Both the position numbers and the translations under genes were made by a program. Below are positions 1 to 64,000 of a stretch of DNA of 64,000 nt, piece by piece. Source of the DNA: a virus; the IMG/VR virus record IMGVR_UViG_3300043446_001144, positions 1 through 64,000 of that record. One strand, given 5' to 3'. The number at the start of each line of letters is the position of its first letter. The stretch's first letter is position 1. The notes under the pieces are model-generated. The model was given only the letters and a program-made list of their open reading frames with translations, was not told the origin of the DNA and did no database searches.

Positions 1-95
1 GAATTTCCACCAGCATCTCGATACCCGAATGGCGATTTCTTTTCCTTATACTGAGCAACAAAGTCATCTGCCAATTTGAATGAAAAGTAATTCAT
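1..95 (-). CDS. Partial N-terminus, probable class II (B12-dependent) ribonucleotide reductase
   Basis: An open frame starts with ATG at 95 and runs off the left edge; 31 complete codons are visible. The peptide opens MNYFSFKLADDFVAQYKEKK and continues SPFGYRDAGGN. This resembles the N-terminus of adenosylcobalamin-dependent ribonucleotide reductases (NrdJ/RTPR type), where a SFKL..EF..Y segment precedes the GxGE(L/F)xxxRTYSR region. If so, it would reduce ribonucleotides to deoxyribonucleotides for phage replication. A GGGG stretch lies just upstream of the ATG as a weak ribosome binding site. The fragment is short, so the family call is inference from a remembered pattern; that a gene starts here is firmer. 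Confidence 0.5.
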   Translation of the reverse strand, partial: MNYFSFKLADDFVAQYKEKKSPFGYRDAGGN

Positions 96-252
96 AAGAC
101 CCCACTATTTCTCTAGTTGATTAAATACCCCTCAGAGGGATGCATATTCTGAATGGCAAAACCCTATCACGCACTTGTTAACTTAATTTAGTTCCAAGAA
201 CAAAACCACAGGGTAAACCGTGTTTCATGCCCTGATAATTGCTGTTATCAGA
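96..252. promoter_or_regulatory. Largest non-coding gap, with small inverted repeats; possible regulatory region
   Basis: These 157 bases separate two minus-strand genes and are the longest stretch without a gene. Three dyads are visible: CTGATAA/TTATCAG (232-238 and 245-251, 6-base loop) directly after the upstream stop codon, GTTC-CAA-GAAC (191-201), and an imperfect dyad around GGGTAAACC near 210-222. CCCCTCAGAGGG near 139-150 could form a small hairpin. None is followed by a T run on the minus strand, so a classic terminator is not evident. No convincing -35/-10 pair was found. An operator or leader for the downstream reductase gene is possible but unproven. Confidence 0.3.
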
Positions 253-1755
253 TTACTCTTCAATTGATTCAGAGATAATCTTTGTAACTGTGTCTTCTTT
301 AAGGGTCTCTGGTAACTCACGAAGTGCCTGTGCCCTATCTCCAAATATGGCTGAAAGAACTCCACCAGCACTCTGTCTTTGGGCAGTTATTTGAATGAAC
401 TCCTTGTTGGATTCCATTTCCTTGACTTGATTTACTAACTTAAACAGGCGGTCAATCTCCTGTGAAACGTTCGGGTCTGCGTATCCGCCGTTCATTTCTT
501 CGGCAAAACGCATGAACGCTACACGTTGTCCTTGCATCTCAATTATGGCTGTGAGCAGGGCTTTTAGTTGTTCCTTGGTCTTTACTTCTACTGGAAGATT
601 GAAGGCACAAGAGTTATCAGGCTTGAAAGCAGGGCAATTAGCAGCGACAAAGCAAGTGTTGCACTGACGAATTGAACCACTCTGCGTTTGAATGACGGGT
701 ACATCTTTGAGTACGTCTCTCCCATTCTCATCGGTTTCTACTACAGTCTTTACATTAAACCCAAATACAGGCAGATTTTGCATCTCTTCAGGGGCTCGTG
801 GAACCACTCCACTTCGCTCCACTTTCCGCCCTTCCACACCACTGTTATCAGAAAGGTACTCCCCTAATTCCATCAAACCCGACATAAGGGGTGTATCGTT
901 GTTATCAGATACTTCTTCTTTTTTACCGCCCTCAATGATGTGTAAATCGGGTCTCTTCTTATCCATTGACTTCTCCAACTGTAGATACGACCACACGGCA
1001 ACCCTAGTGGCTTCAAGGGTACTATCGTTTATAAACTCTGAATAGTCTAGCCCTGCACCTTCCACAATAGCCTTGTAGCGAGGTCTGGCTTGGTCTTTCA
1101 TCTTCTTGGGATATCTAACTAACTTTGTTCCATCCCAGACGATGGTCTCGCCTCTTCTCATGGGCGATAGCCATGACAATGTGCTGGCTGTGGCAAATGG
1201 TATCTGTCTCAAGTTGTCTGGCTTGGCACATCCGATAGCGTGATACTTGGTACCGAACTGTCTTTCATACGCCCTGGTTATACCGGCTAAGTTAGTTACT
1301 GACTCAATCTCATCGTTAGGTATTGCAATGTTTTTAAATTGTTGCGAAAGTTGTTTTAGATTAAGTAACCCATACTCTTGATGCCAGATTACCCATAGTT
1401 TGGGGTCATTACTGAAAAAGGGACGCTGTTGCTCTACCCATTCTTGGCCCAAAACTTGTGAATCAAATTCTTGAAAGGCTGCGGCTCTATCAGCATTATT
1501 GACCAAAAACTCTTGGTAATCGGCGGCAAGGTCTAGTAACTCTTGTTTGGACAGACCGGATTTGTCTGCTTGATATGCGCCAGACTCAATGTAAACTTTT
1601 GCAGAGTCGTCAAAATGTTCAGATATAAGCCATATCTTTGTTTTGGGCAGTCCTCGTTTGCGTAATCCCCAGTAATTAAGGCCCATGGCAGTAATTGAGA
1701 GGTCTTCAAGCAGAGTTCTGTTACTGCCTACTTCTGTTCCAGAAAATATGAGCAT
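253..1755 (-). CDS. TGT/DpdA-like TIM-barrel protein with a C-terminal cysteine/helical domain
   Basis: A 500-residue protein. The start is the ATG at 1755, which shares a base with the TGA of the preceding gene (TGATG). The N-terminal half resembles phage relatives of tRNA-guanine transglycosylase and DpdA, which swap guanine for 7-deazaguanines in tRNA or DNA. Matching features are ESGAYQ near residue 58 (family: DSGAFS/DSGGFQ), an LWVIWHQEYG strand, then YHAIGCAKPDNLRQIPF and a TLSW segment near 190-200 where the family has a VDSTSW-like catalytic aspartate. Here the first D is E and the second acid is not obvious, so activity may differ. A second part (about 365-500) holds CNTC..C...C and a long helical region. 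It may be a modification enzyme or an inactive binder. No other 7-deazaguanine genes are in the window. Confidence 0.4.
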   Translation of the reverse strand: MLIFSGTEVGSNRTLLEDLSITAMGLNYWGLRKRGLPKTKIWLISEHFDDSAKVYIESGAYQADKSGLSKQELLDLAADYQEFLVNNADRAAAFQEFDSQVLGQEWVEQQRPFFSNDPKLWVIWHQEYGLLNLKQLSQQFKNIAIPNDEIESVTNLAGITRAYERQFGTKYHAIGCAKPDNLRQIPFATASTLSWLSPMRRGETIVWDGTKLVRYPKKMKDQARPRYKAIVEGAGLDYSEFINDSTLEATRVAVWSYLQLEKSMDKKRPDLHIIEGGKKEEVSDNNDTPLMSGLMELGEYLSDNSGVEGRKVERSGVVPRAPEEMQNLPVFGFNVKTVVETDENGRDVLKDVPVIQTQSGSIRQCNTCFVAANCPAFKPDNSCAFNLPVEVKTKEQLKALLTAIIEMQGQRVAFMRFAEEMNGGYADPNVSQEIDRLFKLVNQVKEMESNKEFIQITAQRQSAGGVLSAIFGDRAQALRELPETLKEDTVTKIISESIEE

Positions 1756-2240
1756 CAATCATCCCAAAGTGTTGCGTCTTTAGGCTGTGCTGCATATTTT
1801 GATTTAGCAATGTTAACTTTTGTAATAGAGTCTTCAATATCTGACCATTTGCGAACCTTGCTTGGCGCATCAGGACGATGCTCTATTGGCAAATAACTTG
1901 GGTTACTTACCAGTAACGTAGGGATACCTTGTTCCATTACCCATGCGCACATAGAGGGGTCAGAGTCCACGTAGAGTTCTACAGGCGCTTTTTGACGACT
2001 AAGAGTGAACTGACGCTTCTTTAAGTCATCCCCAGCCAGTTCCACCACGTTATCGAGCAAATCATCAAACCCAATAATTCCATGAGAGTTTAACCAATGT
2101 TTTGCATTGGCAGAATCATCTTTTGTAATAAGGGCTACACGATGAAGGTTGTTTAGTGCGTAATAAACCAGAACTCCTGTGCGATTTGGTTCTCCAGATT
2201 CCGCCCTAAGTACCCCGTCTAATGAAAGAATTATATTCAA
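1755..2240 (-). CDS. HAD-like protein lacking the usual nucleophile
   Basis: A 161-residue protein with a HAD-superfamily outline. Motif I at the N-terminus reads IILSLDGVL, motif II is ALITKDD near residue 37-43, and LYVDSDPSM near residue 89-97 looks like the acidic motif IV region. Canonical motif I is DxDG(T/V). Here the first aspartate, the phosphoryl-accepting nucleophile, is a serine while the second is kept. Phosphatase chemistry is therefore doubtful; a structural or regulatory role, or altered chemistry, is possible. The gene sits 1 base from the nucleotidyltransferase-like gene upstream and overlaps the TGT-like gene downstream, so the three are probably co-translated. Confidence 0.5.
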   Translation of the reverse strand: MNIILSLDGVLRAESGEPNRTGVLVYYALNNLHRVALITKDDSANAKHWLNSHGIIGFDDLLDNVVELAGDDLKKRQFTLSRQKAPVELYVDSDPSMCAWVMEQGIPTLLVSNPSYLPIEHRPDAPSKVRKWSDIEDSITKVNIAKSKYAAQPKDATLWDD

Positions 2241-2241
2241 A

Positions 2242-3171
2242 CTATTCCTTTACTCTGTAAGTTGCCGCTCTACGAATAAGTGTTTGTGTGTCTGGCAGTT
2301 CTACTCCGTAAGTCTCAAGCGCCTGTTCTTCTTCTTGTCCTTTTAGGTAATCATGCATCTGTCGGAGCGCAGGAACAGTGCCATACTTTTTACCAGCCTG
2401 CCATCTATAATTATAAAAATCATCATAACCTTTTCCAAACTCTGTAAAGGCAAGTTTACGAGAGCGATGAATATCGTCAAACAACATTGAACCCTGCTGC
2501 AGAGCACTATGTAGTTTGAACTCAGCATTACGTCGTGCTGCATCATTAGGTGCAGCCTTAACTTCAGTTAATGCCTTTGAGTAACGTGTGACGATATCTA
2601 TAGCCATGGAGCGGTCACGTTGTGCAGCCTTCTCCCATGCAGCATTGCGTGGGGCAGAAGTTCTGCGTGGGAACACAGTCCACTCGTTATACTTCAAATC
2701 ATATGCAGCATAAGGATTAATGCTACGAATATCTGTAGCACCAGGGTTCACATAGAACGTAACCTCAAAGCCATGCCAGTTAGTTGTCTCTGGTTGTAGA
2801 TACTCACGAAAATCTTCATTAAGCATCTTGCTAATTTCTGTGTCAGATAGCCCCACATACTCAGGATGCGCTTTGCGGAATTGAACATAATCAACGCCAA
2901 TGAGAACGTCAAGGTCTCCTGGGTCACGATGTGCTGCCCATTGGAATGAAACTGCAGAGCCTGCAATCCATGCATGAGCCCAAAGGTCTGGGTGTCGGTA
3001 TTGCTCATTCAAGAAACCAAACAGTAATTGCAGAATGCCGTTACGCACCCAACCTTTGAGAACTGTGCCAGTAAATAACTGGGGGTCTAGTTCTTCTTCA
3101 GGTTGAGAGAAGTAGGAGGTAGAGCCGCGTTGAATTTCAACGGGCTGCTCTAGACCAAACTGGCTTTCCAT
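2242..3171 (-). CDS. Nucleotidyltransferase-fold protein
   Basis: A 309-residue protein starting at ATG 3171. Residues about 65-90 carry the polymerase-beta-type nucleotidyltransferase signature: GSAVSFQWA, then DPGDLDVLIGVD, i.e. hG-S followed by a DxD pair on a strand. A third acidic position is likely the E in FEVTFYVN near residue 138. Such enzymes transfer nucleotidyl groups to RNA, proteins or small molecules; the substrate cannot be read here. The C-terminal half is helical and charged. It is the first gene of a tight trio with the HAD-like and TGT-like genes, which suggests joint nucleic-acid or nucleotide modification (inference). Confidence 0.55.
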   Translation of the reverse strand: MESQFGLEQPVEIQRGSTSYFSQPEEELDPQLFTGTVLKGWVRNGILQLLFGFLNEQYRHPDLWAHAWIAGSAVSFQWAAHRDPGDLDVLIGVDYVQFRKAHPEYVGLSDTEISKMLNEDFREYLQPETTNWHGFEVTFYVNPGATDIRSINPYAAYDLKYNEWTVFPRRTSAPRNAAWEKAAQRDRSMAIDIVTRYSKALTEVKAAPNDAARRNAEFKLHSALQQGSMLFDDIHRSRKLAFTEFGKGYDDFYNYRWQAGKKYGTVPALRQMHDYLKGQEEEQALETYGVELPDTQTLIRRAATYRVKE

Positions 3172-3190
3172 ATACCTAGTCTATGTCTAT

Positions 3191-3541
3191 TTATGCGTTA
3201 GGTGTCTCTATGCCTCTGTTACTCAAGGCTGAAATTAACTTTTCTCTAAGTTCTTTAGAGGTATCTGCAGGCTTTAAAGACTCAACTACAGACTTTGCAA
3301 CACGTTCTGCCAGCAATTGAGACTCGATGTCATTAACTAAGTCTTTACAGGTTGAATAGACATCAAAAGTATTCGCAAGTCTCTCAATACTATCGGATGG
3401 CTGAAAGATTTGTGTTTGGATAGACCCGTCGTTGTCTACAATTACAGTATAAGCGTATTGAATTGGTTTACGCCTATCTTCTGGTCTACCAAGGTCTTCC
3501 CAAGCCTTTTCTTTTTCATTTGGGTCAATTATTTGGTCCAT
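3191..3541 (-). CDS. Hypothetical protein, 116 aa
   Basis: Not recognised. The N-terminal part (about 28-50) reads as beta strands (IQYAYTVIVDNDGSIQTQIF) and the C-terminal half as helices. Its ATG overlaps the stop of the preceding gene by one base (TAATG at 3541), so it is translated as part of the small-protein block. Confidence 0.6.
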   Translation of the reverse strand: MDQIIDPNEKEKAWEDLGRPEDRRKPIQYAYTVIVDNDGSIQTQIFQPSDSIERLANTFDVYSTCKDLVNDIESQLLAERVAKSVVESLKPADTSKELREKLISALSNRGIETPNA

Positions 3542-4092
3542 TAAATCATCCCCATAAGTTTTTGTTTACGTTCCGCTACCTTTACTGCTACGGGACAAAA
3601 GTCACATAGGTAAGTTTTTACTCCAGGAGCACTTTCGTAACTATCTAAACCTTCTTTACGACGTTCTTTAATAGTGTTGGGTATTAGCATCCTGTCAGAA
3701 TGGTGCCAATCACTACACCCATCTTTTGGTTTGTTATGCGCTTGATAGCATTTCATCGCATCTTCCATGAAAGTAGAACGGGTATCGTAAAAAGTGTCAT
3801 CAATTTCTGCAAGGCCTTTAGAGCCGCCTTGTCTTATTTGACGAATAGCATCTTTACGAGTCTCAGCGTCACGCCATGCATCTACTGGGATATCTACAAA
3901 AAGATTACCTTTGTGAGGTTCTCCAGACTCAAAAGTGTGTCGTTCACAGGCAACAGCAAGAAGGTAATCTTGGTCTGAAGGTCCTTCAAAAGGTGGGAGT
4001 TCTTCAAGGGTGTCACACACCCAACAATGCAAAAGACGAAAAGTTTTCTTTTTATCGACAGGTTTAGACCCGATTAGTGGAACGTTACTCAT
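3541..4092 (-). CDS. Hypothetical cysteine-containing protein, possible zinc binder, 183 aa
   Basis: Family not recognised. The protein has LHCWVCDTLEELPPF near residue 22-36, then ACERH near 49, resembling a CxxC...CxxH zinc site that often reads as a treble-clef or zinc-ribbon start. A second pair, YLCDFCPV, lies near the C-terminus, and CSDWHH lies between. These suggest one or two metal sites. It overlaps the next gene by one base. Confidence 0.6.
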   Translation of the reverse strand: MSNVPLIGSKPVDKKKTFRLLHCWVCDTLEELPPFEGPSDQDYLLAVACERHTFESGEPHKGNLFVDIPVDAWRDAETRKDAIRQIRQGGSKGLAEIDDTFYDTRSTFMEDAMKCYQAHNKPKDGCSDWHHSDRMLIPNTIKERRKEGLDSYESAPGVKTYLCDFCPVAVKVAERKQKLMGMI

Positions 4093-4100
4093 AGTGCTCC

Positions 4101-4286
4101 TTATGCTGCGACAGTTAGTTTGCGATGACCTTGGTCATGCCCCAATCTATCAGTTCTTTTAAGGGAATATCCACAACAGGACTTGCCCTTCTTTTTATTG
4201 ACTTTTGGATTCTTTTTCATAGCCTTACCACTGCGACGATTTGAGTTACGTTCGCCGCCTCCCTTTCCGCCCTTACGTTTAGCCAT
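4101..4286 (-). CDS. Small strongly basic protein, 61 aa
   Basis: A lysine/arginine-rich peptide with a glycine-rich start (MAKRKGGKGGG), repeated KK(N/G) segments and a CC pair at about residue 37-38. Its ATG lies 8 bases inside the end of the preceding gene. Nucleic-acid binding or packing inside the virion is plausible from composition alone; no family is recognised. Confidence 0.6.
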   Translation of the reverse strand: MAKRKGGKGGGERNSNRRSGKAMKKNPKVNKKKGKSCCGYSLKRTDRLGHDQGHRKLTVAA

Positions 4287-4665
4287 TTAGTTTTTCTAAC
4301 GGTATACCTTGATTGACTGATTGTTTTGCTGCACGCTTTGCAGCACGCTCTTCCATCTTAACCTCACGGGCACTCTTAACGCCAATCGCGCCACGCACAA
4401 TGCTCTGGTGCTTGCCAGTAGTTGGACTATGAGAAACGTCTGGATAGAACCATCCACCTTCGTGATGAACAGCAATAGGTGTCTGGTAAGACATAACTGT
4501 ATAAGAAGGATTCTTCAATCCCTTAATTTGTTCAGAAAATTGAGTTCCTGACAACCATCCATGTGATGGAGGAGCGCCCTCGATACCACGCATACTTGAA
4601 CCCTGAAATGGCACACGTCCAGAGATTAATGGTCCTGCACCTCTATTAGAAGTTCTTTTTGCCAT
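4279..4665 (-). CDS. Hypothetical protein, 128 aa
   Basis: Not recognised. The central part contains aromatic and histidine residues (HHEGGWFYPDVSHSP) and the C-terminus is a basic helix (MEERAAKRAAKQ). Its start is 2 bases downstream of the preceding zinc-ribbon gene's stop. It reads like a small structural or DNA-associated protein, but no function can be assigned. Confidence 0.6.
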   Translation of the reverse strand: MAKRTSNRGAGPLISGRVPFQGSSMRGIEGAPPSHGWLSGTQFSEQIKGLKNPSYTVMSYQTPIAVHHEGGWFYPDVSHSPTTGKHQSIVRGAIGVKSAREVKMEERAAKRAAKQSVNQGIPLEKLNG

Positions 4666-4667
4666 GA

Positions 4668-4820
4668 TTAAAACCCTAACTCAACAGCGCAAGACTGACA
4701 AACTCTGCCTTGTCCTGCGTAATCCATTGCTCCTTTTTTTCCACAATTATCGCACTTCCAGTTAGGATTATCACTAACTTTGCGTTTTGGGTCATTAGCA
4801 CGGTCTGGAACGTTTGCCAT
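4668..4820 (-). CDS. Small zinc-ribbon protein, 50 aa
   Basis: A short gene, ATG at 4820 to TAA at 4668, filling an otherwise empty interval between two genes. The peptide begins MANVPDRANDPKRK and carries WKCDNCGKKGAM, then RVCQSCAVELGF, i.e. CxxC-x15-CxxC, a compact zinc ribbon. Likely a nucleic-acid- or protein-binding module. Spacing to the neighbouring genes is 2 bases on each side. Confidence 0.65.
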   Translation of the reverse strand: MANVPDRANDPKRKVSDNPNWKCDNCGKKGAMDYAGQGRVCQSCAVELGF

Positions 4821-4822
4821 GA

Positions 4823-5026
4823 TTACTTACCTGGATTTACCTTATTTGGATATTCAGTAGTAATAAATCCATATCCATAGAATGGGTGTAGAGACTGACG
4901 ATTAGCCTCAGTTGCTGAGGTGTTCATCGCATTCTCTTCTGTATCTGGGCGAACTTTACGGTACTTGCCGTCTGTCGCTCCATCATTGAGAGACTTGTTC
5001 ATCGAACGAGATGAGTTGACTGCCAT
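4823..5026 (-). CDS. Hypothetical protein, 67 aa
   Basis: Not recognised. Polar, serine/asparagine-rich N-terminus and an aromatic C-terminus (FYGYGFITTEYPNK). It directly abuts the genes on both sides, as expected for a co-transcribed phage gene. Confidence 0.55.
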   Translation of the reverse strand: MAVNSSRSMNKSLNDGATDGKYRKVRPDTEENAMNTSATEANRQSLHPFYGYGFITTEYPNKVNPGK

Positions 5027-5320
5027 TTACTTGCCTTTCTTTAATTCTGCATCGATAGCAGCGCGGTTTTCTTTCACTGTTTTTGCATTACTGGAACCTG
5101 TGCCCATCATCATTCCACCAATTTTTTTGCTTAACTTAGATGGAGACTTTTTAGTGGCCTTAATTGAATTGGCGCGTCCAACAGCAAGTACGTTTGCTCG
5201 TGCTGTGTAATCTTTCATTGTGCGTTTTTTATTAGCACCAGGAAGGTTCAATCCATATGTATGCACTGCGGTATCTGGGTTAGGTAGTCCACGGGTTTTA
5301 CGACGGTCGTTGAATAGCAT
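5027..5320 (-). CDS. Basic hypothetical protein, 97 aa
   Basis: A lysine-rich protein with a central K(A)TKKSPSKLSKK stretch followed by a glycine/methionine segment (IGGMMMGTG) and a basic helical end. It starts on the last base of the preceding gene's stop (TAATG at 5320). Family not recognised; DNA binding is possible from composition. Confidence 0.6.
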   Translation of the reverse strand: MLFNDRRKTRGLPNPDTAVHTYGLNLPGANKKRTMKDYTARANVLAVGRANSIKATKKSPSKLSKKIGGMMMGTGSSNAKTVKENRAAIDAELKKGK

Positions 5321-5523
5321 TAGGCCATCTTCTCCTTTGCTCTTTGAGCACGTCTTTGAGTCACACAGTTAAGGCAATGACCCTGATTTGCTAGAAATTC
5401 TACAGGGTTCATAACGACCCCACAGGTCGGACACGCAGAAGAACCGTTATAAAGGGTGGCATTGTCGGCTATCTTTTTAGCCTGAAGTTCCATGATTAAT
5501 GCGCCATCGCCGTCGTCAGCCAC
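5320..5523 (-). CDS. Small zinc-finger protein, 67 aa
   Basis: Residues about 31-54 contain ACPTCGVVMNP and GHCLNCVTQRR, a CxxC...CxxC zinc ribbon followed by a basic tail (RRAQRAKEK). This is the layout of small phage zinc-ribbon proteins that bind nucleic acid or partner proteins. It overlaps both neighbours by one base. Confidence 0.6.
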   Translation of the reverse strand: MADDGDGALIMELQAKKIADNATLYNGSSACPTCGVVMNPVEFLANQGHCLNCVTQRRAQRAKEKMA

Positions 5524-5882
5524 TATTCACTTCCTAACGTGTTTCTAGATGCACCAGTGTATCCCGAAGGGCTTCCTGAGTACCATGAAATACGTGGCTC
5601 TACATAGTTTCTATCTACTGTAACAACATCGTCAATGCCAGTAGCACGACGGTCATACCCATAACGGTCTGGGAATAGCCTAATCTGTGGCAAAGGAGGT
5701 CTAACCATCTGCGATATTTCAGCAGCAGGTATGGTTGCAACCATAAGAGCCTGTGAGGTTAGTCGTTCCATATTGCTTGACCATGGTCCGTTGTATTGCC
5801 AACGCTTTGCTACTTGGTCAGGCTGTACAGGTGCTCGCCATGGTTTTGTGTAATCGTATACTCCGTCATATTTTTGTGTCAT
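5523..5882 (-). CDS. Hypothetical protein, 119 aa
   Basis: Not recognised. Rich in Tyr, Trp, Pro and Arg, with an N-terminal YDGVYDYTKPWRAPVQP and an RYGYDRRATG segment. Overlaps the preceding gene by 4 bases (ATGA). The composition resembles small structural proteins, without further evidence. Confidence 0.55.
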   Translation of the reverse strand: MTQKYDGVYDYTKPWRAPVQPDQVAKRWQYNGPWSSNMERLTSQALMVATIPAAEISQMVRPPLPQIRLFPDRYGYDRRATGIDDVVTVDRNYVEPRISWYSGSPSGYTGASRNTLGSE

Positions 5883-6538
5883 AGCGCACCTCTATGTGCT
5901 ACCCAGGAAATTGCTTGTGTCTTATTTGGAACTGGTTCTCCCAATTCTTGTGATGCATGCTTATAAGCCTGAACGAAATGTTGATAACGACCAAGTGCTG
6001 AAAGACCTATGTCAGGCGACATCTTTCCTCCACCACCACGTGGTGTGGTCTTTCTTCCTGTGCCTACAAATGGATGACCCATCGCAATGTCGTATGCGTG
6101 GCGGTCAACTGTTACGTGTTCTGGATTGCTGGGGTCATGAATGTTTTCAAAAAAACTACGAACCTTATGCCCACCCAATACTTCGTGTGGGTCTTCTCCA
6201 GCCATAATGCGATGTGCTTTTTCAACATTCTGTGGAATGAGAGCGTTAGAAACGTATCCAGTCTTTTTCATTTCATGTGCTTGTTGAACGTTTCTATCCC
6301 AGTCTGTAAGAGGAGATAGTGCTGCAATAATTCCAGCGCCTTTTCTCACATCTCCACTACCAACTTTTTTGGCTTCTTCATGGGCTTTTTCATACCATTT
6401 AGAGCCGCCTTCTTTTAATTCTTTAGTTGCCTCATCGTGTTTTTTTAAAATATTTTGAACATGAGTATGAAACTGTGCTTGAGCAAGGTTCTTATCAAAA
6501 CGACCATGTTCGTTAACTCCAAAAAATTTTGTTGTCAT
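5879..6538 (-). CDS. Conserved phage protein of the ALSP...VTVDRHA type, 219 aa
   Basis: Start taken at ATG 6538, which overlaps the preceding stop (TAATG); a GTG 9 bases upstream is an alternative. The protein has a helical N-terminus with WYEKAHEEAKKV, then GAGIIAALSPLTDWDRN, PHEVLGGHKVRSFFENI and VTVDRHAYDIAMG. This order (early helix, IAALSP, G.K...F..NI, VTVDRHA) recurs in a family found in many actinobacteriophages whose function I do not know. The conserved D/R/H residues suggest an enzyme or nucleic-acid binder. Confidence 0.6.
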   Translation of the reverse strand: MTTKFFGVNEHGRFDKNLAQAQFHTHVQNILKKHDEATKELKEGGSKWYEKAHEEAKKVGSGDVRKGAGIIAALSPLTDWDRNVQQAHEMKKTGYVSNALIPQNVEKAHRIMAGEDPHEVLGGHKVRSFFENIHDPSNPEHVTVDRHAYDIAMGHPFVGTGRKTTPRGGGGKMSPDIGLSALGRYQHFVQAYKHASQELGEPVPNKTQAISWVAHRGAL

Positions 6539-7071
6539 TATCGCCACGCAGGTTTCAAATAAGCCAACATATTCTGACGACGAGTATCAATCTCACCTGG
6601 AGCATCTGATACAAGGTTCGACTTGCCATCATTTACAAGATGCGGTGCAGGAGTTAGTTGTGTCTGTGGAGCAAAACGTGCTGCACGATACACTGTTGCA
6701 CCACGGCTGGCATCTGGCACTGCACGCATTTGACGTTGAATGCCCATGTCAGGATTAAACTCTTGAGGCCAGAAGTACATCGATGGCTCAATGCGTTCAC
6801 CCTTGTGAACACCGCGTTGATAAGACTTTTGATTAACGCGAGATTTAATGCTGTCAAGAAGTCTGTCATCACGACGAGAACGAATCGTTCCTAGATAACC
6901 GTCTGGATACTCTGCAGATGGAACACGGCCCACACCGATACGCAGAGCGTCCATGGTGTCATGTGCAACAGGAGTACCTGCACCACCTTGGTTGTTGTAA
7001 CCCGCAAATCCTCCGCCACCTAATGATTGCCAGTTCTGACTAGCAGAGAAGTTATTAGCACCTGTTGGCAT
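6538..7071 (-). CDS. Hypothetical protein, 177 aa
   Basis: Not recognised. The N-terminus is low-complexity and glycine/asparagine-rich (GGGGFAGYNNQGGAG), followed by an arginine-rich central part (RSRRDDRLLDSIKSR) and a C-terminus with RYRAARFAPQTQ-like composition. Start and stop overlap both neighbours (TAATG). It may be a virion-associated protein, by position among similar small basic proteins. Confidence 0.55.
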   Translation of the reverse strand: MPTGANNFSASQNWQSLGGGGFAGYNNQGGAGTPVAHDTMDALRIGVGRVPSAEYPDGYLGTIRSRRDDRLLDSIKSRVNQKSYQRGVHKGERIEPSMYFWPQEFNPDMGIQRQMRAVPDASRGATVYRAARFAPQTQLTPAPHLVNDGKSNLVSDAPGEIDTRRQNMLAYLKPAWR

Positions 7072-7691
7072 TAACTTCTCCTGGCTTTGATTGCTGCTAC
7101 ATCCTTATCCATCTCTGCAAGGGCTGCTTCACGCTTCTTTTTGCTCATTTTGCTGCGTGATTTCCATTCTTCTTCTTTTTTGCCATAAGACTCAGCAACC
7201 ATTTTTGCACGTGGATTATCTGTTCTAAAACCACGTTCATCTTCAAATCTGGTAGGCAAAGTCTTACCTGCTCCTGCTGCATAAACTCCAAGTTGGTTTT
7301 GTTTCATACCTCTGCGTAGTCCTTCGGACAATGAAGAAACACGGTCAGAAATATCTAAATAAGTTTTACCACTCTCAGTATCCGTCCAAACTCCTTGATG
7401 AATATTTGACTTTTCTTTTGCGGTTGGCATGCGAGCAGTACCGTGTTCTGTTGGGAATACTTTTGTAGCAACATCTTTGGTTTCATGAAAGTGTGCTGCT
7501 GCTTCTTCAACATCAAATGGCTTGGAAGAAACACTCTCTACTCCGCCACCTGCCTCAACAGGGATGCGAGGGTCACGAGAAACGTAATAACCGCCACGCT
7601 TGCCTTTCTTACCTGTTGCGTACTCACGAGATGCGCCATAACTTTGCGCAAATTGTGCATGACTAAGGACAGGTCGGTTATCTTCAGACAC
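7071..7691 (-). CDS. Hypothetical protein, 206 aa, helical basic C-terminus
   Basis: The frame is open further upstream, but that part lies in another gene read in a different frame. The GTG at 7691 (VSEDNRPVLSHAQ) is the preferred start and overlaps the end of that gene by 8 bases. The C-terminal part (about 160-206) is highly charged and likely coiled (KKEEEWKSRSKMSKKKREAA). The middle contains histidine/glutamate motifs (AAAHFHETKDV). No family recognised. Confidence 0.55.
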   Translation of the reverse strand: MSEDNRPVLSHAQFAQSYGASREYATGKKGKRGGYYVSRDPRIPVEAGGGVESVSSKPFDVEEAAAHFHETKDVATKVFPTEHGTARMPTAKEKSNIHQGVWTDTESGKTYLDISDRVSSLSEGLRRGMKQNQLGVYAAGAGKTLPTRFEDERGFRTDNPRAKMVAESYGKKEEEWKSRSKMSKKKREAALAEMDKDVAAIKARRS

Positions 7692-7926
7692 TCTTACCCA
7701 TTCCCTTATCAGATTGTGGAATGGTTGGACTATTGTCATCGTCCCATTTAAATGTAGAACCAGAACTTCTTTTTGAATATGGGAGAGGACGTCCTTTACC
7801 CATTTCACGAGTTCTCCATGCAGTTGATTGAGCGTAAGTCCCTGCAGTAGATGACCCCAAAGATACAGGAGTATCAAAGGACTGCGAAGAATCTACGTTA
7901 CCAAACTGTGAGGCTGAATTTGGCAC
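7684..7926 (-). CDS. Hypothetical protein, 80 aa
   Basis: Serine/glycine/threonine-rich peptide (SQSFDTPVSLGSSTAGT) ending in a short basic tail. It lies 11 bases downstream of the preceding gene and overlaps the following GTG start, supporting translation in this frame rather than the longer overlapping open frame. Function unknown. Confidence 0.5.
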   Translation of the reverse strand: MPNSASQFGNVDSSQSFDTPVSLGSSTAGTYAQSTAWRTREMGKGRPLPYSKRSSGSTFKWDDDNSPTIPQSDKGMGKSV

Positions 7927-7937
7927 AGTTGTTTCCT

Positions 7938-8390
7938 TTAGTTTGACATCCCGTAATTAAAATCTTTTGATTGACGACCTGTTGAAGATGGAACAATCTT
8001 TGCATTAGCCATTGTTGCTGCTGCTTCAGCAGAATGAACTGCTGGAAACTTTGCACCAATAACATAGCGTGCACCCATGCGCTCGGACTGTGCTGCATTT
8101 CCTGCAGAAACATTCTTGCGGTTTGCTTTGTTTGCAATTGTTGGGTCGCCAGCCTGCGTGTTCTTCTTAGGCATTAGTTTGCCCTTGAGAGGCTTTGCAC
8201 TAACATTGGTAACACCTGAGTAGTCCATGCCTACATAACGGCGTGGGCTTGCAGAGTGTGCTGCAGATGCAAGAACTTCTTCTGGGGTATCAATATTTCT
8301 GTTTTTCATGTTACCTGCCGATTCTGAGTGGCTTGAGGGGATGCCCATGCGACGACGCATTGCATGACCCATGTCTGACCAAGTTGCCAT
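7938..8390 (-). CDS. Basic hypothetical protein, 150 aa
   Basis: Not recognised. Starts MATWSDMGHAMRRRMGIP and is alanine/lysine/asparagine-rich (KPLKGKLMPKKN). It resembles the other basic proteins in this block and could bind DNA or sit in the virion; this is composition only. It is followed by the small 80-residue gene. Confidence 0.55.
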   Translation of the reverse strand: MATWSDMGHAMRRRMGIPSSHSESAGNMKNRNIDTPEEVLASAAHSASPRRYVGMDYSGVTNVSAKPLKGKLMPKKNTQAGDPTIANKANRKNVSAGNAAQSERMGARYVIGAKFPAVHSAEAAATMANAKIVPSSTGRQSKDFNYGMSN

Positions 8391-8427
8391 AAATAACTCC
8401 CTTGCTTAACCCAAGGATAAGCCTGTT

Positions 8428-8718
8428 TTAGTTTGCTGTAATGGCGAATACGATGGCGCTTATTTCACCATCACGGCTTTCAATTGTGGTGAATCCTGGC
8501 TTACATGTCAGGTCCATGCCACGAGGAGCAACGTAGCCACGAGAGATAGCGATTGCTTTGACTGCCTGATTTACTGCGCCAGCACCTACGGCACGCAATT
8601 TAACCTCATGTTTTTCATAAATTGCATGAGCAATTGCTGAAGCAACTGATTGAGGATTTGAGCCCGCACTTACTCGTAAAAAGGGTTCTTCTGTTGAAAC
8701 TGTTGGTTCTGTAGACAC
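8428..8718 (-). CDS. SpoVS-like (stage V sporulation protein S family) protein
   Basis: A 96-residue protein starting at GTG 8718 with AAAGGA about 10 bases upstream. Residues 14-95 follow the SpoVS family closely: LRVSAGSNPQSVASAIAHAI, then VGAGAVNQAVKAIAISRG, YVAPRGMDLTCKPGFTTI and a final strand AIVFAIT. SpoVS proteins are small, Alba-like and proposed to bind nucleic acid; in Bacillus they affect sporulation and septation. The short acidic N-terminal tail is extra. In a phage it may bind DNA/RNA or interfere with host development (inference). It sits just before the RuvC-like gene's end and is flanked by short gaps. Confidence 0.85.
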   Translation of the reverse strand: MSTEPTVSTEEPFLRVSAGSNPQSVASAIAHAIYEKHEVKLRAVGAGAVNQAVKAIAISRGYVAPRGMDLTCKPGFTTIESRDGEISAIVFAITAN

Positions 8719-8773
8719 GGTTGTTAGTCCTTTGGTTTCGATATAATGCCGCTCCTAGGGCAACATGGTAAGA

Positions 8774-9352
8774 CTAATCTCGTGCTTGGTCTCGGTATTT
8801 GCTGTCCTGCATTTGCATAACTACAGATTCCTCTACCTTATCTGTAAAGATGTCAGCAGCCAGCCTTGCCAGGGCATACGAATCAGCAGCATTGTCGTCG
8901 TTGAACTCAACGCCCCATCTCTTGTACATCTGTAGGAGCATCTCCTGCTTCTTGGCATTTCCCTTACCTGCTGCATACTTCTTCAAGGTCATAGGAGGAA
9001 CCATTACTGGAAATTTAATATCGTCATCAAAGTAGTCGTAGATAGCCAGTTTTACTAGGGCCGATAATTCTCCAAGAACTAAAGCGGAATGACTGGCAAG
9101 AACTGTGCCTTCCATTGCAATCTTTTGTATTGGATGTTTTTCTGAAATATAATCAAGATGGTCAAACAAAAACTGACGAATGTCAGCAAGGCGTTCAACA
9201 CCAAAATACGGAGATTTGTAAACCCAAGTCATGTATTGCTTAGGGTCAGACACAGCCAATGCGGTAAACGCAAAACCAGTTAAAGACTGGTCTATACCTA
9301 TAGAAACTAACAGGTCTTTCTCTAATCCTGCATCAATTGACTTCGTTGGCAC
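8774..9352 (-). CDS. RuvC-like Holliday junction resolvase (RNase H fold)
   Basis: Start chosen at GTG 9352 (VPTKSIDAG) with an AAAGGGA site 5-6 bases upstream, giving 192 residues; it overlaps the preceding gene by 20 bases. Conserved acids of the RuvC fold are visible: D in VSIGIDQSLTGFAF (near residue 20), E in KIAMEGTVLAS (near 78), and the pair in FNDDNAADSYALARLA near 150-165, after a GKGNAKKQEM helix. Such enzymes cleave branched DNA during recombination or before packaging. A second, unrelated resolvase candidate is at 11193-11510. Confidence 0.75.
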   Translation of the reverse strand: MPTKSIDAGLEKDLLVSIGIDQSLTGFAFTALAVSDPKQYMTWVYKSPYFGVERLADIRQFLFDHLDYISEKHPIQKIAMEGTVLASHSALVLGELSALVKLAIYDYFDDDIKFPVMVPPMTLKKYAAGKGNAKKQEMLLQMYKRWGVEFNDDNAADSYALARLAADIFTDKVEESVVMQMQDSKYRDQARD

Positions 9353-9617
9353 GGCGTTCCCTTTCAGTAATGACCATGTCAACAGTCCCAAGATATCCGG
9401 CGCCGTCTACTAGATTATCCCTCTTGTGTTTGTAAACTTCTCTTGCAATTTTGACCCATGCCATAGCAAGTCCAACTTGTTCTTCTGTTACAGGAATTCC
9501 AAAGATTACTTCCCAACCTTTTTTAATTCTTTCAAAATTATCTAATGGATGGTCGTAAGAAGCATTCCTTTCATTATTTATGAGTCGATGTGCTTCGGGA
9601 AGTACTGGCTCTGTCAT
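9333..9617 (-). CDS. DUF6378-type protein, 94 aa
   Basis: The sequence ERNASYDHPLDNFERIKKGW, then QVGLAMAWVKIAREVYKHKR and DNLVDGAGYLGTVDM, is the pattern of a small helical family common in actinobacteriophages and annotated DUF6378. The conserved H, D and E/K residues recall an all-alpha nucleotide-binding fold, but the function is not established. ATG at 9617 overlaps the preceding gene by 4 bases. Confidence 0.75.
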   Translation of the reverse strand: MTEPVLPEAHRLINNERNASYDHPLDNFERIKKGWEVIFGIPVTEEQVGLAMAWVKIAREVYKHKRDNLVDGAGYLGTVDMVITERERRANEVN

Positions 9618-10072
9618 ACGAAGTCTCTCCTTGGTCCAACGGTAGTTCTGCGAGTAATTTCACGAGACACTAAGGTGATGTCACGTTCTTGGTTTGTCAA
9701 CATCATCTCAACCATCTTGCGATATGCGTACTGTTCTTCTAACTCTTCTTCTAACTTTACCACGGCATCATCAACTGCAATCTGTGCTCTAATAAGAGTG
9801 ACTTTATCAACTTTTGTTGCAGAACCCATTTTTTCAACAATTAATCTATTTATCTTTAAATCAAGCAAACGCTGTGCAGTGCGTTCAGCAATTTGTGCTT
9901 GAGCAAGTTGCGAGGCAGTGTAATCAGCCCACCCTGTTAAAACAGTAAACATCTCTGCCAACTGTTCGCTGCTTAAGGCAGTGATATCTGGGGGAAGAGT
10001 TACTAATTCGTATGAAGGTTTGGGAATATTCATTCCCTTTTCAACTAAGGTATCAAGTCGCATTGTTTGCAC
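9614..10072 (-). CDS. Hypothetical helical protein, 152 aa
   Basis: Start at GTG 10072, preceded by GGAGG 4 bases upstream; an ATG 9 bases later is possible. The product is almost entirely helical, with long stretches such as LAQAQIAERTAQRLLDLKIN and VVKLEEELEEQYAYRKMVE that suggest coiled coils. Family not recognised. Its start lies inside the end of the Cas4-like nuclease gene, so the two are co-translated. Confidence 0.6.
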   Translation of the reverse strand: MQTMRLDTLVEKGMNIPKPSYELVTLPPDITALSSEQLAEMFTVLTGWADYTASQLAQAQIAERTAQRLLDLKINRLIVEKMGSATKVDKVTLIRAQIAVDDAVVKLEEELEEQYAYRKMVEMMLTNQERDITLVSREITRRTTVGPRRDFV

Positions 10073-10875
10073 CCATCCTCCGATACGTTACAGGCTGGCA
10101 TCTTATCAACCTCTACCGCATCTACCACTTTCTTGGCTGCATTAAAAACTCTTTCTACTATTTCAAAGTTTGCTTTTACCGTGAACTCTCTGTAGTCCTG
10201 GTCTGCTTTAAGTTCATAAATAAAAACTATTTCTTTTGGCGCTTCATCTCCAAACATACGACGAGCAAGTTCTAGGTACATCTGACCCTGCAATAAGTGA
10301 CTTCGAAATGGTCTACGTATATTCTTCCAAGCCTTGGTCAAGTCATAGTTAGCATCAGCAAGAATATCTGGCGCTTCAAATCTTAAAGTTCCTGCTCCTA
10401 TAGATTTGATTTCTATTAAACAGTCTTCTCCAAGACCCTTAATCCAGCCATCGGCATGACCATGAATACGAAGTGATTCATCCTTTAATGGAACTTCCAG
10501 GTACTCATCTTCTGCGTCTACTTTAGATGAGACTTCCCATCCTTTACCAACTGGTCCATGCCACATTCCATACAGAACGCCCATTTCACGGAATCTGTTC
10601 TGCCATTTAGCGTGAATAGCGTGACCTTCATCAAAGATGTTTTGAAGTCTTAAAGATGGTTTTTCTTTCTTTGGAGCCCCACCTTTCAATAAATAAAAGG
10701 CATAACGGTGACACCAATCAGCCTTTATAATCTCTGATGGATGTAGAACGTCTGTTCTACGGTCACTTGGGGGCTTGAGTAAAAGATGTCTCTCGACATC
10801 GCCTAAAAGTCTGGTCTCAGTCTTCTTGGCATCCAAGAACTTCTTTAGGTCTTTCGACGCTTGAACTGGCATCAT
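10045..10875 (-). CDS. Cas4/RecB-like PD-(D/E)XK nuclease with probable Fe-S cysteines
   Basis: A 276-residue protein. The nuclease core is visible as GHAIHAKWQNRF (about 93-104), HGHADGWI (about 138-145, the catalytic D), CLIEIKSIG (about 152-160, the E-x-K) and HLLQGQMYLELAR (the Q motif). One cysteine near the N-terminus (C55, in DWCHRYAFY) and three at the end (C262, C269, C272) match the split cysteine pattern that holds a 4Fe-4S cluster in Cas4 and AddB. Likely role: exonuclease in recombination or replication. It overlaps the WhiB gene by 4 bases (ATGA); a second ATG follows immediately. Confidence 0.75.
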   Translation of the reverse strand: MMPVQASKDLKKFLDAKKTETRLLGDVERHLLLKPPSDRRTDVLHPSEIIKADWCHRYAFYLLKGGAPKKEKPSLRLQNIFDEGHAIHAKWQNRFREMGVLYGMWHGPVGKGWEVSSKVDAEDEYLEVPLKDESLRIHGHADGWIKGLGEDCLIEIKSIGAGTLRFEAPDILADANYDLTKAWKNIRRPFRSHLLQGQMYLELARRMFGDEAPKEIVFIYELKADQDYREFTVKANFEIVERVFNAAKKVVDAVEVDKMPACNVSEDGCKQCDLIP

Positions 10876-11189
10876 ACTTCCTTACTGAATATAAATTCTT
10901 TTAGGGTCATTTTCTTTTTATATTTCTTTTGCCACTTTCTTATGAGGGCGTTCCTCTCTCGATGAGAAAGACCTCCCCATATTCCGTGCGGTTCGTCTCG
11001 TGAGACTGCGTCCCATAAACACTCTGCTTTGACTGGACAATGGTTCTTTCCACTTTCACCAAAACAGAACGACTTCGCTTGACTAGCGATAATTTTGTAT
11101 TGGTTCTTGTCTCTTGGCGGGTAGAAGATATCGGTGTCTTCTCCTGAGCATCGGGCTTTATATCGCCAAGCGTACTCTGGTTCATCCAT
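10872..11189 (-). CDS. WhiB-family iron-sulfur transcription regulator, atypical cysteine spacing
   Basis: A 105-residue protein. Four cysteines (C14, C42, C51, C57), HCPVKAECLWDA, and the G(I/V)WGG turn in EPHGIWGGLSHRERNAL, followed by a lysine-rich tail, identify a Wbl protein. These bind a 4Fe-4S cluster and act with the principal sigma factor in Actinobacteria; phage copies can alter host transcription. The second and third cysteines are separated by eight residues instead of the usual two (C-x27-C-x8-C-x5-C). ATG at 11189 has AAAGGA upstream. It lies between two nuclease genes. Confidence 0.85.
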   Translation of the reverse strand: MDEPEYAWRYKARCSGEDTDIFYPPRDKNQYKIIASQAKSFCFGESGKNHCPVKAECLWDAVSRDEPHGIWGGLSHRERNALIRKWQKKYKKKMTLKEFIFSKEV

Positions 11190-11192
11190 TTG

Positions 11193-11510
11193 TTAGGCAT
11201 CCTTTGTTTTATCCCTCATCTCAATGAAGTCATCCTCAAGCAGAATGACATAATCTTCCCCATCGAGATGAATACCAAGAACTGGCATTCGTCCTTCTAG
11301 GATTGCCTCTCTAACATTTTTCTTAAGCACGTCAGACTTTATAGTGAATTGTTTTTTACCAGTCCACTTATGTTCAATCAACAGGTCGGATGACCGAACA
11401 TCACCTTTACGTGCCCAAAGAGCCCCAGATGCAGCATTACGTTTTCCGCCAATCTTCTTGGCTAAACGCTTCTCGTGCTTCTGAGACTCTTTTTGCCCTT
11501 TACTCCTCAA
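11193..11510 (-). CDS. Hjc-like Holliday junction resolvase / small PD-(D/E)XK nuclease
   Basis: A 105-residue protein with a probable TTG start at 11510 (GGAAGG about 11 bases upstream), inside the preceding gene's end. The N-terminus KHEKRLAKKIGGKRNAASGA holds an early E; GDVRSSDLLIEHKWTGKKQF gives the D and E-x-K of the nuclease core, followed by the strands MPVLGIHLDG and YVILLEDDF. This is the outline of archaeal Hjc-type resolvases and of similar actinophage enzymes that cut four-way junctions. Its place beside RecA supports a recombination role. Confidence 0.65.
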   Translation of the reverse strand: MRSKGQKESQKHEKRLAKKIGGKRNAASGALWARKGDVRSSDLLIEHKWTGKKQFTIKSDVLKKNVREAILEGRMPVLGIHLDGEDYVILLEDDFIEMRDKTKDA

Positions 11511-11742
11511 GTTCTATTTTGCCTTCCTGATGCCCTTTTAGCAACTTTGGAACAAGATAGAACATTGTCTCTCTCCAGAAACATCTGTTACAACCACAGA
11601 ATGGTTCTCCAGATACTGTTTCCGAAATCTCTTCTTCTGTACCTTCATAAATGGCTTCGAACAGCATGTCTGTATAACTTTCTACACCACGCTCTAATTC
11701 TTCTGCCCATTTTTCATCATTGATGAAGAACCCGTTACTCAT
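11500..11742 (-). CDS. Hypothetical acidic protein with CxCNRC motif, 80 aa
   Basis: The chosen start is ATG 11742 (MSNGFFINDEKWAEELERG), which overlaps the RecA stop by 8 bases; the longer open frame upstream is only shadow. Rich in glutamate. The motif EPFCGCNRCFWRETMF (about 47-62) holds three cysteines close together, possibly a metal site with an outside ligand. Family not recognised. Confidence 0.55.
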   Translation of the reverse strand: MSNGFFINDEKWAEELERGVESYTDMLFEAIYEGTEEEISETVSGEPFCGCNRCFWRETMFYLVPKLLKGHQEGKIELEE

Positions 11743-12781
11743 CAACACCCACCACAATGGAGTCGGTTGATTCAAGGACAGTCTTTTCAAGTTCTTCCTT
11801 GAGGTCAATCTCGCTACGGAGGCTATCAATAACTGGTTCGATTCCTTGCCACTTTCTTTCGCCATAGTAATACCATCCACCTTTGCGTTCTATCAATCCC
11901 TTTACTACTGCGAGAGACGCGATTTCTTTAGCGAAATCATATTCTCCAGGAAGGCAAGGGCCGCCTTCTGAGAAGTAAAAGTCAAAGTATGCAACTCTTT
12001 GTGGGGGCGCCGTTTTGTTCTTAAGAGTCCTAACCTTGATTCTTTGCCCGATTCTGACTTTATTGTTACCCGAACCAAGTTCAATCCATTCATCTCTACG
12101 GATTTCACATCTAGTAAAAAATGCATAATTCTTTCCTTCACCTCCAGGAGTAGTGCGAGGGTCTCCATGCATTACACCAATCTTCATACGATATTGATTT
12201 ATAACTATTCCTAGTACGGGACGTTCTGCCTCAACAAGACTTCTCTTCATTGCAGTACCTACAACTCGAAAGAACTTATTGGTTAGCAAGGCTCCCTTAC
12301 CTACGGTTGCTTCATCCATTGTTTTTTCTAACTCAGGAGAAGGTGAAAGGGCTGGAAGAGAATCAATTACAATCGCATCCACAGATTTAGACTCAGCAAA
12401 AGCAATAACTGCATCATATGCTTCTTCCATAACTGATGTTTCGACCACGATAACTCTGCTGGTATCTACGCCACACATTTCCGCGTAATCTGGAACCCAT
12501 TGTTCTGCTGCTACCCATACAGTTGTAAAATTTGGATTTTTTAATTGATTAGCAGCAATTGCTTTTAACGCTACAGCAGTTTTACCATGAGAAGGTTCAC
12601 CAATTAATTCGTTCCATTGATTACCAGGAAACCCACCACCAAGAACATAGTCAAGAGTTGTAGAACCACTGGTAAGCCTAGGTACAAGGTCAGGACGAAT
12701 ATCAGAGGCAAATACAACAACCCCATCACCAAATTTTTTATTAAGTTGAGCAACGATTTTTTTCGCTTCATCGGCAATCAT
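11735..12781 (-). CDS. recA: RecA-family recombinase
   Basis: A 348-residue protein. Walker A is ELIGEPSHGKTAVALKA near residue 59-75 (host RecA: GPESSGKT), Walker B is DAIVIDSLPAL near 134-144, and LGIVINQYRMKIGVMHGDP with TTPGGEGKNYAF matches the L2/DNA-binding region of RecA. It would form filaments on single-stranded DNA and drive strand exchange. It is shorter than bacterial RecA at the C-terminus. ATG 12781 overlaps the preceding gene by 4 bases. Part of the run polymerase, zinc-ribbon protein, RecA, resolvase. Confidence 0.85.
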   Translation of the reverse strand: MIADEAKKIVAQLNKKFGDGVVVFASDIRPDLVPRLTSGSTTLDYVLGGGFPGNQWNELIGEPSHGKTAVALKAIAANQLKNPNFTTVWVAAEQWVPDYAEMCGVDTSRVIVVETSVMEEAYDAVIAFAESKSVDAIVIDSLPALSPSPELEKTMDEATVGKGALLTNKFFRVVGTAMKRSLVEAERPVLGIVINQYRMKIGVMHGDPRTTPGGEGKNYAFFTRCEIRRDEWIELGSGNNKVRIGQRIKVRTLKNKTAPPQRVAYFDFYFSEGGPCLPGEYDFAKEIASLAVVKGLIERKGGWYYYGERKWQGIEPVIDSLRSEIDLKEELEKTVLESTDSIVVGVDE

Positions 12782-13158
12782 CCATCAATCCTTCCAATAA
12801 TTTGTTGAGGGTTAAAATTATTTGTAACATCATTTCCACGAGCGCTCTTTGTTGTGCCTTCTACTTTTGCCCCTGTTAAAGAGCCATACCTACTTCCTGA
12901 CTGTTCTAAAGGATACCCACAGTCATAGCAACGAAGTTTTGCTCCAGAAACGCTCATATAGTTATTAGAAGAACAATTTGGACAAGATTGATTTTGCGTA
13001 GCGCTCTGCGCTTTTGAAACAACAGGGTTAACCTGGGGTTGAGGAGGAGTATAAGGAGTCATCGGTTGTTGAGATGGAGGCATCGGAGTATTGGAAGGAC
13101 GAGGCTGTTGTGCTGGCTGTTGTCCTAATTTGTTTGCCCACCAGTTTGCGTTACTCAT
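12778..13158 (-). CDS. Zinc-ribbon protein with proline/glutamine-rich linker, 126 aa
   Basis: Start taken at ATG 13158 (MSNANWWANKLG), overlapping the end of the polymerase gene and with GGGGAG upstream. Residues about 15-50 are Pro/Gln-rich and likely disordered; residues about 58-82 form a zinc ribbon (CPNCSSNNYMS...RCYDCGYPL). The C-terminus ends in a short polar segment. Between polymerase and RecA, it may be a replication or recombination accessory factor (inference). Confidence 0.6.
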   Translation of the reverse strand: MSNANWWANKLGQQPAQQPRPSNTPMPPSQQPMTPYTPPQPQVNPVVSKAQSATQNQSCPNCSSNNYMSVSGAKLRCYDCGYPLEQSGSRYGSLTGAKVEGTTKSARGNDVTNNFNPQQIIGRIDG

Positions 13159-15160
13159 CTTTTGCTTCTCCCCACTTGTCGACAATCTTTGCTTCAGCAA
13201 TGAGCGGAACTGTAATCTCTGGAAGGCGAATTCCTTCCATTGACTCGCGGATTGCTTCTGCTACATCCTCCGCTAAATCTTCACGAGCAACGGTAACCAA
13301 CTCGTCGTGTACGGTCAAAATGACGTTGGCTCCTGGCTCATCGACAAAACAGGAGTGAGCCCTGACAATAGCCAATTTCATAATATCTGCTGCAGAACCT
13401 TGAATAACGGTGTTAAAGGCTTGTCGCTCCGCTCTGGACTTAAGTCCTTGGTCTCGACTTTTAAGGTCAGGTATATACCGACGACGACCAAACAGGGTAG
13501 ACACATAAGGAGTAGGTGTCTGAGCAGCAGCCATACGAATAACTCGTGCTCGATACTTTGAGATGTCATTAAATTGTTTACTGAAACGGTCTAATAAGTC
13601 TTTAGCGTCTTTTACGCTACACCCTACACTCTGAGCAATCTTCTCTGGCCCAACGCCGTAGGACATCGCTAAAACAAGAACTTTTCCGGCCTTACGGTCT
13701 ACTCCCATCGTGTTACCAATAGTGGTGTAGATATCTCCTCCTTCTAAATAGTTCTTCATCATAATCGGGTCACCAGAAAACGAGGCAATGATGCGGGGTT
13801 CAATTTGAGAATAATCAGCAACCACTAGTTTATGACCTGGTGGTGCAATAAACAGGTTCCTAATTAACTTACCATAGTCTCCACCACTAGGAATGTTTTG
13901 TAGGTTCGGGTCGCTACTGGAAAAACGCCCTGTCTCTGCTCCATGGGATTTAAAGTTTGTATGCACTTTGCCATTTATTAAAAGCGATTTCTTTTCGCTA
14001 ACTTTTGTTTTGCCCATGACAGTATGAGTAACTTCGCCACCAAGATATGGCATTACATAAGTTGTCATTAACTTATTTAAATCTTGATATTCAAGAATGG
14101 CGTCTACGAGTTCATCCTTGCTGCGATAAAACTCCAAAGCATCAGATGATACAGAATAGTGCTGTATATCTAATTTCATGGGATTAGTCATAGCCATTTC
14201 TTGACCTTTGGCTGTCAAAGCAATCTTAATACGAAGGTTAGGCTTTATTCCTCGACCACCCTCTTCTTTAGGAGAGAACAACAATTTCTGCTTCTCCTGC
14301 ACAGAGTTCATGGCAAATGGCTTTCCAACTAATTTCCAAGCCTTTGCTTTAGCGTTATCTAAATCCTTTTCAAGACGCTTCTTTAACTGTGTCAATTCAT
14401 CAACGTCTATGTTTGCCCCAGTGAGTTCCATGTCGCAGAGAGACGCGACCACGTCCATCTCTAGACCCCAGACACGTTTTAGGTCTCCCTCTAATTTAGG
14501 CTCTAGAACCTTGTATAACTGCCATGTTGCGTCAGCATCTAGTCCTGAGTATTTAGCAACATCACTAAAAGAATGTACCTCTACCTGTGCTCCAACGCCC
14601 TTTTCAACAGTCAATCCAAGTTCACGCTTGGCGCAGTCTGCCAACCCTAAAAATCCACGATTACGATTGTTGATGATAAAAGACGCCATCATTGTGTCAA
14701 AGAATGGTTTATTAGGAACGTTGCCTCTGTAATACTTTGCAATTGACTTTAAATCAAACTTTACATTGTGACCAATCTTTAATTTGTCACTAAAGAACAA
14801 CGGGTGTAACGCCTTGAACACGTCTCCAGGAAGCAACTGCTCAGGAGCGGGGCCGAATACTGGTTTCCATTTCGCCTGATTCTTTGAATAATCGGTATCT
14901 CTTACTTCTTTGCCAGCAGCAATCTTGCGCTGACCACTCAATAGTAATTCCTTGTCCCAATTTAAAAATTCACCATTTGGATGACCCATAGGTATAACAT
15001 CAACGCGACCATCTGTTGCTAAAGAAATCCAAAGCACATCATTAACCACAGGCTGGATACGGTCTTCACCAACAGACTCAATATCAAATGCAAATGCGGG
15101 TTGCTTTTTGTAATACGCAACCAAATCTTCAAGTTGTTCTTTTGTTGTAATGATATTCAT
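13151..15160 (-). CDS. polA: Family A DNA polymerase (PolA-type) with 3'-5' exonuclease domain
   Basis: A 669-residue replicative polymerase without a 5'-3' exonuclease domain. The exonuclease motifs are FAFDIES (about 23-29), HNVKFDLKSI (about 135-144) and YSGLDADATWQLY (about 199-211). The polymerase motifs are VVADYSQIEPRIIASFSGDP (motif A, about 430), RKAGKVLVLAMSYGVG (motif B/O-helix) and LTVHDELV (motif C, about 625). The IEPR in motif A replaces the IELR of bacterial PolA. ATG 15160 has GAGGG upstream. A hairpin precedes it at 15181-15210. Confidence 0.95.
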   Translation of the reverse strand: MNIITTKEQLEDLVAYYKKQPAFAFDIESVGEDRIQPVVNDVLWISLATDGRVDVIPMGHPNGEFLNWDKELLLSGQRKIAAGKEVRDTDYSKNQAKWKPVFGPAPEQLLPGDVFKALHPLFFSDKLKIGHNVKFDLKSIAKYYRGNVPNKPFFDTMMASFIINNRNRGFLGLADCAKRELGLTVEKGVGAQVEVHSFSDVAKYSGLDADATWQLYKVLEPKLEGDLKRVWGLEMDVVASLCDMELTGANIDVDELTQLKKRLEKDLDNAKAKAWKLVGKPFAMNSVQEKQKLLFSPKEEGGRGIKPNLRIKIALTAKGQEMAMTNPMKLDIQHYSVSSDALEFYRSKDELVDAILEYQDLNKLMTTYVMPYLGGEVTHTVMGKTKVSEKKSLLINGKVHTNFKSHGAETGRFSSSDPNLQNIPSGGDYGKLIRNLFIAPPGHKLVVADYSQIEPRIIASFSGDPIMMKNYLEGGDIYTTIGNTMGVDRKAGKVLVLAMSYGVGPEKIAQSVGCSVKDAKDLLDRFSKQFNDISKYRARVIRMAAAQTPTPYVSTLFGRRRYIPDLKSRDQGLKSRAERQAFNTVIQGSAADIMKLAIVRAHSCFVDEPGANVILTVHDELVTVAREDLAEDVAEAIRESMEGIRLPEITVPLIAEAKIVDKWGEAKDE

Positions 15161-15180
15161 AAAACCCTCTCTTTAAGTAA

Positions 15181-15210
15181 GAGAGCCTGTAATGGAGGTA
15201 ACAGGCTCTC
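15181..15210 (-). terminator. Perfect 10-bp hairpin between the SSB-like and polymerase genes
   Basis: GAGAGCCTGT (15181-15190) and ACAGGCTCTC (15201-15210) pair perfectly around a 10-base loop. On the transcribed minus strand the hairpin follows the single-strand binding protein gene and precedes the polymerase gene. No clear U tract follows, so it may act as an attenuator, a processing site or an mRNA stabiliser rather than a complete terminator. Confidence 0.55.
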
Positions 15211-15225
15211 TCACGTGGAAACGAA

Positions 15226-15873
15226 CTAAGCGATTGAACGAGCAACTTCCAGTAGTTCAGAGCGAGGGGTCTCTCGAATTACTTCGGCTGTATAAGGTTC
15301 AGCGGCTGCTACGAGTTCATTGACCGCATCAGCGTTTAGTTTCCACTCCTCGGCAAGGTCACGACCACGGACGAAGTTGAGGGTGTACTGCGTCGTTGGT
15401 CCTGTTCCAAGTCGAGAAATCTCCCAGAACTCTTTTGAAAGAGGTCCTTTGCGCTCATCGTCATGCGCTTTCTTAATCTGACGAGCCAATGATGGTGGTG
15501 CAGTAAGAATCTGTACGCCCTGCATTTCACCACTAAGTACTAGCACATTGAATGAAAACTTGCCACGAGGCTTATCCCCAAGAATGTCACACAGTGGGCA
15601 GTTTTCTCCAATACATACAAAAGATTTTTTACCCTTTGGGCGTTCAATCCAGTGTTGTTCATAAGTTGCAAATGGAGAGTCTTCGAGGAACTTTACAAGT
15701 TGTGGTTCCTCGGAGAAACGGAAGTCAGTTGGGAACTCAGTTGAGTCTGACTTAAGAAGTGCATCAACGGCATCCCAGCCCTGTTGCACGGTAGTTCCAA
15801 CCTTTGGTTGGGCTGTTTCACTATCTTCATCAAGATAGTTTTCAGCATTTACTGCTGGTTTTGTAATTGGCAT
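15226..15873 (-). CDS. Single-stranded DNA binding protein, gp32-like
   Basis: Start chosen at ATG 15873 (MPITKPAVNAEN) with AAAGGA 5 bases upstream, giving 215 residues. The segment SFVCIGENCPLCDILGDKPR with KFSFNVLVL resembles the zinc-containing OB-fold core of T4 gp32-type proteins found in actinophages: Cys-rich loop, then strands. The N-terminus is acidic/polar. It would coat single-stranded DNA at the fork and during recombination, consistent with its place beside the polymerase. The C-terminus (about 170-215) is helical and moderately acidic. Confidence 0.65.
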   Translation of the reverse strand: MPITKPAVNAENYLDEDSETAQPKVGTTVQQGWDAVDALLKSDSTEFPTDFRFSEEPQLVKFLEDSPFATYEQHWIERPKGKKSFVCIGENCPLCDILGDKPRGKFSFNVLVLSGEMQGVQILTAPPSLARQIKKAHDDERKGPLSKEFWEISRLGTGPTTQYTLNFVRGRDLAEEWKLNADAVNELVAAAEPYTAEVIRETPRSELLEVARSIA

Positions 15874-15924
15874 GTTTTCCTTTAGGTAGTGAGGCACGGA
15901 ACAACCCTGTATCTCTGTACAAAA

Positions 15925-16407
15925 TTATTGCTGCTGGCTCTCTGTGGATGTGATGTCCTTCCAGCGCTTTACTAAAGCATCTGTAAGGTCTTCGTGTTGG
16001 CTCCATTCTACACGAGCAGAGCCAAGTAGGTTTCGTCGAGAAAACTCATCGATAGCAGCCTCTATAAGAGTGCGAGTATAAACCCGATTTCCTCCAGTTT
16101 TTTGACCTTTTAAAGTCTTAGACCGAAGTCGATACGGGGCACGTGGAATGTATCCTTTGCGCTCCCATAGACGGACTGTGACAATCGTCTTTTCCAAGGC
16201 TTGTGCTAACGCACCAATGGTAAAGACTTCTGTTTCTTTTCCACCTAATGTTTTAATGATTGGGGTTTCATCCCAACCATTTGTCTCACCGCTTTTACGG
16301 CGAGAAACCTTTGGGTCTGGTTCTCTTCTTTTCTTTTTAGAACCAGGAATGTATTCGAGGTCTCTAAAGGCCTCGATAATCTCGTCTTCTCCTCGTAATC
16401 CTGCCAT
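15925..16407 (-). CDS. MerR-type helix-turn-helix DNA-binding protein
   Basis: A 160-residue protein. Residues about 60-115 carry a MerR-like winged helix: FTIGALAQALEKTIVTVRLW, ERKGYIPRAPYRL and a wing ending in RVYTRTLIEAAIDE. The N-terminal 50 residues are charged and probably flexible. MerR-type domains bind promoters and can bend DNA; no effector domain is visible. It may regulate phage genes or assist replication. It follows the coiled-coil gene by 2 bases. Confidence 0.7.
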   Translation of the reverse strand: MAGLRGEDEIIEAFRDLEYIPGSKKKRREPDPKVSRRKSGETNGWDETPIIKTLGGKETEVFTIGALAQALEKTIVTVRLWERKGYIPRAPYRLRSKTLKGQKTGGNRVYTRTLIEAAIDEFSRRNLLGSARVEWSQHEDLTDALVKRWKDITSTESQQQ

Positions 16408-16409
16408 GG

Positions 16410-16847
16410 CTATCTCTTGTTCATCACCAATGCCCAGACAACGGATTGCGGATACATTTCATCAATCTCTTCTTCAGTCAACTCATCGTTATACAGAGCA
16501 GCCATAAGAGCATCCTCATCAATAACTTCTACAATCTTTACAAGTTTGTCACGGAGTCCTTTTTCTTCAATGAGGTCAAAAGCAATATCTTCATCAATCT
16601 TTCGAGATACTCGACGTTGTTTGGTGATAGCAACAAAGCCTTCAATTTCTTCTGGCAATTCAAGGACGATGTTTCCTTTGTCATCTTGTTCGCCACGTTC
16701 TTCAACATGTTCAAAAATTTCTTGTTTTAAATCTTTTAATTTTTTTTCAAAATATTCCACCTGCTTTTTTGCAAACGCATACTCTTTTGCTTGAGCAATT
16801 AACTCATCTTTGTTCATGCGTGGTTCTACTTCAGATACTCGTGCCAT
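16410..16847 (-). CDS. Coiled-coil hypothetical protein, 145 aa
   Basis: ATG 16847 overlaps the helicase stop by 17 bases and has GGAGG 6 bases upstream. The first 50 residues form a strong helix (VEYFEKKLKDLKQEIFEHVE), followed by a strand-rich middle (NIVLELPEEIEGFVAITKQR) and an acidic helical end. The layout is loosely like small phage nuclease-inhibitor or recombination accessory proteins such as Gam, but no family motif is clear. Confidence 0.6.
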   Translation of the reverse strand: MARVSEVEPRMNKDELIAQAKEYAFAKKQVEYFEKKLKDLKQEIFEHVEERGEQDDKGNIVLELPEEIEGFVAITKQRRVSRKIDEDIAFDLIEEKGLRDKLVKIVEVIDEDALMAALYNDELTEEEIDEMYPQSVVWALVMNKR

Positions 16848-18417
16848 CGGCCCCTCCTACTTTAGTTTGTGATATGAAGTTCAAAAGACTTCCTACTGTC
16901 AAGTCTACACCACCACGAGAATTGATTCCCGTGCCGTCCAGCACCGCATCAGCCACAGCGTTCTTCTGCTGAAGCATCTCGTGCTGACGTTCTTCAATAG
17001 AGCCCTGCATTAGGAAATCTTGAATAGTTATGGTAGGCCAACGGCTTGAGGTTCTCTTGATTCGTCCGTTTCTTTGAACTGCTAATCCTGCGTTCCAGGG
17101 AAGGTCATAGTTAATCAAAAGGTTTGCATTAGGCAAATCTACTCCATAACCACCAGCATCAGAAGAAATGAAAATTCGACAATCTGGGTCAGTTAAAAAC
17201 TTTTCCTTGCTTGCTTCCTTTTCTTTTGAGTTCATTTGTCCTGTGTACAAAGTCCCACCGAGTCTGTCGTAGATTGTAGAGACCGCATCTAGGTAAGAAG
17301 CAAAGATGACTACCTTTGCATCGGCATCCGTTTCAAGGTGTTCATTTACATATTGAACGACAGCATCAAGTTTAGGAACTCCCATTCCTTTGATTTTAAT
17401 GTGACCGTTGTTCCAAAGATAGTTTGCATAGGCACTTCCCTTTGTTCCATCATAATTTGCGCCGCTGTTTGCAAGAATATATGGATTATCACAGACCATA
17501 CGAAGCGCAGTTATCTTAGACATTATAGAACCACGCATCATGTCTGCTGGACTTCCTGGTTTATATCCCTCACCATAATGAGCGGCTATAGAAAACCCAG
17601 CACCAAGCAATTGCTGCGCTTCTACTAATTCATTCTTTAGTTCTTCAACAATAAAGTTGTACAACTTACGACCTGCCGAATCAAACCTAACAAGAATTGG
17701 GTCACGATAGATAACACTTGGAAGATACGGAGCAACATCAGGGTCTGTCTGAACTTTGCGAACCGAAGCCTGTTTCATTTTTTCATGAAAGATAGGTAAA
17801 TTTCTGTATCGCTGAACTCCACCAAAATGATTTCTAACAATAAAAGTCTGGTCAAATAAGTCAAAACGACCAAGCAGATTTGGATTAACGAATTGCATAA
17901 TGCTGTACAACTCTTCTGGTTTACCGTTCTCAATAGGAGTTCCAGTAAGAGCAAATCTAATTGATACATTGCGAGCAAGGTCTTTAACGCGTTTTGAACG
18001 CTTTGACCTAAATCCTTTGATAGCGGTTGCTTCATCACACACTACTGCGCCCCAAAAGTATCGGGAGACAAGGTCCCAGTCATTGACTATCGACTCATAA
18101 TTGGTTATTACATAGTCGGACTTCTGACCATCTTCATATTGTTGTGTGCGTTGCTGTTTATTTCCATCCACAACGGTAGAAACCACACCTGTACAGAATT
18201 TTGCTATTTCTTTCTGCCACTGATATTTGAGGCTAGATAAGGCTATTACAAGGATAGGACCCTTCTGTATCTGTCCTGTATCGTTTAATTTTTCTAGGGC
18301 CGCAATAGTCATACAGGTCTTACCAAGACCCATTTCGTAAGCAACAAGCATCTTCTTCTCGCCAACCATGCGGCTTACAGCCTCTACTTGATATGGCTTA
18401 AGAGTTCCCGTGAACAT
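16831..18417 (-). CDS. SNF2/superfamily 2 DNA helicase-ATPase
   Basis: Start set to ATG 18417 (MFTGTLKPYQVEAV) with AAGGAGG just upstream; it overlaps the primase by 20 bases. The 528-residue protein has all SF2 motifs: I, AYEMGLGKTCMTIAAL; II, VVCDEATAIKG (DEAT for DEAH); III, ALTGTPIENGKPEELYS; V, SSDAGGYGVDLPNANLLI; VI, QRNGRIKRTS. SNF2-type proteins translocate on double-stranded DNA and remodel nucleoprotein complexes or forks. Location between primase and SSB genes suggests a replication/recombination role. Confidence 0.9.
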   Translation of the reverse strand: MFTGTLKPYQVEAVSRMVGEKKMLVAYEMGLGKTCMTIAALEKLNDTGQIQKGPILVIALSSLKYQWQKEIAKFCTGVVSTVVDGNKQQRTQQYEDGQKSDYVITNYESIVNDWDLVSRYFWGAVVCDEATAIKGFRSKRSKRVKDLARNVSIRFALTGTPIENGKPEELYSIMQFVNPNLLGRFDLFDQTFIVRNHFGGVQRYRNLPIFHEKMKQASVRKVQTDPDVAPYLPSVIYRDPILVRFDSAGRKLYNFIVEELKNELVEAQQLLGAGFSIAAHYGEGYKPGSPADMMRGSIMSKITALRMVCDNPYILANSGANYDGTKGSAYANYLWNNGHIKIKGMGVPKLDAVVQYVNEHLETDADAKVVIFASYLDAVSTIYDRLGGTLYTGQMNSKEKEASKEKFLTDPDCRIFISSDAGGYGVDLPNANLLINYDLPWNAGLAVQRNGRIKRTSSRWPTITIQDFLMQGSIEERQHEMLQQKNAVADAVLDGTGINSRGGVDLTVGSLLNFISQTKVGGADGTSI

Positions 18418-19342
18418 AAGCCTCCTTACCAAGTATGTAAGATTTGGAGTTTTCAATACCACGATGAATCTCATCTATCGTCATATCACCTGGGTCTTTG
18501 ACATCAATCCCTTTGTAATCAAAGTAAAAGAGGTTTAATCCGTATTTACGAGCATACGGACGCATCGACTCGGCAGCCTTGAGACCTGCTTCATCACTAT
18601 CAAATGCTGCAATAACCTTGTCTGCTCTGCGCATAATTTTTGCTTGGTCTTCACTGACAATAGCGCCAAATGTAGATACCGCTCCTTCAACGCCTGCGCA
18701 TCGCAATCGCACAACATCAAGTGGTGATTCAACAACAACAAGAACATCGATAGCCATTACTTCTACACCAAAAACTGTCTTGGATTTTTTAACGCCCACT
18801 GGTTGATTGCGAAAAAAGCGACCACTAGCACCCTTCTCTTGCCATCCCATCAACTCGTATGTGTCGGGATGTCGGATAGGAAGAACCCATGCTGAATGAC
18901 TTATATCCCAGAGTACGCCGTGGTGCTTTGCTGCTTCTGCAGTTAGGAATCGCTTTTTTAATTCAAATGCAGGAGGCTCCGAGTACACAGCCAAACGAGC
19001 CTCTGACATACTTATTGGCTCTGCTTCAGGCTGTACATACTGTGGCAAATCCTTGATGCGACGAAGCAACGAATCGAGGGGAAGTTCTGCTTGACCATCA
19101 ATAAATTCTTTTGCTTCGTGATAATCAATACTTTTTAAATCACGAACGAGCGTGTAAAGGTTTCCCTTGTAACCGCAAGAGAAGCAGATGTGTGCTCCTG
19201 TTAATGCATTTATCCACCACGATGGATTGTGGTCTTCTTTTCCTGTTCGCTTCTTGTGCATAGGACAAAGCCCATTGACTTCATCACCACGTTGTGCCGT
19301 AAGTGGTAAATCAAGTGCAAGAAGAACTTTTTCTACATCCAC
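18398..19342 (-). CDS. DnaG-type DNA primase with CHC2 zinc finger and Toprim domain
   Basis: GTG 19342 is the favoured start: it overlaps the helicase stop (TAGTG) and has GGAG 7 bases upstream; a GTG 30 bases earlier is possible. The zinc finger is CPMHKK...HICFSCGYKGNLYTLV (about 25-65). The Toprim part has VVVESPLDVVRLRCAG (about 190-205, catalytic E) and VIAAFDSDEAGLKAAES (DxD, about 232-248). At 314 residues it is much shorter than bacterial DnaG because it lacks a DnaB-binding C-terminal domain. It makes RNA primers for the adjacent DnaB-like helicase system. Confidence 0.85.
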   Translation of the reverse strand: MDVEKVLLALDLPLTAQRGDEVNGLCPMHKKRTGKEDHNPSWWINALTGAHICFSCGYKGNLYTLVRDLKSIDYHEAKEFIDGQAELPLDSLLRRIKDLPQYVQPEAEPISMSEARLAVYSEPPAFELKKRFLTAEAAKHHGVLWDISHSAWVLPIRHPDTYELMGWQEKGASGRFFRNQPVGVKKSKTVFGVEVMAIDVLVVVESPLDVVRLRCAGVEGAVSTFGAIVSEDQAKIMRRADKVIAAFDSDEAGLKAAESMRPYARKYGLNLFYFDYKGIDVKDPGDMTIDEIHRGIENSKSYILGKEAYVHGNS

Positions 19343-20589
19343 TACTTGCTCCAGTTCATGCAGTAGGTGCACTTGGTCATAAATGATTCATCGTGGAAGC
19401 AACCAGTCTCCCAACGCCAAGTAATAGCGGTTTCACTTGGTGGGCAGTTACGTGATTGAACAATTTTTAATAAACGAATCTCTTCGTCCTCTTCAACTGG
19501 CTCAAGACCAAGAATTACATCCGAATCCTGGAAGAACGAAGATGAATATCCAATTGAATCTGCAGTTACTTTTCCAGCACGCATCTTCCACAGCAATGTC
19601 TGCGTGGTGATAACTATTGGCTTGTTAATCTTTTGAGCAAGACGTTTAAGAGCGCGAGTTATGTTGGTAATTGCTTGAGGAGTATTCATCTCGCCTGTGA
19701 TTTCATCCATCATCAAATAAACACCATCAACAAACACAATGTCAGGATTGCACTGCTCAATTTTTGCTGACAGCGCTGATACGGTTATTCCATTGACTGC
19801 ATCGACAAGATGAAACGGATGTAAATTCTCCATGTCATTTAACATGTCAATATAACGAGTCTCTTCTGCAGGCAACAACTTTCCACGACGCAAACGACCA
19901 TGTGAAATGTTGGCACGCATAGCATCGTGACGCTGCTGCTGTTCGTGATTGTTCATCTCAAATGATTGGAACATCGGTACCTTGCCCAACTTGTGGACAT
20001 TGATAGCCATCTGTAGAGCAATCTGAGACTTACCTGTCTTTGGTGGAGCAATTATGGTGATTAGTTGACCGCCCTGCAATCCTGCAGTTGCTTCGTCAAT
20101 CTTTTCAAAACCAGTAGGTATTCCTAAAAAGGTCTTATTCTGTAGCGCTTTGTAATCCTCGTAACGCTGCTCAGTATTCTTTGATAAATCTACTTCGTGA
20201 GTTCCAAGAACTCCCTGTTCATTGACTTTTGCAATAGCCTGCTCCATAGCAAGAAGAGCGGCGTCATGATTGTTGTCTTGCAGTAACTCAACAGCGTTCT
20301 CAAGTCCTTGACGAGTAAGAAGTCGACGACGGAAATCAACCATCGTGTCTAACAGATATTCAACCGAATCTTCTACATCAAGAATCTTGTAGTTTGGATA
20401 ATGGTCTTTTACTGTTACGCCGGTGGGAACTTCACGATATTCGCTGTAATGTTTGCGAACGAATGTCCAAACTTTACGATTGTCTTCATCAAGAAACCAA
20501 GAATCTTGAACTCCACGTGAGAGCGCAGGAACAATATCGCGGTCACGAATTACTTTACTGACCAGACGATGTTCGTTATCTGCTGCCAT
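19342..20589 (-). CDS. DnaB-like replicative helicase
   Basis: A 415-residue protein with an N-terminal helical domain (about 1-140) and a RecA-like motor. Walker A is TIIAPPKTGKSQIALQMA (about 180-197), Walker B is PDIVFVDGVYLMM (about 288-300), and KPIVITTQTLL (about 342-352) is the H3/sensor strand. DnaB helicases form hexamers that unwind the fork 5' to 3'. Primase, helicase, loader and initiator are encoded within 5 kb. A cysteine/tryptophan-rich end (CTYCMNWSK) is unusual. Confidence 0.85.
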   Translation of the reverse strand: MAADNEHRLVSKVIRDRDIVPALSRGVQDSWFLDEDNRKVWTFVRKHYSEYREVPTGVTVKDHYPNYKILDVEDSVEYLLDTMVDFRRRLLTRQGLENAVELLQDNNHDAALLAMEQAIAKVNEQGVLGTHEVDLSKNTEQRYEDYKALQNKTFLGIPTGFEKIDEATAGLQGGQLITIIAPPKTGKSQIALQMAINVHKLGKVPMFQSFEMNNHEQQQRHDAMRANISHGRLRRGKLLPAEETRYIDMLNDMENLHPFHLVDAVNGITVSALSAKIEQCNPDIVFVDGVYLMMDEITGEMNTPQAITNITRALKRLAQKINKPIVITTQTLLWKMRAGKVTADSIGYSSSFFQDSDVILGLEPVEEDEEIRLLKIVQSRNCPPSETAITWRWETGCFHDESFMTKCTYCMNWSK

Positions 20590-20607
20590 GTCGCCCCCTC
20601 TAGGCTA

Positions 20608-21024
20608 TTAAAGATTGGCTAGTTCTACTCCTGCTGACCCATATCGTGCAACTCTGTCGGGAATGTCAATCACTCCTTTAAGGTTTGGACGATACGGAAG
20701 CATTGTGACTAACTCATCTACACTTTCGTACAGTTGCCAATAGTTAAACGGATTAACTACACGGCGTTCTAACTTTTCAAAGGCCTTGTCAAGAAGTTCT
20801 TCTGTCCAACCCTCTGATGCAAAACCAGCAAGTTCTAGAGAAATGCCGTAGTTATTGGCAAGTATCCACAATCTGTTGGCGCCAAGCAAATCCACATCTC
20901 CAACTTTGTAAGAGACCCGTTTTCCAAGAAGTCGTCGGCTCTCTTCTTCAAGTAATTTAATTACAACATCTGTTACAGCGATTACCTGCGGAGAGGAGAC
21001 GTTTGATATGTCTCCATTCTTCAT
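20608..21024 (-). CDS. Hypothetical protein in the replication block, 138 aa
   Basis: Not recognised. Mostly helical (VIAVTDVVIKLLEEESRRLL; WTEELLDKAFEKLERRV) with a YNYWQLYESVDEL-like aromatic segment near residue 95-105. Overlaps the SWIM protein gene by 4 bases. Its place between loader and helicase genes suggests a replication accessory role. Confidence 0.55.
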   Translation of the reverse strand: MKNGDISNVSSPQVIAVTDVVIKLLEEESRRLLGKRVSYKVGDVDLLGANRLWILANNYGISLELAGFASEGWTEELLDKAFEKLERRVVNPFNYWQLYESVDELVTMLPYRPNLKGVIDIPDRVARYGSAGVELANL

Positions 21025-21329
21025 AAGACTTCAATCTTAGCGTACTTAACAACAAACTCACGAAACTTTTCAGGGTTGTCCTGAACTTCAAGAGCGGTCT
21101 CTTCTGGAACTTCGTCTGGAATCAGTATCGAGTAATGCCCATGGTTCATCCGCATTCGTTCATCAACAAACCTTGTATGTTTGCAATTAAAGAACTTTTT
21201 CCACTTAGGACAACTGCAACGAAGTCTTTTTGTTTCAGTATCGACCTCAACTTCAAAAACGCCAGCGGCCTGAGCAGAGATGAACAGTTGAACTGTTCTC
21301 CAAGGTGTCTGCACGTTGTTGCCTCTCAT
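21021..21329 (-). CDS. SWIM-type zinc finger protein, 102 aa
   Basis: Residues about 26-52 read FEVEVDTETKRLRCSCPKWK, then KFFNCKHTRFVDERM: CxCx(n)CxH, the SWIM finger signature. SWIM fingers bind DNA or proteins and are found in transposases, SNF2 proteins and recombination partners. Here it stands alone, overlapping the DnaC-like gene by 4 bases (ATGA). Possible accessory factor for replication or recombination. Confidence 0.65.
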   Translation of the reverse strand: MRGNNVQTPWRTVQLFISAQAAGVFEVEVDTETKRLRCSCPKWKKFFNCKHTRFVDERMRMNHGHYSILIPDEVPEETALEVQDNPEKFREFVVKYAKIEVL

Positions 21330-22048
21330 TGCGCTCCTCGTAGGTCAGAACCAAGGATTGGCACACGAACAAAGGCTTCATTGGCAAAACTTGCCATTGC
21401 CTCTCGATATTGCGCTTCCCAGTTCTCCAGCATCACGTTAGTCGTTACGATAGTTGGTAACGCCTTGTCATACCGTGCACGCAGTATCTCATCAAACGAT
21501 GTATCGTCGTACTTTGAACCGTATTCTTTTCCGAGGTCGTCTATGACTAGAATCCGAACGTTTAAAAAGTCGAACTTTGAGCGACCATGGAGCCCGTCAA
21601 TTTCGTAAACCATCTGTTTTTTGTCTTCGGGGTCCGCATCGAATGTTGATTTTTTTCTTGACAGGAATTCAGGATAGGTCATGTAATAAATAGGGCGAGC
21701 ATTGAGCCCATAGTCGCTCGCATTCATACCCAGAATCTTACGAGAAGCCTCGTCGTCATTTGGGAGACGTCGGACCACCTCCATAGCGGCAACAACGGCG
21801 TGAGTCGTTTTGCCTATACCAGGCCCTCCGTCAAAAAGCATACCGACACCATTTGTGCCAATGTTGCCAATCTGTTTTATAACAAGACCACTAACAACGT
21901 CGTCAATCCATTGAGAGTACTGTGGTGGCACATCTCCTGAACGCTCCTGTATATCTGATATCTCTAACCCAAGAAAACGACGTGGGATATTTGACGTTCT
22001 TAATAGCCAATGTTTTTTTAATGAAGTTAGAGAGTTTACGTCGTACAC
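21326..22048 (-). CDS. DnaC/IstB-like AAA+ ATPase, helicase loader
   Basis: A 240-residue protein with GTG start at 22048 (GGGGG upstream). Walker A is MLFDGGPGIGKTTHAVVAA (about 80-98), Walker B is ILVIDDLGKEYGSKYDD (about 160-176), and TIVTTNVMLENWE holds the sensor-1 region. The C-terminus ends in a LRGAQ segment after the arginine-finger area. This matches DnaC-type loaders that place DnaB on DNA. It sits between the winged-helix protein and the helicase gene. Confidence 0.8.
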   Translation of the reverse strand: MYDVNSLTSLKKHWLLRTSNIPRRFLGLEISDIQERSGDVPPQYSQWIDDVVSGLVIKQIGNIGTNGVGMLFDGGPGIGKTTHAVVAAMEVVRRLPNDDEASRKILGMNASDYGLNARPIYYMTYPEFLSRKKSTFDADPEDKKQMVYEIDGLHGRSKFDFLNVRILVIDDLGKEYGSKYDDTSFDEILRARYDKALPTIVTTNVMLENWEAQYREAMASFANEAFVRVPILGSDLRGAQ

Positions 22049-22052
22049 TAAA

Positions 22053-23018
22053 TTAATCCCCCTTTATCTTCTTTTCATACCGCTCAAGTTGTGCACGACC
22101 AGACATTGAGTTCTGGAATACGCGACCGTCACTTGCTGTAAGCGTTGATATCTTAACAGTGGGCTCTTTACTTCCCGCAACTCGACCGAGTCCAAGGTTC
22201 TCTCGTGCCTGATTCATCCTCTTACCAAAAGATGCTAAATAAAGTTTGTAAAGATTTGGCGCTTCATCACCAATGTGTTTGAAATTACTTTCATCTGTCA
22301 TAAACAACCGAAGCAACTCAAGTTCGATTAATGCTGTGGTTCCGTACTGCTTTCTAAACTTTGCAAGGGCTCCTGCGAGGACTTTGACATTGACGGTTCC
22401 TGGAAGGAGGGGGTACTTGCGCCCAACCCGATAAGAAAACTCTGCAGCGACATCCATTGGGGTCCACTCATGCTCTGGCCTCTTGCCACGAGTTTTGGGG
22501 TCACGTTTGCTGTAGTGCTTCTGTGGTTGGTCTCTGTCCTCAACCAATCCAAAGCCTGCCAAGTCATCGCCATCGTCATAGCCTTTCATTGAAATTCGTA
22601 TCTCCTTTAGTGGCGCTTCTTGCGCCACAATATCTTTTAATTTATAACTATCTTGGCTATTAGGTACTAATGACTTATCTGTCTTTTGACTACGTGGACT
22701 ATTAGTCACGTAGTCATGTGAGGCGCGGTAATTTGAGTCCCCTATAGCGCGGTAATTTGAGTCCTTTATCTCAACTATAAGAAGGCCGTTAAATCCATTG
22801 GCTCTTCTAGTTTGAGTAAGCGTTATTAAGCCTTGCTTTTCTAAAGCCTTTAATGCCCTTCTGACGGTTTTATCAGACTTTTTGTCAGTCTCCCTACCCA
22901 ACGCCTCTACAGAGGCCTTAAAACGGCCTTGAGAGCCCGAAAAACGGCATAGAACGACCATTAGTCGGAACTGGTAATCGGTAATAGGAGCCGTAAACGC
23001 TCCTTCTGGAATGTGCAT
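22053..23018 (-). CDS. Winged-helix replication initiator-like protein
   Basis: A 321-residue protein. Residues 10-80 form a winged helix: ITDYQFRLMVVLCRFSGSQG, then the recognition region DKTVRRALKALEKQGLITL and a wing (QTRRANGFNGLLIVEI). This is how phage replication initiators of the DnaD/RepA-like type begin. A polar linker follows (to about 170) and then a helical domain with PLLPGTVNVKVLAGALAKF. It precedes the DnaC-like loader, as initiators usually do. No iteron-like origin repeats were identified by eye within it. Confidence 0.6.
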   Translation of the reverse strand: MHIPEGAFTAPITDYQFRLMVVLCRFSGSQGRFKASVEALGRETDKKSDKTVRRALKALEKQGLITLTQTRRANGFNGLLIVEIKDSNYRAIGDSNYRASHDYVTNSPRSQKTDKSLVPNSQDSYKLKDIVAQEAPLKEIRISMKGYDDGDDLAGFGLVEDRDQPQKHYSKRDPKTRGKRPEHEWTPMDVAAEFSYRVGRKYPLLPGTVNVKVLAGALAKFRKQYGTTALIELELLRLFMTDESNFKHIGDEAPNLYKLYLASFGKRMNQARENLGLGRVAGSKEPTVKISTLTASDGRVFQNSMSGRAQLERYEKKIKGD

Positions 23019-23027
23019 AGCCTAACC

Positions 23028-23606
23028 CTATCTGTCTTCAAACGGGTTAATTTCGCGCTTGCCTTCCTCCTCCTGAATACGCTCCTGCACGGCTTTAGTG
23101 ATGACGTCTAACACTCCGTTCATGATGTACTCAGAGAAGGCCTCGATGAACTCACTTAACTTCTCTTGCATGTGGCTGTAGAGGGCGTCTGAATCGTCTT
23201 CATCATAATCGACTTCTATGACATCAAGCCCCTCTTCAATGTTCCAGGTCTCAATTGCAAAGTCTTCCACGGCGTGAAGTGCCATGTGAGCCTCAATGCT
23301 ATCGTCCCATACCATTGCAAGAACATCCTCAGAGGTAATTTCCCTCATGATTTCACGAAGTGGGCTGCTGCACATAGTTATGTCGTGAGCATTAAGTATC
23401 AGTTTGTCAATTCCCTCAGTACTATCTGTAAAAAATAGATGATATTTGGCTTTTGTTGCTTTTATGGCTTTCATAGCAGTTTCATTAAACTTTGTGAATC
23501 CTAAAATAGGTAGAATGACTACCGCATCAGGATTTAACGTAATAAGTCTCCGCAAACCATCTTCTACATCGCCATCTTTAAAAGATAACACAACAATGCG
23601 TTTCAT
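23028..23606 (-). CDS. Hypothetical acidic protein, Rossmann-like N-terminus, 192 aa
   Basis: ATG 23606 has an excellent AGGAGGGG site. The N-terminus alternates strands and helices (RIVVLSFKDG; DAVVILPILGF; KYHLFFTDSTEGID), as in a Rossmann-like nucleotide-binding or SLOG-type fold, but there is no clear nucleotide motif. The C-terminal half is very acidic (EVDYDEDDSDALY) and then helical. Function unknown. Confidence 0.6.
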   Translation of the reverse strand: MKRIVVLSFKDGDVEDGLRRLITLNPDAVVILPILGFTKFNETAMKAIKATKAKYHLFFTDSTEGIDKLILNAHDITMCSSPLREIMREITSEDVLAMVWDDSIEAHMALHAVEDFAIETWNIEEGLDVIEVDYDEDDSDALYSHMQEKLSEFIEAFSEYIMNGVLDVITKAVQERIQEEEGKREINPFEDR

Positions 23607-23614
23607 AGCCCCTC

Positions 23615-23887
23615 CTATAGTCTTGGTAACCGTTGCGATACAACGGTCGGTTTATTTAAGTATTTTCCTAATGCTAAAGATATAAAGGTTGTTGCTGGAA
23701 CAGAGACAAGCATCTGTGTTGTTAGGCCGAAAAATAAGTACATTCCGCCAAAACTTAACGGTAAAGCAAACGCAATATTTATGTTTGATTTACCTATCCA
23801 AGCCCCAAGTATGCTTAAATCAAGCAGTTCCAAGATATAAGTTACAGCAAAGCCTGTTAAAAGAACAACGATTAGTAGGTCAGTCAT
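23615..23887 (-). CDS. Small membrane protein, holin candidate, 90 aa
   Basis: Two or three hydrophobic spans: LLIVVLLTGFAVTYILELL (about 4-22), INIAFALPLSFGGMYLFFGL (about 36-55) and a less hydrophobic third (MLVSVPATTFISLAL), with a short basic tail. Size and topology fit a phage holin or another inner-membrane protein. No endolysin gene is adjacent in the window, so the lysis role is only a possibility. Confidence 0.55.
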   Translation of the reverse strand: MTDLLIVVLLTGFAVTYILELLDLSILGAWIGKSNINIAFALPLSFGGMYLFFGLTTQMLVSVPATTFISLALGKYLNKPTVVSQRLPRL

Positions 23888-23896
23888 GACCTCACT

Positions 23897-25819
23897 CTAC
23901 ACGTCCAGTACGTCCTTCTCCAAACCACGTTCAGTCTTGATACGCCACCACACGTTTTCAGGAACCCAATCATTTAAAGTTCCAGTAAGACGTGGAATTT
24001 TTTGGTCTCGGCTAGGGTACCGGTAACTAATTGAGTTATACGCTGTTCCTCCCCATACAACTCCATATTCATCTGGTAGTGAACCGTCAAAATATTCCGA
24101 TGCTTTAAACGACTGCTCCAGTTGAACGCAATCTATATAGAAGGTTCCTGTACTACCACTAAAGTTTAGGGACAAGGTTGTTGCCGCAGAACCCGCTGGA
24201 ATAAGGATACTCAAGTCATACCTTGACCATGATGCGCCATTGACAGACTTAGAAGTGGTAGCAACGGTTGACGATGCAGAGTCTTTTGCGGTTAACGTCA
24301 TAGTCATTGCTGCATTTGTTTTTGCATAAACGGATGCGGTGTAGTATTGACCAACAGTGATGTTGGCAGCATCCGCTGTGTAAGTCCAAGAACCTGTTGC
24401 AAGTATTTTTGCACTTCTAGTTCCTGCATAAGCGTCTGTTGTAACGTCAGTTTCTCTTGTAATTGTTGGAGAACCTGTTGAAGTCCAAAAAGTTGTGTTA
24501 GTTTCAAAAGAAGGATTTTTAATTAAATTTTTGTAGGTTGCATTTAACACAATGGTCAATGCTCGTGCTTCATCGTAGGACACTGAGGCGCCGCTTTGGT
24601 AGCACACCTGGTCAATATAGTAAGTTCCTGCAGCACTAAAATATACTTCTATATCTGCATAACTAGCAGACGAAGATGACGTTGCCGTAACACTTCCTGT
24701 TTTCCAAGTGTCATCTGCCGCTACTGGAGATGAAGATGCTGTTGAGCCAGTCTGTATTCCGTGTCTGTCGTAAAACGTTGTTCTAATAGTTACATTTCCA
24801 GCACTGGTTGGAGAACGGAATCTACATGAAACGGTGTACTCAGTACTTGGGTCTACCGGAATTCCCAATCTTATCGGGTCTGGATTTCCTAACCTCATAT
24901 AAGAAACGCCTGTAGTAACAACTTGGCAAGAATATAGGTCATCTATGACATTAGTTCCAGTGGGTGGAGTAATTGCTGTTGAAGCAGTTAGAGTTGCGTT
25001 TGCGGTTGTCCAATTACCAGTAGAATTATAAAACGTAGAACTTTGAATATCTAGAATTTTGTTTTCAGATACGGTAATAGTTGGCGCATATCCAGTTAAA
25101 GACTCTACATATGTTTCTAACCCGTTTAAAGTCCCTTTTCTGCTGTACATGTAGAGCGCTTCACGAACAAGTCTTTTTTGGTTTTTTATTGGTAAGGCAA
25201 ACTCAGGAGTTAATCCTAGATGCCCGTACTCTAATGGCAATAATGATACTGGCGTATCAATACTCACATGCCTTGGTCGTAATAAATCCAAATAAGAAAG
25301 AAGTTCTTCTATTGAAAGAGATAGTCCTCCAATAAAGTTGTACAAATCTGAAGTATTTGAAACTTGTCCTAAAGGTGTTTGTTCTGCACTGGTAAACACT
25401 CTTGGTAAAAAAGAAAGTAATTTTTGATGCGTTTCCTTATCGAAGGGCACTATTGTGTTAGCGTCACCTGCAGGCACCCAAATACTACTTCCAGTAAATA
25501 AAAACATTCGGTAATAAACCATTCTTCCAGAAACAAGAGGCGTTACTGAAGGGTTGTCAATACCGTCGTCTATAGAAAGAATAGATGGAGTAGAGGCTGC
25601 TTCTTCCCATACAGTAACCCCATCTTCAGCAGTTTCTGCGTATCCACCTTGGTTTCTTACTAACCTAATTTTAGAGAAGGTTCCTTGAGGTAGTTGCCAA
25701 GAAACTCTTATTGCAGAAAACGACAATGCAAGAAGAGATATCGGTTCTACTGAATAGGTTAACTTAGCGGGTTGACCATATGTGAACGTTCCAAATATAG
25801 ACGAACCATATTTTGCCAC
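23897..25819 (-). CDS. Tail protein I-like baseplate protein with carbohydrate-binding-like domains
   Basis: A 640-residue protein, GTG start at 25819. Residues about 1-120 are beta-rich (fibronectin-like). Residues about 130-250 (KLLSFLPRVFTS...LLSYLDLLRPRHV...KGTLNGLETYVESLTGY) match the P2 gpI/tail protein I family, which links the baseplate wedge to tail fibres. The rest holds two jelly-roll segments: one near 255-420 and one beginning NLIKNPSFETNTTFWTSTG (about 437) and ending in a YIDCVQLEQ strand. That is the CBM4/9-like pattern for binding sugars. It is probably a receptor-facing baseplate component. Confidence 0.75.
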   Translation of the reverse strand: MAKYGSSIFGTFTYGQPAKLTYSVEPISLLALSFSAIRVSWQLPQGTFSKIRLVRNQGGYAETAEDGVTVWEEAASTPSILSIDDGIDNPSVTPLVSGRMVYYRMFLFTGSSIWVPAGDANTIVPFDKETHQKLLSFLPRVFTSAEQTPLGQVSNTSDLYNFIGGLSLSIEELLSYLDLLRPRHVSIDTPVSLLPLEYGHLGLTPEFALPIKNQKRLVREALYMYSRKGTLNGLETYVESLTGYAPTITVSENKILDIQSSTFYNSTGNWTTANATLTASTAITPPTGTNVIDDLYSCQVVTTGVSYMRLGNPDPIRLGIPVDPSTEYTVSCRFRSPTSAGNVTIRTTFYDRHGIQTGSTASSSPVAADDTWKTGSVTATSSSSASYADIEVYFSAAGTYYIDQVCYQSGASVSYDEARALTIVLNATYKNLIKNPSFETNTTFWTSTGSPTITRETDVTTDAYAGTRSAKILATGSWTYTADAANITVGQYYTASVYAKTNAAMTMTLTAKDSASSTVATTSKSVNGASWSRYDLSILIPAGSAATTLSLNFSGSTGTFYIDCVQLEQSFKASEYFDGSLPDEYGVVWGGTAYNSISYRYPSRDQKIPRLTGTLNDWVPENVWWRIKTERGLEKDVLDV

Positions 25820-25875
25820 TGTTATACCCCTGTCTTTTGTTTAGGCTAGTTTAACGACTTTAATTTTTTGTTTTG

Positions 25876-26580
25876 TTACTTATTGACTTCTGCTTCCCAA
25901 AATTCTTTTTCAGTTTGGTATTTTTCTTCAAAGTTTGCCACATGACGATAATCACAGCAATCACAGATTGGTCTGTTATTACTGTAATCCGGCATGGACC
26001 AATACCCCATTTTTGCTCTAAATCTAAAGTCTGATTTCCATGAATTTTCAGCGTGTCCATTTGGAGTAAACGCCCAATGGTCGGGCTCTGCAAACTGCAT
26101 AAATAGAAGAGTTACAAACTTATCTTCTGTGTCTGTAGGAAATTCTGGTCTCCAATGCATTTGATAATTGCCGCAAAATACAACACATGAATTTGGCTCT
26201 TCTTCGTAAACAGTGTCTTCTACTACCAATTCCCAATCAACGTTTTTTTCAATACATACATCTAAAGAATATTGACAGGCCGACTGGTCGTAGTGTTTCC
26301 AAAGTTGAGGGATAACACCATTCTGTTTCTGATATCGTCCAACATGAAACCCTGCTCTACGAAGAGTGTCACTTCCAAAAGTTTGTTTTGCTATCTTTAA
26401 AAGTTCTGCTTCTGTTTCAGAATCAAACCAAATTTCTTCTAACCATCTTCCAGCAACTGTGTGATAAAAATGCGGTCCTTCTGGACCAAGTTGTTTAGCC
26501 AGAACTTGTTGTTTTACTTTTTCAAATAATTCTGGTGAAAGAAAATTTTTTATTGAGGTTGCTTTTACATCAATTGTCAT
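25876..26580 (-). CDS. 2OG-Fe(II) oxygenase-like protein A
   Basis: A 234-residue protein with the double-stranded beta-helix signature: HxD at H96-D98 (WKHYDQSACQYSLD), distal H142 in QMHWRPEFP, and LLFMQFAEPDHWAF. It shares a detailed pattern with the next gene upstream (HxD, AC.Y(S/T)LD, HWR, EP.HW), so the two are diverged paralogues. Such enzymes use 2-oxoglutarate and oxygen to hydroxylate proteins, nucleic acids or small molecules. A cysteine-containing tail (ICDCCDYRHV) is unique to this copy. The substrate is unknown. Confidence 0.6.
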   Translation of the reverse strand: MTIDVKATSIKNFLSPELFEKVKQQVLAKQLGPEGPHFYHTVAGRWLEEIWFDSETEAELLKIAKQTFGSDTLRRAGFHVGRYQKQNGVIPQLWKHYDQSACQYSLDVCIEKNVDWELVVEDTVYEEEPNSCVVFCGNYQMHWRPEFPTDTEDKFVTLLFMQFAEPDHWAFTPNGHAENSWKSDFRFRAKMGYWSMPDYSNNRPICDCCDYRHVANFEEKYQTEKEFWEAEVNK

Positions 26581-27136
26581 TTAAGTTCATCCTTATTTGT
26601 TTTCTAATTTCCTCTACGTGTTGCGGACCTTCTGTAAACCACCAATGATTTGGCTCTACATAATGGAAAAACACAACTCCTATTTTCCCACTATTTGTGT
26701 AAAGTGTATCCCGCCAGTGCTCATACTTTTCACCCATAAACATGATGGCTTCATTAGGGTTTGCAATGTAGGCTTTGTTGTCTACGTACAGAGCCCATGG
26801 GTCTACTTGGTAAAGAGTTAAGTCAAGAGTGTACGTACATGCATTTGCGTCTTTATGTTTAGATAGACTAATAGTCTCATCTGAGTATTCTGCAAACAAA
26901 GAGTACGAAGGAAGGCAAGTTTCTGTCCTAAAGTACTCTCTTACTTTTGGTAAGAGAATTTCACTATACTCTTTTAGTATAGGTTCTATATGTTCTCCTA
27001 TTAGTTTTCTGCCAAATTCGTCTGTGTTCATTGAATCTAAAACAGGATTATCTTTAAAGTGCATTTTGAGTCTATCAAAATGGTAAGGTTCTAATACATT
27101 TTTTATTATCCCTACCTCTTCGTTTATGCCATCCAT
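26570..27136 (-). CDS. 2OG-Fe(II) oxygenase-like protein B (paralogue of the neighbouring gene)
   Basis: A 188-residue protein. HxD is H94-D96 (LSKHKDANACTYTLDL), the distal histidine is probably H140 in KYEHWRDTLY, and VVFFHYVEPNHWWF follows. The order and wording match the protein at 25876-26580. It overlaps both neighbours (13 and 11 bases) and so belongs to one translational unit with two other oxygenase-like genes. The 2-oxoglutarate-binding basic residue is not certain. Confidence 0.6.
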   Translation of the reverse strand: MDGINEEVGIIKNVLEPYHFDRLKMHFKDNPVLDSMNTDEFGRKLIGEHIEPILKEYSEILLPKVREYFRTETCLPSYSLFAEYSDETISLSKHKDANACTYTLDLTLYQVDPWALYVDNKAYIANPNEAIMFMGEKYEHWRDTLYTNSGKIGVVFFHYVEPNHWWFTEGPQHVEEIRKQIRMNLNDN

Positions 27137-27699
27137 TGAACCACCACATATCTAAGACCATCTGTAACTGGATGAACTTCATGATTATATATAAAATTAG
27201 ATGGAAATATTAACAAATTGTTTTTTTCAGCCTTGAATCTGAGACCGAATCGTTTAAAAGATACGTCTCCACCTTCGTAATCTTCATTTAAGTAATAAGT
27301 TAAAGATATTCTTCTAGTAAAAAATGGGTGGTCATCGATATGGTCATGGAATTTCTGTTCTTTTCCATATCTTAACAACTGTGGATTTTCAAAAGTTTCT
27401 ATTTTTGCGTAGTAAGCATTTAAGTATTGTTCTAAGCATGGTTTCATGTTTTTATGAAATTCTTTTGTAAATTCTGTTAAAATTCCATCATCATTTGCTT
27501 CATGATGAGGGAGCATTATAAGGTCAGTGTCTCTTGCTTTGTGATTTGTTCCAGAAACATGCTCATTTTCATTAACCAGTACTTCTGCTTCTCTCCATGA
27601 TATTTTGGAATCTTGTATTCTTTTTATATATTCCATTGAATTTGTAAAAATTTTTTCAAATACAACAATTCCTGGCGCTAATTCTTTCACAGTTACCAC
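27124..27699 (-). CDS. Prolyl-4-hydroxylase-like 2OG-Fe(II) oxygenase
   Basis: A 191-residue protein with GTG start at 27699. The C-terminal domain is a clear P4H-type double-stranded beta helix: HDHIDDHP with HxD at H120-D122, then ISLTYYLNEDYEGGDVSF (about 131-148), IFPSNFIYNHEVHPV with distal H173, and GLRYVVVQW with R183 for 2-oxoglutarate. Similar phage enzymes lie in tail-gene clusters. The likely reaction is hydroxylation of a protein side chain or a sugar. It is the canonical member of the three oxygenase-like genes here. Confidence 0.8.
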   Translation of the reverse strand: MVTVKELAPGIVVFEKIFTNSMEYIKRIQDSKISWREAEVLVNENEHVSGTNHKARDTDLIMLPHHEANDDGILTEFTKEFHKNMKPCLEQYLNAYYAKIETFENPQLLRYGKEQKFHDHIDDHPFFTRRISLTYYLNEDYEGGDVSFKRFGLRFKAEKNNLLIFPSNFIYNHEVHPVTDGLRYVVVQWMA

Positions 27700-27899
27700 T
27701 TACCTATTGGACAAGTAGCATCTTCAAGTTTTGTTTTTAAAGGCATAAAGCACCCACATTTTTTACATTGTTTTGTCAGTTGAATCAGATGTTCGCAAGT
27801 AGAACAACTATTCAGTCTTTCTTTAGCAAGTTCATCGCTCATTTTTGGTTTACTTGCGTTAAATAAATCCCACGGTCTAACCTTTTTTGGTGCTGTCAT
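27693..27899 (-). CDS. DUF6171-type four-cysteine protein, 68 aa
   Basis: The C-terminal part ERLNSCSTCEHLIQLTKQC, then KKCGCFMPLKTKLEDATCPI, is the pattern of a small family (DUF6171) frequent in phages near tail genes and oxygenases. Five or six cysteines suggest a zinc or other metal site. Function unknown. It overlaps the oxygenase gene by 7 bases and the upstream gene by 4. Confidence 0.7.
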   Translation of the reverse strand: MTAPKKVRPWDLFNASKPKMSDELAKERLNSCSTCEHLIQLTKQCKKCGCFMPLKTKLEDATCPIGKW

Positions 27900-28360
27900 A
27901 CGTTATGGCCTTTACTTTTTAAAAGTTCTTTTTGTTCATCTGTTAAATGAGTATGAACAACGGTACGTGGGTCAACCCAATTTTCTGGAGGAATAAAGTT
28001 ATTATCATTATCAACTGTCCATCCAGGTTCAACATATCTTTTTATACCTATGGTTTCAATAGGAGGTTTTGGTTCTCTAACAACTACAATAACTTTTGGT
28101 TCGCTTCGTAAAAGTGCGCTTATTAATTCAGAGCACTCTAAAGTCTCTACTACAGTCTCATTATTTAAAAAAGCAATTACAAATTTTCCTTCGTCAGATG
28201 GTGCTTCTACGACCTCATAACCTGCTGTAATAAGGTCGTAGAACCACACGAAGGTGCCCATGATATGGACGATAATGTCATCTATAGCAAACGCTATTAA
28301 TATCCCATCTTCTTTGTTATCTGGGTTTGTTGCTAACGAAATATCATTCATAGTAATCAT
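27896..28360 (-). CDS. Hypothetical protein between fibre and oxygenase genes, 154 aa
   Basis: ATG 28360 has AGGA 8 bases upstream. The N-terminal half has alternating strands and hydrophobic segments (GILIAFAIDDIIVHIMGTFV), and the C-terminal third resembles a tail/host-interaction peptide (WTVDNDNNFIPPENWVDP...HLTDEQKELLKS). The W.VD.DN.F.PPE.W.D pattern is common in small phage tail-accessory proteins. Possibly a fibre chaperone or baseplate accessory; not certain. Confidence 0.5.
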   Translation of the reverse strand: MITMNDISLATNPDNKEDGILIAFAIDDIIVHIMGTFVWFYDLITAGYEVVEAPSDEGKFVIAFLNNETVVETLECSELISALLRSEPKVIVVVREPKPPIETIGIKRYVEPGWTVDNDNNFIPPENWVDPRTVVHTHLTDEQKELLKSKGHNV

Positions 28361-28372
28361 ATAGATATCCTA

Positions 28373-29098
28373 TCAGCAGAAAGCAGCGGCACAGCCGATT
28401 ACGCATTGGCTACCACTGTTGCTGTAGCACCAATCGCATGAACCAACAGAACAGCCAGTCCAATACGCATCTGAAGCGGTGCACTTACACCCGTACCACG
28501 GACATTCTCCTGGAGGACATGGTCCAGAAGGAGTAACCGGTGGAGTAACTGGAGGAGTAACCGGTGGAGTAACCGGTGGAGTAACTGGAGGAGTAACCGG
28601 TGGAGTAACTGGAGGAGTAACAGGAGGAGTAACCGGTGGAGTAACTGGAGGAGTAACCGGTGGAGTAACTGGAGGAGTAACAGGAGGAGTAACCGGCGGA
28701 GTAACTGGAGGAGTAACCGGCGGAGTAACAGAGGTATCGTTTACTGTAATTGTAGAACTTGTGGCAACAATAGTCCCACTTGTAGAGGTAATTCGTAAGT
28801 TTGCCCTAAATGACTCTGTACCTTCTGTAGATGCGTCATTATTTAACGTGACTGAAAAAGAACCAGAATTATTAGTAATCGTTACAGAACTACCAGAACT
28901 AACAGCGTTAGCAGGGGAACTAAAGTCAGAGTTGTTTATCGTGCCTGTGATACCTTCAAGAGTCCAGTATAAAGTTCCAGTTCCAAAATTAGTTGTAGTT
29001 ATTGTAAAAGTTACTGTGCTACCTTCGTTTACTGAGGTTGTATTGGGCGAAATTGAATACGTAGGCGAAGCAAATATAGGCATTACGATGCCAGTCAT
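28373..29098 (-). CDS. Fibre protein: Calx-beta domain, (TPPV)16 stalk, cysteine-rich tip
   Basis: A 241-residue protein. Residues about 10-125 form a Calx-beta domain (SVNEGSTVTFTITTTNFGTG ... NNDASTEGTESFRANL ... STITV). A perfect tetrapeptide repeat TPPV occurs 16 times in a row (about 127-190), giving a stiff, likely polyproline-like rod. The last 50 residues contain ten cysteines (PCPPGECPWYGCKCT onward to the C-terminal CAAAFC). The layout suggests an exposed fibre or spike tip stabilised by disulfides or metal. The start overlaps the preceding fibre gene's stop (TAATG). Oxygenase genes are downstream. Confidence 0.65.
   Translation of the reverse strand: MTGIVMPIFASPTYSISPNTTSVNEGSTVTFTITTTNFGTGTLYWTLEGITGTINNSDFSSPANAVSSGSSVTITNNSGSFSVTLNNDASTEGTESFRANLRITSTSGTIVATSSTITVNDTSVTPPVTPPVTPPVTPPVTPPVTPPVTPPVTPPVTPPVTPPVTPPVTPPVTPPVTPPVTPPVTPPVTPSGPCPPGECPWYGCKCTASDAYWTGCSVGSCDWCYSNSGSQCVIGCAAAFC
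28531..28729 (-). repeat. 12-bp tandem repeat encoding (TPPV)16
   Basis: On the given strand the unit is GGAGTAAC(C/T)GG(T/A/C), repeated 16-17 times without interruption. The third bases alternate, so units fall into a higher-order pattern of about 60 bp: 28561-28620, 28621-28680 and 28681-28740 are nearly identical. Such arrays change length readily by slippage or unequal recombination in 12- or 60-bp steps, which keeps the frame. Confidence 0.9.
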
Positions 29099-30057
29099 TA
29101 TGTAAGGCCATTTCCGCTAGCAATCCATGTTGTGGAAGCAACTTTTAAAAGAGTGCACATACCATTAGAAGCCAGGGTTCTTGAACCCGTAGAACTGGTG
29201 TTTGCTAATCTTAAGGTGTCTGAGGTTATTGCTATCGTTGTACTAACGGTATCAGCATTTACAACTACTATCGTTGTACCTACTGGAAATGCCACAGAAC
29301 CATTAGACGGAATAGTAATTGTTTGTCCAGTAGTTGTAACGTAGATGTGTTTACCAGCATCTGATGCAGCAAGTGTTATCCCTGTTCCAGTGCTGTTTTG
29401 AGGCATGCCCATGTAACCAGCACCAGAGGTTGCTGTCGTAGTGGTTCCTGCTGCAGGAGTAATGGTTGGTCCAGTTCCAAATACAAGTGAGCCGGAACCA
29501 GTCTCATCTGTCACTGCAGAAGCAAGATTAGACGAGGAGGGTGTTCCAAGCCAGGTTGCAATTCCTGTGCCAAAAGACGTAATTCCAGTTCCACCATTTG
29601 CTACCGGTAATGTTCCAGAAATTCCTGTAGTTAAAGGTAGTCCAGTGCAACTTGATAAAGTTCCGCTTGATGGAGTCCCAAGTGCTCCACCATTGGTTAC
29701 AAAAGCACCTGATGAGCCAACGCTTACTCCTAGTGCAGTAGCAACACCTGTTCCAAAAGAAGCAATACCAGTTCCGCCGTTAACAACTGGTAGGACATTA
29801 GTTCCGCCAATCTTGTCATACACATTTTTTAAACCATATTCAAGGTTATTAACACGGGCTTTTACGGTAGCCCATGACGTTGTTGTCGAATCAAATGAGC
29901 CAATCCAGCCAGAACTAACTGTGGGTGATGTTCCTAAAGCGGTCTGTACCGCAACAGTTTCTTCTTGAAGAGAGTTTACGTGGTCAGCAATGACCGTATC
30001 AACAAAGTCTACTTTAGTTACAAAGGACTTTACATTGGAGGGGTAAGACGCTGCCAT
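29098..30057 (-). CDS. Tail fibre protein with VNGGTGI repeats
   Basis: A 319-residue protein. Residues 1-90 are helical (VDFVDTVIADHVNSLQEETV), an attachment segment. LPVVNGGTGIASFGTGVATA and LPVANGGTGITSFGTGIATW are duplicated fibre motifs found in many phage and prophage tail fibres, separated by a GGALGTPSSGTL segment. The C-terminus is a beta-rich domain (HIYVTTTGQTITIPSNGS; TLLKVASTTWIASG) like fibre tip domains. It is presumably a trimeric fibre involved in receptor contact. It follows the spike gene. Confidence 0.75.
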   Translation of the reverse strand: MAASYPSNVKSFVTKVDFVDTVIADHVNSLQEETVAVQTALGTSPTVSSGWIGSFDSTTTSWATVKARVNNLEYGLKNVYDKIGGTNVLPVVNGGTGIASFGTGVATALGVSVGSSGAFVTNGGALGTPSSGTLSSCTGLPLTTGISGTLPVANGGTGITSFGTGIATWLGTPSSSNLASAVTDETGSGSLVFGTGPTITPAAGTTTTATSGAGYMGMPQNSTGTGITLAASDAGKHIYVTTTGQTITIPSNGSVAFPVGTTIVVVNADTVSTTIAITSDTLRLANTSSTGSRTLASNGMCTLLKVASTTWIASGNGLT

Positions 30058-30121
30058 AACCTCTTCTTTCTAATAATTCCCCCCTATTTTCGTCGGTTTG
30101 CCTTAAATTTATTGGCTGAAC

Positions 30122-30817
30122 TCACGCTATCTGGTTAACCGTCACTATCACAGACGGGACCGCAGGGTAGGGAGACGCGGCAGGCCTATTCTCAAGTCTT
30201 ATGTTGGCGTTATCATTAGACCAAAAGACCTGGAAATAATCGTCTGCCTTCATATACTCAAACAAATTAACAGTCATTACCTGGTATTCATTACTGCCTA
30301 CTACTATCGAAGTGGCTGAGTTGTCTATGGCTGTACCATTTTTAGCAAACCAAAGATAAGCCGATTGTCCTGCTCCTCCGCCTCCTGTGTTATGGATTTG
30401 AGCAGAAAACTGAATGTTGTAAGTAGCAGGTTCTTCAATAACGAGTTTGGAAGAGTCTTTTAAAAACACTCCCTCTTCAAAAAAGGCTGTAGTCAAAGGT
30501 ACCGCTGTACCAACTCCTGGAGTAGCCGTTAAATCTCCAGTATTACACCAAGACCCGTATGCCATCAATCCTTGAGGGTCTTCTCCAAACTCTCCAATCC
30601 ATACTGGATATTCCGGATTTCCTCCTATGTACATCACCCATGTACCAGTACCTACTGCTGGAGGACGTTTTGTCGAGAGTACAGGCCAAATCCAATCAGT
30701 TACTTGGTCTCCTGTAATTTGGGGAACCACTACTCGTATGCGTCGTAAATGTTTGGGGTCCTTGTTGTACTTTACGACTGCTCGATAGACTCCCTCGTAA
30801 CGTGGTACTAAATCCAT
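30122..30817 (-). CDS. Baseplate spike protein: gp5-like OB fold fused to a C1q/TNF-like domain
   Basis: A 231-residue protein. The N-terminal 90 residues (YEGVYRAVVKYNKDPKHLRR ... IRVVVPQITG ... WPVLSTKRPPAVGTGTWVMY ... WIGEFG) match the gp5/VgrG-type OB domain at the central spike. Residues about 105-230 form a second beta domain (YNIQFSAQIHNTGGG; YLWFAKNGTAIDNSATSIVV; FEYMKADDYFQVFWSNDNAN) with the wording of C1q/TNF-like jelly rolls. It carries no lysozyme domain. Located between baseplate J and the fibre genes. Confidence 0.7.
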   Translation of the reverse strand: MDLVPRYEGVYRAVVKYNKDPKHLRRIRVVVPQITGDQVTDWIWPVLSTKRPPAVGTGTWVMYIGGNPEYPVWIGEFGEDPQGLMAYGSWCNTGDLTATPGVGTAVPLTTAFFEEGVFLKDSSKLVIEEPATYNIQFSAQIHNTGGGGAGQSAYLWFAKNGTAIDNSATSIVVGSNEYQVMTVNLFEYMKADDYFQVFWSNDNANIRLENRPAASPYPAVPSVIVTVNQIA

Positions 30818-30818
30818 A

Positions 30819-32363
30819 TTAGATTTCTGTCAAAGTTAAATTTGCCTCAGAAAATCTGAAAATTTCATCAGCCTGTCCTACAAGAGTTGTTAAATCAGAC
30901 AAGTCTCCGTCTCTGTAGAGTGCTGTTACCTTTACTGTTTTAACTCCAGGAGTTTGAATTAATACAAACTCAATATCTTGTGGGTATATCGTATCCTGAA
31001 ACGACAGATTTACATAATTGAACCCTGATAGTAACGCACTCTTTAATCCTGCTTCTACTTCAACAGCAGTATACTGCGGTAATCTAACATACTCAAGATT
31101 CAGTATTGCGTCGATATAATCCGGTGGTTGAACAGTTACTGTTGTTCCAATTAAAAGTTTGTCTTCAAGAAATGTCTCCACATCTCCTTTAAGGCGAGTG
31201 TATTCCTCTGTTGGAGTTCCAGTGCCGTCAAGTCCTGGGGCATCATCGGTGTCCACCGCACTTCTACTTGGAGCAATGTACAACGATATTGACGTCCATA
31301 CTGAAGCATAAGCATTTGCTTTGCCCACACCACTTACACTTAATGCTAAATCAGAAAAATCTTTTAATGTAACTGCACGGTTTCCAGAACGAAGAGATGC
31401 AGGAGCAGAGACACGAATTTGGTCATTAGTTTCTGGGTCTGCACCACCAATTGCAGCCTCAAGATTATCTACGGAAATAACGCTTTGAATAGCAGTTGTT
31501 TGTGACTCTGATAATCCCGGTATATACTCAATAGTTGTTAGAGTTGATGCTGGAACATTTCCTAATGAACCAGAGCCAACTGTATACTCAACACGAATTT
31601 CTGATAGTAGAGTAGGTATTGCTCCAGAAATACCGTCACCAAAGTTAACAGTTACTACGTTATTTTCATCTGTTGAAACTGTAAACACTAGGTCTGTTGG
31701 GTCATAGTCCATAATATGTTGAACTTGTGTCCATTTAGAATAAGATGACCCATCTTGTACGTAAACTTGAACACTACCATCTACGACAGAGGTTTGGCTT
31801 AATTCAAATATTTGTTCAGGAAGTCCTGATGAAGTTCCCAAAAGTTCTCCAAATGAATTAGTGTTGGTTGATACGCGTTGAATAGAGCGTCCTTCTACTG
31901 CTCCGACTACCTCTTGTCCTGATGCTGAAACTATTACATCTGCTTGAGTAGAAAAGTAGATAGTTTGAACAGTGTCTCCAAGAGTTATATCAGCAGATAT
32001 GACTGTTCCTTCTGAAAGAGTCACCGTGGTTGACGAAGTATTGGTAAAAGTTAGGTCTACATATGCTTGACGATATCCAGCAGGTATATACCCGTATGAT
32101 TGTGCAATATCAATAAGGCTCTCTCTTTGAATAGCCGTTTCTAAAAACGATTCGTTAGCAGTTCTGTCTATATAGTAGGAGATAATGTCTCCCATATACG
32201 AGAAGGCTTCGACTAATGCAACTCCAAAATCTGCTGGGTCAGAGGCTGTCCAATCAGGAATACGGTTCTGTATACGAGCAATTAATGCTTCACGCAAAGA
32301 ATAGTAGTCTCTATTGGTGTAATCAACTGAAACCGGTACGTTAGATGCTGGTGTTATACTCAT
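30819..32363 (-). CDS. Baseplate J-like wedge protein (gp6/gp47 family)
   Basis: A 514-residue protein. The N-terminal region (SVDYTNRDYYSLREALIARI; WTASDPADFGVALVEAFSYM; YYIDRTANESFLETA) and the central beta-rich part (VNFGDGISGAIP; RVSAPASLRSGNRAVTLKDF) are hallmarks of the baseplate J/gp47 family. That family forms the wedge ring around the hub. ATG 32363 overlaps the gp25-like gene by 4 bases. Together with gp25 and tail protein I it makes the conserved contractile baseplate set. Confidence 0.9.
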   Translation of the reverse strand: MSITPASNVPVSVDYTNRDYYSLREALIARIQNRIPDWTASDPADFGVALVEAFSYMGDIISYYIDRTANESFLETAIQRESLIDIAQSYGYIPAGYRQAYVDLTFTNTSSTTVTLSEGTVISADITLGDTVQTIYFSTQADVIVSASGQEVVGAVEGRSIQRVSTNTNSFGELLGTSSGLPEQIFELSQTSVVDGSVQVYVQDGSSYSKWTQVQHIMDYDPTDLVFTVSTDENNVVTVNFGDGISGAIPTLLSEIRVEYTVGSGSLGNVPASTLTTIEYIPGLSESQTTAIQSVISVDNLEAAIGGADPETNDQIRVSAPASLRSGNRAVTLKDFSDLALSVSGVGKANAYASVWTSISLYIAPSRSAVDTDDAPGLDGTGTPTEEYTRLKGDVETFLEDKLLIGTTVTVQPPDYIDAILNLEYVRLPQYTAVEVEAGLKSALLSGFNYVNLSFQDTIYPQDIEFVLIQTPGVKTVKVTALYRDGDLSDLTTLVGQADEIFRFSEANLTLTEI

Positions 32364-32761
32364 AATATCTCCTCATATACTGGTGATTTTCCTCTTAATA
32401 CAACTATGCCAACGTCTGTTGTAATAATTTGGTCATTTGGAAGCGCGTATACTACCGATGTCTTTATGACATTGTTTACATCGTCAAACTCCGCAGTCAC
32501 TTCTTGAAGAGACAGCGTTGGCAAGAACTTTAAAAATGCACTTTTTACTTCGGACTCAATCTCTGTAGAGGCCGCTTCGCTAGTCTCAAAAAGCGCAAAC
32601 GGGATTACAGTACCAAAATTTGGCCTCATTACCCGCTCTCTAAGAGAGGTTCCAATTACTGATTTAACTCTATCCGCCCAAATTTTAGGTTGTTCTATAG
32701 TTGAACCTATTTTTCCGTATAAGTCTACAGTGAACGGCAGAGTAATAGCCACTTCAGGCAT
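32360..32761 (-). CDS. gp25-like baseplate wedge protein (GPW/gp25 family)
   Basis: Start set at ATG 32761 (MPEVAITLPF), with GGGAGG 8 bases upstream and overlap with the hub gene's stop (TAATG); 133 residues. IWADRVKSVIGTSLRERVMR, PNFGTVIPFALFE and the following EIESEVKSAFLKFLPTL helix are the gp25 signature. This small protein nucleates sheath and wedge assembly. Its position before the J-like gene is the usual one. Confidence 0.9.
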   Translation of the reverse strand: MPEVAITLPFTVDLYGKIGSTIEQPKIWADRVKSVIGTSLRERVMRPNFGTVIPFALFETSEAASTEIESEVKSAFLKFLPTLSLQEVTAEFDDVNNVIKTSVVYALPNDQIITTDVGIVVLRGKSPVYEEIL

Positions 32762-34014
32762 TAACGAGCCTCCCATCGTCTAGGACTTATTTTAAATCCT
32801 GTGTTTGCTTCACTGATTATTGTACTTGAAGCACTCAGTGTAGAATAGGTGGGCTTTCCTTGTGTTGCGGAAGTAAGTTCGTAGGACACATTTCGATATG
32901 GAATAGTCCCGGTATCTAGACCTCTTTTACCTGACTCTTGTCTGTCTACACCATCAGTTAGACAGGTAAACTCAACTATATATCGATAATTAGCAAACAT
33001 AGTGTGATGCGCTGTTTCGATAACCCAAAGACCATTAGCCGCATTCTCTGTTCCAGATATTAAAACAGTTCTCCACGGAGCAATTCTTGGGTCTCCTTGA
33101 CCGCCGCCTTTTGCCATTATAGATAACCTTGATTTTTCTGCCTTCGCTTTTGCCATTTCTTGTGTCATAGAATTGCTAGCAGTAACTGTTCTTGTTTCAA
33201 TTTGAGAAAACAATGGTTCTTTAACATTTTTCCTTAACTTTTCACCCGTCTTACTAGGGGACACACTGCTTCCATACACTTTTGCAGTATAGGGGTCTAC
33301 GCTTTTTACAATTTTTTCAGTTCTTCTATGGCGTTTATTTTCTAAAAAATCACCTATTTTTGGTTCAAAATACTCTAATGTTCTTGCCTCATGAACTGTG
33401 TCCGGACCAGCGCCGTAATCAAGAATAGTCAGTGAAGGAACTGTCGTTAAAAATTTATCAATCATGATATCAACGGGGTGACAATGAAGTTCAGTTCCTT
33501 GCATTTGTAACCCGTACCCAATTATGTCTGCTAATTCATTGGCCTTTTCCCAATAGGAGTGCCCAGCCATAGATTGTTGTCCAAAACGTGTTGGATGTGG
33601 AGTTACCACGGGTTTCAATTTAAACTTCAATGCAATTTCTTCAATTACTTCTGTGGCAGTTTTATTTACCCAAATATTATAGCCACTTTCTTTTAATACA
33701 AAAGATGCTCCAAGAAAAGTTAAAGTTGTTCGTCTTTTACGTTCTACTGACGATGTGTAAGTACTGTCGTATTTATAACCTTTAAAATTACCTGAAACTT
33801 TGTCATTTTTCCATGACACCTCTACTAATGCTCCTGTTGTAAGAGCATCCAACATATACGTGATTGTGTCAGGATAATGAATTTTTAAAATATCATGTTT
33901 TCCCATTGCTTGTATCAATTCAATTTTATGAGGTTGCAAATCAAAACTTGGAAAATCAGGAAAAGTTACTGTGAAAAAGTTCCCCTGAACAAGTTGTCTT
34001 CTTGGGTCACGCAT
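32761..34014 (-). CDS. Baseplate hub protein, gpD/gp27-like
   Basis: A 417-residue protein that follows the late-control gpD / VgrG-type hub outline. There is a beta N-terminal domain (HDILKIHYPDTITYMLDALT; TGALVEVSWK), then VNKTATEVIEEIALKFKLKP with WEKANELADIIGYGLQMQG, and a C-terminal beta region with LISGTENAANGLWVIETAHH. This protein joins tube to baseplate and carries the spike. Its neighbours are the gp53/LysM-like gene and gp25. Confidence 0.75.
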   Translation of the reverse strand: MRDPRRQLVQGNFFTVTFPDFPSFDLQPHKIELIQAMGKHDILKIHYPDTITYMLDALTTGALVEVSWKNDKVSGNFKGYKYDSTYTSSVERKRRTTLTFLGASFVLKESGYNIWVNKTATEVIEEIALKFKLKPVVTPHPTRFGQQSMAGHSYWEKANELADIIGYGLQMQGTELHCHPVDIMIDKFLTTVPSLTILDYGAGPDTVHEARTLEYFEPKIGDFLENKRHRRTEKIVKSVDPYTAKVYGSSVSPSKTGEKLRKNVKEPLFSQIETRTVTASNSMTQEMAKAKAEKSRLSIMAKGGGQGDPRIAPWRTVLISGTENAANGLWVIETAHHTMFANYRYIVEFTCLTDGVDRQESGKRGLDTGTIPYRNVSYELTSATQGKPTYSTLSASSTIISEANTGFKISPRRWEAR

Positions 34015-34282
34015 TTGGAATCCTTAGTTGAGTTCCAGGGGCAATAGATGTGGCGTCTAAAATTTCCGGATTAATGTCAAGTATTTTCCACCACAATGAG
34101 GGATTTCCTAAAAGTTTCCACGCCAGAGTGTCTAATCGGTCAGTTTCTACCCACTCATAGACAGAATATCGAGTGGAGTATGTAGGCCATTCCCTAAATA
34201 CTGCTACTGTGTAATTACTTGTTCTAGCATCCCACGCACGTTCTAAGGGACCGTCCGCATACCTACTGTCTAAATAAATCAT
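34007..34282 (-). CDS. gp53/LysM-like baseplate adaptor, 91 aa
   Basis: The sequence VYEWVETDRLDTLAWKLLGN, PSLWWKILDINPEILDATSI and PGTQLRIPNA is that of small LysM-like tail proteins (P2 protein X, T4 gp53 N-terminal part). They sit between tube and hub proteins in contractile systems. It overlaps both neighbours (8 and 4 bases). Confidence 0.8.
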   Translation of the reverse strand: MIYLDSRYADGPLERAWDARTSNYTVAVFREWPTYSTRYSVYEWVETDRLDTLAWKLLGNPSLWWKILDINPEILDATSIAPGTQLRIPNA

Positions 34283-35577
34283 AACATTCCCTGAACTCTT
34301 CCTCCACCAGAATTTGTGGCATCTCTGTAGTCCTCTGTTGCAGGAAGGTCTGGCAAACGTTTACAAATGAAGTCTACTGTTGAAAATATAGGAACCATTC
34401 TTTCATTAAAGATTTTATGGTCAACGTTTATTTGGGTTACACGCACTAAATACCTAAGACCACTTCCTAAGTGCAATTCTACAGGAAAAGAATTCAACCA
34501 TCCCAAGTCTGCTGTATTACCATTCAAATTTGAATTGTATTCAACATTTTTTCCATTTACGGCTTTAAACAGATACTCAAGGTCAAGCATAGTTCCGCGA
34601 GTGTATATGCCATCCGCATCTATTGATTCAACAGGAAATGGGTACGGGTTTCCTATAATTCCTCCACCTTTGGTAACATGATTCATATCCAACATTCTGT
34701 TTAAAATAACAGAAAAAGTTATACTGCTATTCATAGCAGCGTCTGTTATAGGAGAGGCTCTAAAACTTCCGGCAGTAAACTTAGCAATGTCAACCTCACT
34801 GCCTACTCCCCATGACATAGAAACTGTTGTTGGATTGTACAAAAATCTAAACCCATGAACAACACTGTCTTCTGTTACTGGTTTTGCCTTACTGTTTACT
34901 AATTGGTTGTAGTACGGATAACTTCTACTCATTTGAATTACGCCTTTGGAGCCTCGACTAACTCTCCAAGCGTCCATAGCATCGTCCCAAGTTCCTGGGT
35001 TACCTACAGGCATTAATCCATCTTGTTGTTGCAGTCCTACAGGATTTAGATAGGCTGCTTTTACCATTGGAGGGTTATATTTCCACTGCAATAAAGGACC
35101 AGCAGTTATAGCCTCCGGAGCAGCAGTAGCATCGGTGTTACTTGTGTCTGGATTTGTAATTTTGTTTTTTAAGTTACTGCCGGTGCTTAGTTGATAATTT
35201 CCAACAGGCTTTATTCCATATAACAGAATTGTTAATTGAGTTTTAGCAGCATTTAAATCAGCAGATACTGTTTTTAATTTTGCTTTTTTTGTTGTTCTGT
35301 TTTTTGTGTACTGCTCAATTTGAGCAAAAGCGTTGTTTATGGCGGTAGAATTTGTAGATGTTTTTGTGATGTTTGTGTAATAAGCAATCTGTTCATCAAT
35401 AGTCTTAAGTTCAGACTGCAAAACTTTTTGTTGAGTTTCTAAATCTTTTATTGCTTTATTAGTATCAGCAATACTTTTTGCGTTTCTTTCACGAGCGCTT
35501 GTAGTTGACGGGGTAGTGTAGGACTGCCCAGAAGCAGAGGGTCTTTTGTATGACTTAGGGTCTAATCTTCCAGCCAT
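34279..35577 (-). CDS. Tube-initiator/CIS-tube-like tail protein with N-terminal coiled coil
   Basis: A 432-residue protein. Residues 30-110 form a coiled coil (IADTNKAIKDLETQQKVLQS). The later part contains VVHGFRFLYNPTTVSMSWG, NSSITFSVILNRMLDM, PVELHLGSGLRYLVRVTQIN and a closing VPIFSTVDFICKRL strand. This FxFNP...SxS...LxF pattern is that of the contractile-injection-system tube-type proteins that start the tube near the baseplate. The order tape measure, this protein, LysM-like adaptor, hub fits. Assignment is from pattern memory. Confidence 0.55.
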   Translation of the reverse strand: MAGRLDPKSYKRPSASGQSYTTPSTTSARERNAKSIADTNKAIKDLETQQKVLQSELKTIDEQIAYYTNITKTSTNSTAINNAFAQIEQYTKNRTTKKAKLKTVSADLNAAKTQLTILLYGIKPVGNYQLSTGSNLKNKITNPDTSNTDATAAPEAITAGPLLQWKYNPPMVKAAYLNPVGLQQQDGLMPVGNPGTWDDAMDAWRVSRGSKGVIQMSRSYPYYNQLVNSKAKPVTEDSVVHGFRFLYNPTTVSMSWGVGSEVDIAKFTAGSFRASPITDAAMNSSITFSVILNRMLDMNHVTKGGGIIGNPYPFPVESIDADGIYTRGTMLDLEYLFKAVNGKNVEYNSNLNGNTADLGWLNSFPVELHLGSGLRYLVRVTQINVDHKIFNERMVPIFSTVDFICKRLPDLPATEDYRDATNSGGGRVQGML

Positions 35578-38216
35578 TATTTACTCCCCATTACACTGTA
35601 AGTATCGTCTGTTTCTAAATATTCTTTTACTCTTTTTGCAAATTTAATTGCTTCATCTTCAGATGCTTGTTGGATATTAAGTGTAACATTTACAGTGCGG
35701 TTTCCAATGACTTGACCAGAAGAGACTCCAGATACGGAGGCACCAAAACCTGTTCTTCCTCCACCTTTTGGACCTCTATTGTAGTTAAATTGATACGGAC
35801 TTTTTCTTTCTTCTCCACCAACCCAAGCAGAAGCGCGTATAGCATCAAACGATTGTTGAAAACTAGACCCGGAACGTAAAGAATTTAATATTGCAGTGTA
35901 TCCTCTTTGGTCCGCACGATTACCGGTCAAAGTTGCAAGAGTTGCTTCCAATCCTTCTGAAGAAGTTCCATACATTTTTACGCCAGCACTGTTCATGGAT
36001 TGAGCACCTGGACGACTTAAGGTTGTGTTTAGCGGATTGTTCCAACGACCCCATTTATCTCCGCTTTCAAAGCGAATCCATTCCGACATTGCATAAATAT
36101 TGTCTTTTGTATGCGGAGCGTTAATGGACGTAAGGAAAGACTTAATCCACTCTTGTTTACCACCAGACGGATTTACTCCCGTTGCTGAATAGTTTGTAGA
36201 CTTTGGAGTTGCGCCTGTAGTTGCTGAAGAAGGGGAATATGAAAGAAGTGAGTTTGCGTTACCAAATGGGGAACTCAGTAACTCTTGTGGATTTACTGGA
36301 TTATTAGAGCCTTTACGAACTTCAAAGTGAAGGTGCGGTCCAGTAACGTTTCCTGTGTCTCCCGATTTGCCAATTACTTGACCTTTTCTAACTCTATCTC
36401 CAGGTTTTACAAGTGCTTGACTTAAGTGACCATAAAGAGTTTGGAACCCGTTCTCGTGGTCAATTTGAACTGTAATTCCGTATTCATATCCTGGAGCATC
36501 GTCCATAACAATACCGTCAAGGGCTGCTTGAACATCACTACCAATTGGCATTGGGTAATCTTGACCTGTATGTGAGTTGTTTGAACCGCTCCAAATACCA
36601 CTTGTGTCTTTAGCACCAAAGCCAGTTGTAGGAGCAACTCCGGGAGCAGGAGACTGTGCTCCACCGCCCTTTGCACCAAAAGATGCCCCAAAGCCTGTGG
36701 TTCCTCCACCTTTTCCTCCACCTAGTTTGTAACCAGCCATATGTGTTGCCCCACCTACAAGGGCACCAACCACAGCGCCTGGTACGGCGCCCACTCCTGC
36801 TACAGGTGCACCTGCCATTGCTCCCGTCACCGCTCCGGCTCCTATTGACGTTAGTAAACCTGTCTTGTCTAATTCACCATCTTTTGCGTCAAAGTAACCG
36901 CTTGCACCTGAGATTACTAACCCTAATCCAGGGATAAATCTTGCTGCGCCCTTTGCACCTGCTTTAGCACCTGTTGCTCCAGCAGTTTTTAGGAGAGCAC
37001 GAGCACCTACTGCGCTAGTTAATCCTCCAACTGCCATTCCTAATCCGCCAAGTAATGCGCCAGCACCTGCACCGACATTTGAATTAGAAAGTGTTTGAAG
37101 AGTTGCTTTAAATTCAAACATGGCATCTGGAAGTTTTTCCATTGCTTTATTGACATCTTCAATTACATCAGCCGCTCTTTCAAAGCCCTTTATCATTGGC
37201 TCTGTTGCTCTTTCCATCAAAGCAGTCTGAGATGTGGCTATCTGCATTTGAGCGGCTATTGGGTTATTTGCACCCTGCATTGTGGCAAGGTTAAACCCTT
37301 TTCCTTCAGCAAAGTTTCCTGCTGCATTTATAAATAACTCTTGTTGAGTTTCGCTAAATCCAAGTTTTCTTAAATCTGCGCCTAAAAATCCTGAACGAAC
37401 ATCGGTCATTACCTGCTCACGTGTAATGCCTTTTTGTCCACCATACGCACGGTTATAAATTTGCCGTGCAATTTGTTCAAACGATAGGTCTTTTCCTGTA
37501 CGTGGGTCTGATGTAAAAATCCCATATTGAGAGAGATTTCCTGACATAGGACCCGTGCCCAACCCACCGAGTGCCTCTGCAGCAACTGGGTTAGCGATAT
37601 TCAAGTAACGAGCAGCACCACCAATTTCTCTGACACGCATATTGAACGCGGCTGAGTTAGGTGCGTAACGGTAACCTTGAACAAGCATCGCAGCCGCGGC
37701 AGCGTCATCTCCTGCGCCTGTAATGCCGCCTGCTAAACCACTGAACGTGGCTTGACGGAGCCTTTGTTGATTGACTCCACCCATAACAGCAGCACCATAA
37801 AAGCCTGCTGCACGACCAAGAACTGCGCCTGTGTCTGGCGTCGCGGAGTATCCAGCAGCACCAACTGCAAGACCTGCTTGGGCTCCAAACTTTAGCCCTA
37901 TCATGGTCTTGCTATAGAGCCACGGCATTTTTGTAGTTCCTGCTTGTTCTTTTTGAACAGCAGAAGATGCTTGAGCGCCCTTTACACCACTGGCACCTTT
38001 TTGCACATCATCAGAGAATGATGCAGAGTCATCAAATAGTTTGTTACTACTGCCAAGGTTTCCCGACATACTCTTAATAGAGGCTGCCAGACCTTTTACA
38101 CCCTTAGAGTGCCCCACTATGTTTTTAAGAAGACGAGAAGTGCTGCCCAGTTCTTTGTTTAGGGCAGTAACAGCAGCAGACAAGTTCTTTACACTTGTCA
38201 CCATGTTTAGGTTCAA
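35577..38216 (-). CDS. Tape measure protein with M23 peptidase and second cell-wall domain
   Basis: The chosen start is TTG 38216 (reads LNLNMVTSVKNL): AAGGAG lies 6 bases upstream and TTGA overlaps the stop of the frameshift frame. An upstream TTG at 38258 is less well supported. The protein has 879 residues. Gly/Ala-rich and hydrophobic stretches fill about 60-550. An M23 peptidase (about 545-640) has HTGQDYPMP and GPHLHFEV zinc ligands. A later domain (about 705-810; NIYAMSEWIRFESGDKWGRW, NNPLNTTLSRPG) looks like a second muralytic domain. The protein sets tail length and may open peptidoglycan during entry. The C-terminus ends in a strand/helix segment. Confidence 0.85.
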   Translation of the reverse strand: MNLNMVTSVKNLSAAVTALNKELGSTSRLLKNIVGHSKGVKGLAASIKSMSGNLGSSNKLFDDSASFSDDVQKGASGVKGAQASSAVQKEQAGTTKMPWLYSKTMIGLKFGAQAGLAVGAAGYSATPDTGAVLGRAAGFYGAAVMGGVNQQRLRQATFSGLAGGITGAGDDAAAAAMLVQGYRYAPNSAAFNMRVREIGGAARYLNIANPVAAEALGGLGTGPMSGNLSQYGIFTSDPRTGKDLSFEQIARQIYNRAYGGQKGITREQVMTDVRSGFLGADLRKLGFSETQQELFINAAGNFAEGKGFNLATMQGANNPIAAQMQIATSQTALMERATEPMIKGFERAADVIEDVNKAMEKLPDAMFEFKATLQTLSNSNVGAGAGALLGGLGMAVGGLTSAVGARALLKTAGATGAKAGAKGAARFIPGLGLVISGASGYFDAKDGELDKTGLLTSIGAGAVTGAMAGAPVAGVGAVPGAVVGALVGGATHMAGYKLGGGKGGGTTGFGASFGAKGGGAQSPAPGVAPTTGFGAKDTSGIWSGSNNSHTGQDYPMPIGSDVQAALDGIVMDDAPGYEYGITVQIDHENGFQTLYGHLSQALVKPGDRVRKGQVIGKSGDTGNVTGPHLHFEVRKGSNNPVNPQELLSSPFGNANSLLSYSPSSATTGATPKSTNYSATGVNPSGGKQEWIKSFLTSINAPHTKDNIYAMSEWIRFESGDKWGRWNNPLNTTLSRPGAQSMNSAGVKMYGTSSEGLEATLATLTGNRADQRGYTAILNSLRSGSSFQQSFDAIRASAWVGGEERKSPYQFNYNRGPKGGGRTGFGASVSGVSSGQVIGNRTVNVTLNIQQASEDEAIKFAKRVKEYLETDDTYSVMGSK

Positions 38217-38404
38217 CCCGAACTCCTTATACTTCTCGCTTTGGCTAGTTCTAGCCAATTCTTCCGTTCTCTAGAAGACATTTCCTTAACTTCCGTTAAG
38301 GTCCAACTAGGATAAATTTCAGAGATTGCTGCCCATTCTGCAAATAGTCTTATATATGGAACGAGACTAGAAGCGAAACAACGTGCCCAAATTAACGGGA
38401 ACGG
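38213..38404 (-). CDS. Probable +1 frameshift extension of the tail assembly chaperone
   Basis: This frame is open from 38404 to a TGA at 38213, is +1 to the upstream gene and has no plausible start codon. Beyond the upstream gene's TAG (38367) it reads SSLVPYIRLFAEWAAISEIY, then PSWTLTEVKEMSSRERKNWL and ELAKARS. This W-L-x-E-(V/I)...ERxxW wording is that of C-terminal extensions of tail chaperones. A slippery candidate is GTT CCC GTT (CCC at 38399-38397), where +1 slippage gives CCG. The TGA overlaps the tape measure start (TTGA). The fusion would span 38213-39176. Confidence 0.65.
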   Translation of the reverse strand, partial: PFPLIWARCFASSLVPYIRLFAEWAAISEIYPSWTLTEVKEMSSRERKNWLELAKARSIRSSG

Positions 38405-39176
38405 TTACCTCACTTTCACAGTCAGGACAAGCAATAGTCAAGTCCTCAAATTGAGGTCCTGCTGCTCTTTTGTTCATCTCTTCGGTAATTTTTCTGCGGT
38501 CAGCAACACCAAGATTTTGTACTTGACTCTTGCTTATTACATCTTTATCACCAATTCTTAATACAGTCTTTTCAAGAACAATTGTGTTCAACTCAGCACT
38601 GGTTTTATCAGAATTATTAATGAGTTCCTTCTGTACTTTGCCATTAGGAAGTTGAACGAGGATATCTCCACGCTTTCCTTCTACTGTAAAGATACGGTCA
38701 TCAATAGGATTTGCAAGAGTCTTTGTCTTGATATCGGTGTCGAGGTTCACTGATACCGTTTTTACTTCTTGACAACCGCTACAGTACGAAGGAATCTCCG
38801 TTTCTTTTCCAAAAGTTGCCTTAATAATGCCAAGAAGAAGAGCGTCACGGTCTCCTGCTAGAAGTTCATCAAGAACCTTTTCATCAGCCTTGATATCGCC
38901 AATTTTTACAGTGCCACGCTGTAGTACTGCAAGAAGTGCTTTACCCATACTGTTAGTTTTAGAGATAAACTCTTCATCTTTTCCAGTTAGTTCACGCACT
39001 TCGGCAGTACGGATGACCTCCCCAGCAGTGGTGATGTAACCGCCAGGGAGTTCAACTGTAGTATCCGAAGGTGCATTAATTTGAGGTTCATATGTTGCTG
39101 GCTCTTCTTGCAGAGCCTTCTGAATGATGTTATTTGCCAAAGCGGGATTAGCCGCTGCATTAATTGTGCTCGTCAT
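38367..39176 (-). CDS. Tail assembly chaperone / gp26-like protein with CxxC pairs
   Basis: A 269-residue protein between tube and tape measure, the place of the tail chaperone. It has AEVRELTGKDEEFISKTNSM (about 59-78), typical of chaperone N-terminal domains, then paired cysteines IPSYCSGCQEVKTV (about 130) and IACPDCESEVTV (about 252) that may hold zinc, as in T4 gp26-like hub proteins. ATG 39176 has AAAGGA upstream. A +1 frame continuing past its stop is annotated separately. Role: keep the tape measure soluble and assemble the tube (family knowledge). Confidence 0.6.
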   Translation of the reverse strand: MTSTINAAANPALANNIIQKALQEEPATYEPQINAPSDTTVELPGGYITTAGEVIRTAEVRELTGKDEEFISKTNSMGKALLAVLQRGTVKIGDIKADEKVLDELLAGDRDALLLGIIKATFGKETEIPSYCSGCQEVKTVSVNLDTDIKTKTLANPIDDRIFTVEGKRGDILVQLPNGKVQKELINNSDKTSAELNTIVLEKTVLRIGDKDVISKSQVQNLGVADRRKITEEMNKRAAGPQFEDLTIACPDCESEVTVPVNLGTLFRF

Positions 39177-39188
39177 ATGAGTCCTTTA

Positions 39189-39812
39189 TTAGAAGTTTGG
39201 TGCTTGAGTTTCTAGGCCTGGTGCCCACTTTATGTCAAAACCCTCGTGTACAAGAGTCATTTGCTCAACAAAGAGTGCGTTGTCGCCTGCGTTGAGGTCA
39301 GAGTATGCCACAGAGGTAGGCCATGCGTTGTAAACCTTAAACCGCACAGCAGTATGGTCAGAAGAAGCCGCATTTGTGTCGTCTTCTCCTGCCTTTGGAA
39401 TTGGATGAGATAAAACCTGAATCTCTAGGTCGCAACGGAAGTTGTCTGTAATAGCACGAGTTGTTCCGTTACCTTGAACTGTTGCGAAGAGATTGCGCAT
39501 CCATTCCCAATTCTGGTCAGTGTTCAAAATAACGCCACGCTGCAATGTAATTGGAGCGAAGGTTGTTTGACCAGGAATTTGGTGAACGGTGGTGTTATAG
39601 CCACCTTCACGGTATGGGATAGAGTCTGTTGTAACAGCCATGCCTGATACAGAGGTAAACCCAAAAGTTGTTGCACGCTGACCTGAAAGTTTAGCGAGCG
39701 TTGGATTTGCTGCTCCAGCAGCATTTGGCTGTGGGAAGAACGTGACTAGAAACCGAAAGTTTCTAATCGGGTCGCTGATTAAATTCGACCTAGGGTTAAT
39801 TACTGTTGCCAT
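39189..39812 (-). CDS. Tail tube protein
   Basis: A 207-residue protein directly after the sheath gene. The N-terminus SDPIRNFRFLVTFFPQPN and the middle (FTSVSGMAVTTDSIPYREGG, then HQIPGQTTFAPITLQRGVIL) are classic for the T4 gp19/eCIS tube family (xGxxxxxxxxxYREGG followed by PGxxxxxxIxLxRG). The C-terminal strands (AVRFKVYNAWPTSVAYSDLN) complete the fold. It forms the inner tube through which DNA passes. Confidence 0.9.
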   Translation of the reverse strand: MATVINPRSNLISDPIRNFRFLVTFFPQPNAAGAANPTLAKLSGQRATTFGFTSVSGMAVTTDSIPYREGGYNTTVHQIPGQTTFAPITLQRGVILNTDQNWEWMRNLFATVQGNGTTRAITDNFRCDLEIQVLSHPIPKAGEDDTNAASSDHTAVRFKVYNAWPTSVAYSDLNAGDNALFVEQMTLVHEGFDIKWAPGLETQAPNF

Positions 39813-39833
39813 TTATTTTGTTTCTCCTTCGGA

Positions 39834-41345
39834 TTAGTTCACAGTCTTTTGACTGAGGTCGATGACAATGAACTCTGCTGGGTACTGCAAAGCCACACCC
39901 ACTTGGATGTGTACTTCACCATTTGCAATTTGAGCGGCTGTGTTGTTTTCAGCGTCGCACTTGATAAAGTACGCTTGGTCGCTGGTTGCACCACGTAAAC
40001 CACCCTGTCCTCGATATTGCTCAAGGAACGTTCCAATACGGCTTCTAATCTGAGCCCAAAGACGTTCGTCATTGTTCTCAAAAATAGCGAATTGAGTAAG
40101 ATTCTTCAGATTCTTTGTAATGAAGATAAGCGAACGACGCATGTTTACGTACTTGTTTGCTGTGCCATCTTGTAGGAGTGTACGAGCACCCATTACAGAA
40201 AGGCCTCCACCAGGAATTTGACGAATTGGGTTAACTGGAGTTGTAGATGCGTTCATGCTATCTAGTTCAGATGAGGTAAATGAACGCTCCATTGCAACAG
40301 CGCCTTGAACAGAGGTCCTAATACCTGCTGGAGCCTTAAAGACTCCTTGATTAGCATCGGTGTTTAAGAACAAGCCTGCAACTGATGCAGATGGTCCAAT
40401 TTTACGAAGAGAACCGGCTCCACGTCCTAGAGGGTCAGCAATGTAGATGTGTGGGTAGTACACCGCAGCATAACTTGTGTCTGCAAATGCAGCCGATGCG
40501 CTAATCGCTTGTGAAACAGTTAAGTTTTCTGCCGTTTCAATCACTACAAATGAATTGTTTGCTGCTGCCCAAGAAGTTGCGGCGTCATAAACAGCGGTTT
40601 CTCCAGAAGCGAGACTCTTCCATAGGTCAGGAAGAAACACTACAAGTGGACGGTCAAGAGAAGAGAACTCGTTGAACACTGAAGCACCTGTTGATTGATA
40701 CGAGGTGTAGTCAGTTGAGGCTACTGTTGAACCGTTACTTCCACCAGATAGTGGGTAAACGTTTGCTACAGGAGTTCCTGCAGCGCTGTTACTGATTAAA
40801 ATGTATGAAGAGACAAGGTTTACAACAGTTTCTGCGAAGTCTGTTGAAGTAGAGTCGTCAAAAACAACGTTCTCATAACGTTCAAGAAGAACGTCATCTG
40901 TAACCACGCTAGCAGTTCCAGTCAGTCCTTCTTTGTAAACGGTAATCGTGTAAGTATTTGCGACTGTTCCTGTTTCACTTGTAATGCGAAGGTTGTTTCC
41001 GTCGCTTCCTTTGTTTTTTGCAGTAATAGTTGCGACAACTGCTGCTCCTGATGTTACTAGGTCAACAGATGCAGCAACTGCATTTGATGCCAAAATGCGC
41101 TTAACGTAAAGTTCACGTCCGCCATTTTGAAAGAAGGTACTGACGCCAAATGTCGCTGGGTAGATTACGTTGTAACCCCCAAAGTATTTGACGAACTCGT
41201 ACCAAGAGGTAACAAGTGTCACTGCTTCTGGACCTTGTGCAAAAGGTGCCACAATTGCGCCAGCAGCGTTTGCAGACACTCCTGTTGGAAGTGGTGCTGG
41301 TAGAAGACGTTCACTAATGTAAACGCCAGGACGGCTATAAGCCAT
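39834..41345 (-). CDS. Tail sheath protein
   Basis: A 503-residue protein. The N-terminus PGVYISERLLPAPLPTGVSA and VAPFAQGPEAVTLVTSWYEF, followed by ATFGVSTFFQNGGRELYVKR, are hallmarks of contractile sheath proteins. The C-terminal domain has the conserved handshake strands and an RTLLQDGTANKYVNMRRSLI segment. A variable central domain (about 90-220) is inserted as usual. The protein contracts around the tube to drive injection and defines the phage as a myovirus. Confidence 0.95.
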   Translation of the reverse strand: MAYSRPGVYISERLLPAPLPTGVSANAAGAIVAPFAQGPEAVTLVTSWYEFVKYFGGYNVIYPATFGVSTFFQNGGRELYVKRILASNAVAASVDLVTSGAAVVATITAKNKGSDGNNLRITSETGTVANTYTITVYKEGLTGTASVVTDDVLLERYENVVFDDSTSTDFAETVVNLVSSYILISNSAAGTPVANVYPLSGGSNGSTVASTDYTSYQSTGASVFNEFSSLDRPLVVFLPDLWKSLASGETAVYDAATSWAAANNSFVVIETAENLTVSQAISASAAFADTSYAAVYYPHIYIADPLGRGAGSLRKIGPSASVAGLFLNTDANQGVFKAPAGIRTSVQGAVAMERSFTSSELDSMNASTTPVNPIRQIPGGGLSVMGARTLLQDGTANKYVNMRRSLIFITKNLKNLTQFAIFENNDERLWAQIRSRIGTFLEQYRGQGGLRGATSDQAYFIKCDAENNTAAQIANGEVHIQVGVALQYPAEFIVIDLSQKTVN

Positions 41346-41378
41346 GATTTCTCCTAACTAGGTTGAATGGGGACCAGA

Positions 41379-42020
41379 TTATTCCGTAATAGTGAACGAA
41401 TCGATGGGGGTGAGCGAGTTGACGTTCGCGCCAATAGCGTGAACTTCTTTTACCTTATAGAATGAGTCGAGTAATGCCGGTGCAATCTCGCTAGAAATAC
41501 GCACCGTGAAAGCGTTTACGAATAAACGTTTTCCTGCTTCTGATATATCTCTTTTGGAGATATCCAGAACATCTAAACGACGGACTGTGTCATCGTCCGT
41601 TTGAAGACTTCCAAATCTGAGTGGAAGACGTGTTCTTACTAATTGCGCAAGAATTTCTCTGTCATGACGTGGTTGACGAGAGTAAACCGTGACTTGATAG
41701 TCAATGTTTACAGGGATAGGGAAGTTGATAAGCCAGTTATGGTCATCGTCAATCCATGGATTACCATCAACTGTTTCTGGGTTATCTAAGTAAGCAGGTT
41801 TGACTAAACCACGCATGGCACGTGTGACATCCTCTGAAATATCAATCATATCGATGGTGATGTAAGGATATTTTTGGTCACGTAATTCTTGGTCAGGTTG
41901 TCCAAACCATACCTCTACCTTGCGGTGAGACACGTTGGAATCATCTGACTTTTGGTCGGTCACTGTGATGCCCTTGAGAAGGTCACGTAGAGCGTTATCT
42001 TCAGATAAAAGGAAGGTCAT
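41379..42020 (-). CDS. Tail terminator / neck protein, 213 aa
   Basis: A protein of mixed alpha/beta type upstream of the sheath. KVEVWFGQPDQELRDQKYPY (about 31-50) with ITIDMIDISEDV, and PIPVNIDYQVTVYSRQPRHD, match the fold of tail terminator proteins, which cap the tail at the neck and bind the head completion proteins. The C-terminus carries a short beta segment. The position neck, sheath, tube supports this. Confidence 0.65.
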   Translation of the reverse strand: MTFLLSEDNALRDLLKGITVTDQKSDDSNVSHRKVEVWFGQPDQELRDQKYPYITIDMIDISEDVTRAMRGLVKPAYLDNPETVDGNPWIDDDHNWLINFPIPVNIDYQVTVYSRQPRHDREILAQLVRTRLPLRFGSLQTDDDTVRRLDVLDISKRDISEAGKRLFVNAFTVRISSEIAPALLDSFYKVKEVHAIGANVNSLTPIDSFTITE

Positions 42021-42328
42021 TCAATACCACCTGTTAGATGAGCCATACGACGTACAAAGAAAGCCTCCACCTGACCAGTGCGGTTTGCCATGCGGCGAAG
42101 AGCAGCAGTTGGTTGAGTATCAGGAGTTCCGTATTCGAGGTTCATAGCCTCAGCACGATGGGCTTTATGAACATTTACATTAAAAGAATCATCAACACTA
42201 ATAGAGCGAACGATATGTTCAGGCCATCCGCTTGCTCGCGCCTCCGTGCGCATGAGAGCAGACATATATTTGGAAGACTCTCTACTGGCCTGCTTTATGG
42301 CGTTGCTGTAAGGATTGTTATGAGTCAC
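42017..42328 (-). CDS. HK97 gp10-like neck/tail completion protein, 103 aa
   Basis: GTG start at 42328 overlapping the preceding stop (GTGA). The protein has VDDSFNVNVHKAHRAEAMNL with EYGTPDTQPTAALRRMANR. The E-(Y/F)-GT...P.P..R.A pattern belongs to HK97-gp10-type neck and minor tail proteins that join head and tail. It overlaps the terminator-like gene by 4 bases. Confidence 0.6.
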   Translation of the reverse strand: MTHNNPYSNAIKQASRESSKYMSALMRTEARASGWPEHIVRSISVDDSFNVNVHKAHRAEAMNLEYGTPDTQPTAALRRMANRTGQVEAFFVRRMAHLTGGIE

Positions 42329-42498
42329 TTCTTTTTACCCTTCGCAGCGACTTTGCCACCGACATAGCCTGCGATAAGGGCAGTAACAATAGGTTGTCTT
42401 TCTTTTGGACGAAAGCCAAATACGCCGCGAATGAATTCTTCGCGTTCATGCGTAGAGTGAATCTCTGCGGCTTTCCTATACCAAGGCACATGTGCCAT
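42325..42498 (-). CDS. Small hypothetical protein, 57 aa
   Basis: ATG 42498 has AAAGGGG 7-8 bases upstream. Peptide begins MAHVPWYRKAAEIHSTHERE and continues with an IVTALIAGYVGGKVAA hydrophobic span and a GKKK tail, so it may be a small membrane-associated protein. It starts the neck and tail operon below the terminator at 42570-42595. Confidence 0.6.
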   Translation of the reverse strand: MAHVPWYRKAAEIHSTHEREEFIRGVFGFRPKERQPIVTALIAGYVGGKVAAKGKKK

Positions 42499-42569
42499 TT
42501 CTATCCCCTTTATCGCAAGTAGTGGGTGCTACACGGAGTCCGCACGGATTTCCGATAAGGCTAGGATAG

Positions 42570-42595
42570 AGAAAAGGCCCCGGTTAAGGGGCCTT
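42570..42595 (-). terminator. Rho-independent terminator closing the small-protein run
   Basis: AAGGCCCC (42574-42581) and GGGGCCTT (42588-42595) form a perfect 8-bp stem with a 6-base loop. In minus-strand reading the hairpin lies just after the stop at 42601 and is followed by TTCTC. It separates the small-protein block from the neck and tail genes; the same hairpin is symmetric enough to act on plus-strand reads as well. Confidence 0.8.
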
Positions 42596-42600
42596 AACTT

Positions 42601-42885
42601 TTACTTCTTTTCTTTCTTCTCACGCTTTTCTTCGGCTTTTTCGCCCTTCTTGCCTTCCTTTTTTTCGTGAGTCTTTTCTTTCTTTTTAATGCCCTTAATA
42701 ATTTTTTTATCAATCTTTACATCTTCTTGAAGAGTCTTTGGCTTCTTCTTTTTGCCGTGGGCTTTGTCTTTCTTTTCGAACTCTTCTTTCTCTTCCTTGT
42801 CGAGTCCAGCCTTTTTGGTCAAATAAGAGTCCATCTTTTCGTCAGACTTCTTGGTGTACTTGCCCTTCATAGGTGGTTTTTTCAT
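42601..42885 (-). CDS. Lysine/glutamate-rich protein, 94 aa
   Basis: An extremely charged protein: nearly every second residue is K or E (KKKKPKTLQEDVKIDKKIIK). The start MKKPPMKGKYTKKSDEKMDS overlaps the preceding stop by one base. Probably a disordered or helical DNA-associated or virion-internal protein; no family. Confidence 0.6.
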   Translation of the reverse strand: MKKPPMKGKYTKKSDEKMDSYLTKKAGLDKEEKEEFEKKDKAHGKKKKPKTLQEDVKIDKKIIKGIKKKEKTHEKKEGKKGEKAEEKREKKEKK

Positions 42886-43085
42886 TACATACCACGCTTT
42901 CTTGGCATCGCCTGTTTCTTAGCCTTAGCCTGTGAAACAGCCTTCTTAATTTGAGGCCTGTTTTTATCAGCAGCGGCCTTGCCTTGCTTACCAGCACGCA
43001 AAGTTGCTAAGTCAGCAGCATCAATCTTGTTCTTGTTGCCAGCAAGTGCAGCAATCTTCTTCTGCTTAGGAGATAGTTCTTTCAC
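42885..43085 (-). CDS. Basic helical protein, 66 aa
   Basis: A lysine/alanine-rich peptide (MKELSPKQKKIAALAGNKNK; KKAVSQAKAKKQAMPRKRGM). The LSPKQKKIAALAGNKNKIDAADL wording is common in small phage proteins of unknown role next to virion genes. It overlaps neighbours by 1-4 bases. Confidence 0.6.
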   Translation of the reverse strand: MKELSPKQKKIAALAGNKNKIDAADLATLRAGKQGKAAADKNRPQIKKAVSQAKAKKQAMPRKRGM

Positions 43086-43204
43086 TTTTTGCCTTTCTTC
43101 TTTGCAGCCTTCTTTTTTGTCTTAGCGTACTTTTTATTAGCAGCGGCTAAAGTTTTTTCACCATGCTTGTCCTTCGGGCGCATGCAGCCACATGTTGAAC
43201 ACAT
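43082..43204 (-). CDS. Small basic protein with an N-terminal CxxCxC motif, 40 aa
   Basis: ATG 43204 to TGA 43082. The peptide starts MCSTCGCMRPKDKHGEKTLA and ends in a lysine run (KKKAAKKKGKK). The MCxxCGC start is shared with the next peptide upstream, suggesting both bind a metal or partner through the same motif. Overlaps the following gene by 4 bases. Confidence 0.55.
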   Translation of the reverse strand: MCSTCGCMRPKDKHGEKTLAAANKKYAKTKKKAAKKKGKK

Positions 43205-43206
43205 GG

Positions 43207-43278
43207 TTACTTACAGCACTTGCACTTGCAGGATTTAGTCTTGCATTTACCTTTTTTACATCCACATGTAGCACACAT
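43207..43278 (-). CDS. 23-residue cysteine-rich micropeptide
   Basis: ATG 43278 to TAA 43207, overlapping the preceding gene's stop by one base. The 23 residues contain eight cysteines and eight lysines: it begins MCATCGCKKGKCKTK and continues SCKCKCCK. It has the look of a metallothionein-like or basic metal-binding peptide. It sits in a run of small genes with no gaps, and it fills its interval exactly. Confidence 0.55.
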   Translation of the reverse strand: MCATCGCKKGKCKTKSCKCKCCK

Positions 43279-43427
43279 TACTTCTTACCTGCTTTCTGTT
43301 TTGTTGGTTTTGCAATCTTGTTCCTGCCTGAACGGTCGGGAACACAATTAGGTACTTTACGACCATTCTTCATCTTCATGCCAACCTGGACATAGCCATC
43401 CCAGCATGGGTCAGACTTTTTAGCCAT
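43278..43427 (-). CDS. Small conserved phage protein (CWDGYVQVGMK type), 49 aa
   Basis: Start taken at ATG 43427 (MAKKSDPCWDGYVQVGMKMK); upstream open frame is shadow. The motif CWDGYVQVGMKMKNGRKVPN followed by CVPD recurs in many unrelated phages as a small protein of unknown role. Two conserved cysteines may pair or bind metal. Confidence 0.65.
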   Translation of the reverse strand: MAKKSDPCWDGYVQVGMKMKNGRKVPNCVPDRSGRNKIAKPTKQKAGKK

Positions 43428-43650
43428 TCTTATTTTCCTTCTTGTGAGGGTTACCTTTGTGCCAGTCCTTAACGGCTTTGACACCCTGCTTAATTGTCTT
43501 AGACCCACCCTTTTTAGTCAGGTTAATTTTATCCCACTTGCCAGCCTTAGCCTTGGCTTCGTGGTCAACGACCACATCTCCCTTGCTGTTCTTTTTAACA
43601 GTGTGCTTAATCCCTTGAACTTTAATGGTCTTTGATTTTTCTTTTTTCAC
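43420..43650 (-). CDS. Basic hypothetical protein, 76 aa
   Basis: Lysine-rich, with a beta-like first half (KTIKVQGIKHTVKKNSKGDV) and a tail DWHKGNPHKKENKNG. It overlaps the genes on both sides by 4-8 bases. Family not recognised. Confidence 0.6.
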   Translation of the reverse strand: MKKEKSKTIKVQGIKHTVKKNSKGDVVVDHEAKAKAGKWDKINLTKKGGSKTIKQGVKAVKDWHKGNPHKKENKNG

Positions 43651-43829
43651 GGAACCACTTTCTTACGATGAGTGTAACGAATGGGAGGTTTTGGCTTACG
43701 AACATAGCCGCCACGCTTTTTGCGCAACTTGGCTCCACCTGATTCGTACTTGCCCTCTGTAAGAGTGGTACGAACCTGTTTTTGAGGTGCTTTCCCTGCA
43801 CGAGCACCAGGTGATTTTTTACGACGCAT
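43647..43829 (-). CDS. Arginine/lysine-rich protein, 60 aa
   Basis: A very basic peptide (MRRKKSPGARAGKAPQKQVR; KLRKKRGGYVRKPKPP) starting on the last base of the upstream stop. Likely nucleic-acid binding by charge; no family. Confidence 0.6.
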   Translation of the reverse strand: MRRKKSPGARAGKAPQKQVRTTLTEGKYESGGAKLRKKRGGYVRKPKPPIRYTHRKKVVP

Positions 43830-44008
43830 TACTTCTTCTTTTTAGACATTCCCGCTTCGCTCATGGCGATAGCAACAGCCTGCTTGCGTGACTTAACTAC
43901 AGGTCCCTTACCTGGACCTTTCTTACCCGATTTTAGTTTGCCGGATTTGTACTCACGCATAACTTTTTCAACTTTTCCTTTTTGCTTTGACGTTGCTTTT
44001 TTTGCCAT
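43829..44008 (-). CDS. DUF6496-type small basic protein, 59 aa
   Basis: ATG 44008 to TAA 43829. The peptide has KVEKVMREYKSGKLKSGKKG, then a PVVKSRKQAVAIAMSEAG segment. That is the pattern of DUF6496 proteins (KV.KVM.E.K.G.L..G.....V.SRKQA.AIA.SEAG), common in phages near virion genes. Function not known. It overlaps both neighbours by one base. Confidence 0.75.
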   Translation of the reverse strand: MAKKATSKQKGKVEKVMREYKSGKLKSGKKGPGKGPVVKSRKQAVAIAMSEAGMSKKKK

Positions 44009-44145
44009 TACTCTTCCTCTTCTACTAGTTCTTCTTCATCCCAAACATGGTCATCATATTCTTCTTCCTCTAAAGATTCATAGTCAAAATCTTCTTCAAA
44101 CAGAGTAGGGTCAATTTCTGGCTCAAAACTTTCCATATTAGACAT
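44008..44145 (-). CDS. Small acidic protein, 45 aa
   Basis: ATG 44145 to TAA 44008. About half of the residues are E or D (ESLEEEEYDDHVWDEEELVE), in sharp contrast to the very basic proteins encoded downstream. It lies one base after the collagen-like gene's stop. It could bind or neutralise the basic neighbours (inference). Confidence 0.55.
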   Translation of the reverse strand: MSNMESFEPEIDPTLFEEDFDYESLEEEEYDDHVWDEEELVEEEE

Positions 44146-44146
44146 G

Positions 44147-45643
44147 CTATGCCACCCGTGTGATAGAGGCCACGTAGAACGTGTAAGTGTTTGTTGTCCC
44201 AGAGTTCATTGTTAGTTTTAGGTAGTTTAAGGCAGTTGTGTCTACTGCTACGGCAGTGGTGGTGTTGGTTGTGACTGTGCTGCCGTTGTAATGACTGGTT
44301 GTGCTTCCAAGAATAGTTCCGGCAATTCCAGTACTTCGCACTGTAATAAGGGCATTTATTTCTATTGCCCCTGCAGTTGCTGTTGCTCCAATGGTTCCTG
44401 TTGTTGCGACGGTACCAGTCGTTGCGGATGTAGTTGTTCCTACTCTAACATTGTAGGTAGCAGTAACATTGTTAGTTCCAGTGCGAACTCCGTATGCCCT
44501 TACAATGTAACTAGAACCAACTACTAAAGCATCTGCGGCTACAGCAAGGTTGATAACGTTGGTCTCTGTCGCTGCAGTTGTGGTTACGCTGGTTGTTAAT
44601 GAACTACCACTTAAACCCAGAGTGCCTTGAATTCCTTGTGTACCTATTGTTCCTTGGTTTCCTGTTAAACCTGTAGTTCCCTGGAATCCTTGAATTCCCG
44701 TAAGACCTTGAGTTCCTTGTCGGCCTTGAATTCCTTGAGTACCTTGAGCACCTGTGGCACCTTGAATACCGTTAGTTCCCTGTGTACCAACCGTACCTTG
44801 AGAGCCTAGTGTTCCTTGAATACCCTGTCTTCCTTGAATTCCTTGTGTTCCTTGCGTACCAAGGACACCTTGTGTTCCTTGTCGGCCTTGAATTCCTTGA
44901 GTACCAATGACTCCTTGAATACCTGTTAAACCTTGCGCACCAACACCAACCGAACCTTGCGCACCAATTACTCCCTGTATTCCTTGAGTTCCCTGTGTGC
45001 CGAGCGTTCCTTGAGAGCCGGTTGTTCCTTGACGTCCCTGTACACCTTGTACTCCTTGAAGACCTGTAAGACCTTGGTTTCCAGCAATACCTTGTGCACC
45101 AGCAGTTCCCTGTGCACCCTGTTGACCAACACCTGTAATTCCCTGTAAACCAATGTAGCCCTGCAATCCTTGCGCACCTGCAGTTCCTTGCGCACCATTA
45201 CTGCCACTAGTTCCAGAAGAGCCTTGCGTTCCTGTTCTACCTTGAACACCTTGTGTTCCATTTGTGCCCTGAATACCCGCAGAACCGTTAGAACCTGCAG
45301 TTCCTTGTGTTCCTGTTCCCGCAACACCTTGAGTTCCATTTAAACCTTGAGTACCAGTCGTACCCTGACGACCTTGAGTTCCTTGAGCACCTGTTCCATT
45401 TGCTCCTTGAATACCAAGCGCACCCTGTGTTCCAGTAAATCCTTGAATACCTATTGTTCCAGTTGTTCCTTGGAGTCCTAACGGACCACGAGTTCCTTGT
45501 ACGCCTTGACGACCTTGAGTTCCTTGTCGGCCTTGAATAGCCTGTGTACTTAAAGATTGGATTCCAGCATCTAAATAATCAAGCGCTGCATTAAGTGTGA
45601 CATCCCAATCGGATTGTCCTGCAACGGGCTTTTGAAGTGGCAC
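44147..45643 (-). CDS. Collagen-like fibre protein, 498 aa
   Basis: GTG 45643 with GGAAAGG upstream. Residues 1-35 form a helical/attachment segment (MPLQKPVAGQSDWDVTLNAA), and about 38-335 are uninterrupted Gly-X-Y triplets, mainly GTQ, GIQ, GVQ and GRQ (GRQGTQGRQGVQGTRGPLG). A C-terminal beta domain (about 340-498; VVGSSYIVRAYGVRTGTNNV) would trimerise or bind a target. Charged residues and prolines are rare, so the helix would rely on Gln/Thr. Probably a virion surface fibre. It has a partner at 57012-59276. Confidence 0.85.
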   Translation of the reverse strand: MPLQKPVAGQSDWDVTLNAALDYLDAGIQSLSTQAIQGRQGTQGRQGVQGTRGPLGLQGTTGTIGIQGFTGTQGALGIQGANGTGAQGTQGRQGTTGTQGLNGTQGVAGTGTQGTAGSNGSAGIQGTNGTQGVQGRTGTQGSSGTSGSNGAQGTAGAQGLQGYIGLQGITGVGQQGAQGTAGAQGIAGNQGLTGLQGVQGVQGRQGTTGSQGTLGTQGTQGIQGVIGAQGSVGVGAQGLTGIQGVIGTQGIQGRQGTQGVLGTQGTQGIQGRQGIQGTLGSQGTVGTQGTNGIQGATGAQGTQGIQGRQGTQGLTGIQGFQGTTGLTGNQGTIGTQGIQGTLGLSGSSLTTSVTTTAATETNVINLAVAADALVVGSSYIVRAYGVRTGTNNVTATYNVRVGTTTSATTGTVATTGTIGATATAGAIEINALITVRSTGIAGTILGSTTSHYNGSTVTTNTTTAVAVDTTALNYLKLTMNSGTTNTYTFYVASITRVA

Positions 45644-45658
45644 TATGTATTACCTTTC

Positions 45659-46267
45659 CTAGTAACCGTAACTACTGTCGCCATAGCCATTTGCACCGTA
45701 GCCAAAGTATTCGGTAGATGTTGCATACTGTTGGAACTGCGGGTCATTGACCATTTCTTCGGAATTGACCATGTTACAGTCAATAGTGACTACTGAGTAT
45801 CTATCCTTATATCTTCCTCGTGGGTTAACTCGCGTGGGAACAAAGACAAATCCTTGAAATATAATACGGTCTTTTATATGTTTGCTTGGGTCTGTAATCA
45901 TTGCTGGAAGAAGTCTGTTTATATCTGCGACACTTACTACTAAGCGTAGAGTATCTGTGGTGTAGAAGCCTCGCTCATTCATAATATTGCTGCCACGCAT
46001 CTGTTGGGCAAGAATTACAGGTAATTTAAAGGAGGTATTCCAACGCCTTCCCTTGTTATCTACTTGATTTGAGACGTCGTAGATGGGGTCTACCCAGTTC
46101 GTATAGTTTTGGCGTAAAGCATCAGCATCCCAAACCCACCAATCAACCTCAGTTCCTACGGGGTCGCGTAACTCATCAACGATACCCTCATCCATGGACT
46201 GGGTTTCGTAGTCGATTTTAAAGCGTCCTTGGACTTTAGTCCCACGCATAGAACCTCCCAACGGCAT
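45659..46267 (-). CDS. Unknown virion-associated protein, 202 aa
   Basis: The open frame starts at ATG 46267, but an internal ATG at 46249 (MRGTKVQGRF) follows GGGAGG and is equally likely. The protein has RDPVGTEVDWWVWDADALRQ and a central mixed segment, with the C-terminus FGYGANGYGDSSYGY rich in Tyr/Gly. Similar wording occurs in phage structural proteins near fibre genes, but I do not recognise the family. It is the last minus-strand gene before the opposite-strand island. Confidence 0.55.
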   Translation of the reverse strand: MPLGGSMRGTKVQGRFKIDYETQSMDEGIVDELRDPVGTEVDWWVWDADALRQNYTNWVDPIYDVSNQVDNKGRRWNTSFKLPVILAQQMRGSNIMNERGFYTTDTLRLVVSVADINRLLPAMITDPSKHIKDRIIFQGFVFVPTRVNPRGRYKDRYSVVTIDCNMVNSEEMVNDPQFQQYATSTEYFGYGANGYGDSSYGY

Positions 46268-46335
46268 TGATACGATACCAATTTTTTGAGGAAAAAATGT
46301 GCTGGATTATCGGGACATAGTGTTAGGATGCCCCC
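46268..46335. promoter_or_regulatory. Divergent intergenic region at the start of the plus-strand island
   Basis: These 68 bases lie between divergently read genes and must drive the plus-strand island, since the upstream genes are on the other strand. TTGAGG at 46286-46291 with a poor TATCGG at 46308-46313 is the best, still weak, -35/-10 match. AGGA lies 8 bases before the ATG at 46336. No operator repeat is obvious. Confidence 0.35.
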
Positions 46336-47337
46336 ATGAATTTGGTACAACGAGCAGTCTCATCTGGCGGAAAACTTGCCCCTCTAGTCATCTCCCACGG
46401 TCTAACCGCTGGAACAGGGCTAATGAACCCCTCAATTTTTATAGACGATGAAGGCGATATTCTTGTCAATTTACGGCATGTTAACTACACCCTCTATCAT
46501 GCAGAAAATCATCAGAAGTTCCCAAGTAGATGGGGACCTCTCTCTTATTTGCATCCAGAAAAAGACCAACGTCTAGTTACCGTCAATTATGTTTGTCGTC
46601 TAGACGAAAATCTCTTAATGACTGATTTTGCAAAAGTTGATACTTCTAAGTTTGATGTTGAGCCTAAATGGGAATTTGTTGGTGAAGAAGACTGCCGTCT
46701 TGTTCAATGGGATGGCGACTACTATTTAGTAGGCGTTCGTAGAGATACTACTACTAATGGTGAAGGACGTATGGAGTACAGTAAAGTGACAATAGATAAA
46801 CGCAAATGGTCTGTTAAAGAGGTTTCTCGTGTTCGCATTCCTGCTCCTATGCCCAACATCTCTTACTGTGAAAAGAATTGGGTACCTATTATTGATAAAC
46901 CTTATCACTTTGTAAAATGGGTATCCCCAGTAGAAATTGTAAAAGCGTCCCCCAACAAATCGGAATGTGACCAAGTTAAATTAAAACAGTGTCTTGTTAC
47001 TCCCATGGACCAACGAGGAAGTTCTCAAGTTATTAGATGGAAAGGACAGTACATCTCTATAACACACGATGTTGATTTATTTAAAAATTATTTGAATCAA
47101 AAAGACGGAATCTATCGTCATCGTGTACTAGTTTGGAATGATGACATGAACCTTATTGGAATTTCTAATCAATTTTCTTTTTTAGATGCTCGAATAGAGT
47201 TCTGTGTTGGGGCTGCAGTTCATAACGAAGATTTATTGATATCTTTTGGATTTCAAGATAACGCTGCTTTTGTGCTGAGAACTCCTGCACATATTGTGGA
47301 CGCTCTTGTAGAGGAGGCTTTGCAATATGGCAATTGA
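46336..47337 (+). CDS. Five-bladed propeller glycosidase/phosphorylase-like protein
   Basis: First gene of the plus-strand island, 333 residues, ATG 46336 after AGGA. Motifs spaced around a propeller are visible: MNPSIFIDDEGDILVNLRHV (about 36-55), EEDCRLVQWDGDYYLVGVRR (about 118-137), KNWVPIIDKPYHFVKWVSPV, GSSQVIRWKGQYISITHDVD, and a closing EFCVGAAVHNEDLLISFGFQ blade. This NPS...EDxR...KNW...G(S/T)...EFxxG...SxGxxD layout is that of GH130/GH43-like glycan-acting propellers. The exact substrate and activity cannot be read. Confidence 0.65.
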   Translation: MNLVQRAVSSGGKLAPLVISHGLTAGTGLMNPSIFIDDEGDILVNLRHVNYTLYHAENHQKFPSRWGPLSYLHPEKDQRLVTVNYVCRLDENLLMTDFAKVDTSKFDVEPKWEFVGEEDCRLVQWDGDYYLVGVRRDTTTNGEGRMEYSKVTIDKRKWSVKEVSRVRIPAPMPNISYCEKNWVPIIDKPYHFVKWVSPVEIVKASPNKSECDQVKLKQCLVTPMDQRGSSQVIRWKGQYISITHDVDLFKNYLNQKDGIYRHRVLVWNDDMNLIGISNQFSFLDARIEFCVGAAVHNEDLLISFGFQDNAAFVLRTPAHIVDALVEEALQYGN

Positions 47338-47887
47338 AGATTTGATAGTTGACTTATCAAGTGACCCGTTCAATCACGAAAAGAACTTCACCGTTGCAAG
47401 TGAATATCAAAAGTTAAATCAAACCGCTTCTGCTGTTTCCTTTTACCTAAGAACTGCAGAGTATGGTCCAGAAAAAGGAAGCCCACATGTATACGCATCT
47501 CTATTAAAGATGGCGAGATGCTTTAATGACCAGCATGACAGAAAGCACACTGTAACAAACTGTCTACTTCAAGCAATTGCTTATTGGCCTGAACGACCAG
47601 AAGCGTACTTTTATCTATCGCAATTTCATGAAAGAGAAAGTAATTGGCAAGAATGCTACACCTTTGCAGAAATTGGTCTTAATCTTGCTGATTTTGACAA
47701 ACTTCCAGGAGAACTTGACTATTACGGAAAGTATTGCTTGGAATTTGAAAAGGCAGTAAGCGCCTACTGGGTGGGACGTCGAGATGAGAGCATCAGTATG
47801 TTTATACAGTTAAAGACCAAAAATCTAGAGTCTGATTATGTTGAATCTGTAGAAACTAATCTAAGGAGTTTAGGTGTTACTTTTTGA
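47327..47887 (+). CDS. TPR-type protein linked to glycan genes, 186 aa
   Basis: The sequence contains helical pairs with TPR wording: VASEYQKLNQTASAVSFYLR (about 22-41), LKMARCFNDQHDRKHTV, NCLLQAIAYWPERPEAYFYL and SQFHERESNWQECYTFAEIG (about 97-116). TPR arrays frequently accompany phage glycosyltransferases. It overlaps the propeller gene by 11 bases and the FkbM gene by 14. Confidence 0.65.
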   Translation: MAIEDLIVDLSSDPFNHEKNFTVASEYQKLNQTASAVSFYLRTAEYGPEKGSPHVYASLLKMARCFNDQHDRKHTVTNCLLQAIAYWPERPEAYFYLSQFHERESNWQECYTFAEIGLNLADFDKLPGELDYYGKYCLEFEKAVSAYWVGRRDESISMFIQLKTKNLESDYVESVETNLRSLGVTF

Positions 47888-48545
47888 TATTGGTGCAAAC
47901 CGTGGTGACGCAGTAGTTGCTGGGTTAAACAAAGGGTACAAAGTAGTTGCTGTTGAGGCTGCTCCTAAAATATTCAGAGCATTAGAGACTAACTTTAAAA
48001 ATAACCCTAATGTTCGTACCATAAAGTTTGCTGTTTCTGAAAAAGATTTTGAAACTGTAAATTTCTACGAATGTATTGAAGATGGGCTTTCAACCCTAAA
48101 TTTAGACTGGCTTACAGCAGACACCATGCCATACAATGGGAAACGGTTTTGGACAGTAGAAGTTACGACAATAACTATCGACACTCTAGTTAATTTGTAC
48201 GGAAAACCTGACCTTATAAAAATAGACGTAGAAGGTGCAGAATGGTCTGTTTTCAAAGGAATGACGCAAAATTATGGAAAACTTACCTTTGAATGGACTT
48301 TTGAAACCATAAAAGAACACGAAAAACAATTAGACTATCTCTACACGTTAGGGTATACACATGTTGCTCCACAGTACATCGTCCATCACTTAGACGAGCC
48401 TACTGAATGGTATGAACTGCAGCAAAATAACCTCAATCAACTGTACATTTGGCATCAAGAGACCTCCGATGCATGGATAGAGGGTGGGTGGAAAACCGCA
48501 AACCTTAGACCAACTGCCGATGTTGGAATGTGTTGGGTAAAGTGA
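47874..48545 (+). CDS. FkbM-family methyltransferase
   Basis: GTG start at 47874 with AAGGAG upstream; 223 residues. SAM motif I is LLFDIGANRGDAVVAGL (about 2-18), the acidic end of strand 2 is VVAVEAAPKIFRALE, and the FkbM signature is TTITIDTLVNLYGKPDLIKI followed by DVEGAEWSVFKGM (about 100-133). FkbM proteins methylate hydroxyls of sugars or polyketides. In this island it would modify a glycan made by the two glycosyltransferases. Confidence 0.85.
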   Translation: MLLFDIGANRGDAVVAGLNKGYKVVAVEAAPKIFRALETNFKNNPNVRTIKFAVSEKDFETVNFYECIEDGLSTLNLDWLTADTMPYNGKRFWTVEVTTITIDTLVNLYGKPDLIKIDVEGAEWSVFKGMTQNYGKLTFEWTFETIKEHEKQLDYLYTLGYTHVAPQYIVHHLDEPTEWYELQQNNLNQLYIWHQETSDAWIEGGWKTANLRPTADVGMCWVK

Positions 48546-48557
48546 TAGGGTTTAGCA

Positions 48558-49235
48558 ATGACTAACGCTCTTCCGCATTTCAATATAATCTTTGCAACTC
48601 CAGGGCACTCTATGCTTCCCGGATATGTTCGAAGTATACTAAAAAGCACTTACTATTTGACTCACAAAGGTCTAACATGGAATTACCTTACTGATTATTC
48701 CTCTTTGGTTGCGCACGCAAGAGAAAAGACTATTGGTGGAACAGGTTATCAAGACCGCAGTAATAAAAAACCAGGTCATGGAACCTTTACCTACGATGTT
48801 ATAGTTTGGATTGACTCAGACATAGCGTGGGAGCCAGAAGATTTGTTTAGACTCATAGAGCATAAAGAGGAGATTGTTTCTGGGTGCTACATGATGGAGA
48901 ATGGAGAAGTGACTGTTTATCCAGAAGCATTAAAAAACGGTATGAGAGTAGAGGAAATTCTTCGCATGAAGAAGCCGTTTGAAGTTAGAGGAGTAGGTTT
49001 TGGGTTTTTAGCAATTAAGTATGGGGTATTTGAGCGCATGGAGCGTCCTTGGTTCTCTCAGGTCGAGGTCGAGGTAATGAATGATAAAACAGGAGAACCA
49101 GAATACAAATTTCCTCTTATGGGAGAAGACTTGTCTTGGTGTGAGAAGGCGCATCGTATGGGGTTGAAAATTTGGGTGGACCCACTTATCAGGGTGACGC
49201 ATCACAAACAAATAAAGTTGGAATGGCCTCGTTAA
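48558..49235 (+). CDS. GT-A type glycosyltransferase
   Basis: A 225-residue protein. NIIFATPGHSMLPGYVRSIL begins the nucleotide-sugar-binding fold, and YDVIVWIDSDIAWEPEDLFR (about 88-107) holds the DxD metal motif. EIVSGCYM and GVGFGFLAIKYGVFERM follow, with a late EDLSWCEKAHRMGLKIW acid/base segment. This is the layout of small single-domain GT-A transferases seen in phages and giant viruses. The sugar and acceptor are unknown. It starts 12 bases after the FkbM gene. Confidence 0.8.
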   Translation: MTNALPHFNIIFATPGHSMLPGYVRSILKSTYYLTHKGLTWNYLTDYSSLVAHAREKTIGGTGYQDRSNKKPGHGTFTYDVIVWIDSDIAWEPEDLFRLIEHKEEIVSGCYMMENGEVTVYPEALKNGMRVEEILRMKKPFEVRGVGFGFLAIKYGVFERMERPWFSQVEVEVMNDKTGEPEYKFPLMGEDLSWCEKAHRMGLKIWVDPLIRVTHHKQIKLEWPR

Positions 49236-49760
49236 ATGCCTGTATCTAACCCAGAAACCAAACCTTGGATTGCTAAACAATTACTTGCTTTAAAACCTAG
49301 AACTGTTCTAGATGTTGGAGCAGGAAAAGGTTTATATTTAAACTTAGTATACGATGTACTTGGAAAACACAATGTTCACGTAACTGGCGTTGAAGTATGG
49401 GAAGAGTATGTAAACTTTTTTATGCTTGAAATGCGGTATGACAAGTTAGTAAAGGCTGACGTAAGAGACATGCAGGAGTTTAATTACGATTTAGTTATTC
49501 TTGGAGATGTCCTTGAACACATGTCCAAAGATGATGCGTTAGCATTGTGGACTAAGATAAGTAAACAGGCAAAATACGCTGTAATTGCTATACCTGTTGT
49601 TCATCACCCACAAGATGCAGTAAACGGTAATCCCTTTGAAGTACATGTAAAGGAAGATTGGACCACTACCGAAGTGCTAGAGAGTTTCCCTGGTATTATT
49701 GACCATGCCGAGTTTTCAGTATGCGGTGCCTTTTTAGCCAAATTTAAAGGAGATTTATGA
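49236..49760 (+). CDS. Class I SAM-dependent methyltransferase, 174 aa
   Basis: Motif I is TVLDVGAGKGLYLNLVYDVL (about 19-38), the strand-2 acid is in VHVTGVEVWEEYVNFF, the middle motif is ADVRDMQEFNYDLVILGDVL, and EHMSKDDALALW follows. It is a general small-molecule or glycan methyltransferase by context. It directly follows the GT-A gene (49235/49236) and overlaps the next small gene by 4 bases (ATGA). Confidence 0.8.
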   Translation: MPVSNPETKPWIAKQLLALKPRTVLDVGAGKGLYLNLVYDVLGKHNVHVTGVEVWEEYVNFFMLEMRYDKLVKADVRDMQEFNYDLVILGDVLEHMSKDDALALWTKISKQAKYAVIAIPVVHHPQDAVNGNPFEVHVKEDWTTTEVLESFPGIIDHAEFSVCGAFLAKFKGDL

Positions 49761-49897
49761 GTGTTTATAAACGCCCTGGTTGGACACACCCGTCACCTTT
49801 TGCAAATGCAGAAACTGCACCTACTGAACCGTTAGATGTCGTTTCAGAAGAAGAGCCTTTAGTAGATGAACCTTTGTTGCCTGTAGTAGAGGAATAG
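49757..49897 (+). CDS. Small acidic peptide in the glycan island, 46 aa
   Basis: ATG 49757 overlaps the preceding stop by 4 bases, with AAAGGAG 6 bases upstream, and its TAG abuts the next ATG at 49898. It begins MSVYKRPGWTHPSPFANAET and ends in a run of E, P, L and V (EEEPLVDEPLLPVVEE). The YKRPGWTHPSPF start looks like a virion-anchoring or docking peptide. No family known. Confidence 0.6.
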   Translation: MSVYKRPGWTHPSPFANAETAPTEPLDVVSEEEPLVDEPLLPVVEE

Positions 49898-50797
49898 ATG
49901 ACTGAGAAGGTTATGCCTATGGGAGGCTCTGACATTATGTTGGAGGGCCTCAAAAAATACGTAAATTTAGATGGGATAAACGTTATACAGTCAGTATGTG
50001 ATGAAAGGTTGATTGACTTAGATAAAAAGAATATTCTTTGGCAGCATTTGCCCGCAAATCAACCATTAGTTCAAGGAATTAGTGACAAGTATTTTCAACG
50101 GCAGTTAGATGCCACCGTTATGGTTTCTCACTGGCAACATGAAAAGTACAGATTTATGCATCAAATTCCGTTATCTAATGTTGTTGTTATAAAGAATGCT
50201 ATAGAACCTATAGAGTTTATTCCTCGTTCTACAGGTCGTAAAATAAAGGTAATATATGCGTCTCCGCCATATCGCGGTTTAGACGTAATGTTAGCGTCTT
50301 TTGAGTTATTAAACAGAGATGATGTTGAGTTAGATATTTACTCCTCTACGATTATCTATGGCTCAGATTATGTAAAACATGAGGGTGACCGATACGAACC
50401 TCTATTTAATAAAGCAAGGGAATTGCCTAATGTAAACTACATTGGTTATGTTCCTCATAAAGAGATGATAAGTGCCTTCCAAAATGCCGACATTCTTGCA
50501 TATCCTTGCACTTTTGAAGAAACTTCGTGTCTTACAGTAATTGAGGCCGCCGCTGCTGGGTGCAAAATTGTTACTACTAACATTGGCGGTCTTCCTGAAA
50601 CAGGCTCTGAATTTGCAACTCTAGTACCAATACAAGCAACACATCTCGAATTAGTGTCTAGTTTTTCTTACTTTTTAAATAAAGTAATTGATGAAATTGA
50701 TTCTTTTGATGGAGCGTACCAGTCATCTTTTTACAACAAAATGTATGATTGGGAAAGACGTGCTATTGAATGGAAGTCTTTAATTAGTATGCTCTAA
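49898..50797 (+). CDS. GT-B type glycosyltransferase, GT4-like
   Basis: A 299-residue protein, ATG 49898. The C-terminal half has the GT4 nucleotide-sugar motif: FQNADILAYPCTFEETSCLT (about 187-206), then VIEAAAAGCKIVTTNIGGLP (the EAxAxGxPVV(A/T)...GG(L/I)PE motif). It lacks a long N-terminal GT-B domain, and the first 100 residues include KNAIEPIEF, the usual acceptor-side strand turn. It is the last island gene and converges on the beta-propeller gene, overlapping it by 14 bases. Confidence 0.8.
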   Translation: MTEKVMPMGGSDIMLEGLKKYVNLDGINVIQSVCDERLIDLDKKNILWQHLPANQPLVQGISDKYFQRQLDATVMVSHWQHEKYRFMHQIPLSNVVVIKNAIEPIEFIPRSTGRKIKVIYASPPYRGLDVMLASFELLNRDDVELDIYSSTIIYGSDYVKHEGDRYEPLFNKARELPNVNYIGYVPHKEMISAFQNADILAYPCTFEETSCLTVIEAAAAGCKIVTTNIGGLPETGSEFATLVPIQATHLELVSSFSYFLNKVIDEIDSFDGAYQSSFYNKMYDWERRAIEWKSLISML

Positions 50798-53700
50798 TAT
50801 AAGGTGTATAACCATCGATAGTTTCAGAGAGTGCGTTAAAACTAAACGCATTTAAAACTGCAGAGGCTATACGAGGCGTACCATCCCTTGCAGCAATAAA
50901 CAAACCTCCACCGCTAGCAATACCTCGTATTGTACTTGTTCCAAATGTAGCAACATTAGTTACCCAAGTAATACCGTCTGTAGAAGTCTTTAATGCTCCA
51001 GCAGAACCACCTGCAACCCATAAGTTATTACCATAAGACAGTGCAGGTAAGGAATTAACACTAGCACTAAAAGAAGTTTGAACAGACCAATCAAGAGACT
51101 TAGAACTTACGTTTATACTTCCACCAGTACCTCCTGCTACGTAGATTCCGTTACCATACACACCCGCACCCAACCCACCAGAAAGGCCATTGGTAGTACG
51201 CGTAGTCCAAGTAACTGCATCAGTGGAGGTTTTTAAAAGACCAGTATTTGGTCCAGCAATTATCCAGAGGTTATTTGCGTAATCTAGTAAGTTAACGGTA
51301 CTCATACCGGCGCTCTGCGTAACCCAGGTAATACCATCAGTAGATGTTCGTACAGCATTAGCACCACCTGCAACCCATAGGTTATTCCCATAGGCTACGT
51401 TGGTTATTGCTGTAGTACCAAAATTTGAGGTTCTTGTAGTCCAGGTAACTCCGTCAGTAGATGTCCGGAGAGTCCCTCCAACACCGCCAGCCACCCATAG
51501 ATTGTTTCCATAGGCTACTGCGTTTATGTCAGAAGTACCGAAGTTTGACGTTTGTGTGGCCCAGGTAATGCCGTCAGTAGAAGTTCTGAGAGTCCCTCCA
51601 ACACCGCCAGCCACCCATAGGTTATTTCCGTAAGCGACTTCGTTTATTATTGAAGTACCAAAATTTGACGTTTGTGTAGTCCAGGTTACTGTATCAGTAG
51701 AGGTTCTGATGCCTCCAGCAGAACCGCCTGCAACCCATAAGTTATTGCCATAGGCTATAGAGTTTATTGATGTAAGACCAAAATTTGAGGTCTGAGTAGT
51801 CCAGGTAAGTCCATCAGTAGATGTTTTGAGAATTCCATTAGAAACACCTACTCCTACAAAAGTCCCATTACCGTAAGCAAGTGAGGCTATACTTGTGGTG
51901 CCCCAATTACTATAGACATAGTTCCATGTAGTGCCAAAATCTGAAAGAATTGCACTACTAGATTTGTATACTCTTGGAGTTGTATTAATCATGAAAGTTT
52001 GATTACCATACTTAACTACCTCATTAGCAACATTTGTTAGAGGAGTTCCTTGGAAATACCAGTTTAAACTTTTAGCGGTTGTTCTAATAACACCAGATTC
52101 ACCTACTGAAACAAAAAACTTATCTACATAAGTAAGATAATTAATAGTATTAGTAATTGACAATAGGTTTGCTGACTGCGTAGTCCAGGTAACTCCGTCA
52201 GTGGAGGTTCTTACTGTTCCAAATTGTCCAGCGGCTACCCATAGATTATCTCCATAGGCTACTGAGTTTATGGTAGTAGCACCGAAATTTGAAGTTTGTG
52301 TAGTCCAAGTAATGCCATCAGTGGAAGTTCTTAAAGTTCCTCCAACACCGGCTGCAACCCATAGGTTATTTCCATAGGCTATTGCGTTTATGGTAGTAGA
52401 ACCAAAATTTGAGGTCTGTGTAGTCCAAGTAATTGCATCAGTAGATGTCCGGAGAGTTCCGCTATTACCGCCTGCAATCCATAGGTTATTGCCATAGGCT
52501 ATAGAACGAACGTTTGTAGCACCAAAGTTTGACGTTTGTGTAGTCCAAGTAATGCCGTCAGTAGAGGTTCTGATAGTTCCGGCAGAACCTCCTGCAACCC
52601 ATAGGTTATTTGCGTAGGTTACTGTGTTTATTATTGAAGTACCAAAGGTTGATGTTTGTGTAGCCCAGGTAACTGCATCAGTGGAAGTTCTTAAAGTTCC
52701 AGAATTACCAACCGCAACCCATAGATTATTTCCATAGGCTACTGCGTTTAGGGTAGCAGTAGTATTTGACGTTTGTGTAGCCCATGTTGTAACAGTAGTG
52801 GTAGTTCTGAGAGTTCCATTATCACCAACTGCAACTAGAGTTCCATTGCCATAGGCCACTGCATTTAGATTAGTAGTAGTAGTATTTGAAGTCTGCGTGG
52901 CCCAGATAACTCCAGGGTCGCTATATGTGTTGTCACTTATACTTATTGCTCCGCTGTTGCCAACTGCTACCCAAATATTATTGCCAAAAGAAATATCGTT
53001 GATAGTAGTAGACAATATAGGCGCTTGTGGAATCCATGTGGTTACACTATTTAAGTCGGACATAGATGCAGCAGTTGTCGAAGGTCCTGCTACAAACACT
53101 CTTCCAGCACCATCAGATTCCATTGCTGTTAAAGATGTTCCATAACCTGTTCTAGTTATCCATTTAGGAGAAGTAGAATTTGAAACTCTTATTATTCCAC
53201 CAGTACCAACTGTTACAAAAAGACCATTACCGTAGGCTATGGATGATACGGTTGAAGAAAAATTTGAGGTTTGTGTAGTCCAGGTAATTCCGTCAGTGGA
53301 AGTTCTCACTGTTCCGCTTACACCAACCGCAACCCATATATTACTTCCATAGGCTACTGCGCTTATGTTAGAGGTACCAAAATTTGAGGTTTGAGTAGCC
53401 CAGGTAATGCCGTCAGTGGAAGTTCTGAGAGTTCCAGCATTGCCGCCAGCCACCCACAGGTTATTTCCATAGGCTACTGTGCTTATTGCTGTAGTACCAA
53501 AATTTGACGTTCTTGTAGTCCAAGTAACTCCATCAGTGGAAGTTCTTAGAGTTCCAGAAGAACCAACCGCTACCCATAAGTTATTTGCGTAGGCTACTGC
53601 ATATAGACTCTGTGAACCAAAGTTTGACGTTTGTGTAGCCCAAGTAACCCCGTCAGTAGAAGTCCTTAAAGTTCCAGCAGAACCGCCTGCAACCCATAAG

Positions 53701-54443
53701 TTATTGCCATAGGCTATAGAACGAATGGTTGTAGCACCAAAGTTTGACGTTTGTGTGGCCCAGGTCACTGTATCAGTAGAGGTTCTTAGAGTTCCATTAA
53801 GACCAACTGCTACCCATAGATTATTTGCGTAGGCTACCGCGTGTATGTCAGAAGTACCGAAGTTTGACGTTTGTGTAGCCCAAGTAATGCCGTCAGTAGA
53901 AGTTCTTAAAGTTCCGGTTAAACCAACCGCCACCCATAAGTTATTTCCATAGGCTACGCTTGAATTTGCTACTCCTGCAACTCCAAAGTTATTTGTAGTG
54001 TTAGATTCACGTGGTAACCATGCAGTTCCTATATCTGCTGCTGCTGTACCATCCCATGTGTTAAATGAACCTGTTATCCAAGAGTTATTTGCATAAAGTA
54101 TTTTAGAACTAGTAGATTTCAACGAACTTAAAGACCATACACCTGTTGAAGTATTGTAGAAATCTACAGTCGAGAATGTAGAAGAAATTAACCCAAATAA
54201 ACCATTACCATAGGCTACTGCGTTAGTTGCAGTTACTCCATTACTGGGTTGAGTAGCCCATACAAGAGCGTTAGATTTTCCTAATTTTTTACCTAATGCG
54301 CTTTTAGAGTTCACGAGTACATTTGAATTAGCGGCAATCCATTCAGGTCCTGGACTATCTAATGTAGATTTTACATATACAACATCTCCTATGTTGTATA
54401 CATTAGATGAATTTGGTTCGTTCTTAAACAGCCCTTTGTTCAT
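50784..54443 (-). CDS. Giant beta-propeller repeat fibre protein, 1219 aa
   Basis: The protein is built from about 25 copies of a 40-residue unit with the wording AYGNNLWVAGGSAGTLRTST, DGITWTTQTSNFGT. STDG(I/V)TW resembles the Asp-box/BNR motif of sialidase and YCF48-like propellers. Seven or so units close one propeller, so several propellers could lie in a row. The unit is exactly 120 bp for most of its length and varies mostly at a few positions. The N-terminal 80 residues differ (MNKGLFKNEPNSSNVYN) and probably attach the fibre. It is likely a surface adhesin or receptor-binding fibre. Confidence 0.75.
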   Translation of the reverse strand: MNKGLFKNEPNSSNVYNIGDVVYVKSTLDSPGPEWIAANSNVLVNSKSALGKKLGKSNALVWATQPSNGVTATNAVAYGNGLFGLISSTFSTVDFYNTSTGVWSLSSLKSTSSKILYANNSWITGSFNTWDGTAAADIGTAWLPRESNTTNNFGVAGVANSSVAYGNNLWVAVGLTGTLRTSTDGITWATQTSNFGTSDIHAVAYANNLWVAVGLNGTLRTSTDTVTWATQTSNFGATTIRSIAYGNNLWVAGGSAGTLRTSTDGVTWATQTSNFGSQSLYAVAYANNLWVAVGSSGTLRTSTDGVTWTTRTSNFGTTAISTVAYGNNLWVAGGNAGTLRTSTDGITWATQTSNFGTSNISAVAYGSNIWVAVGVSGTVRTSTDGITWTTQTSNFSSTVSSIAYGNGLFVTVGTGGIIRVSNSTSPKWITRTGYGTSLTAMESDGAGRVFVAGPSTTAASMSDLNSVTTWIPQAPILSTTINDISFGNNIWVAVGNSGAISISDNTYSDPGVIWATQTSNTTTTNLNAVAYGNGTLVAVGDNGTLRTTTTVTTWATQTSNTTATLNAVAYGNNLWVAVGNSGTLRTSTDAVTWATQTSTFGTSIINTVTYANNLWVAGGSAGTIRTSTDGITWTTQTSNFGATNVRSIAYGNNLWIAGGNSGTLRTSTDAITWTTQTSNFGSTTINAIAYGNNLWVAAGVGGTLRTSTDGITWTTQTSNFGATTINSVAYGDNLWVAAGQFGTVRTSTDGVTWTTQSANLLSITNTINYLTYVDKFFVSVGESGVIRTTAKSLNWYFQGTPLTNVANEVVKYGNQTFMINTTPRVYKSSSAILSDFGTTWNYVYSNWGTTSIASLAYGNGTFVGVGVSNGILKTSTDGLTWTTQTSNFGLTSINSIAYGNNLWVAGGSAGGIRTSTDTVTWTTQTSNFGTSIINEVAYGNNLWVAGGVGGTLRTSTDGITWATQTSNFGTSDINAVAYGNNLWVAGGVGGTLRTSTDGVTWTTRTSNFGTTAITNVAYGNNLWVAGGANAVRTSTDGITWVTQSAGMSTVNLLDYANNLWIIAGPNTGLLKTSTDAVTWTTRTTNGLSGGLGAGVYGNGIYVAGGTGGSINVSSKSLDWSVQTSFSASVNSLPALSYGNNLWVAGGSAGALKTSTDGITWVTNVATFGTSTIRGIASGGGLFIAARDGTPRIASAVLNAFSFNALSETIDGYTPYIRAY

Positions 54444-56410
54444 TGTTTAATCCATCCCCATATGTTATTTCCTAAGTCTAAATTAGGAAGAGAATTAGGA
54501 GATACCTTTATTAGTCCAATATTAGTAACAACAACCCATAGGTTATTTCCATACGCTATTCCATTATAACTATCAGTTGGTAAAGTGCCTAGATTAAGGG
54601 CATACCATGTCGTGTAATCGGGTGAAACCTTGCCGCCTGCAACGTCAACGCACAACGCCATTGCTTTATTTCCATATAATATTCCTTCAGTTATAGAATT
54701 AATGCCATAACCAGTACCAAGATTTGACGTTTGTGTAGCCCAAGTAACTCCATCAGTAGAGGTTCTGAGAGTTCCTGCGGTACCGCCTGCAAACCATAGA
54801 TTATTTCCATAGGCTATTGCGGTTATGTTTGTAGAACCAAAGTTTGACGTTCTTGTAGTCCAAGTAATTGCATCAGTAGATGTCCGGAGAGTTCCAGCAG
54901 AACCGCCTGCTACCCACAGATTATTTCCATAGGCTACTGAGAGTATTGCTGTAGTACCAAAGTTTGACGTTTGAGTAGTCCAGGTAATTGCATCAGTAGA
55001 TGTCCGGAGAGTTCCGCTATTACCGCCTGCAACCCATAGGTTATTGCCATAGGCTATTGCGTTTATGGAATTAGAGGTATTCGGATTTCTTGTGGTCCAG
55101 GTAATACTATCAGTGGAGGTTCTTAAAGTTCCGTTATTACCAACCGCAACCCACAAGTTATTTCCATAGGCTACTTCATTCAGGACATTATTAGTATTTG
55201 GTGTTTGTGTAGCCCAAATAAGGCCATCAGTAGAAGTTCTGATAGTTGCGCTATTACCAACTGCTACAAAGAGACCGTCTCCATAGGCCACTGAGTTTAG
55301 GCTAACAGTAGTATTAGAAGTTGCAGTAGTCCATATATAAGGATATCCCGCATAGTAGAGAGTATTACCGGGATAAACTGCAGTTCCATTAGCCTTTACC
55401 CAATTGTCACCAGGTTTATCGATTCCAAATTTAATTTCCCCACGATTAAACTGGGTATTGTGTAATGAACGAAGGCCTTTATTCATGAAAACCTACCATA
55501 AATTTTTGGAAGTTCATCATATGATGCTTTTAACTGTACAGGGTATACGCTTTGTTGAGCGTTTGCAGAGGTTGTAGATGTAGTCTTCATTGCTCCCGAA
55601 GTGCCAACCATTACCCATAGATTATTACCATAGAAAATACTAGTAGGATTAATTAAATTAATTGATATGTTAGATGGTTGTGTAGTCCAGTTTACGCCAT
55701 CAGTAGACGTTCGTATATTTTCGGCGTTTCCTATCGCTATCCATAGGTTATTTCCATAGGCTATTGCGTTTATGGTAAAAGAACCAAAATTTGACGTTTG
55801 TGTAGTCCAAGTAATTGCATCAGTAGAAGTCCGGAGAGTCCCTCCAACACCGCCAGCCACCCATAGGTTATTTCCATAGGCTATAGAGGATATGTTTGTA
55901 GAACCAAAATTTGACGTTCTTGAAGTCCAGGTAACTCCGTCAGTGGAGGTTCTTACGACTCCGACAGAACCTCCTGCAACCCATAGATTACTTCCATAGG
56001 CTACTGCGTTTATGCTAGCAGTAGTACTAACTGATTGTGTAGCCCAAGTAACTCCGTCAGTAGAGGTTCTTAAAGTTCCGTTACTACCTCCTGCAACCCA
56101 CAGATTATTCCCGTAGGCTACTGCGGTTATATTTGTAGTACCAAAGGTTGATGTTTGTGTAGCCCATGTAATCCCGTCAGTAGAGGTTCTTAAAGTTCCT
56201 GCGACACCGCCAGCCACCCATAGGTTATTGCCATAGGCTATTGCGTTTATTGCTGTAGTACCAAAATTTGAGGTCTGTGTAGTCCAGGTAATGCCATCAG
56301 TAGAAGTCCGGAGAGTTCCTGCGGCACCGCCAGCCACCCATAGGTTATTTCCATAGGCTATAGAGTTTATATTTGTAGTACCAAAATTTGACGTTTGTGT
56401 AGTCCAGGTA
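50930..56410 (-). repeat. 120-bp tandem repeat arrays across three genes
   Basis: In this interval a 120-bp unit recurs in register. On the given strand a typical stretch has CATAGGTTATT(T/G)CCATAGGCT and a GTAGTCCA(A/G)GTAA(T/C) segment, with a TCAGTAGA(T/A)G core. Neighbouring copies are often nearly identical, even between genes. Such high identity among many units indicates recent duplication or ongoing recombination. Confidence 0.85.
54440..55486 (-). CDS. Beta-propeller repeat protein, 348 aa
   Basis: A shorter paralogue of the genes on both sides, overlapping each by 4 bases. About six repeats (NNLWVAVGNNGTLRTSTDSI; NPNTSNSINAIAYGNNLWVA) would form one propeller. The N-terminus MNKGLRSLHNTQFNRGEIKF differs from its neighbours, and the C-terminus ends with GNNIWGWIKQ. 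It appears to be a single-propeller version of the adjacent 1219-residue protein. Confidence 0.75.
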   Translation of the reverse strand: MNKGLRSLHNTQFNRGEIKFGIDKPGDNWVKANGTAVYPGNTLYYAGYPYIWTTATSNTTVSLNSVAYGDGLFVAVGNSATIRTSTDGLIWATQTPNTNNVLNEVAYGNNLWVAVGNNGTLRTSTDSITWTTRNPNTSNSINAIAYGNNLWVAGGNSGTLRTSTDAITWTTQTSNFGTTAILSVAYGNNLWVAGGSAGTLRTSTDAITWTTRTSNFGSTNITAIAYGNNLWFAGGTAGTLRTSTDGVTWATQTSNLGTGYGINSITEGILYGNKAMALCVDVAGGKVSPDYTTWYALNLGTLPTDSYNGIAYGNNLWVVVTNIGLIKVSPNSLPNLDLGNNIWGWIKQ

Positions 56411-56616
56411 AGAATACGTTCTGCAGTGTAGATGCTTGGTAACGAATTTACAACAAAAGGATTTGATAAAGTATTTTTTAGTGAATTACTAGGAGAATTT
56501 ATACCGTAAGCAAATAGCCTTAAAACACCGCCCTTAGTTGAGTCCAAAAATAATGAATTAGACTGGTCCTCATTAGTGTTGGGCTTTCGTGAACTTCCAA
56601 ATGTGCCCCTGTTCAA
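55483..56616 (-). CDS. Beta-propeller repeat protein, 377 aa
   Basis: Third paralogue with about seven 40-residue repeats (ITWTTQTSNFGTTNINSIAY; GNNLWVAGGAAGTLRTSTDG) in residues 70-345, an N-terminal 70-residue arm (GSSRKPNTNEDQSNSLFLDS) and a polar end. It is the first of three tandem genes, with start/stop overlaps of 4 bases, and presumably derives from the same ancestral unit. Confidence 0.75.
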   Translation of the reverse strand: MNRGTFGSSRKPNTNEDQSNSLFLDSTKGGVLRLFAYGINSPSNSLKNTLSNPFVVNSLPSIYTAERILTWTTQTSNFGTTNINSIAYGNNLWVAGGAAGTLRTSTDGITWTTQTSNFGTTAINAIAYGNNLWVAGGVAGTLRTSTDGITWATQTSTFGTTNITAVAYGNNLWVAGGSNGTLRTSTDGVTWATQSVSTTASINAVAYGSNLWVAGGSVGVVRTSTDGVTWTSRTSNFGSTNISSIAYGNNLWVAGGVGGTLRTSTDAITWTTQTSNFGSFTINAIAYGNNLWIAIGNAENIRTSTDGVNWTTQPSNISINLINPTSIFYGNNLWVMVGTSGAMKTTSTTSANAQQSVYPVQLKASYDELPKIYGRFS

Positions 56617-56618
56617 AG

Positions 56619-56999
56619 TTAGAAGTCTCCACCAAAAGCAATTACATGATAGGTTTCAGCGTTATTTGTAGTAACGCGAAGAGATGAGCCTGAAGGTAAC
56701 ACGAGTGAGTTAAAAGTAATTGCGGTAGAAAAAGAACTAATTGATGCGCTTGGAGTAGTTGCAGTAATGGCTACCTCTTGAAGAAGAAAGTAAGTTGAAC
56801 CATCATAGATAAAAAGTCGCACTACATTAGCAGTCGATGTTCCTGCTGCAGTGATGTCAACCTCATCAATTCGGCTACCACTTGCACCTGCGGTGAATAG
56901 TGTTCCTACGCTTGTAGGAGCAGTTCTAGACGTGTCAGCAGATGATATAGATACAGCCGAGCAACGTGGGGTTGCTGCAAAATTTGGTGTCGTTGCCAT
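56619..56999 (-). CDS. Small beta-rich virion-associated protein, 126 aa
   Basis: A beta-strand-rich protein (RIDEVDITAAGTSTANVVRL; FIYDGSTYFLLQEVAITAT; TFNSLVLPSGSSLRVTTNN). The strand order resembles small jelly-roll proteins encoded beside fibres in many phages. ATG 56999 follows 12 bases after the collagen-like gene's stop. Possibly a capsid decoration or fibre accessory protein. Confidence 0.6.
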   Translation of the reverse strand: MATTPNFAATPRCSAVSISSADTSRTAPTSVGTLFTAGASGSRIDEVDITAAGTSTANVVRLFIYDGSTYFLLQEVAITATTPSASISSFSTAITFNSLVLPSGSSLRVTTNNAETYHVIAFGGDF

Positions 57000-57011
57000 A
57001 TATTTCCTTTG

Positions 57012-59276
57012 TTATCTGAATATAAATGATTGTACCAGCGTATCTGCTGGTACATTGGGGATTAGTCCTTGAGTTCCTTGAAGTCCTTGAGTACCAGTTG
57101 TACCTTGATTTCCCAAAGTACCCTGAACGCCTTGAGTTCCAACTGTTCCTTGAGAACCGATAAAGCCTTGATTTCCAGTAGTGCCCTGAACACCTGTGGT
57201 TCCTTGAGTACCCTGTGCTCCTGTATCTCCAGTTATTCCTATAGTACCTTGGGAACCAGTAACTCCTTGAGTTCCTTGAAGTCCTTGAGTACCAGTTGTA
57301 CCTTGATTTCCGTCTAATCCTTGAATTCCTTGTGTTCCTTGCGTACCAGTCGTTCCCTGCGTACCAACTGTTCCTTGGGCTCCTGTAGTTCCTTGATGAC
57401 CAGTCGTGCCTTGAGTTCCTTGTGCACCCTCAGTCCCTTGAGCGCCTGTTAATCCTTGAGTACCGGTAGTGCCTTGTGTTCCCGTAGTTCCTTGTATACC
57501 AGTCTCTCCTTGTAATCCAAGTGTTCCTTGAGTACCTTGCGTACCAGTGGAACCGGTTGCACCAGTTGCTCCTTGGGCTCCTGTCTGTCCTTGAGCACCC
57601 TCAGTTCCTTGCGCACCTGTTAATCCGTCTGTTCCTTGTATGCCGGTTGTTCCTTGAGAGCCTGTTGTTCCTTGAGAGCCTGTTGTTCCTTGAATTCCAG
57701 TAGTTCCTTGTGCACCCTCAGTCCCTTGAGCGCCTGTTAATCCTTGAGTACCAGTTGTACCTTGTGTTCCCGTAGTTCCTTGTATACCGGTTGTACCCTG
57801 AGAACCAGTTGTTCCTTGGGCTCCAATTGTTCCCTGTGCACCCGTTGTACCTTGAATACCAGATGCAAAAGTTATAAGTTCAATGTTTAAATCATTTGCA
57901 AATCCAGATGTCCCTGTTCCTCCAGACGCTGACAAAGACACTGGTATTTTTACATAACTATTTGAAATTACTATTGCAGAACTAGTGACATCAAATGTTT
58001 GATAGTTATCAGAGTCAGTTTTATCTTGAATAATAATTTGGTCATACTGTTTAATAATTGCCAAAAAGACGTCTATGTCAATCCCTAATTGTGTTAGATG
58101 GTTTACATAGATAAAAGAGGCACTAGTTTGAGAAGAATTATTCCAACGAAGATAGCCCGATGATGGCTGAGAGTCTGTTTGCGAATTAGCATCTGCTTTA
58201 TAGTTGTAATAACTAGAGGAGGTACCGCTGGCTCCAGTTACACCTTGAATGCCTTGAGTTCCAAAAGTTCCCTGAATACCTATTGTTCCTTGAGTTCCTT
58301 GAAGTCCCTGCAATCCTTGCACACCCTGCAAACCATCAGTTCCCTGAGTGCCCTGAGTACCTTGAGACCCAGTAATTCCTTGCGTACCTTGCGCTCCTGT
58401 ATTTCCAATAGCGCCTTGAGTACCCGTCTCTCCTTGAACTCCTTGAGTCCCTTGAACACCTTGAGAACCAGTAGTTCCCTGTATACCTTGATTACCAGTA
58501 GTTCCTTGTACGCCTACTGTTCCTTGAGGCCCCTGTGTTCCCTGTAATCCTTGAAGACCTTCAGAACCAGTTATGCCTTGATGACCTTCGGTTCCTTGAA
58601 CACCTTGAGTTCCTTGAGAACCAGTAGTTCCCTGAATTCCTTGAGTACCTTGTATACCAGTTAACCCTTGAACACCTTGAGTACCAGTCTCTCCTTGTAC
58701 TCCATTTAAGCCTTGAGTACCAGTTGTACCCTGACGACCTTGGATTCCTTGAGTACCAGTTGTACCCTGACGACCTTGAGTTCCTTGAGCACCTGTTGTA
58801 CCTGTAGTTCCTTGAGAACCAGTAGTTCCCTGACTACCCTGTGTACCATTGGCGCCTTGTGTTCCAAAAATACCTTGAGTTCCTTGGGCTCCTGTAGTTC
58901 CAAAAGTTCCTTGAGAACCAGTAGTTCCCTGAATTCCTTGAGTACCTTGAACTCCAACAGTTCCTTGTATGCCTTGAGTTCCTTGAGTTCCTTGTGCTCC
59001 TTGGATTCCTTGCGCACCCAGCGCACCCTGAGTTCCAATTGCTCCTTGAACTCCAACAGTTCCTTGTATGCCTTGAGTTCCCTGCAAACCTTGAGGGCCA
59101 AGATTTCCTTGCGTACCTTGTCGTCCCTGTATTCCTTGAGAGCCAATAGAGCCACCCTGTCCAGCACCGACTGCAACAGACAAGGGGTTAGGAATTTGAA
59201 CACTTACACTTATTTGTAAAGGTTCTCGTCCTTGTACGCCTTGTGGTCCTTGAGTACCTTGAATACCTTGTGTCAC
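57012..59276 (-). CDS. Large collagen-like fibre protein, 754 aa
   Basis: GTG 59276 overlaps the preceding stop (GTGA). There are two long Gly-X-Y regions (about 45-340 and about 475-735), rich in Gln and Thr (GTQGTQGIQGTVGVQG), split by a globular domain near 345-470 (YYNYKADANSQTDSQPSSGY; LRWNNSSQTSASFIYVNHLT). The N-terminal 40 residues include an ISVSVQIPNPLSVAVGAG strand segment, and the C-terminus ends VPADTLVQSFIFR. Proline is nearly absent. Likely a long flexible virion fibre. A second collagen-like fibre is at 44147-45643. Confidence 0.85.
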   Translation of the reverse strand: MTQGIQGTQGPQGVQGREPLQISVSVQIPNPLSVAVGAGQGGSIGSQGIQGRQGTQGNLGPQGLQGTQGIQGTVGVQGAIGTQGALGAQGIQGAQGTQGTQGIQGTVGVQGTQGIQGTTGSQGTFGTTGAQGTQGIFGTQGANGTQGSQGTTGSQGTTGTTGAQGTQGRQGTTGTQGIQGRQGTTGTQGLNGVQGETGTQGVQGLTGIQGTQGIQGTTGSQGTQGVQGTEGHQGITGSEGLQGLQGTQGPQGTVGVQGTTGNQGIQGTTGSQGVQGTQGVQGETGTQGAIGNTGAQGTQGITGSQGTQGTQGTDGLQGVQGLQGLQGTQGTIGIQGTFGTQGIQGVTGASGTSSSYYNYKADANSQTDSQPSSGYLRWNNSSQTSASFIYVNHLTQLGIDIDVFLAIIKQYDQIIIQDKTDSDNYQTFDVTSSAIVISNSYVKIPVSLSASGGTGTSGFANDLNIELITFASGIQGTTGAQGTIGAQGTTGSQGTTGIQGTTGTQGTTGTQGLTGAQGTEGAQGTTGIQGTTGSQGTTGSQGTTGIQGTDGLTGAQGTEGAQGQTGAQGATGATGSTGTQGTQGTLGLQGETGIQGTTGTQGTTGTQGLTGAQGTEGAQGTQGTTGHQGTTGAQGTVGTQGTTGTQGTQGIQGLDGNQGTTGTQGLQGTQGVTGSQGTIGITGDTGAQGTQGTTGVQGTTGNQGFIGSQGTVGTQGVQGTLGNQGTTGTQGLQGTQGLIPNVPADTLVQSFIFR

Positions 59277-60322
59277 TGAGTTATCCCCCTAGTAACGAAC
59301 ACAGTGCCACGCAAAAATGTTTGTTGGTAGTTAACATCGGATGCGGTTGTTGCTTGAATGTCCCAATAACATTTATCGGGTAGACGAGAAGTCTGCGCAC
59401 TAGTTAAAGATATGGTTAATTTGTCATTTTGACCAGCAACGTTAGTGATAGTAAACGTCGCAAGGACTGGCAAACCACCAGGTAATTGACGAATTTCTGA
59501 TTTAAAGGTATATCCAGTAACATCAAATGGGAAGTCAAGAACTGCAGAGAAAGAGTCTCCTTCATACATTGTTAAATCGTAATTAGGAACATTAGACGGA
59601 GCAAGAGTTCCTCCATAAGTTGGCATAGGAAGAGATGCACGTGTAGGAGTTGACTTGTCGTCTACTTCCATTGGTAAGAAGACAGGTACATAACGATTTG
59701 TTGTTTTTGAAACTCGACGCAAAGTAAACACGTCAACTTTAAACAGACCAATACCAAGTTGAGAGCATAGTTCTTTATATTGTTCTTTTCGTGCTTGAAC
59801 CATTTGCATCAATTGTTGAAAACGCTCAGAACGAGGTATAGTGACACCATCTGGTGCAAATACGTTGATATCAAAAGAAGCATCTGTAGCCAAGGTGTAC
59901 AGCGCTAACGATGAAGCATAAATAACTACAGGGTACTCTTCAATAGTAGGAAGATTAAGTAGAGAGGTAGAACGCCCAAAAGGGTCAGTTCTATTTGCGG
60001 AGTGTTCAGCAAAAGCGGTGGTAATAAAGTTGTTTATTTCTGAGTCAGTAAAATACCGATAATAAGTTCCAGAAACAACAATTTCATCTCCAAGAGTAGG
60101 TACCGCGTCCAAAGTGATGTATCCAGTTAATTCTTCTACGTCTGTGGTAGCAGAAACATCGACACCTTCTACAGCGACTTCTAGAGTTACCCCATCTACG
60201 GGCGCATATGGAAGGAGAAAACGATTGGTAGAGCCATCGGCTGTAATAGAGTGGACAAAGGACTTGCCCATATCAGCAATTTCAAACCTGAGACGACTCG
60301 CTAAGTCAGATAGAACAGCCAC
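59273..60322 (-). CDS. Head-tail connector-type protein fused to a BppU-like fibre-anchoring domain
   Basis: A 349-residue protein. Residues about 1-230 include a strand-rich start (HSITADGSTNRFLLPYAPVD) and a helical part (FTDSEINNFITTAFAEHSAN; ERFQQLMQMVQARKEQYKEL) resembling head completion/adaptor proteins. Residues about 245-349 (YEGDSFSAVLDFPFDVTGYT; FKSEIRQLPGGLPVLATF; CYWDIQATT) match the N-terminal domain of BppU-type fibre-anchoring proteins. This would link the adaptor to the collagen-like fibre encoded next, with which it overlaps by 4 bases. Confidence 0.55.
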   Translation of the reverse strand: MAVLSDLASRLRFEIADMGKSFVHSITADGSTNRFLLPYAPVDGVTLEVAVEGVDVSATTDVEELTGYITLDAVPTLGDEIVVSGTYYRYFTDSEINNFITTAFAEHSANRTDPFGRSTSLLNLPTIEEYPVVIYASSLALYTLATDASFDINVFAPDGVTIPRSERFQQLMQMVQARKEQYKELCSQLGIGLFKVDVFTLRRVSKTTNRYVPVFLPMEVDDKSTPTRASLPMPTYGGTLAPSNVPNYDLTMYEGDSFSAVLDFPFDVTGYTFKSEIRQLPGGLPVLATFTITNVAGQNDKLTISLTSAQTSRLPDKCYWDIQATTASDVNYQQTFLRGTVFVTRGITQ

Positions 60323-60392
60323 AAGACCTCCGTTAACGTATCAAAGCCTATAATCTCGCGTAATAGCAATTTAGTAAGCACAAACATAAAAG

Positions 60393-60446
60393 GTCCGCCC
60401 CAACTGGGAGGAGGGCGGGAACCAGTTGAGGCGGACTATTTTTAGA
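60393..60446 (-). terminator. Long interrupted hairpin closing the head module
   Basis: GTCCGCCCCAACTGG (60393-60407) pairs with CCAGTTGAGGCGGAC (60422-60436) apart from one mismatch, with a 14-base loop. It follows the small gene ending at 60451 and precedes the connector gene. T runs flank it on both strands (TATTTTT on the given strand; CCTTTTATG on the minus strand), so it can serve as a bidirectional terminator. Confidence 0.7.
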
Positions 60447-60450
60447 CGGC

Positions 60451-60834
60451 TTAGTTAGGCCGCCAAATGTATCCAAGTTGTTCTAAATAATTAGCAAGAT
60501 GAGAAGGAACACGATACTTAACACCAGACTTAAATGTATAACTTTGAGGTGTCCCATTTACAACACCAAAAGTCATATCATCAATATCGGTGATTGTTCG
60601 AATGATTACGTAGTCATTCGACACTGACACGCCTACATTCTCAATTTCATCTAGAACAAGAGGAGCATCTGGTTTCTTTGGGTCAAAGACATCCCGCTCC
60701 ATACTTTCTGCCTCGATTTGATTAGCAATCGAAATTTCTTCTTGACGCTTTTTTAACTCAGCAGCATTCTTTTTTGCTGCTTTTTCGGCTGCAACGCCAG
60801 TTGCATCCAATGGACTTGTTGCTTTATTTGCCAC
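60451..60834 (-). CDS. Hypothetical head-module protein, 127 aa
   Basis: Start is GTG 60834 (VANKATSPLDATG), with AGGAGA 9 bases upstream; the longer open frame overlaps the capsid gene and is not used. The first 60 residues form a helical charged segment (EKAAKKNAAELKKRQEEISI), and the second half is beta-rich (NVGVSVSNDYVIIRTITDID; SYTFKSGVKYRVPSHLANYL). It may be a head accessory protein. It lies between two hairpins. Confidence 0.65.
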   Translation of the reverse strand: MANKATSPLDATGVAAEKAAKKNAAELKKRQEEISIANQIEAESMERDVFDPKKPDAPLVLDEIENVGVSVSNDYVIIRTITDIDDMTFGVVNGTPQSYTFKSGVKYRVPSHLANYLEQLGYIWRPN

Positions 60835-60870
60835 GGTGTTTATTCTCCTAAGTTGTGTGGTTGATGATGC

Positions 60871-60901
60871 CTGGGAGCCAAAGAAGGAGTATGGCTCCCA
60901 G
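60871..60901 (-). terminator. 9-bp hairpin directly after the capsid gene
   Basis: CTGGGAGCC (60871-60879) and GGCTCCCAG (60893-60901) form a perfect 9-bp stem with a 13-base loop, 13 bases past the capsid gene's stop. No U tract follows on the minus strand, so it could be a partial terminator or mRNA-stabilising element that keeps capsid expression high relative to the next gene. Confidence 0.6.
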
Positions 60902-60914
60902 ACATCGGGTGAAA

Positions 60915-62042
60915 CTAGTTGGTGTAGACCTTGACGATAGCCTGGTCTGTGATGACACCAAGACCCCAAATTGCGTACCAAGCAAGAGCGTGCTCACGAC
61001 CGAAGTCAAGAACACCACCATCGCGAAGTTCGACTGGGAGAGAGATTGCGTGACCAAATGCGTTGTCACCAATCATGATGGATTCATAAACTTCTGCACC
61101 GTTACCAGTTGCAGAAGTCAAATAGCCTGCTTCAGCAGTGTAATCAGCAGACACTGGGTTACCACCTTGACCAGGAGCGGTGTTAGCCTTAACTGGTACT
61201 GAGATTGCTGAAGACGGAGCAGCAGCATCTGTAGAAGTGGTGTAAGAAGCGTTGATAGCCAACTTCTTAACCTGTGTGGTTTCGATGAATACTACGTCGT
61301 AGAGACGTCCAATTTCACCGAGCATGAAGTTACCTGGAGCAGCGTACTTTGTTACTTCGATGAACTCTGGGTTCGAACGAATATCACGTGACTGCTTTGG
61401 ATGTACGAACTGTACATATGTTTCGCCAAGACGTGGGATGTTCTTACCAGCAAGGGTAAGAGCAGCATCCTTGACAGCACCGGTAGTTAACTTGTAGTTA
61501 CCATCGAGTGCAGCGAAGTTTGCAGCGACTGTACCTTCGTTGTACCAGTCGTTTACACCCTGAAGACCTGTGCGGTCATAACCAAACACTGCAGAAGTTG
61601 CAGCAGATAGGGTATTACGTGCCTGTACGTCGAGATACTGCGCCATGTGACGACCAAGAAGACGTGAAGCAGAAGCCATCACGTCATCGAAGGATGCATT
61701 GAGAAGAAGTTCAGAAACTGCTACTGCGTAGCCGTGTTCTGCAACTGTAATAGCAATCTGCTCTGCAGTAAGAGCGTTCGTTGTCATACGAACACCTTCT
61801 GTTAGAGGAGATGGGTCTACTGCGAAGTTCTTGTAACGAAGGAAGTTCACACGAAGACCAGGAGCAACTCCTAGTTCAGTCTTCTTAACAGCGAACTGTT
61901 CGAAACGAAGGATTGGCATTGCCTGGAACAAGATTTCCTTGGACCAGATTGTCTGAATTGCTTGATTGAGGCTTGAATTGGAGCCTGAATAAGCGGTAGG
62001 GGCGCTGGCGAGTTGACCAGTACCTGTAATTGCACTTGCCAT
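60915..62042 (-). CDS. Major capsid protein, HK97 fold, N4-gp56-like
   Basis: A 375-residue protein, ATG 62042 with AAAGGA upstream. The order is NQAIQTIWSKEILFQAMPIL and VKKTELGVAPGLRVNFLRYK near the N-terminus, HGYAVAVSELLLNASFDDVM, then LGETYVQFVHPKQSRDIRSN with EFIEVTKYAAPGNFMLGEIG and LYDVVFIETTQV. This is the pattern of N4-gp56-family capsid proteins. It follows the scaffold gene, as expected. The C-terminus (ALAWYAIWGLGVITDQAIV) closes the fold. Confidence 0.9.
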   Translation of the reverse strand: MASAITGTGQLASAPTAYSGSNSSLNQAIQTIWSKEILFQAMPILRFEQFAVKKTELGVAPGLRVNFLRYKNFAVDPSPLTEGVRMTTNALTAEQIAITVAEHGYAVAVSELLLNASFDDVMASASRLLGRHMAQYLDVQARNTLSAATSAVFGYDRTGLQGVNDWYNEGTVAANFAALDGNYKLTTGAVKDAALTLAGKNIPRLGETYVQFVHPKQSRDIRSNPEFIEVTKYAAPGNFMLGEIGRLYDVVFIETTQVKKLAINASYTTSTDAAAPSSAISVPVKANTAPGQGGNPVSADYTAEAGYLTSATGNGAEVYESIMIGDNAFGHAISLPVELRDGGVLDFGREHALAWYAIWGLGVITDQAIVKVYTN

Positions 62043-62075
62043 TTAGGTCAAGTCCTTTCTAGATAGTTGTTTGGG

Positions 62076-62840
62076 TTAACCGAACAGTCCCTGACCACGA
62101 TTGCTGGCTGCATTGCCAAGTAGTTTGGCTCTTTGTTTCGCATAGTCTGCCAATGACATATCCCTGATTGAATCAGGCGTGTACGATTGTTGTGACGAAT
62201 CATTATCGAGGGGTCCTGCGGCAGGCGCTGTTACGCGTGGTCCTGCCATTTGTGCTCTAGCAGACTGCATAGCCTGTTGAGCGGATTCTAAAATACGAGC
62301 AGATTTATCTTTAAGAGTTGCGATGCTTTGCTCAATTTCATCTGACGAAGTTCCTTCAATCAAGTCGATAAGTTCAGGAATAATGTTTTCACGTTCCTGT
62401 TCTAAACGAGATTGACGGTAATTCATCAACTCTTGGAACTTGCGTTCCTGTTCAAGGAGTGCGATAGCACGTTCTCTTTCAAGACGTTCGTTCTCTAGTT
62501 GAGATTGAAATTCTTGCTCCTTCTTCTTGAGAAGGTCTTTGAAGGACAGTTCGTTTTCTTCCTGCTCCTTCTTCAACTGTGCTGCACGGGCTTCTTCATC
62601 AGCAATGCGTGATTGACGCTCTGCTTCACGAGCCGCCGCTTCTTCTCGTTCTCTTTTCAAAGACGAGAGTTCTTCTTTCATCTTTTCCAATTGCGGATAC
62701 AACTTGGCTTTTTCCTGCTCACGCGCCTTTGCGATGTCATCAGCAGAATAGGTAGGCATATCTCCACTCATTTGGATTTCTACTGGGGTTTGAACCTCAG
62801 CAAGTACTGTTTCGTCTACTGCGTTTTCCATAGTAGTCAC
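62076..62840 (-). CDS. Capsid scaffolding protein
   Basis: A 254-residue protein with GTG start at 62840 (an ATG 9 bases downstream is possible). It has an acidic start (TVLAEVQTPVEIQMSGDMPT), a long coiled coil of about residues 30-165 (EKAKLYPQLEKMKEELSSLK; EQEFQSQLENERLERERAIA), and a tail with DSIRDMSLADYAKQRAKLLG. That is the standard layout of phage scaffolds, which direct capsid assembly and are then removed. It sits directly before the capsid gene. Confidence 0.85.
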   Translation of the reverse strand: MTTMENAVDETVLAEVQTPVEIQMSGDMPTYSADDIAKAREQEKAKLYPQLEKMKEELSSLKREREEAAAREAERQSRIADEEARAAQLKKEQEENELSFKDLLKKKEQEFQSQLENERLERERAIALLEQERKFQELMNYRQSRLEQERENIIPELIDLIEGTSSDEIEQSIATLKDKSARILESAQQAMQSARAQMAGPRVTAPAAGPLDNDSSQQSYTPDSIRDMSLADYAKQRAKLLGNAASNRGQGLFG

Positions 62841-63004
62841 TTATCTTTCTTATGTCGTTGTCCGTATGCCTTTCGGCGTATCCCTTTGTTATTATGAGAT
62901 AATTGCATTACATTTAAATGCGCTTGTCTCGGTATATTCCAAATATTTTTATTTGGAAATCTATTCTCTATCCACTGCCCTTCTTTGAGGAATTTTAGTT
63001 CCAT
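62837..63004 (-). CDS. Small basic protein between portal and scaffold, 55 aa
   Basis: ATG 63004 lies inside the end of the portal gene (44-base overlap, different frame) and its TGA overlaps the scaffold's GTG (GTGA). The 55 residues start MELKFLKEGQWIENRFPNKN and continue with NIWNIPRQAHLNVMQLSHNN and a basic end. The otherwise empty 120-base gap is filled exactly, and the frame uses ordinary amino-acid composition. No Shine-Dalgarno is clear. Function unknown. Confidence 0.55.
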   Translation of the reverse strand: MELKFLKEGQWIENRFPNKNIWNIPRQAHLNVMQLSHNNKGIRRKAYGQRHKKDK

Positions 63005-64000
63005 AGGCTTGGGTCAATAAAGTTTGTCTAATAGAGGCTTCTGCCTGTGCATTCATGGCTTCTGATTCCTGATTTACTGGGTCTTCGACATTTTCAGGAG
63101 TTGGGGCTCCTTCTACGCCATCGCCCATGACATCGCCATCACCTAACTGAGTAGGCTGTAGCGGAACGGCGCTTGTACCATCAGGTCCAGGCATCATTCC
63201 AGTCATATCTTGAATCTGTTTTTGAATTTGAACTCGAACGAGAGTCAGGGCACCGTCCGCCTTAGCATCTTCAACAAGTTCACGACGAATCTCTTGCAAC
63301 TTCTCTTCTGGGAATTCTTCACCAAGAGTGCGAAGTGCGCCTTCCTTAGACTCAAGACCCATACCAAGTTTGGTCTGGATTTCATTAAGAACAATGAGTT
63401 TGTCGAGAGGTAGTGGAGGTGGGAACTGTACATAGTTCATGTATGACAGTGGGTCGTTAGGGTCTAGGCGGTCTAGTTGACCTTCCTTGATTGGACCATC
63501 TTCATTTGGGTTATAAAGGAATGTTTGTGGTTCCTTAATGGCAAGGGTGCGAAGTGCAAGTTCATTGATTCGCTCAAGACCCTTACCATATTGCGCTACT
63601 TTTTGAGAATAGCGATTCATCAATGGCTGATACTGAATAGAAAGAGCAACACCTGATGTGTTTGAAATTGGCTGGACTTGTCCAAGCGCAGTTTCAGGAA
63701 TGTTCATAAGTTCGTGCATTGAGCGTTTTAGCAACTCAAGATATTTAAGTGCGCCGTCGATTCCTTGCGCACCACCTTCAAGGTTGAAGACTTGGGCGTC
63801 TTTGGGAAGACCGCCCCAAACCTTCTTTGCACCTTTCTCAAGGTTAGAGGCTTTAGCACCTACAATAACTGTCACAGGAGAAGCGTGATAGTTAATGATG
63901 TCTGCGACATCGGTGCTAATTTCGTTATATGCACGGTTGATAGTGATGATGTCGTGTGCGTCCGAGAGACCCCACGGTGAACCTGAAACAGGAACGTTAG
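62961..64000 (-). CDS. Portal protein, partial (runs past the right edge)
   Basis: The frame is open to the end of the window; a GTG at 63875 is internal, since the upstream 41 codons (VPVSGSPWGLSDAHDIITIN; RAYNEISTDVADIINYHASP) continue the same fold. The text GLSDAHDIITINRAYNEIST, PETALGQVQPISNTSGVALS and QPLMNRYSQKVAQYGKGLER is that of portal proteins. The C-terminal part is rich in Gln/Glu and disordered-looking. It forms the 12-subunit ring for DNA entry and exit. Confidence 0.85.
   Translation of the reverse strand, partial: NVPVSGSPWGLSDAHDIITINRAYNEISTDVADIINYHASPVTVIVGAKASNLEKGAKKVWGGLPKDAQVFNLEGGAQGIDGALKYLELLKRSMHELMNIPETALGQVQPISNTSGVALSIQYQPLMNRYSQKVAQYGKGLERINELALRTLAIKEPQTFLYNPNEDGPIKEGQLDRLDPNDPLSYMNYVQFPPPLPLDKLIVLNEIQTKLGMGLESKEGALRTLGEEFPEEKLQEIRRELVEDAKADGALTLVRVQIQKQIQDMTGMMPGPDGTSAVPLQPTQLGDGDVMGDGVEGAPTPENVEDPVNQESEAMNAQAEASIRQTLLTQAYGTKIPQRRAVDRE

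Follow-up and report, generated by a model that had tools for sequence, protein, structure and literature searches.

Documented phage virion glycosylation has so far concerned mainly mycobacteriophage capsids and tail tubes. As that work is summarized in PMC12619734 and PMC10877033 (Freeman et al. 2023), phage glycosyltransferases decorate virion proteins, with glycans on capsid and tail-tube subunits. In chlorovirus PBCV-1, the A064R/A061L system uses virus glycosyltransferases and then sugar O-methyltransferases, so that a virion protein comes to carry a methylated glycan (PMC9614988). BclA of the Bacillus anthracis exosporium is a Gly-X-Thr collagen-like fibre in which Thr is O-glycosylated with a methylated oligosaccharide (PMC6222408).

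The locus described here lies in a window of 64,000 nucleotides (positions 1 to 64,000 of IMG/VR record IMGVR_UViG_3300043446_001144, 77 kb in total) from a freshwater relative of Streptomyces phages. This phage carries two swappable cassettes predicted to build and methylate a sugar chain. The island resembles the mycobacteriophage system, as summarized in those sources, in its phage-encoded glycosyltransferases and in a virion target that we infer for the island; it is linked to collagen-like and propeller fibres instead of capsid and tail-tube proteins, and it adds a BMT/GH130-like propeller, a TPR adaptor and methyltransferases. With PBCV-1 it shares the pairing of predicted glycosyltransferase and O-methyltransferase genes. 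PBCV-1, however, is a eukaryotic algal virus that modifies a capsid N-glycan, combines two GTs and a methyltransferase in one protein, and has neither the propeller transferase nor the TPR protein found in the island. BclA is a cellular spore protein served by different enzymes and is a precedent for acceptor chemistry only. GH130 phosphorylases and Leishmania MPT, a GDP-Man mannosyltransferase, share the propeller fold and the GxED motif with the island propeller, which is nevertheless below the Pfam cut-off and linked to BMT only through one cyanobacterial fusion protein (L217). A similar fold occurs in uncharacterized giant-virus proteins, usually within longer proteins of these viruses of eukaryotes.

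Gene content of the island

All seven plus-strand ORFs (46336–50797) are present and intact within a minus-strand virion operon, as the initial annotation had described, and they are tightly packed: neighbours overlap by 4–14 nt, abut exactly or, between the FkbM and GT-A genes, are separated by 12 nt. Both GC skew and AT skew flip at 46–51 kb, and a promoter scan returned 5 sites compared with 15.6 expected, and no promoter was assigned.

The first gene (46336–47337) encodes a five-bladed propeller of the GH130/GT108/BMT clan. It had been termed glycosidase-like; the GH130-type fold holds, but the nearest proteins are mannoside phosphorylases and mannosyltransferases, not hydrolases as a class. 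The top Foldseek matches of the model were GH130 mannoside phosphorylases and Leishmania MPT (TM 0.5–0.6) at an identity of only 11–16%, and the sequence test for GH130 (PF04041) failed, with 13.0 bits and an E-value of 0.048 against a Pfam cut-off of 26 bits (best E-value within the family, 1.3e-4). Residues G116, E118, and D119 are invariant, and the GxED motif aligns to GLEDPR of solved phosphorylases, D119 being the presumed catalytic acid. The BMT profile PF12141 gave no match in the 77-kb record, where no control matched either; the domain of L217, a cyanobacterial GT2-TPR-propeller fusion protein, passes it (31.9 bits, cut-off 28.3), which ties the propeller to BMT beta-mannosyltransferases. 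The predicted activity is that of a beta-mannosyl (or related) transferase or phosphorylase. A solved-structure profile search with the propeller alignment placed only lectin beta-propeller repeats on top; this was taken as a generic propeller signal that required fold comparison. The best non-phage viral structural matches were giant-virus propellers in BFVD (Pithovirus LCPAC102/304, Mimivirus LCMiAC02, and others), with E-values to 5e-18 and TM of about 0.75. Labels for the family are currently absent or inconsistent (MGP protein, beta-mannosyltransferase).

The assignments of the next two genes in the initial annotation held. The TPR superhelix protein (47327–47887), weak by Pfam, is clear from its AF2 model (mean pLDDT 95.1), for which Foldseek returned TPR proteins, including the TPR domain of O-GlcNAc transferase. 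In other phages the TPR protein is fused to FkbM or GT2. It would act as an acceptor-binding adaptor, a role that would indicate a protein acceptor. The FkbM-family SAM methyltransferase (47874–48545) matches Methyltransf_21 (PF05050; 5.7e-16, 59.6 bits) and TIGR01444 (1.2e-24, 87.4 bits) above the curated cut-offs of 22.7 and 37.7 bits, respectively, and is presumably a sugar O-methyltransferase.

The remaining four genes begin with a predicted GT-A (GT2-like) glycosyltransferase (48558–49235) that matches phrog_1574 (2e-54), falls short of the PF00535 cut-off (20.7 versus 23.3 bits, E-value 4e-4), retains the IDSD and GED motifs, and is remotely similar to A197 (2c0n), a viral GT-A protein. 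The class I SAM methyltransferase that follows (49236–49760; Methyltransf_25/11), also foreseen in the initial annotation, is supported by a domain match of 6e-7, and its orthologues occur in two relatives only (L003/L004). The 46-aa acidic peptide (49757–49897), with a conserved N-terminus of Y-x-RPGW-x-HPSP, is a real gene: two relatives encode M-x-x-Y-x-RPGW-x-HPSP and an acidic tail at the same position, and orthologues lie between the methyltransferase and GT-B in loci L003/L091/L300 and in the same place in L004. The GT-B (GT4-like) glycosyltransferase (49898–50797) matches Glycos_transf_1 (5.1e-14, 52.6 bits, cut-off 26.4) and phrog_2170 (2.7e-32), with an EX7E motif read as E-TSCLTVI-E. 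This gene, previously placed ahead of the second methyltransferase, is in fact the last, and its stop overlaps a convergent fibre gene (50784–54443) by 14 nt.

Two cassettes in a fibre slot

The island consists of two separately recombining cassettes: module A, comprising the propeller, TPR, and FkbM genes, and module B, comprising GT-A, methyltransferase, small acidic peptide, and GT-B. In a relative (L003/L091), module A is inverted relative to module B, with the same functions in six genes. Because the modules recombine separately, the island is not one self-contained system; the proposal of a set that builds and methylates a glycan survives as a predicted gene set. That the genes travel as a unit likewise applies to module A, whose order recurs, and not to the seven genes together, found only here and in a near-identical contig. 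Module A occurs in at least 593 IMG/VR stretches, its gene order being repeated in hundreds of viral loci, far beyond chance. A DNA search of phages with the whole island yielded one weak 5% match, which means that no known phage block corresponds to the seven genes as a unit, and no description of the module A cassette was found in the open-licence papers searched. Cassette partners are fused as TPR-FkbM in three loci (L206, L215, L300), and a GT2-TPR fusion occupies the same slot in two others (L246, L263).

Module A is common to phages of cyanobacteria, probable actinobacteria, and a Rhodobacteraceae bin. The design recurs in unrelated virions: cyanophage DSL-LC02 has it, with collagen (minus), propeller (plus), TPR-FkbM (plus), and tail fibre (minus) genes; a PF04860-type portal adjoins the module in one lineage; and Synechococcus phage S-SCSM2R, whose laboratory host is WH7803, has propeller and TPR genes with no collagen gene annotated nearby. 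Contrary to the initial annotation, the position of the island is not unusual: in many phages the cassette sits in the virion region next to a gene for a collagen-like protein, whichever strand it is on. A functional meaning of the opposite strand was rejected, as neighbours are mostly same-strand in 14 of 24 loci.

The flanks are collagen-like genes (44147–45643 and 57012–59276) and propeller-repeat fibres (50784–56616), as first reported. A conserved virion-region gene (45659–46267, minus), orthologous to BRock gp142 and Alone3 gp85 (tblastn 3e-12, family profile 1.6e-35), bounds the slot on the left, and the orthologue of BRock gp143 and Alone3 gp84 (59273–60322, minus; tblastn 1.6e-38 / 3e-35) bounds it on the right. 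The site is empty in the closest isolates, Streptomyces phages BRock and Alone3: gp142 abuts gp143 and gp85 abuts gp84 with a 0-bp gap, and the 13-kb fibre-plus-island block is missing. In close relatives the slot holds other fibre sets, some of them accompanied by module A and some not. The first collagen-like gene (44147–45643, minus; Pfam Collagen 1.1e-44) encodes Thr/Gln-rich Gly-X-Y repeats, and the first 27 residues of its product match the Alone3 tailspike, gp86; the second (57012–59276, minus), inside the slot, matches PHROG tail fibre profiles. Both products are candidate glycan acceptors. Three minus-strand genes (50784–54443, 54440–55486, and 55483–56616) with DUF6242 matches encode YGNNLWVAVGxxGTLRTSTDG repeats, a candidate acceptor for module B.

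Cells carry almost no members of the close propeller family. The family was found in at least 593 viral stretches versus 5 loci in a genome set of 85,462 species, and those of the 5 that are of sufficient length for a verdict lie in phage contexts. It was also found in 1 of 291 cyanobacteria, which yielded one distant fusion protein as well, and in 1 of 298 relatives of the Rhodobacteraceae bin. On this basis, the idea of an AMG of host origin was rejected.

Fibre linkage and the glycan target

Among 24 dereplicated module A loci flanked by at least 5 kb on each side, 21 have a collagen-like gene no more than 6 kb away; in an earlier cut the counts were 13/15 for module A and 8/49 for GT-B loci unrelated to it (Fisher P = 1.2e-6). 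Module B follows YGNNLWVAVG propeller fibres: loci with both GT-A and GT-B have such fibres within 6 kb in 8/9 cases, and GT-B-only loci in 3/40 (P = 3e-6). The fibre association, anecdotal in the initial annotation, is now statistical. Collagen repeats near module A contain 26% Thr versus 18% (P = 3e-5), an enrichment that may be phylogenetic. A hydroxylation-first collagen chemistry, considered for a 2OG oxygenase (L087) and DUF6445 (L206/L207), was rejected, as the repeats are nearly without Lys or Pro.

This linkage favours the virion rather than the host as the glycan target, and the island is probably a virion-fibre glycosylation and methylation system whose two cassettes travel with fibre genes. 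We infer a protein as the acceptor, a fibre as that protein, the choice of sugar, and every enzymatic activity. In such a system, the TPR protein would bind fibre protein soon after its synthesis, with the Thr-rich collagen-like shaft as the most likely partner, and the propeller, as a mannosyltransferase-type enzyme, would add a beta-mannosyl or similar sugar. The donor is presumably host-made, since no nucleotide-sugar genes of the tested families were found in the 77-kb record. FkbM would next O-methylate the added sugar, GT-A and GT-B of module B would lengthen a glycan, located either on the propeller-repeat fibres or on that same chain, and a cap would be added by the second methyltransferase. 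The product could stiffen or protect the fibres, or alter adsorption and host recognition. More tentatively, the machine may be largely virus-restricted, with the TPR protein presenting collagen-like fibres, the propeller directly mannosylating Thr in Gly-X-Thr, FkbM methylating, and the propeller family shared by tailed phages and collagen-bearing giant viruses.

It is less likely that the enzymes remodel a host surface glycan during infection, for receptor masking, superinfection exclusion, or progeny release. Bacteria commonly use GT2, GT4, FkbM, and GT25 enzymes to make surface glycans, and fibre proximity would then reflect joint swapping of the genes that recognize a receptor and those that modify it, as one receptor-specificity locus could exchange its genes as a unit. 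However, a modifier of host glycans should track their type, whereas module A spans very different hosts, and the TPR adaptor suggests a protein acceptor. Neither GtrA (PF04138) nor an integrase (PF00589) was found in the possibly incomplete 77-kb record; the record thus shows no sign of lysogenic conversion and has neither the GtrA partner nor the lysogenic context of a gtr-type seroconversion cluster.

That the propeller instead degrades or phosphorolyses a mannan-like host glycan, feeding sugar phosphates to the transferases or aiding infection, agrees with its structural matches to phosphorylases and the conserved presumed catalytic Asp, but appears improbable given the low sequence similarity to them, its transferase and methyltransferase partners, and the L217 domain, which favours BMT over GH130 (7e-8 versus 0.004).

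The linkage could also have arisen not through function but because fibre genes form a recombination hot spot. Slot content differs greatly among relatives, and a propeller lies within 6 kb in just 2/33 collagen-like loci, so most phage collagens manage without one. Yet TPR follows the propeller in 58/59 dereplicated loci with short overlaps, partners are fused, and the fibre linkage is kept across lineages and on both strands, making hitchhiking cargo with no common substrate an improbable account to an even greater degree. A role in adding sugars to the phage's DNA bases, as known from T-even phages and others with hypermodified DNA, is very improbable: a queuine tRNA-ribosyltransferase-like gene (253–1758) hints at 7-deazaguanine chemistry in this phage, but the island sits in the virion region, not among replication genes, and FkbM and TPR proteins are not known as components of base-glucosylation systems.

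If fibre glycosylation is indeed the role of the island, it would be common among aquatic phages, as the three-gene cassette is present in hundreds of environmental viral contigs. Module A is a defined gene set testable in an isolate such as S-SCSM2R, which has the propeller and TPR genes. A function would also be named for an unnamed or inconsistently labelled propeller family, perhaps connecting phages and giant viruses.

The island and its phage

The 77,009-bp virus record behind the window comes from a contractile-tailed phage, with genes for the tail sheath (39834-41345), major capsid (60915-62042), and portal (starting at 62961). The ORF coordinates confirmed that seven plus-strand ORFs (46336-50797) interrupt a minus-strand virion region, as the initial annotation had stated; they are spaced by 4-14 nt overlaps, exact abutment, or a 12-nt gap. 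The GT-B gene, which had been placed before the second methyltransferase, is the last of the seven. Family scans clearly supported the FkbM, class I methyltransferase, and GT-B proteins, recognised the GT-A via phrog_1574, and supported the propeller and TPR proteins weakly; in its structure model the TPR protein forms a TPR superhelix with high confidence (mean pLDDT 95). A diverged version of the 46-aa ORF in relatives retains the N-terminal motif and the position between the same two genes, which marks this ORF as a real gene.

Two further features lie outside the island. Eight tiny basic ORFs of 40-94 aa (42325-44145, minus strand), seven of them Lys-rich (18-39%), net charge +7 to +20, are followed by a strongly acidic 45-aa ORF (51% Asp/Glu). 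Lys-rich sets occupy the equivalent position in loci L026, L063, L079, L226, and L231, and the predicted products are possibly DNA-condensing or packaged proteins. A queuine tRNA-ribosyltransferase-like gene (253-1758, minus strand; phrog_887, 4e-62) may be connected with 7-deazaguanine modification, either of tRNA or of the phage's DNA.

Two cassettes and their distribution

A propeller search revealed at least 593 related IMG/VR stretches. The TPR gene comes next after the propeller gene in 58 of 59 dereplicated loci, mostly with an 8-14 nt overlap, and FkbM then follows TPR in 43 of 55. The complete seven-gene set, among the matches listed, occurs only in the source virus and one near-identical contig. 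Rather than the single unit initially proposed, the island comprises two cassettes, module A (propeller, TPR, FkbM) and module B (GT-A, methyltransferase, 46-aa peptide, GT-B): A is inverted relative to B in L003 and L091, where TPR and FkbM are fused, and in L026 and L079 the fibre slot described below contains A without B.

Other genes adjoin these modules. GT25-family domains are found beside module A at L267:2503-3766 and L215:3511-5493, in the former alongside a Methyltransf_24 gene at the usual FkbM position; the GT25 family includes both collagen galactosyltransferases and LPS enzymes. A sulfotransferase gene adjoins the GT-A/GT-B module at L102:4340-5161, suggesting that some glycans of such modules are sulfated. 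The TPR-FkbM protein of cyanophage DSL-LC02 (L206:9959-12109) also carries a radical SAM and SPASM domain.

A contig scan of an 85,462-species genome collection disclosed five propeller loci, a lower bound from a non-exhaustive search with two peptide patterns. The longer loci are phage-like, one with collagen-like and endolysin-like genes (L212) and one beside neck- and terminase-like genes (L214); the remainder are short contigs that also contain the TPR partner. Profile searches found nothing in 291 cyanobacterial genomes beyond one of these phage-like contigs and the chromosomal locus L217, and, among 298 genomes of a Rhodobacteraceae bin's family, the propeller in that bin only. In this bin (G002) the propeller-TPR pair occurs three times, on the phage-like contigs C81, C116, and C48, with several radical-SAM-like genes adjoining the pairs.

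The slot and its linkage to fibre genes

Among named phages, the nearest are those of Streptomyces, for example BRock and Alone3, with a capsid ~60-62% identical; from this similarity, together with the slot orthologues, we reasonably infer an actinobacterial host. In these two isolates the orthologues of genes 45659-46267 and 59273-60322 abut with zero gap; in the source phage, 13 kb between them hold the island, three propeller fibres, and one collagen-like fibre. The collagen-like gene at 44147-45643 has its N-terminal 27 residues in common with the Alone3 tailspike (52%). In other relatives the slot contains different fibre sets, with module A present or absent. GT2-TPR fusions, their TPR part akin to the module-A protein, lie immediately upstream of the conserved slot-boundary (tail202-family) gene in many other contigs, among them L246, L254, L255, L260, and L263.

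The association of the cassettes with fibres is supported statistically. A collagen-like gene lies within 6 kb of module A in 21 of 24 dereplicated loci with ≥5 kb on both sides; in an earlier cut, the linkage was 13/15 versus 8/49 for unrelated GT-B family loci (Fisher P = 1.2e-6). Propeller-repeat fibres occur within 6 kb of 8/9 GT-A-plus-GT-B loci versus 3/40 GT-B-alone loci (P = 3e-6). Reverse linkage is weak, the propeller being near only 2 of 33 collagen-like loci. DSL-LC02, a metagenome-assembled genome from a family different from that of the source phage (PMC10611076), shows a matching layout, with a collagen-like gene (minus), propeller and TPR-FkbM (plus), and then a large tail-fibre gene (minus); module-A orientation relative to its neighbours varies across loci overall. 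Collagen repeats near module A are enriched in Thr, which fits O-glycosylation of the kind described for BclA (PMC6222408), but the enrichment may be phylogenetic.

The propeller and the proposed glycan pathway

The best PDB matches of the propeller AF2 model (mean pLDDT 85.6) were GH130 mannoside phosphorylases and Leishmania MPT GDP-mannose transferases (E ~1e-7, 11-16% identity), and its best non-phage matches in BFVD were giant-virus proteins. In the profile alignment, propeller GLEDARLVKWDGKYYL lies opposite GLEDPRIVKIDGIYYM of a solved phosphorylase. Residues G116, E118, D119, K180, N181, R227, H244, and D308 are invariant in an alignment including the distant L217 protein (G288:C1:2173567-2174247). 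This 728-aa single chain, present in one of the 291 cyanobacterial genomes, combines GT2, TPR, and a BMT/GH130-like propeller; the last domain aligned with the propeller family over 271 columns (98.8% probability). Since that domain scores better as a BMT beta-mannosyltransferase (7e-8) than as GH130 (0.004), the propeller is more probably a transferase than a phosphorylase.

As a transferase, the propeller would add the first or chain-building sugar, with the TPR protein as acceptor adaptor, FkbM capping by O-methylation, and module B adding further sugars. The occurrence of TPR-FkbM and GT2-TPR fusions points to TPR as the common partner. Nucleotide-sugar, flippase, and integrase genes were absent among the families tested in the 77,009-bp record, which is perhaps incomplete (related isolates are ~112-116 kb). 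PBCV-1 is an established case of a virus that makes methylated glycans on its virion proteins (PMC9614988), and virion glycosylation is likewise established for mycobacteriophages in work cited in PMC12619734 and PMC10877033. We infer the biochemical function of the island; the system itself is real, with a wider distribution and more internal structure than the initial annotation described.
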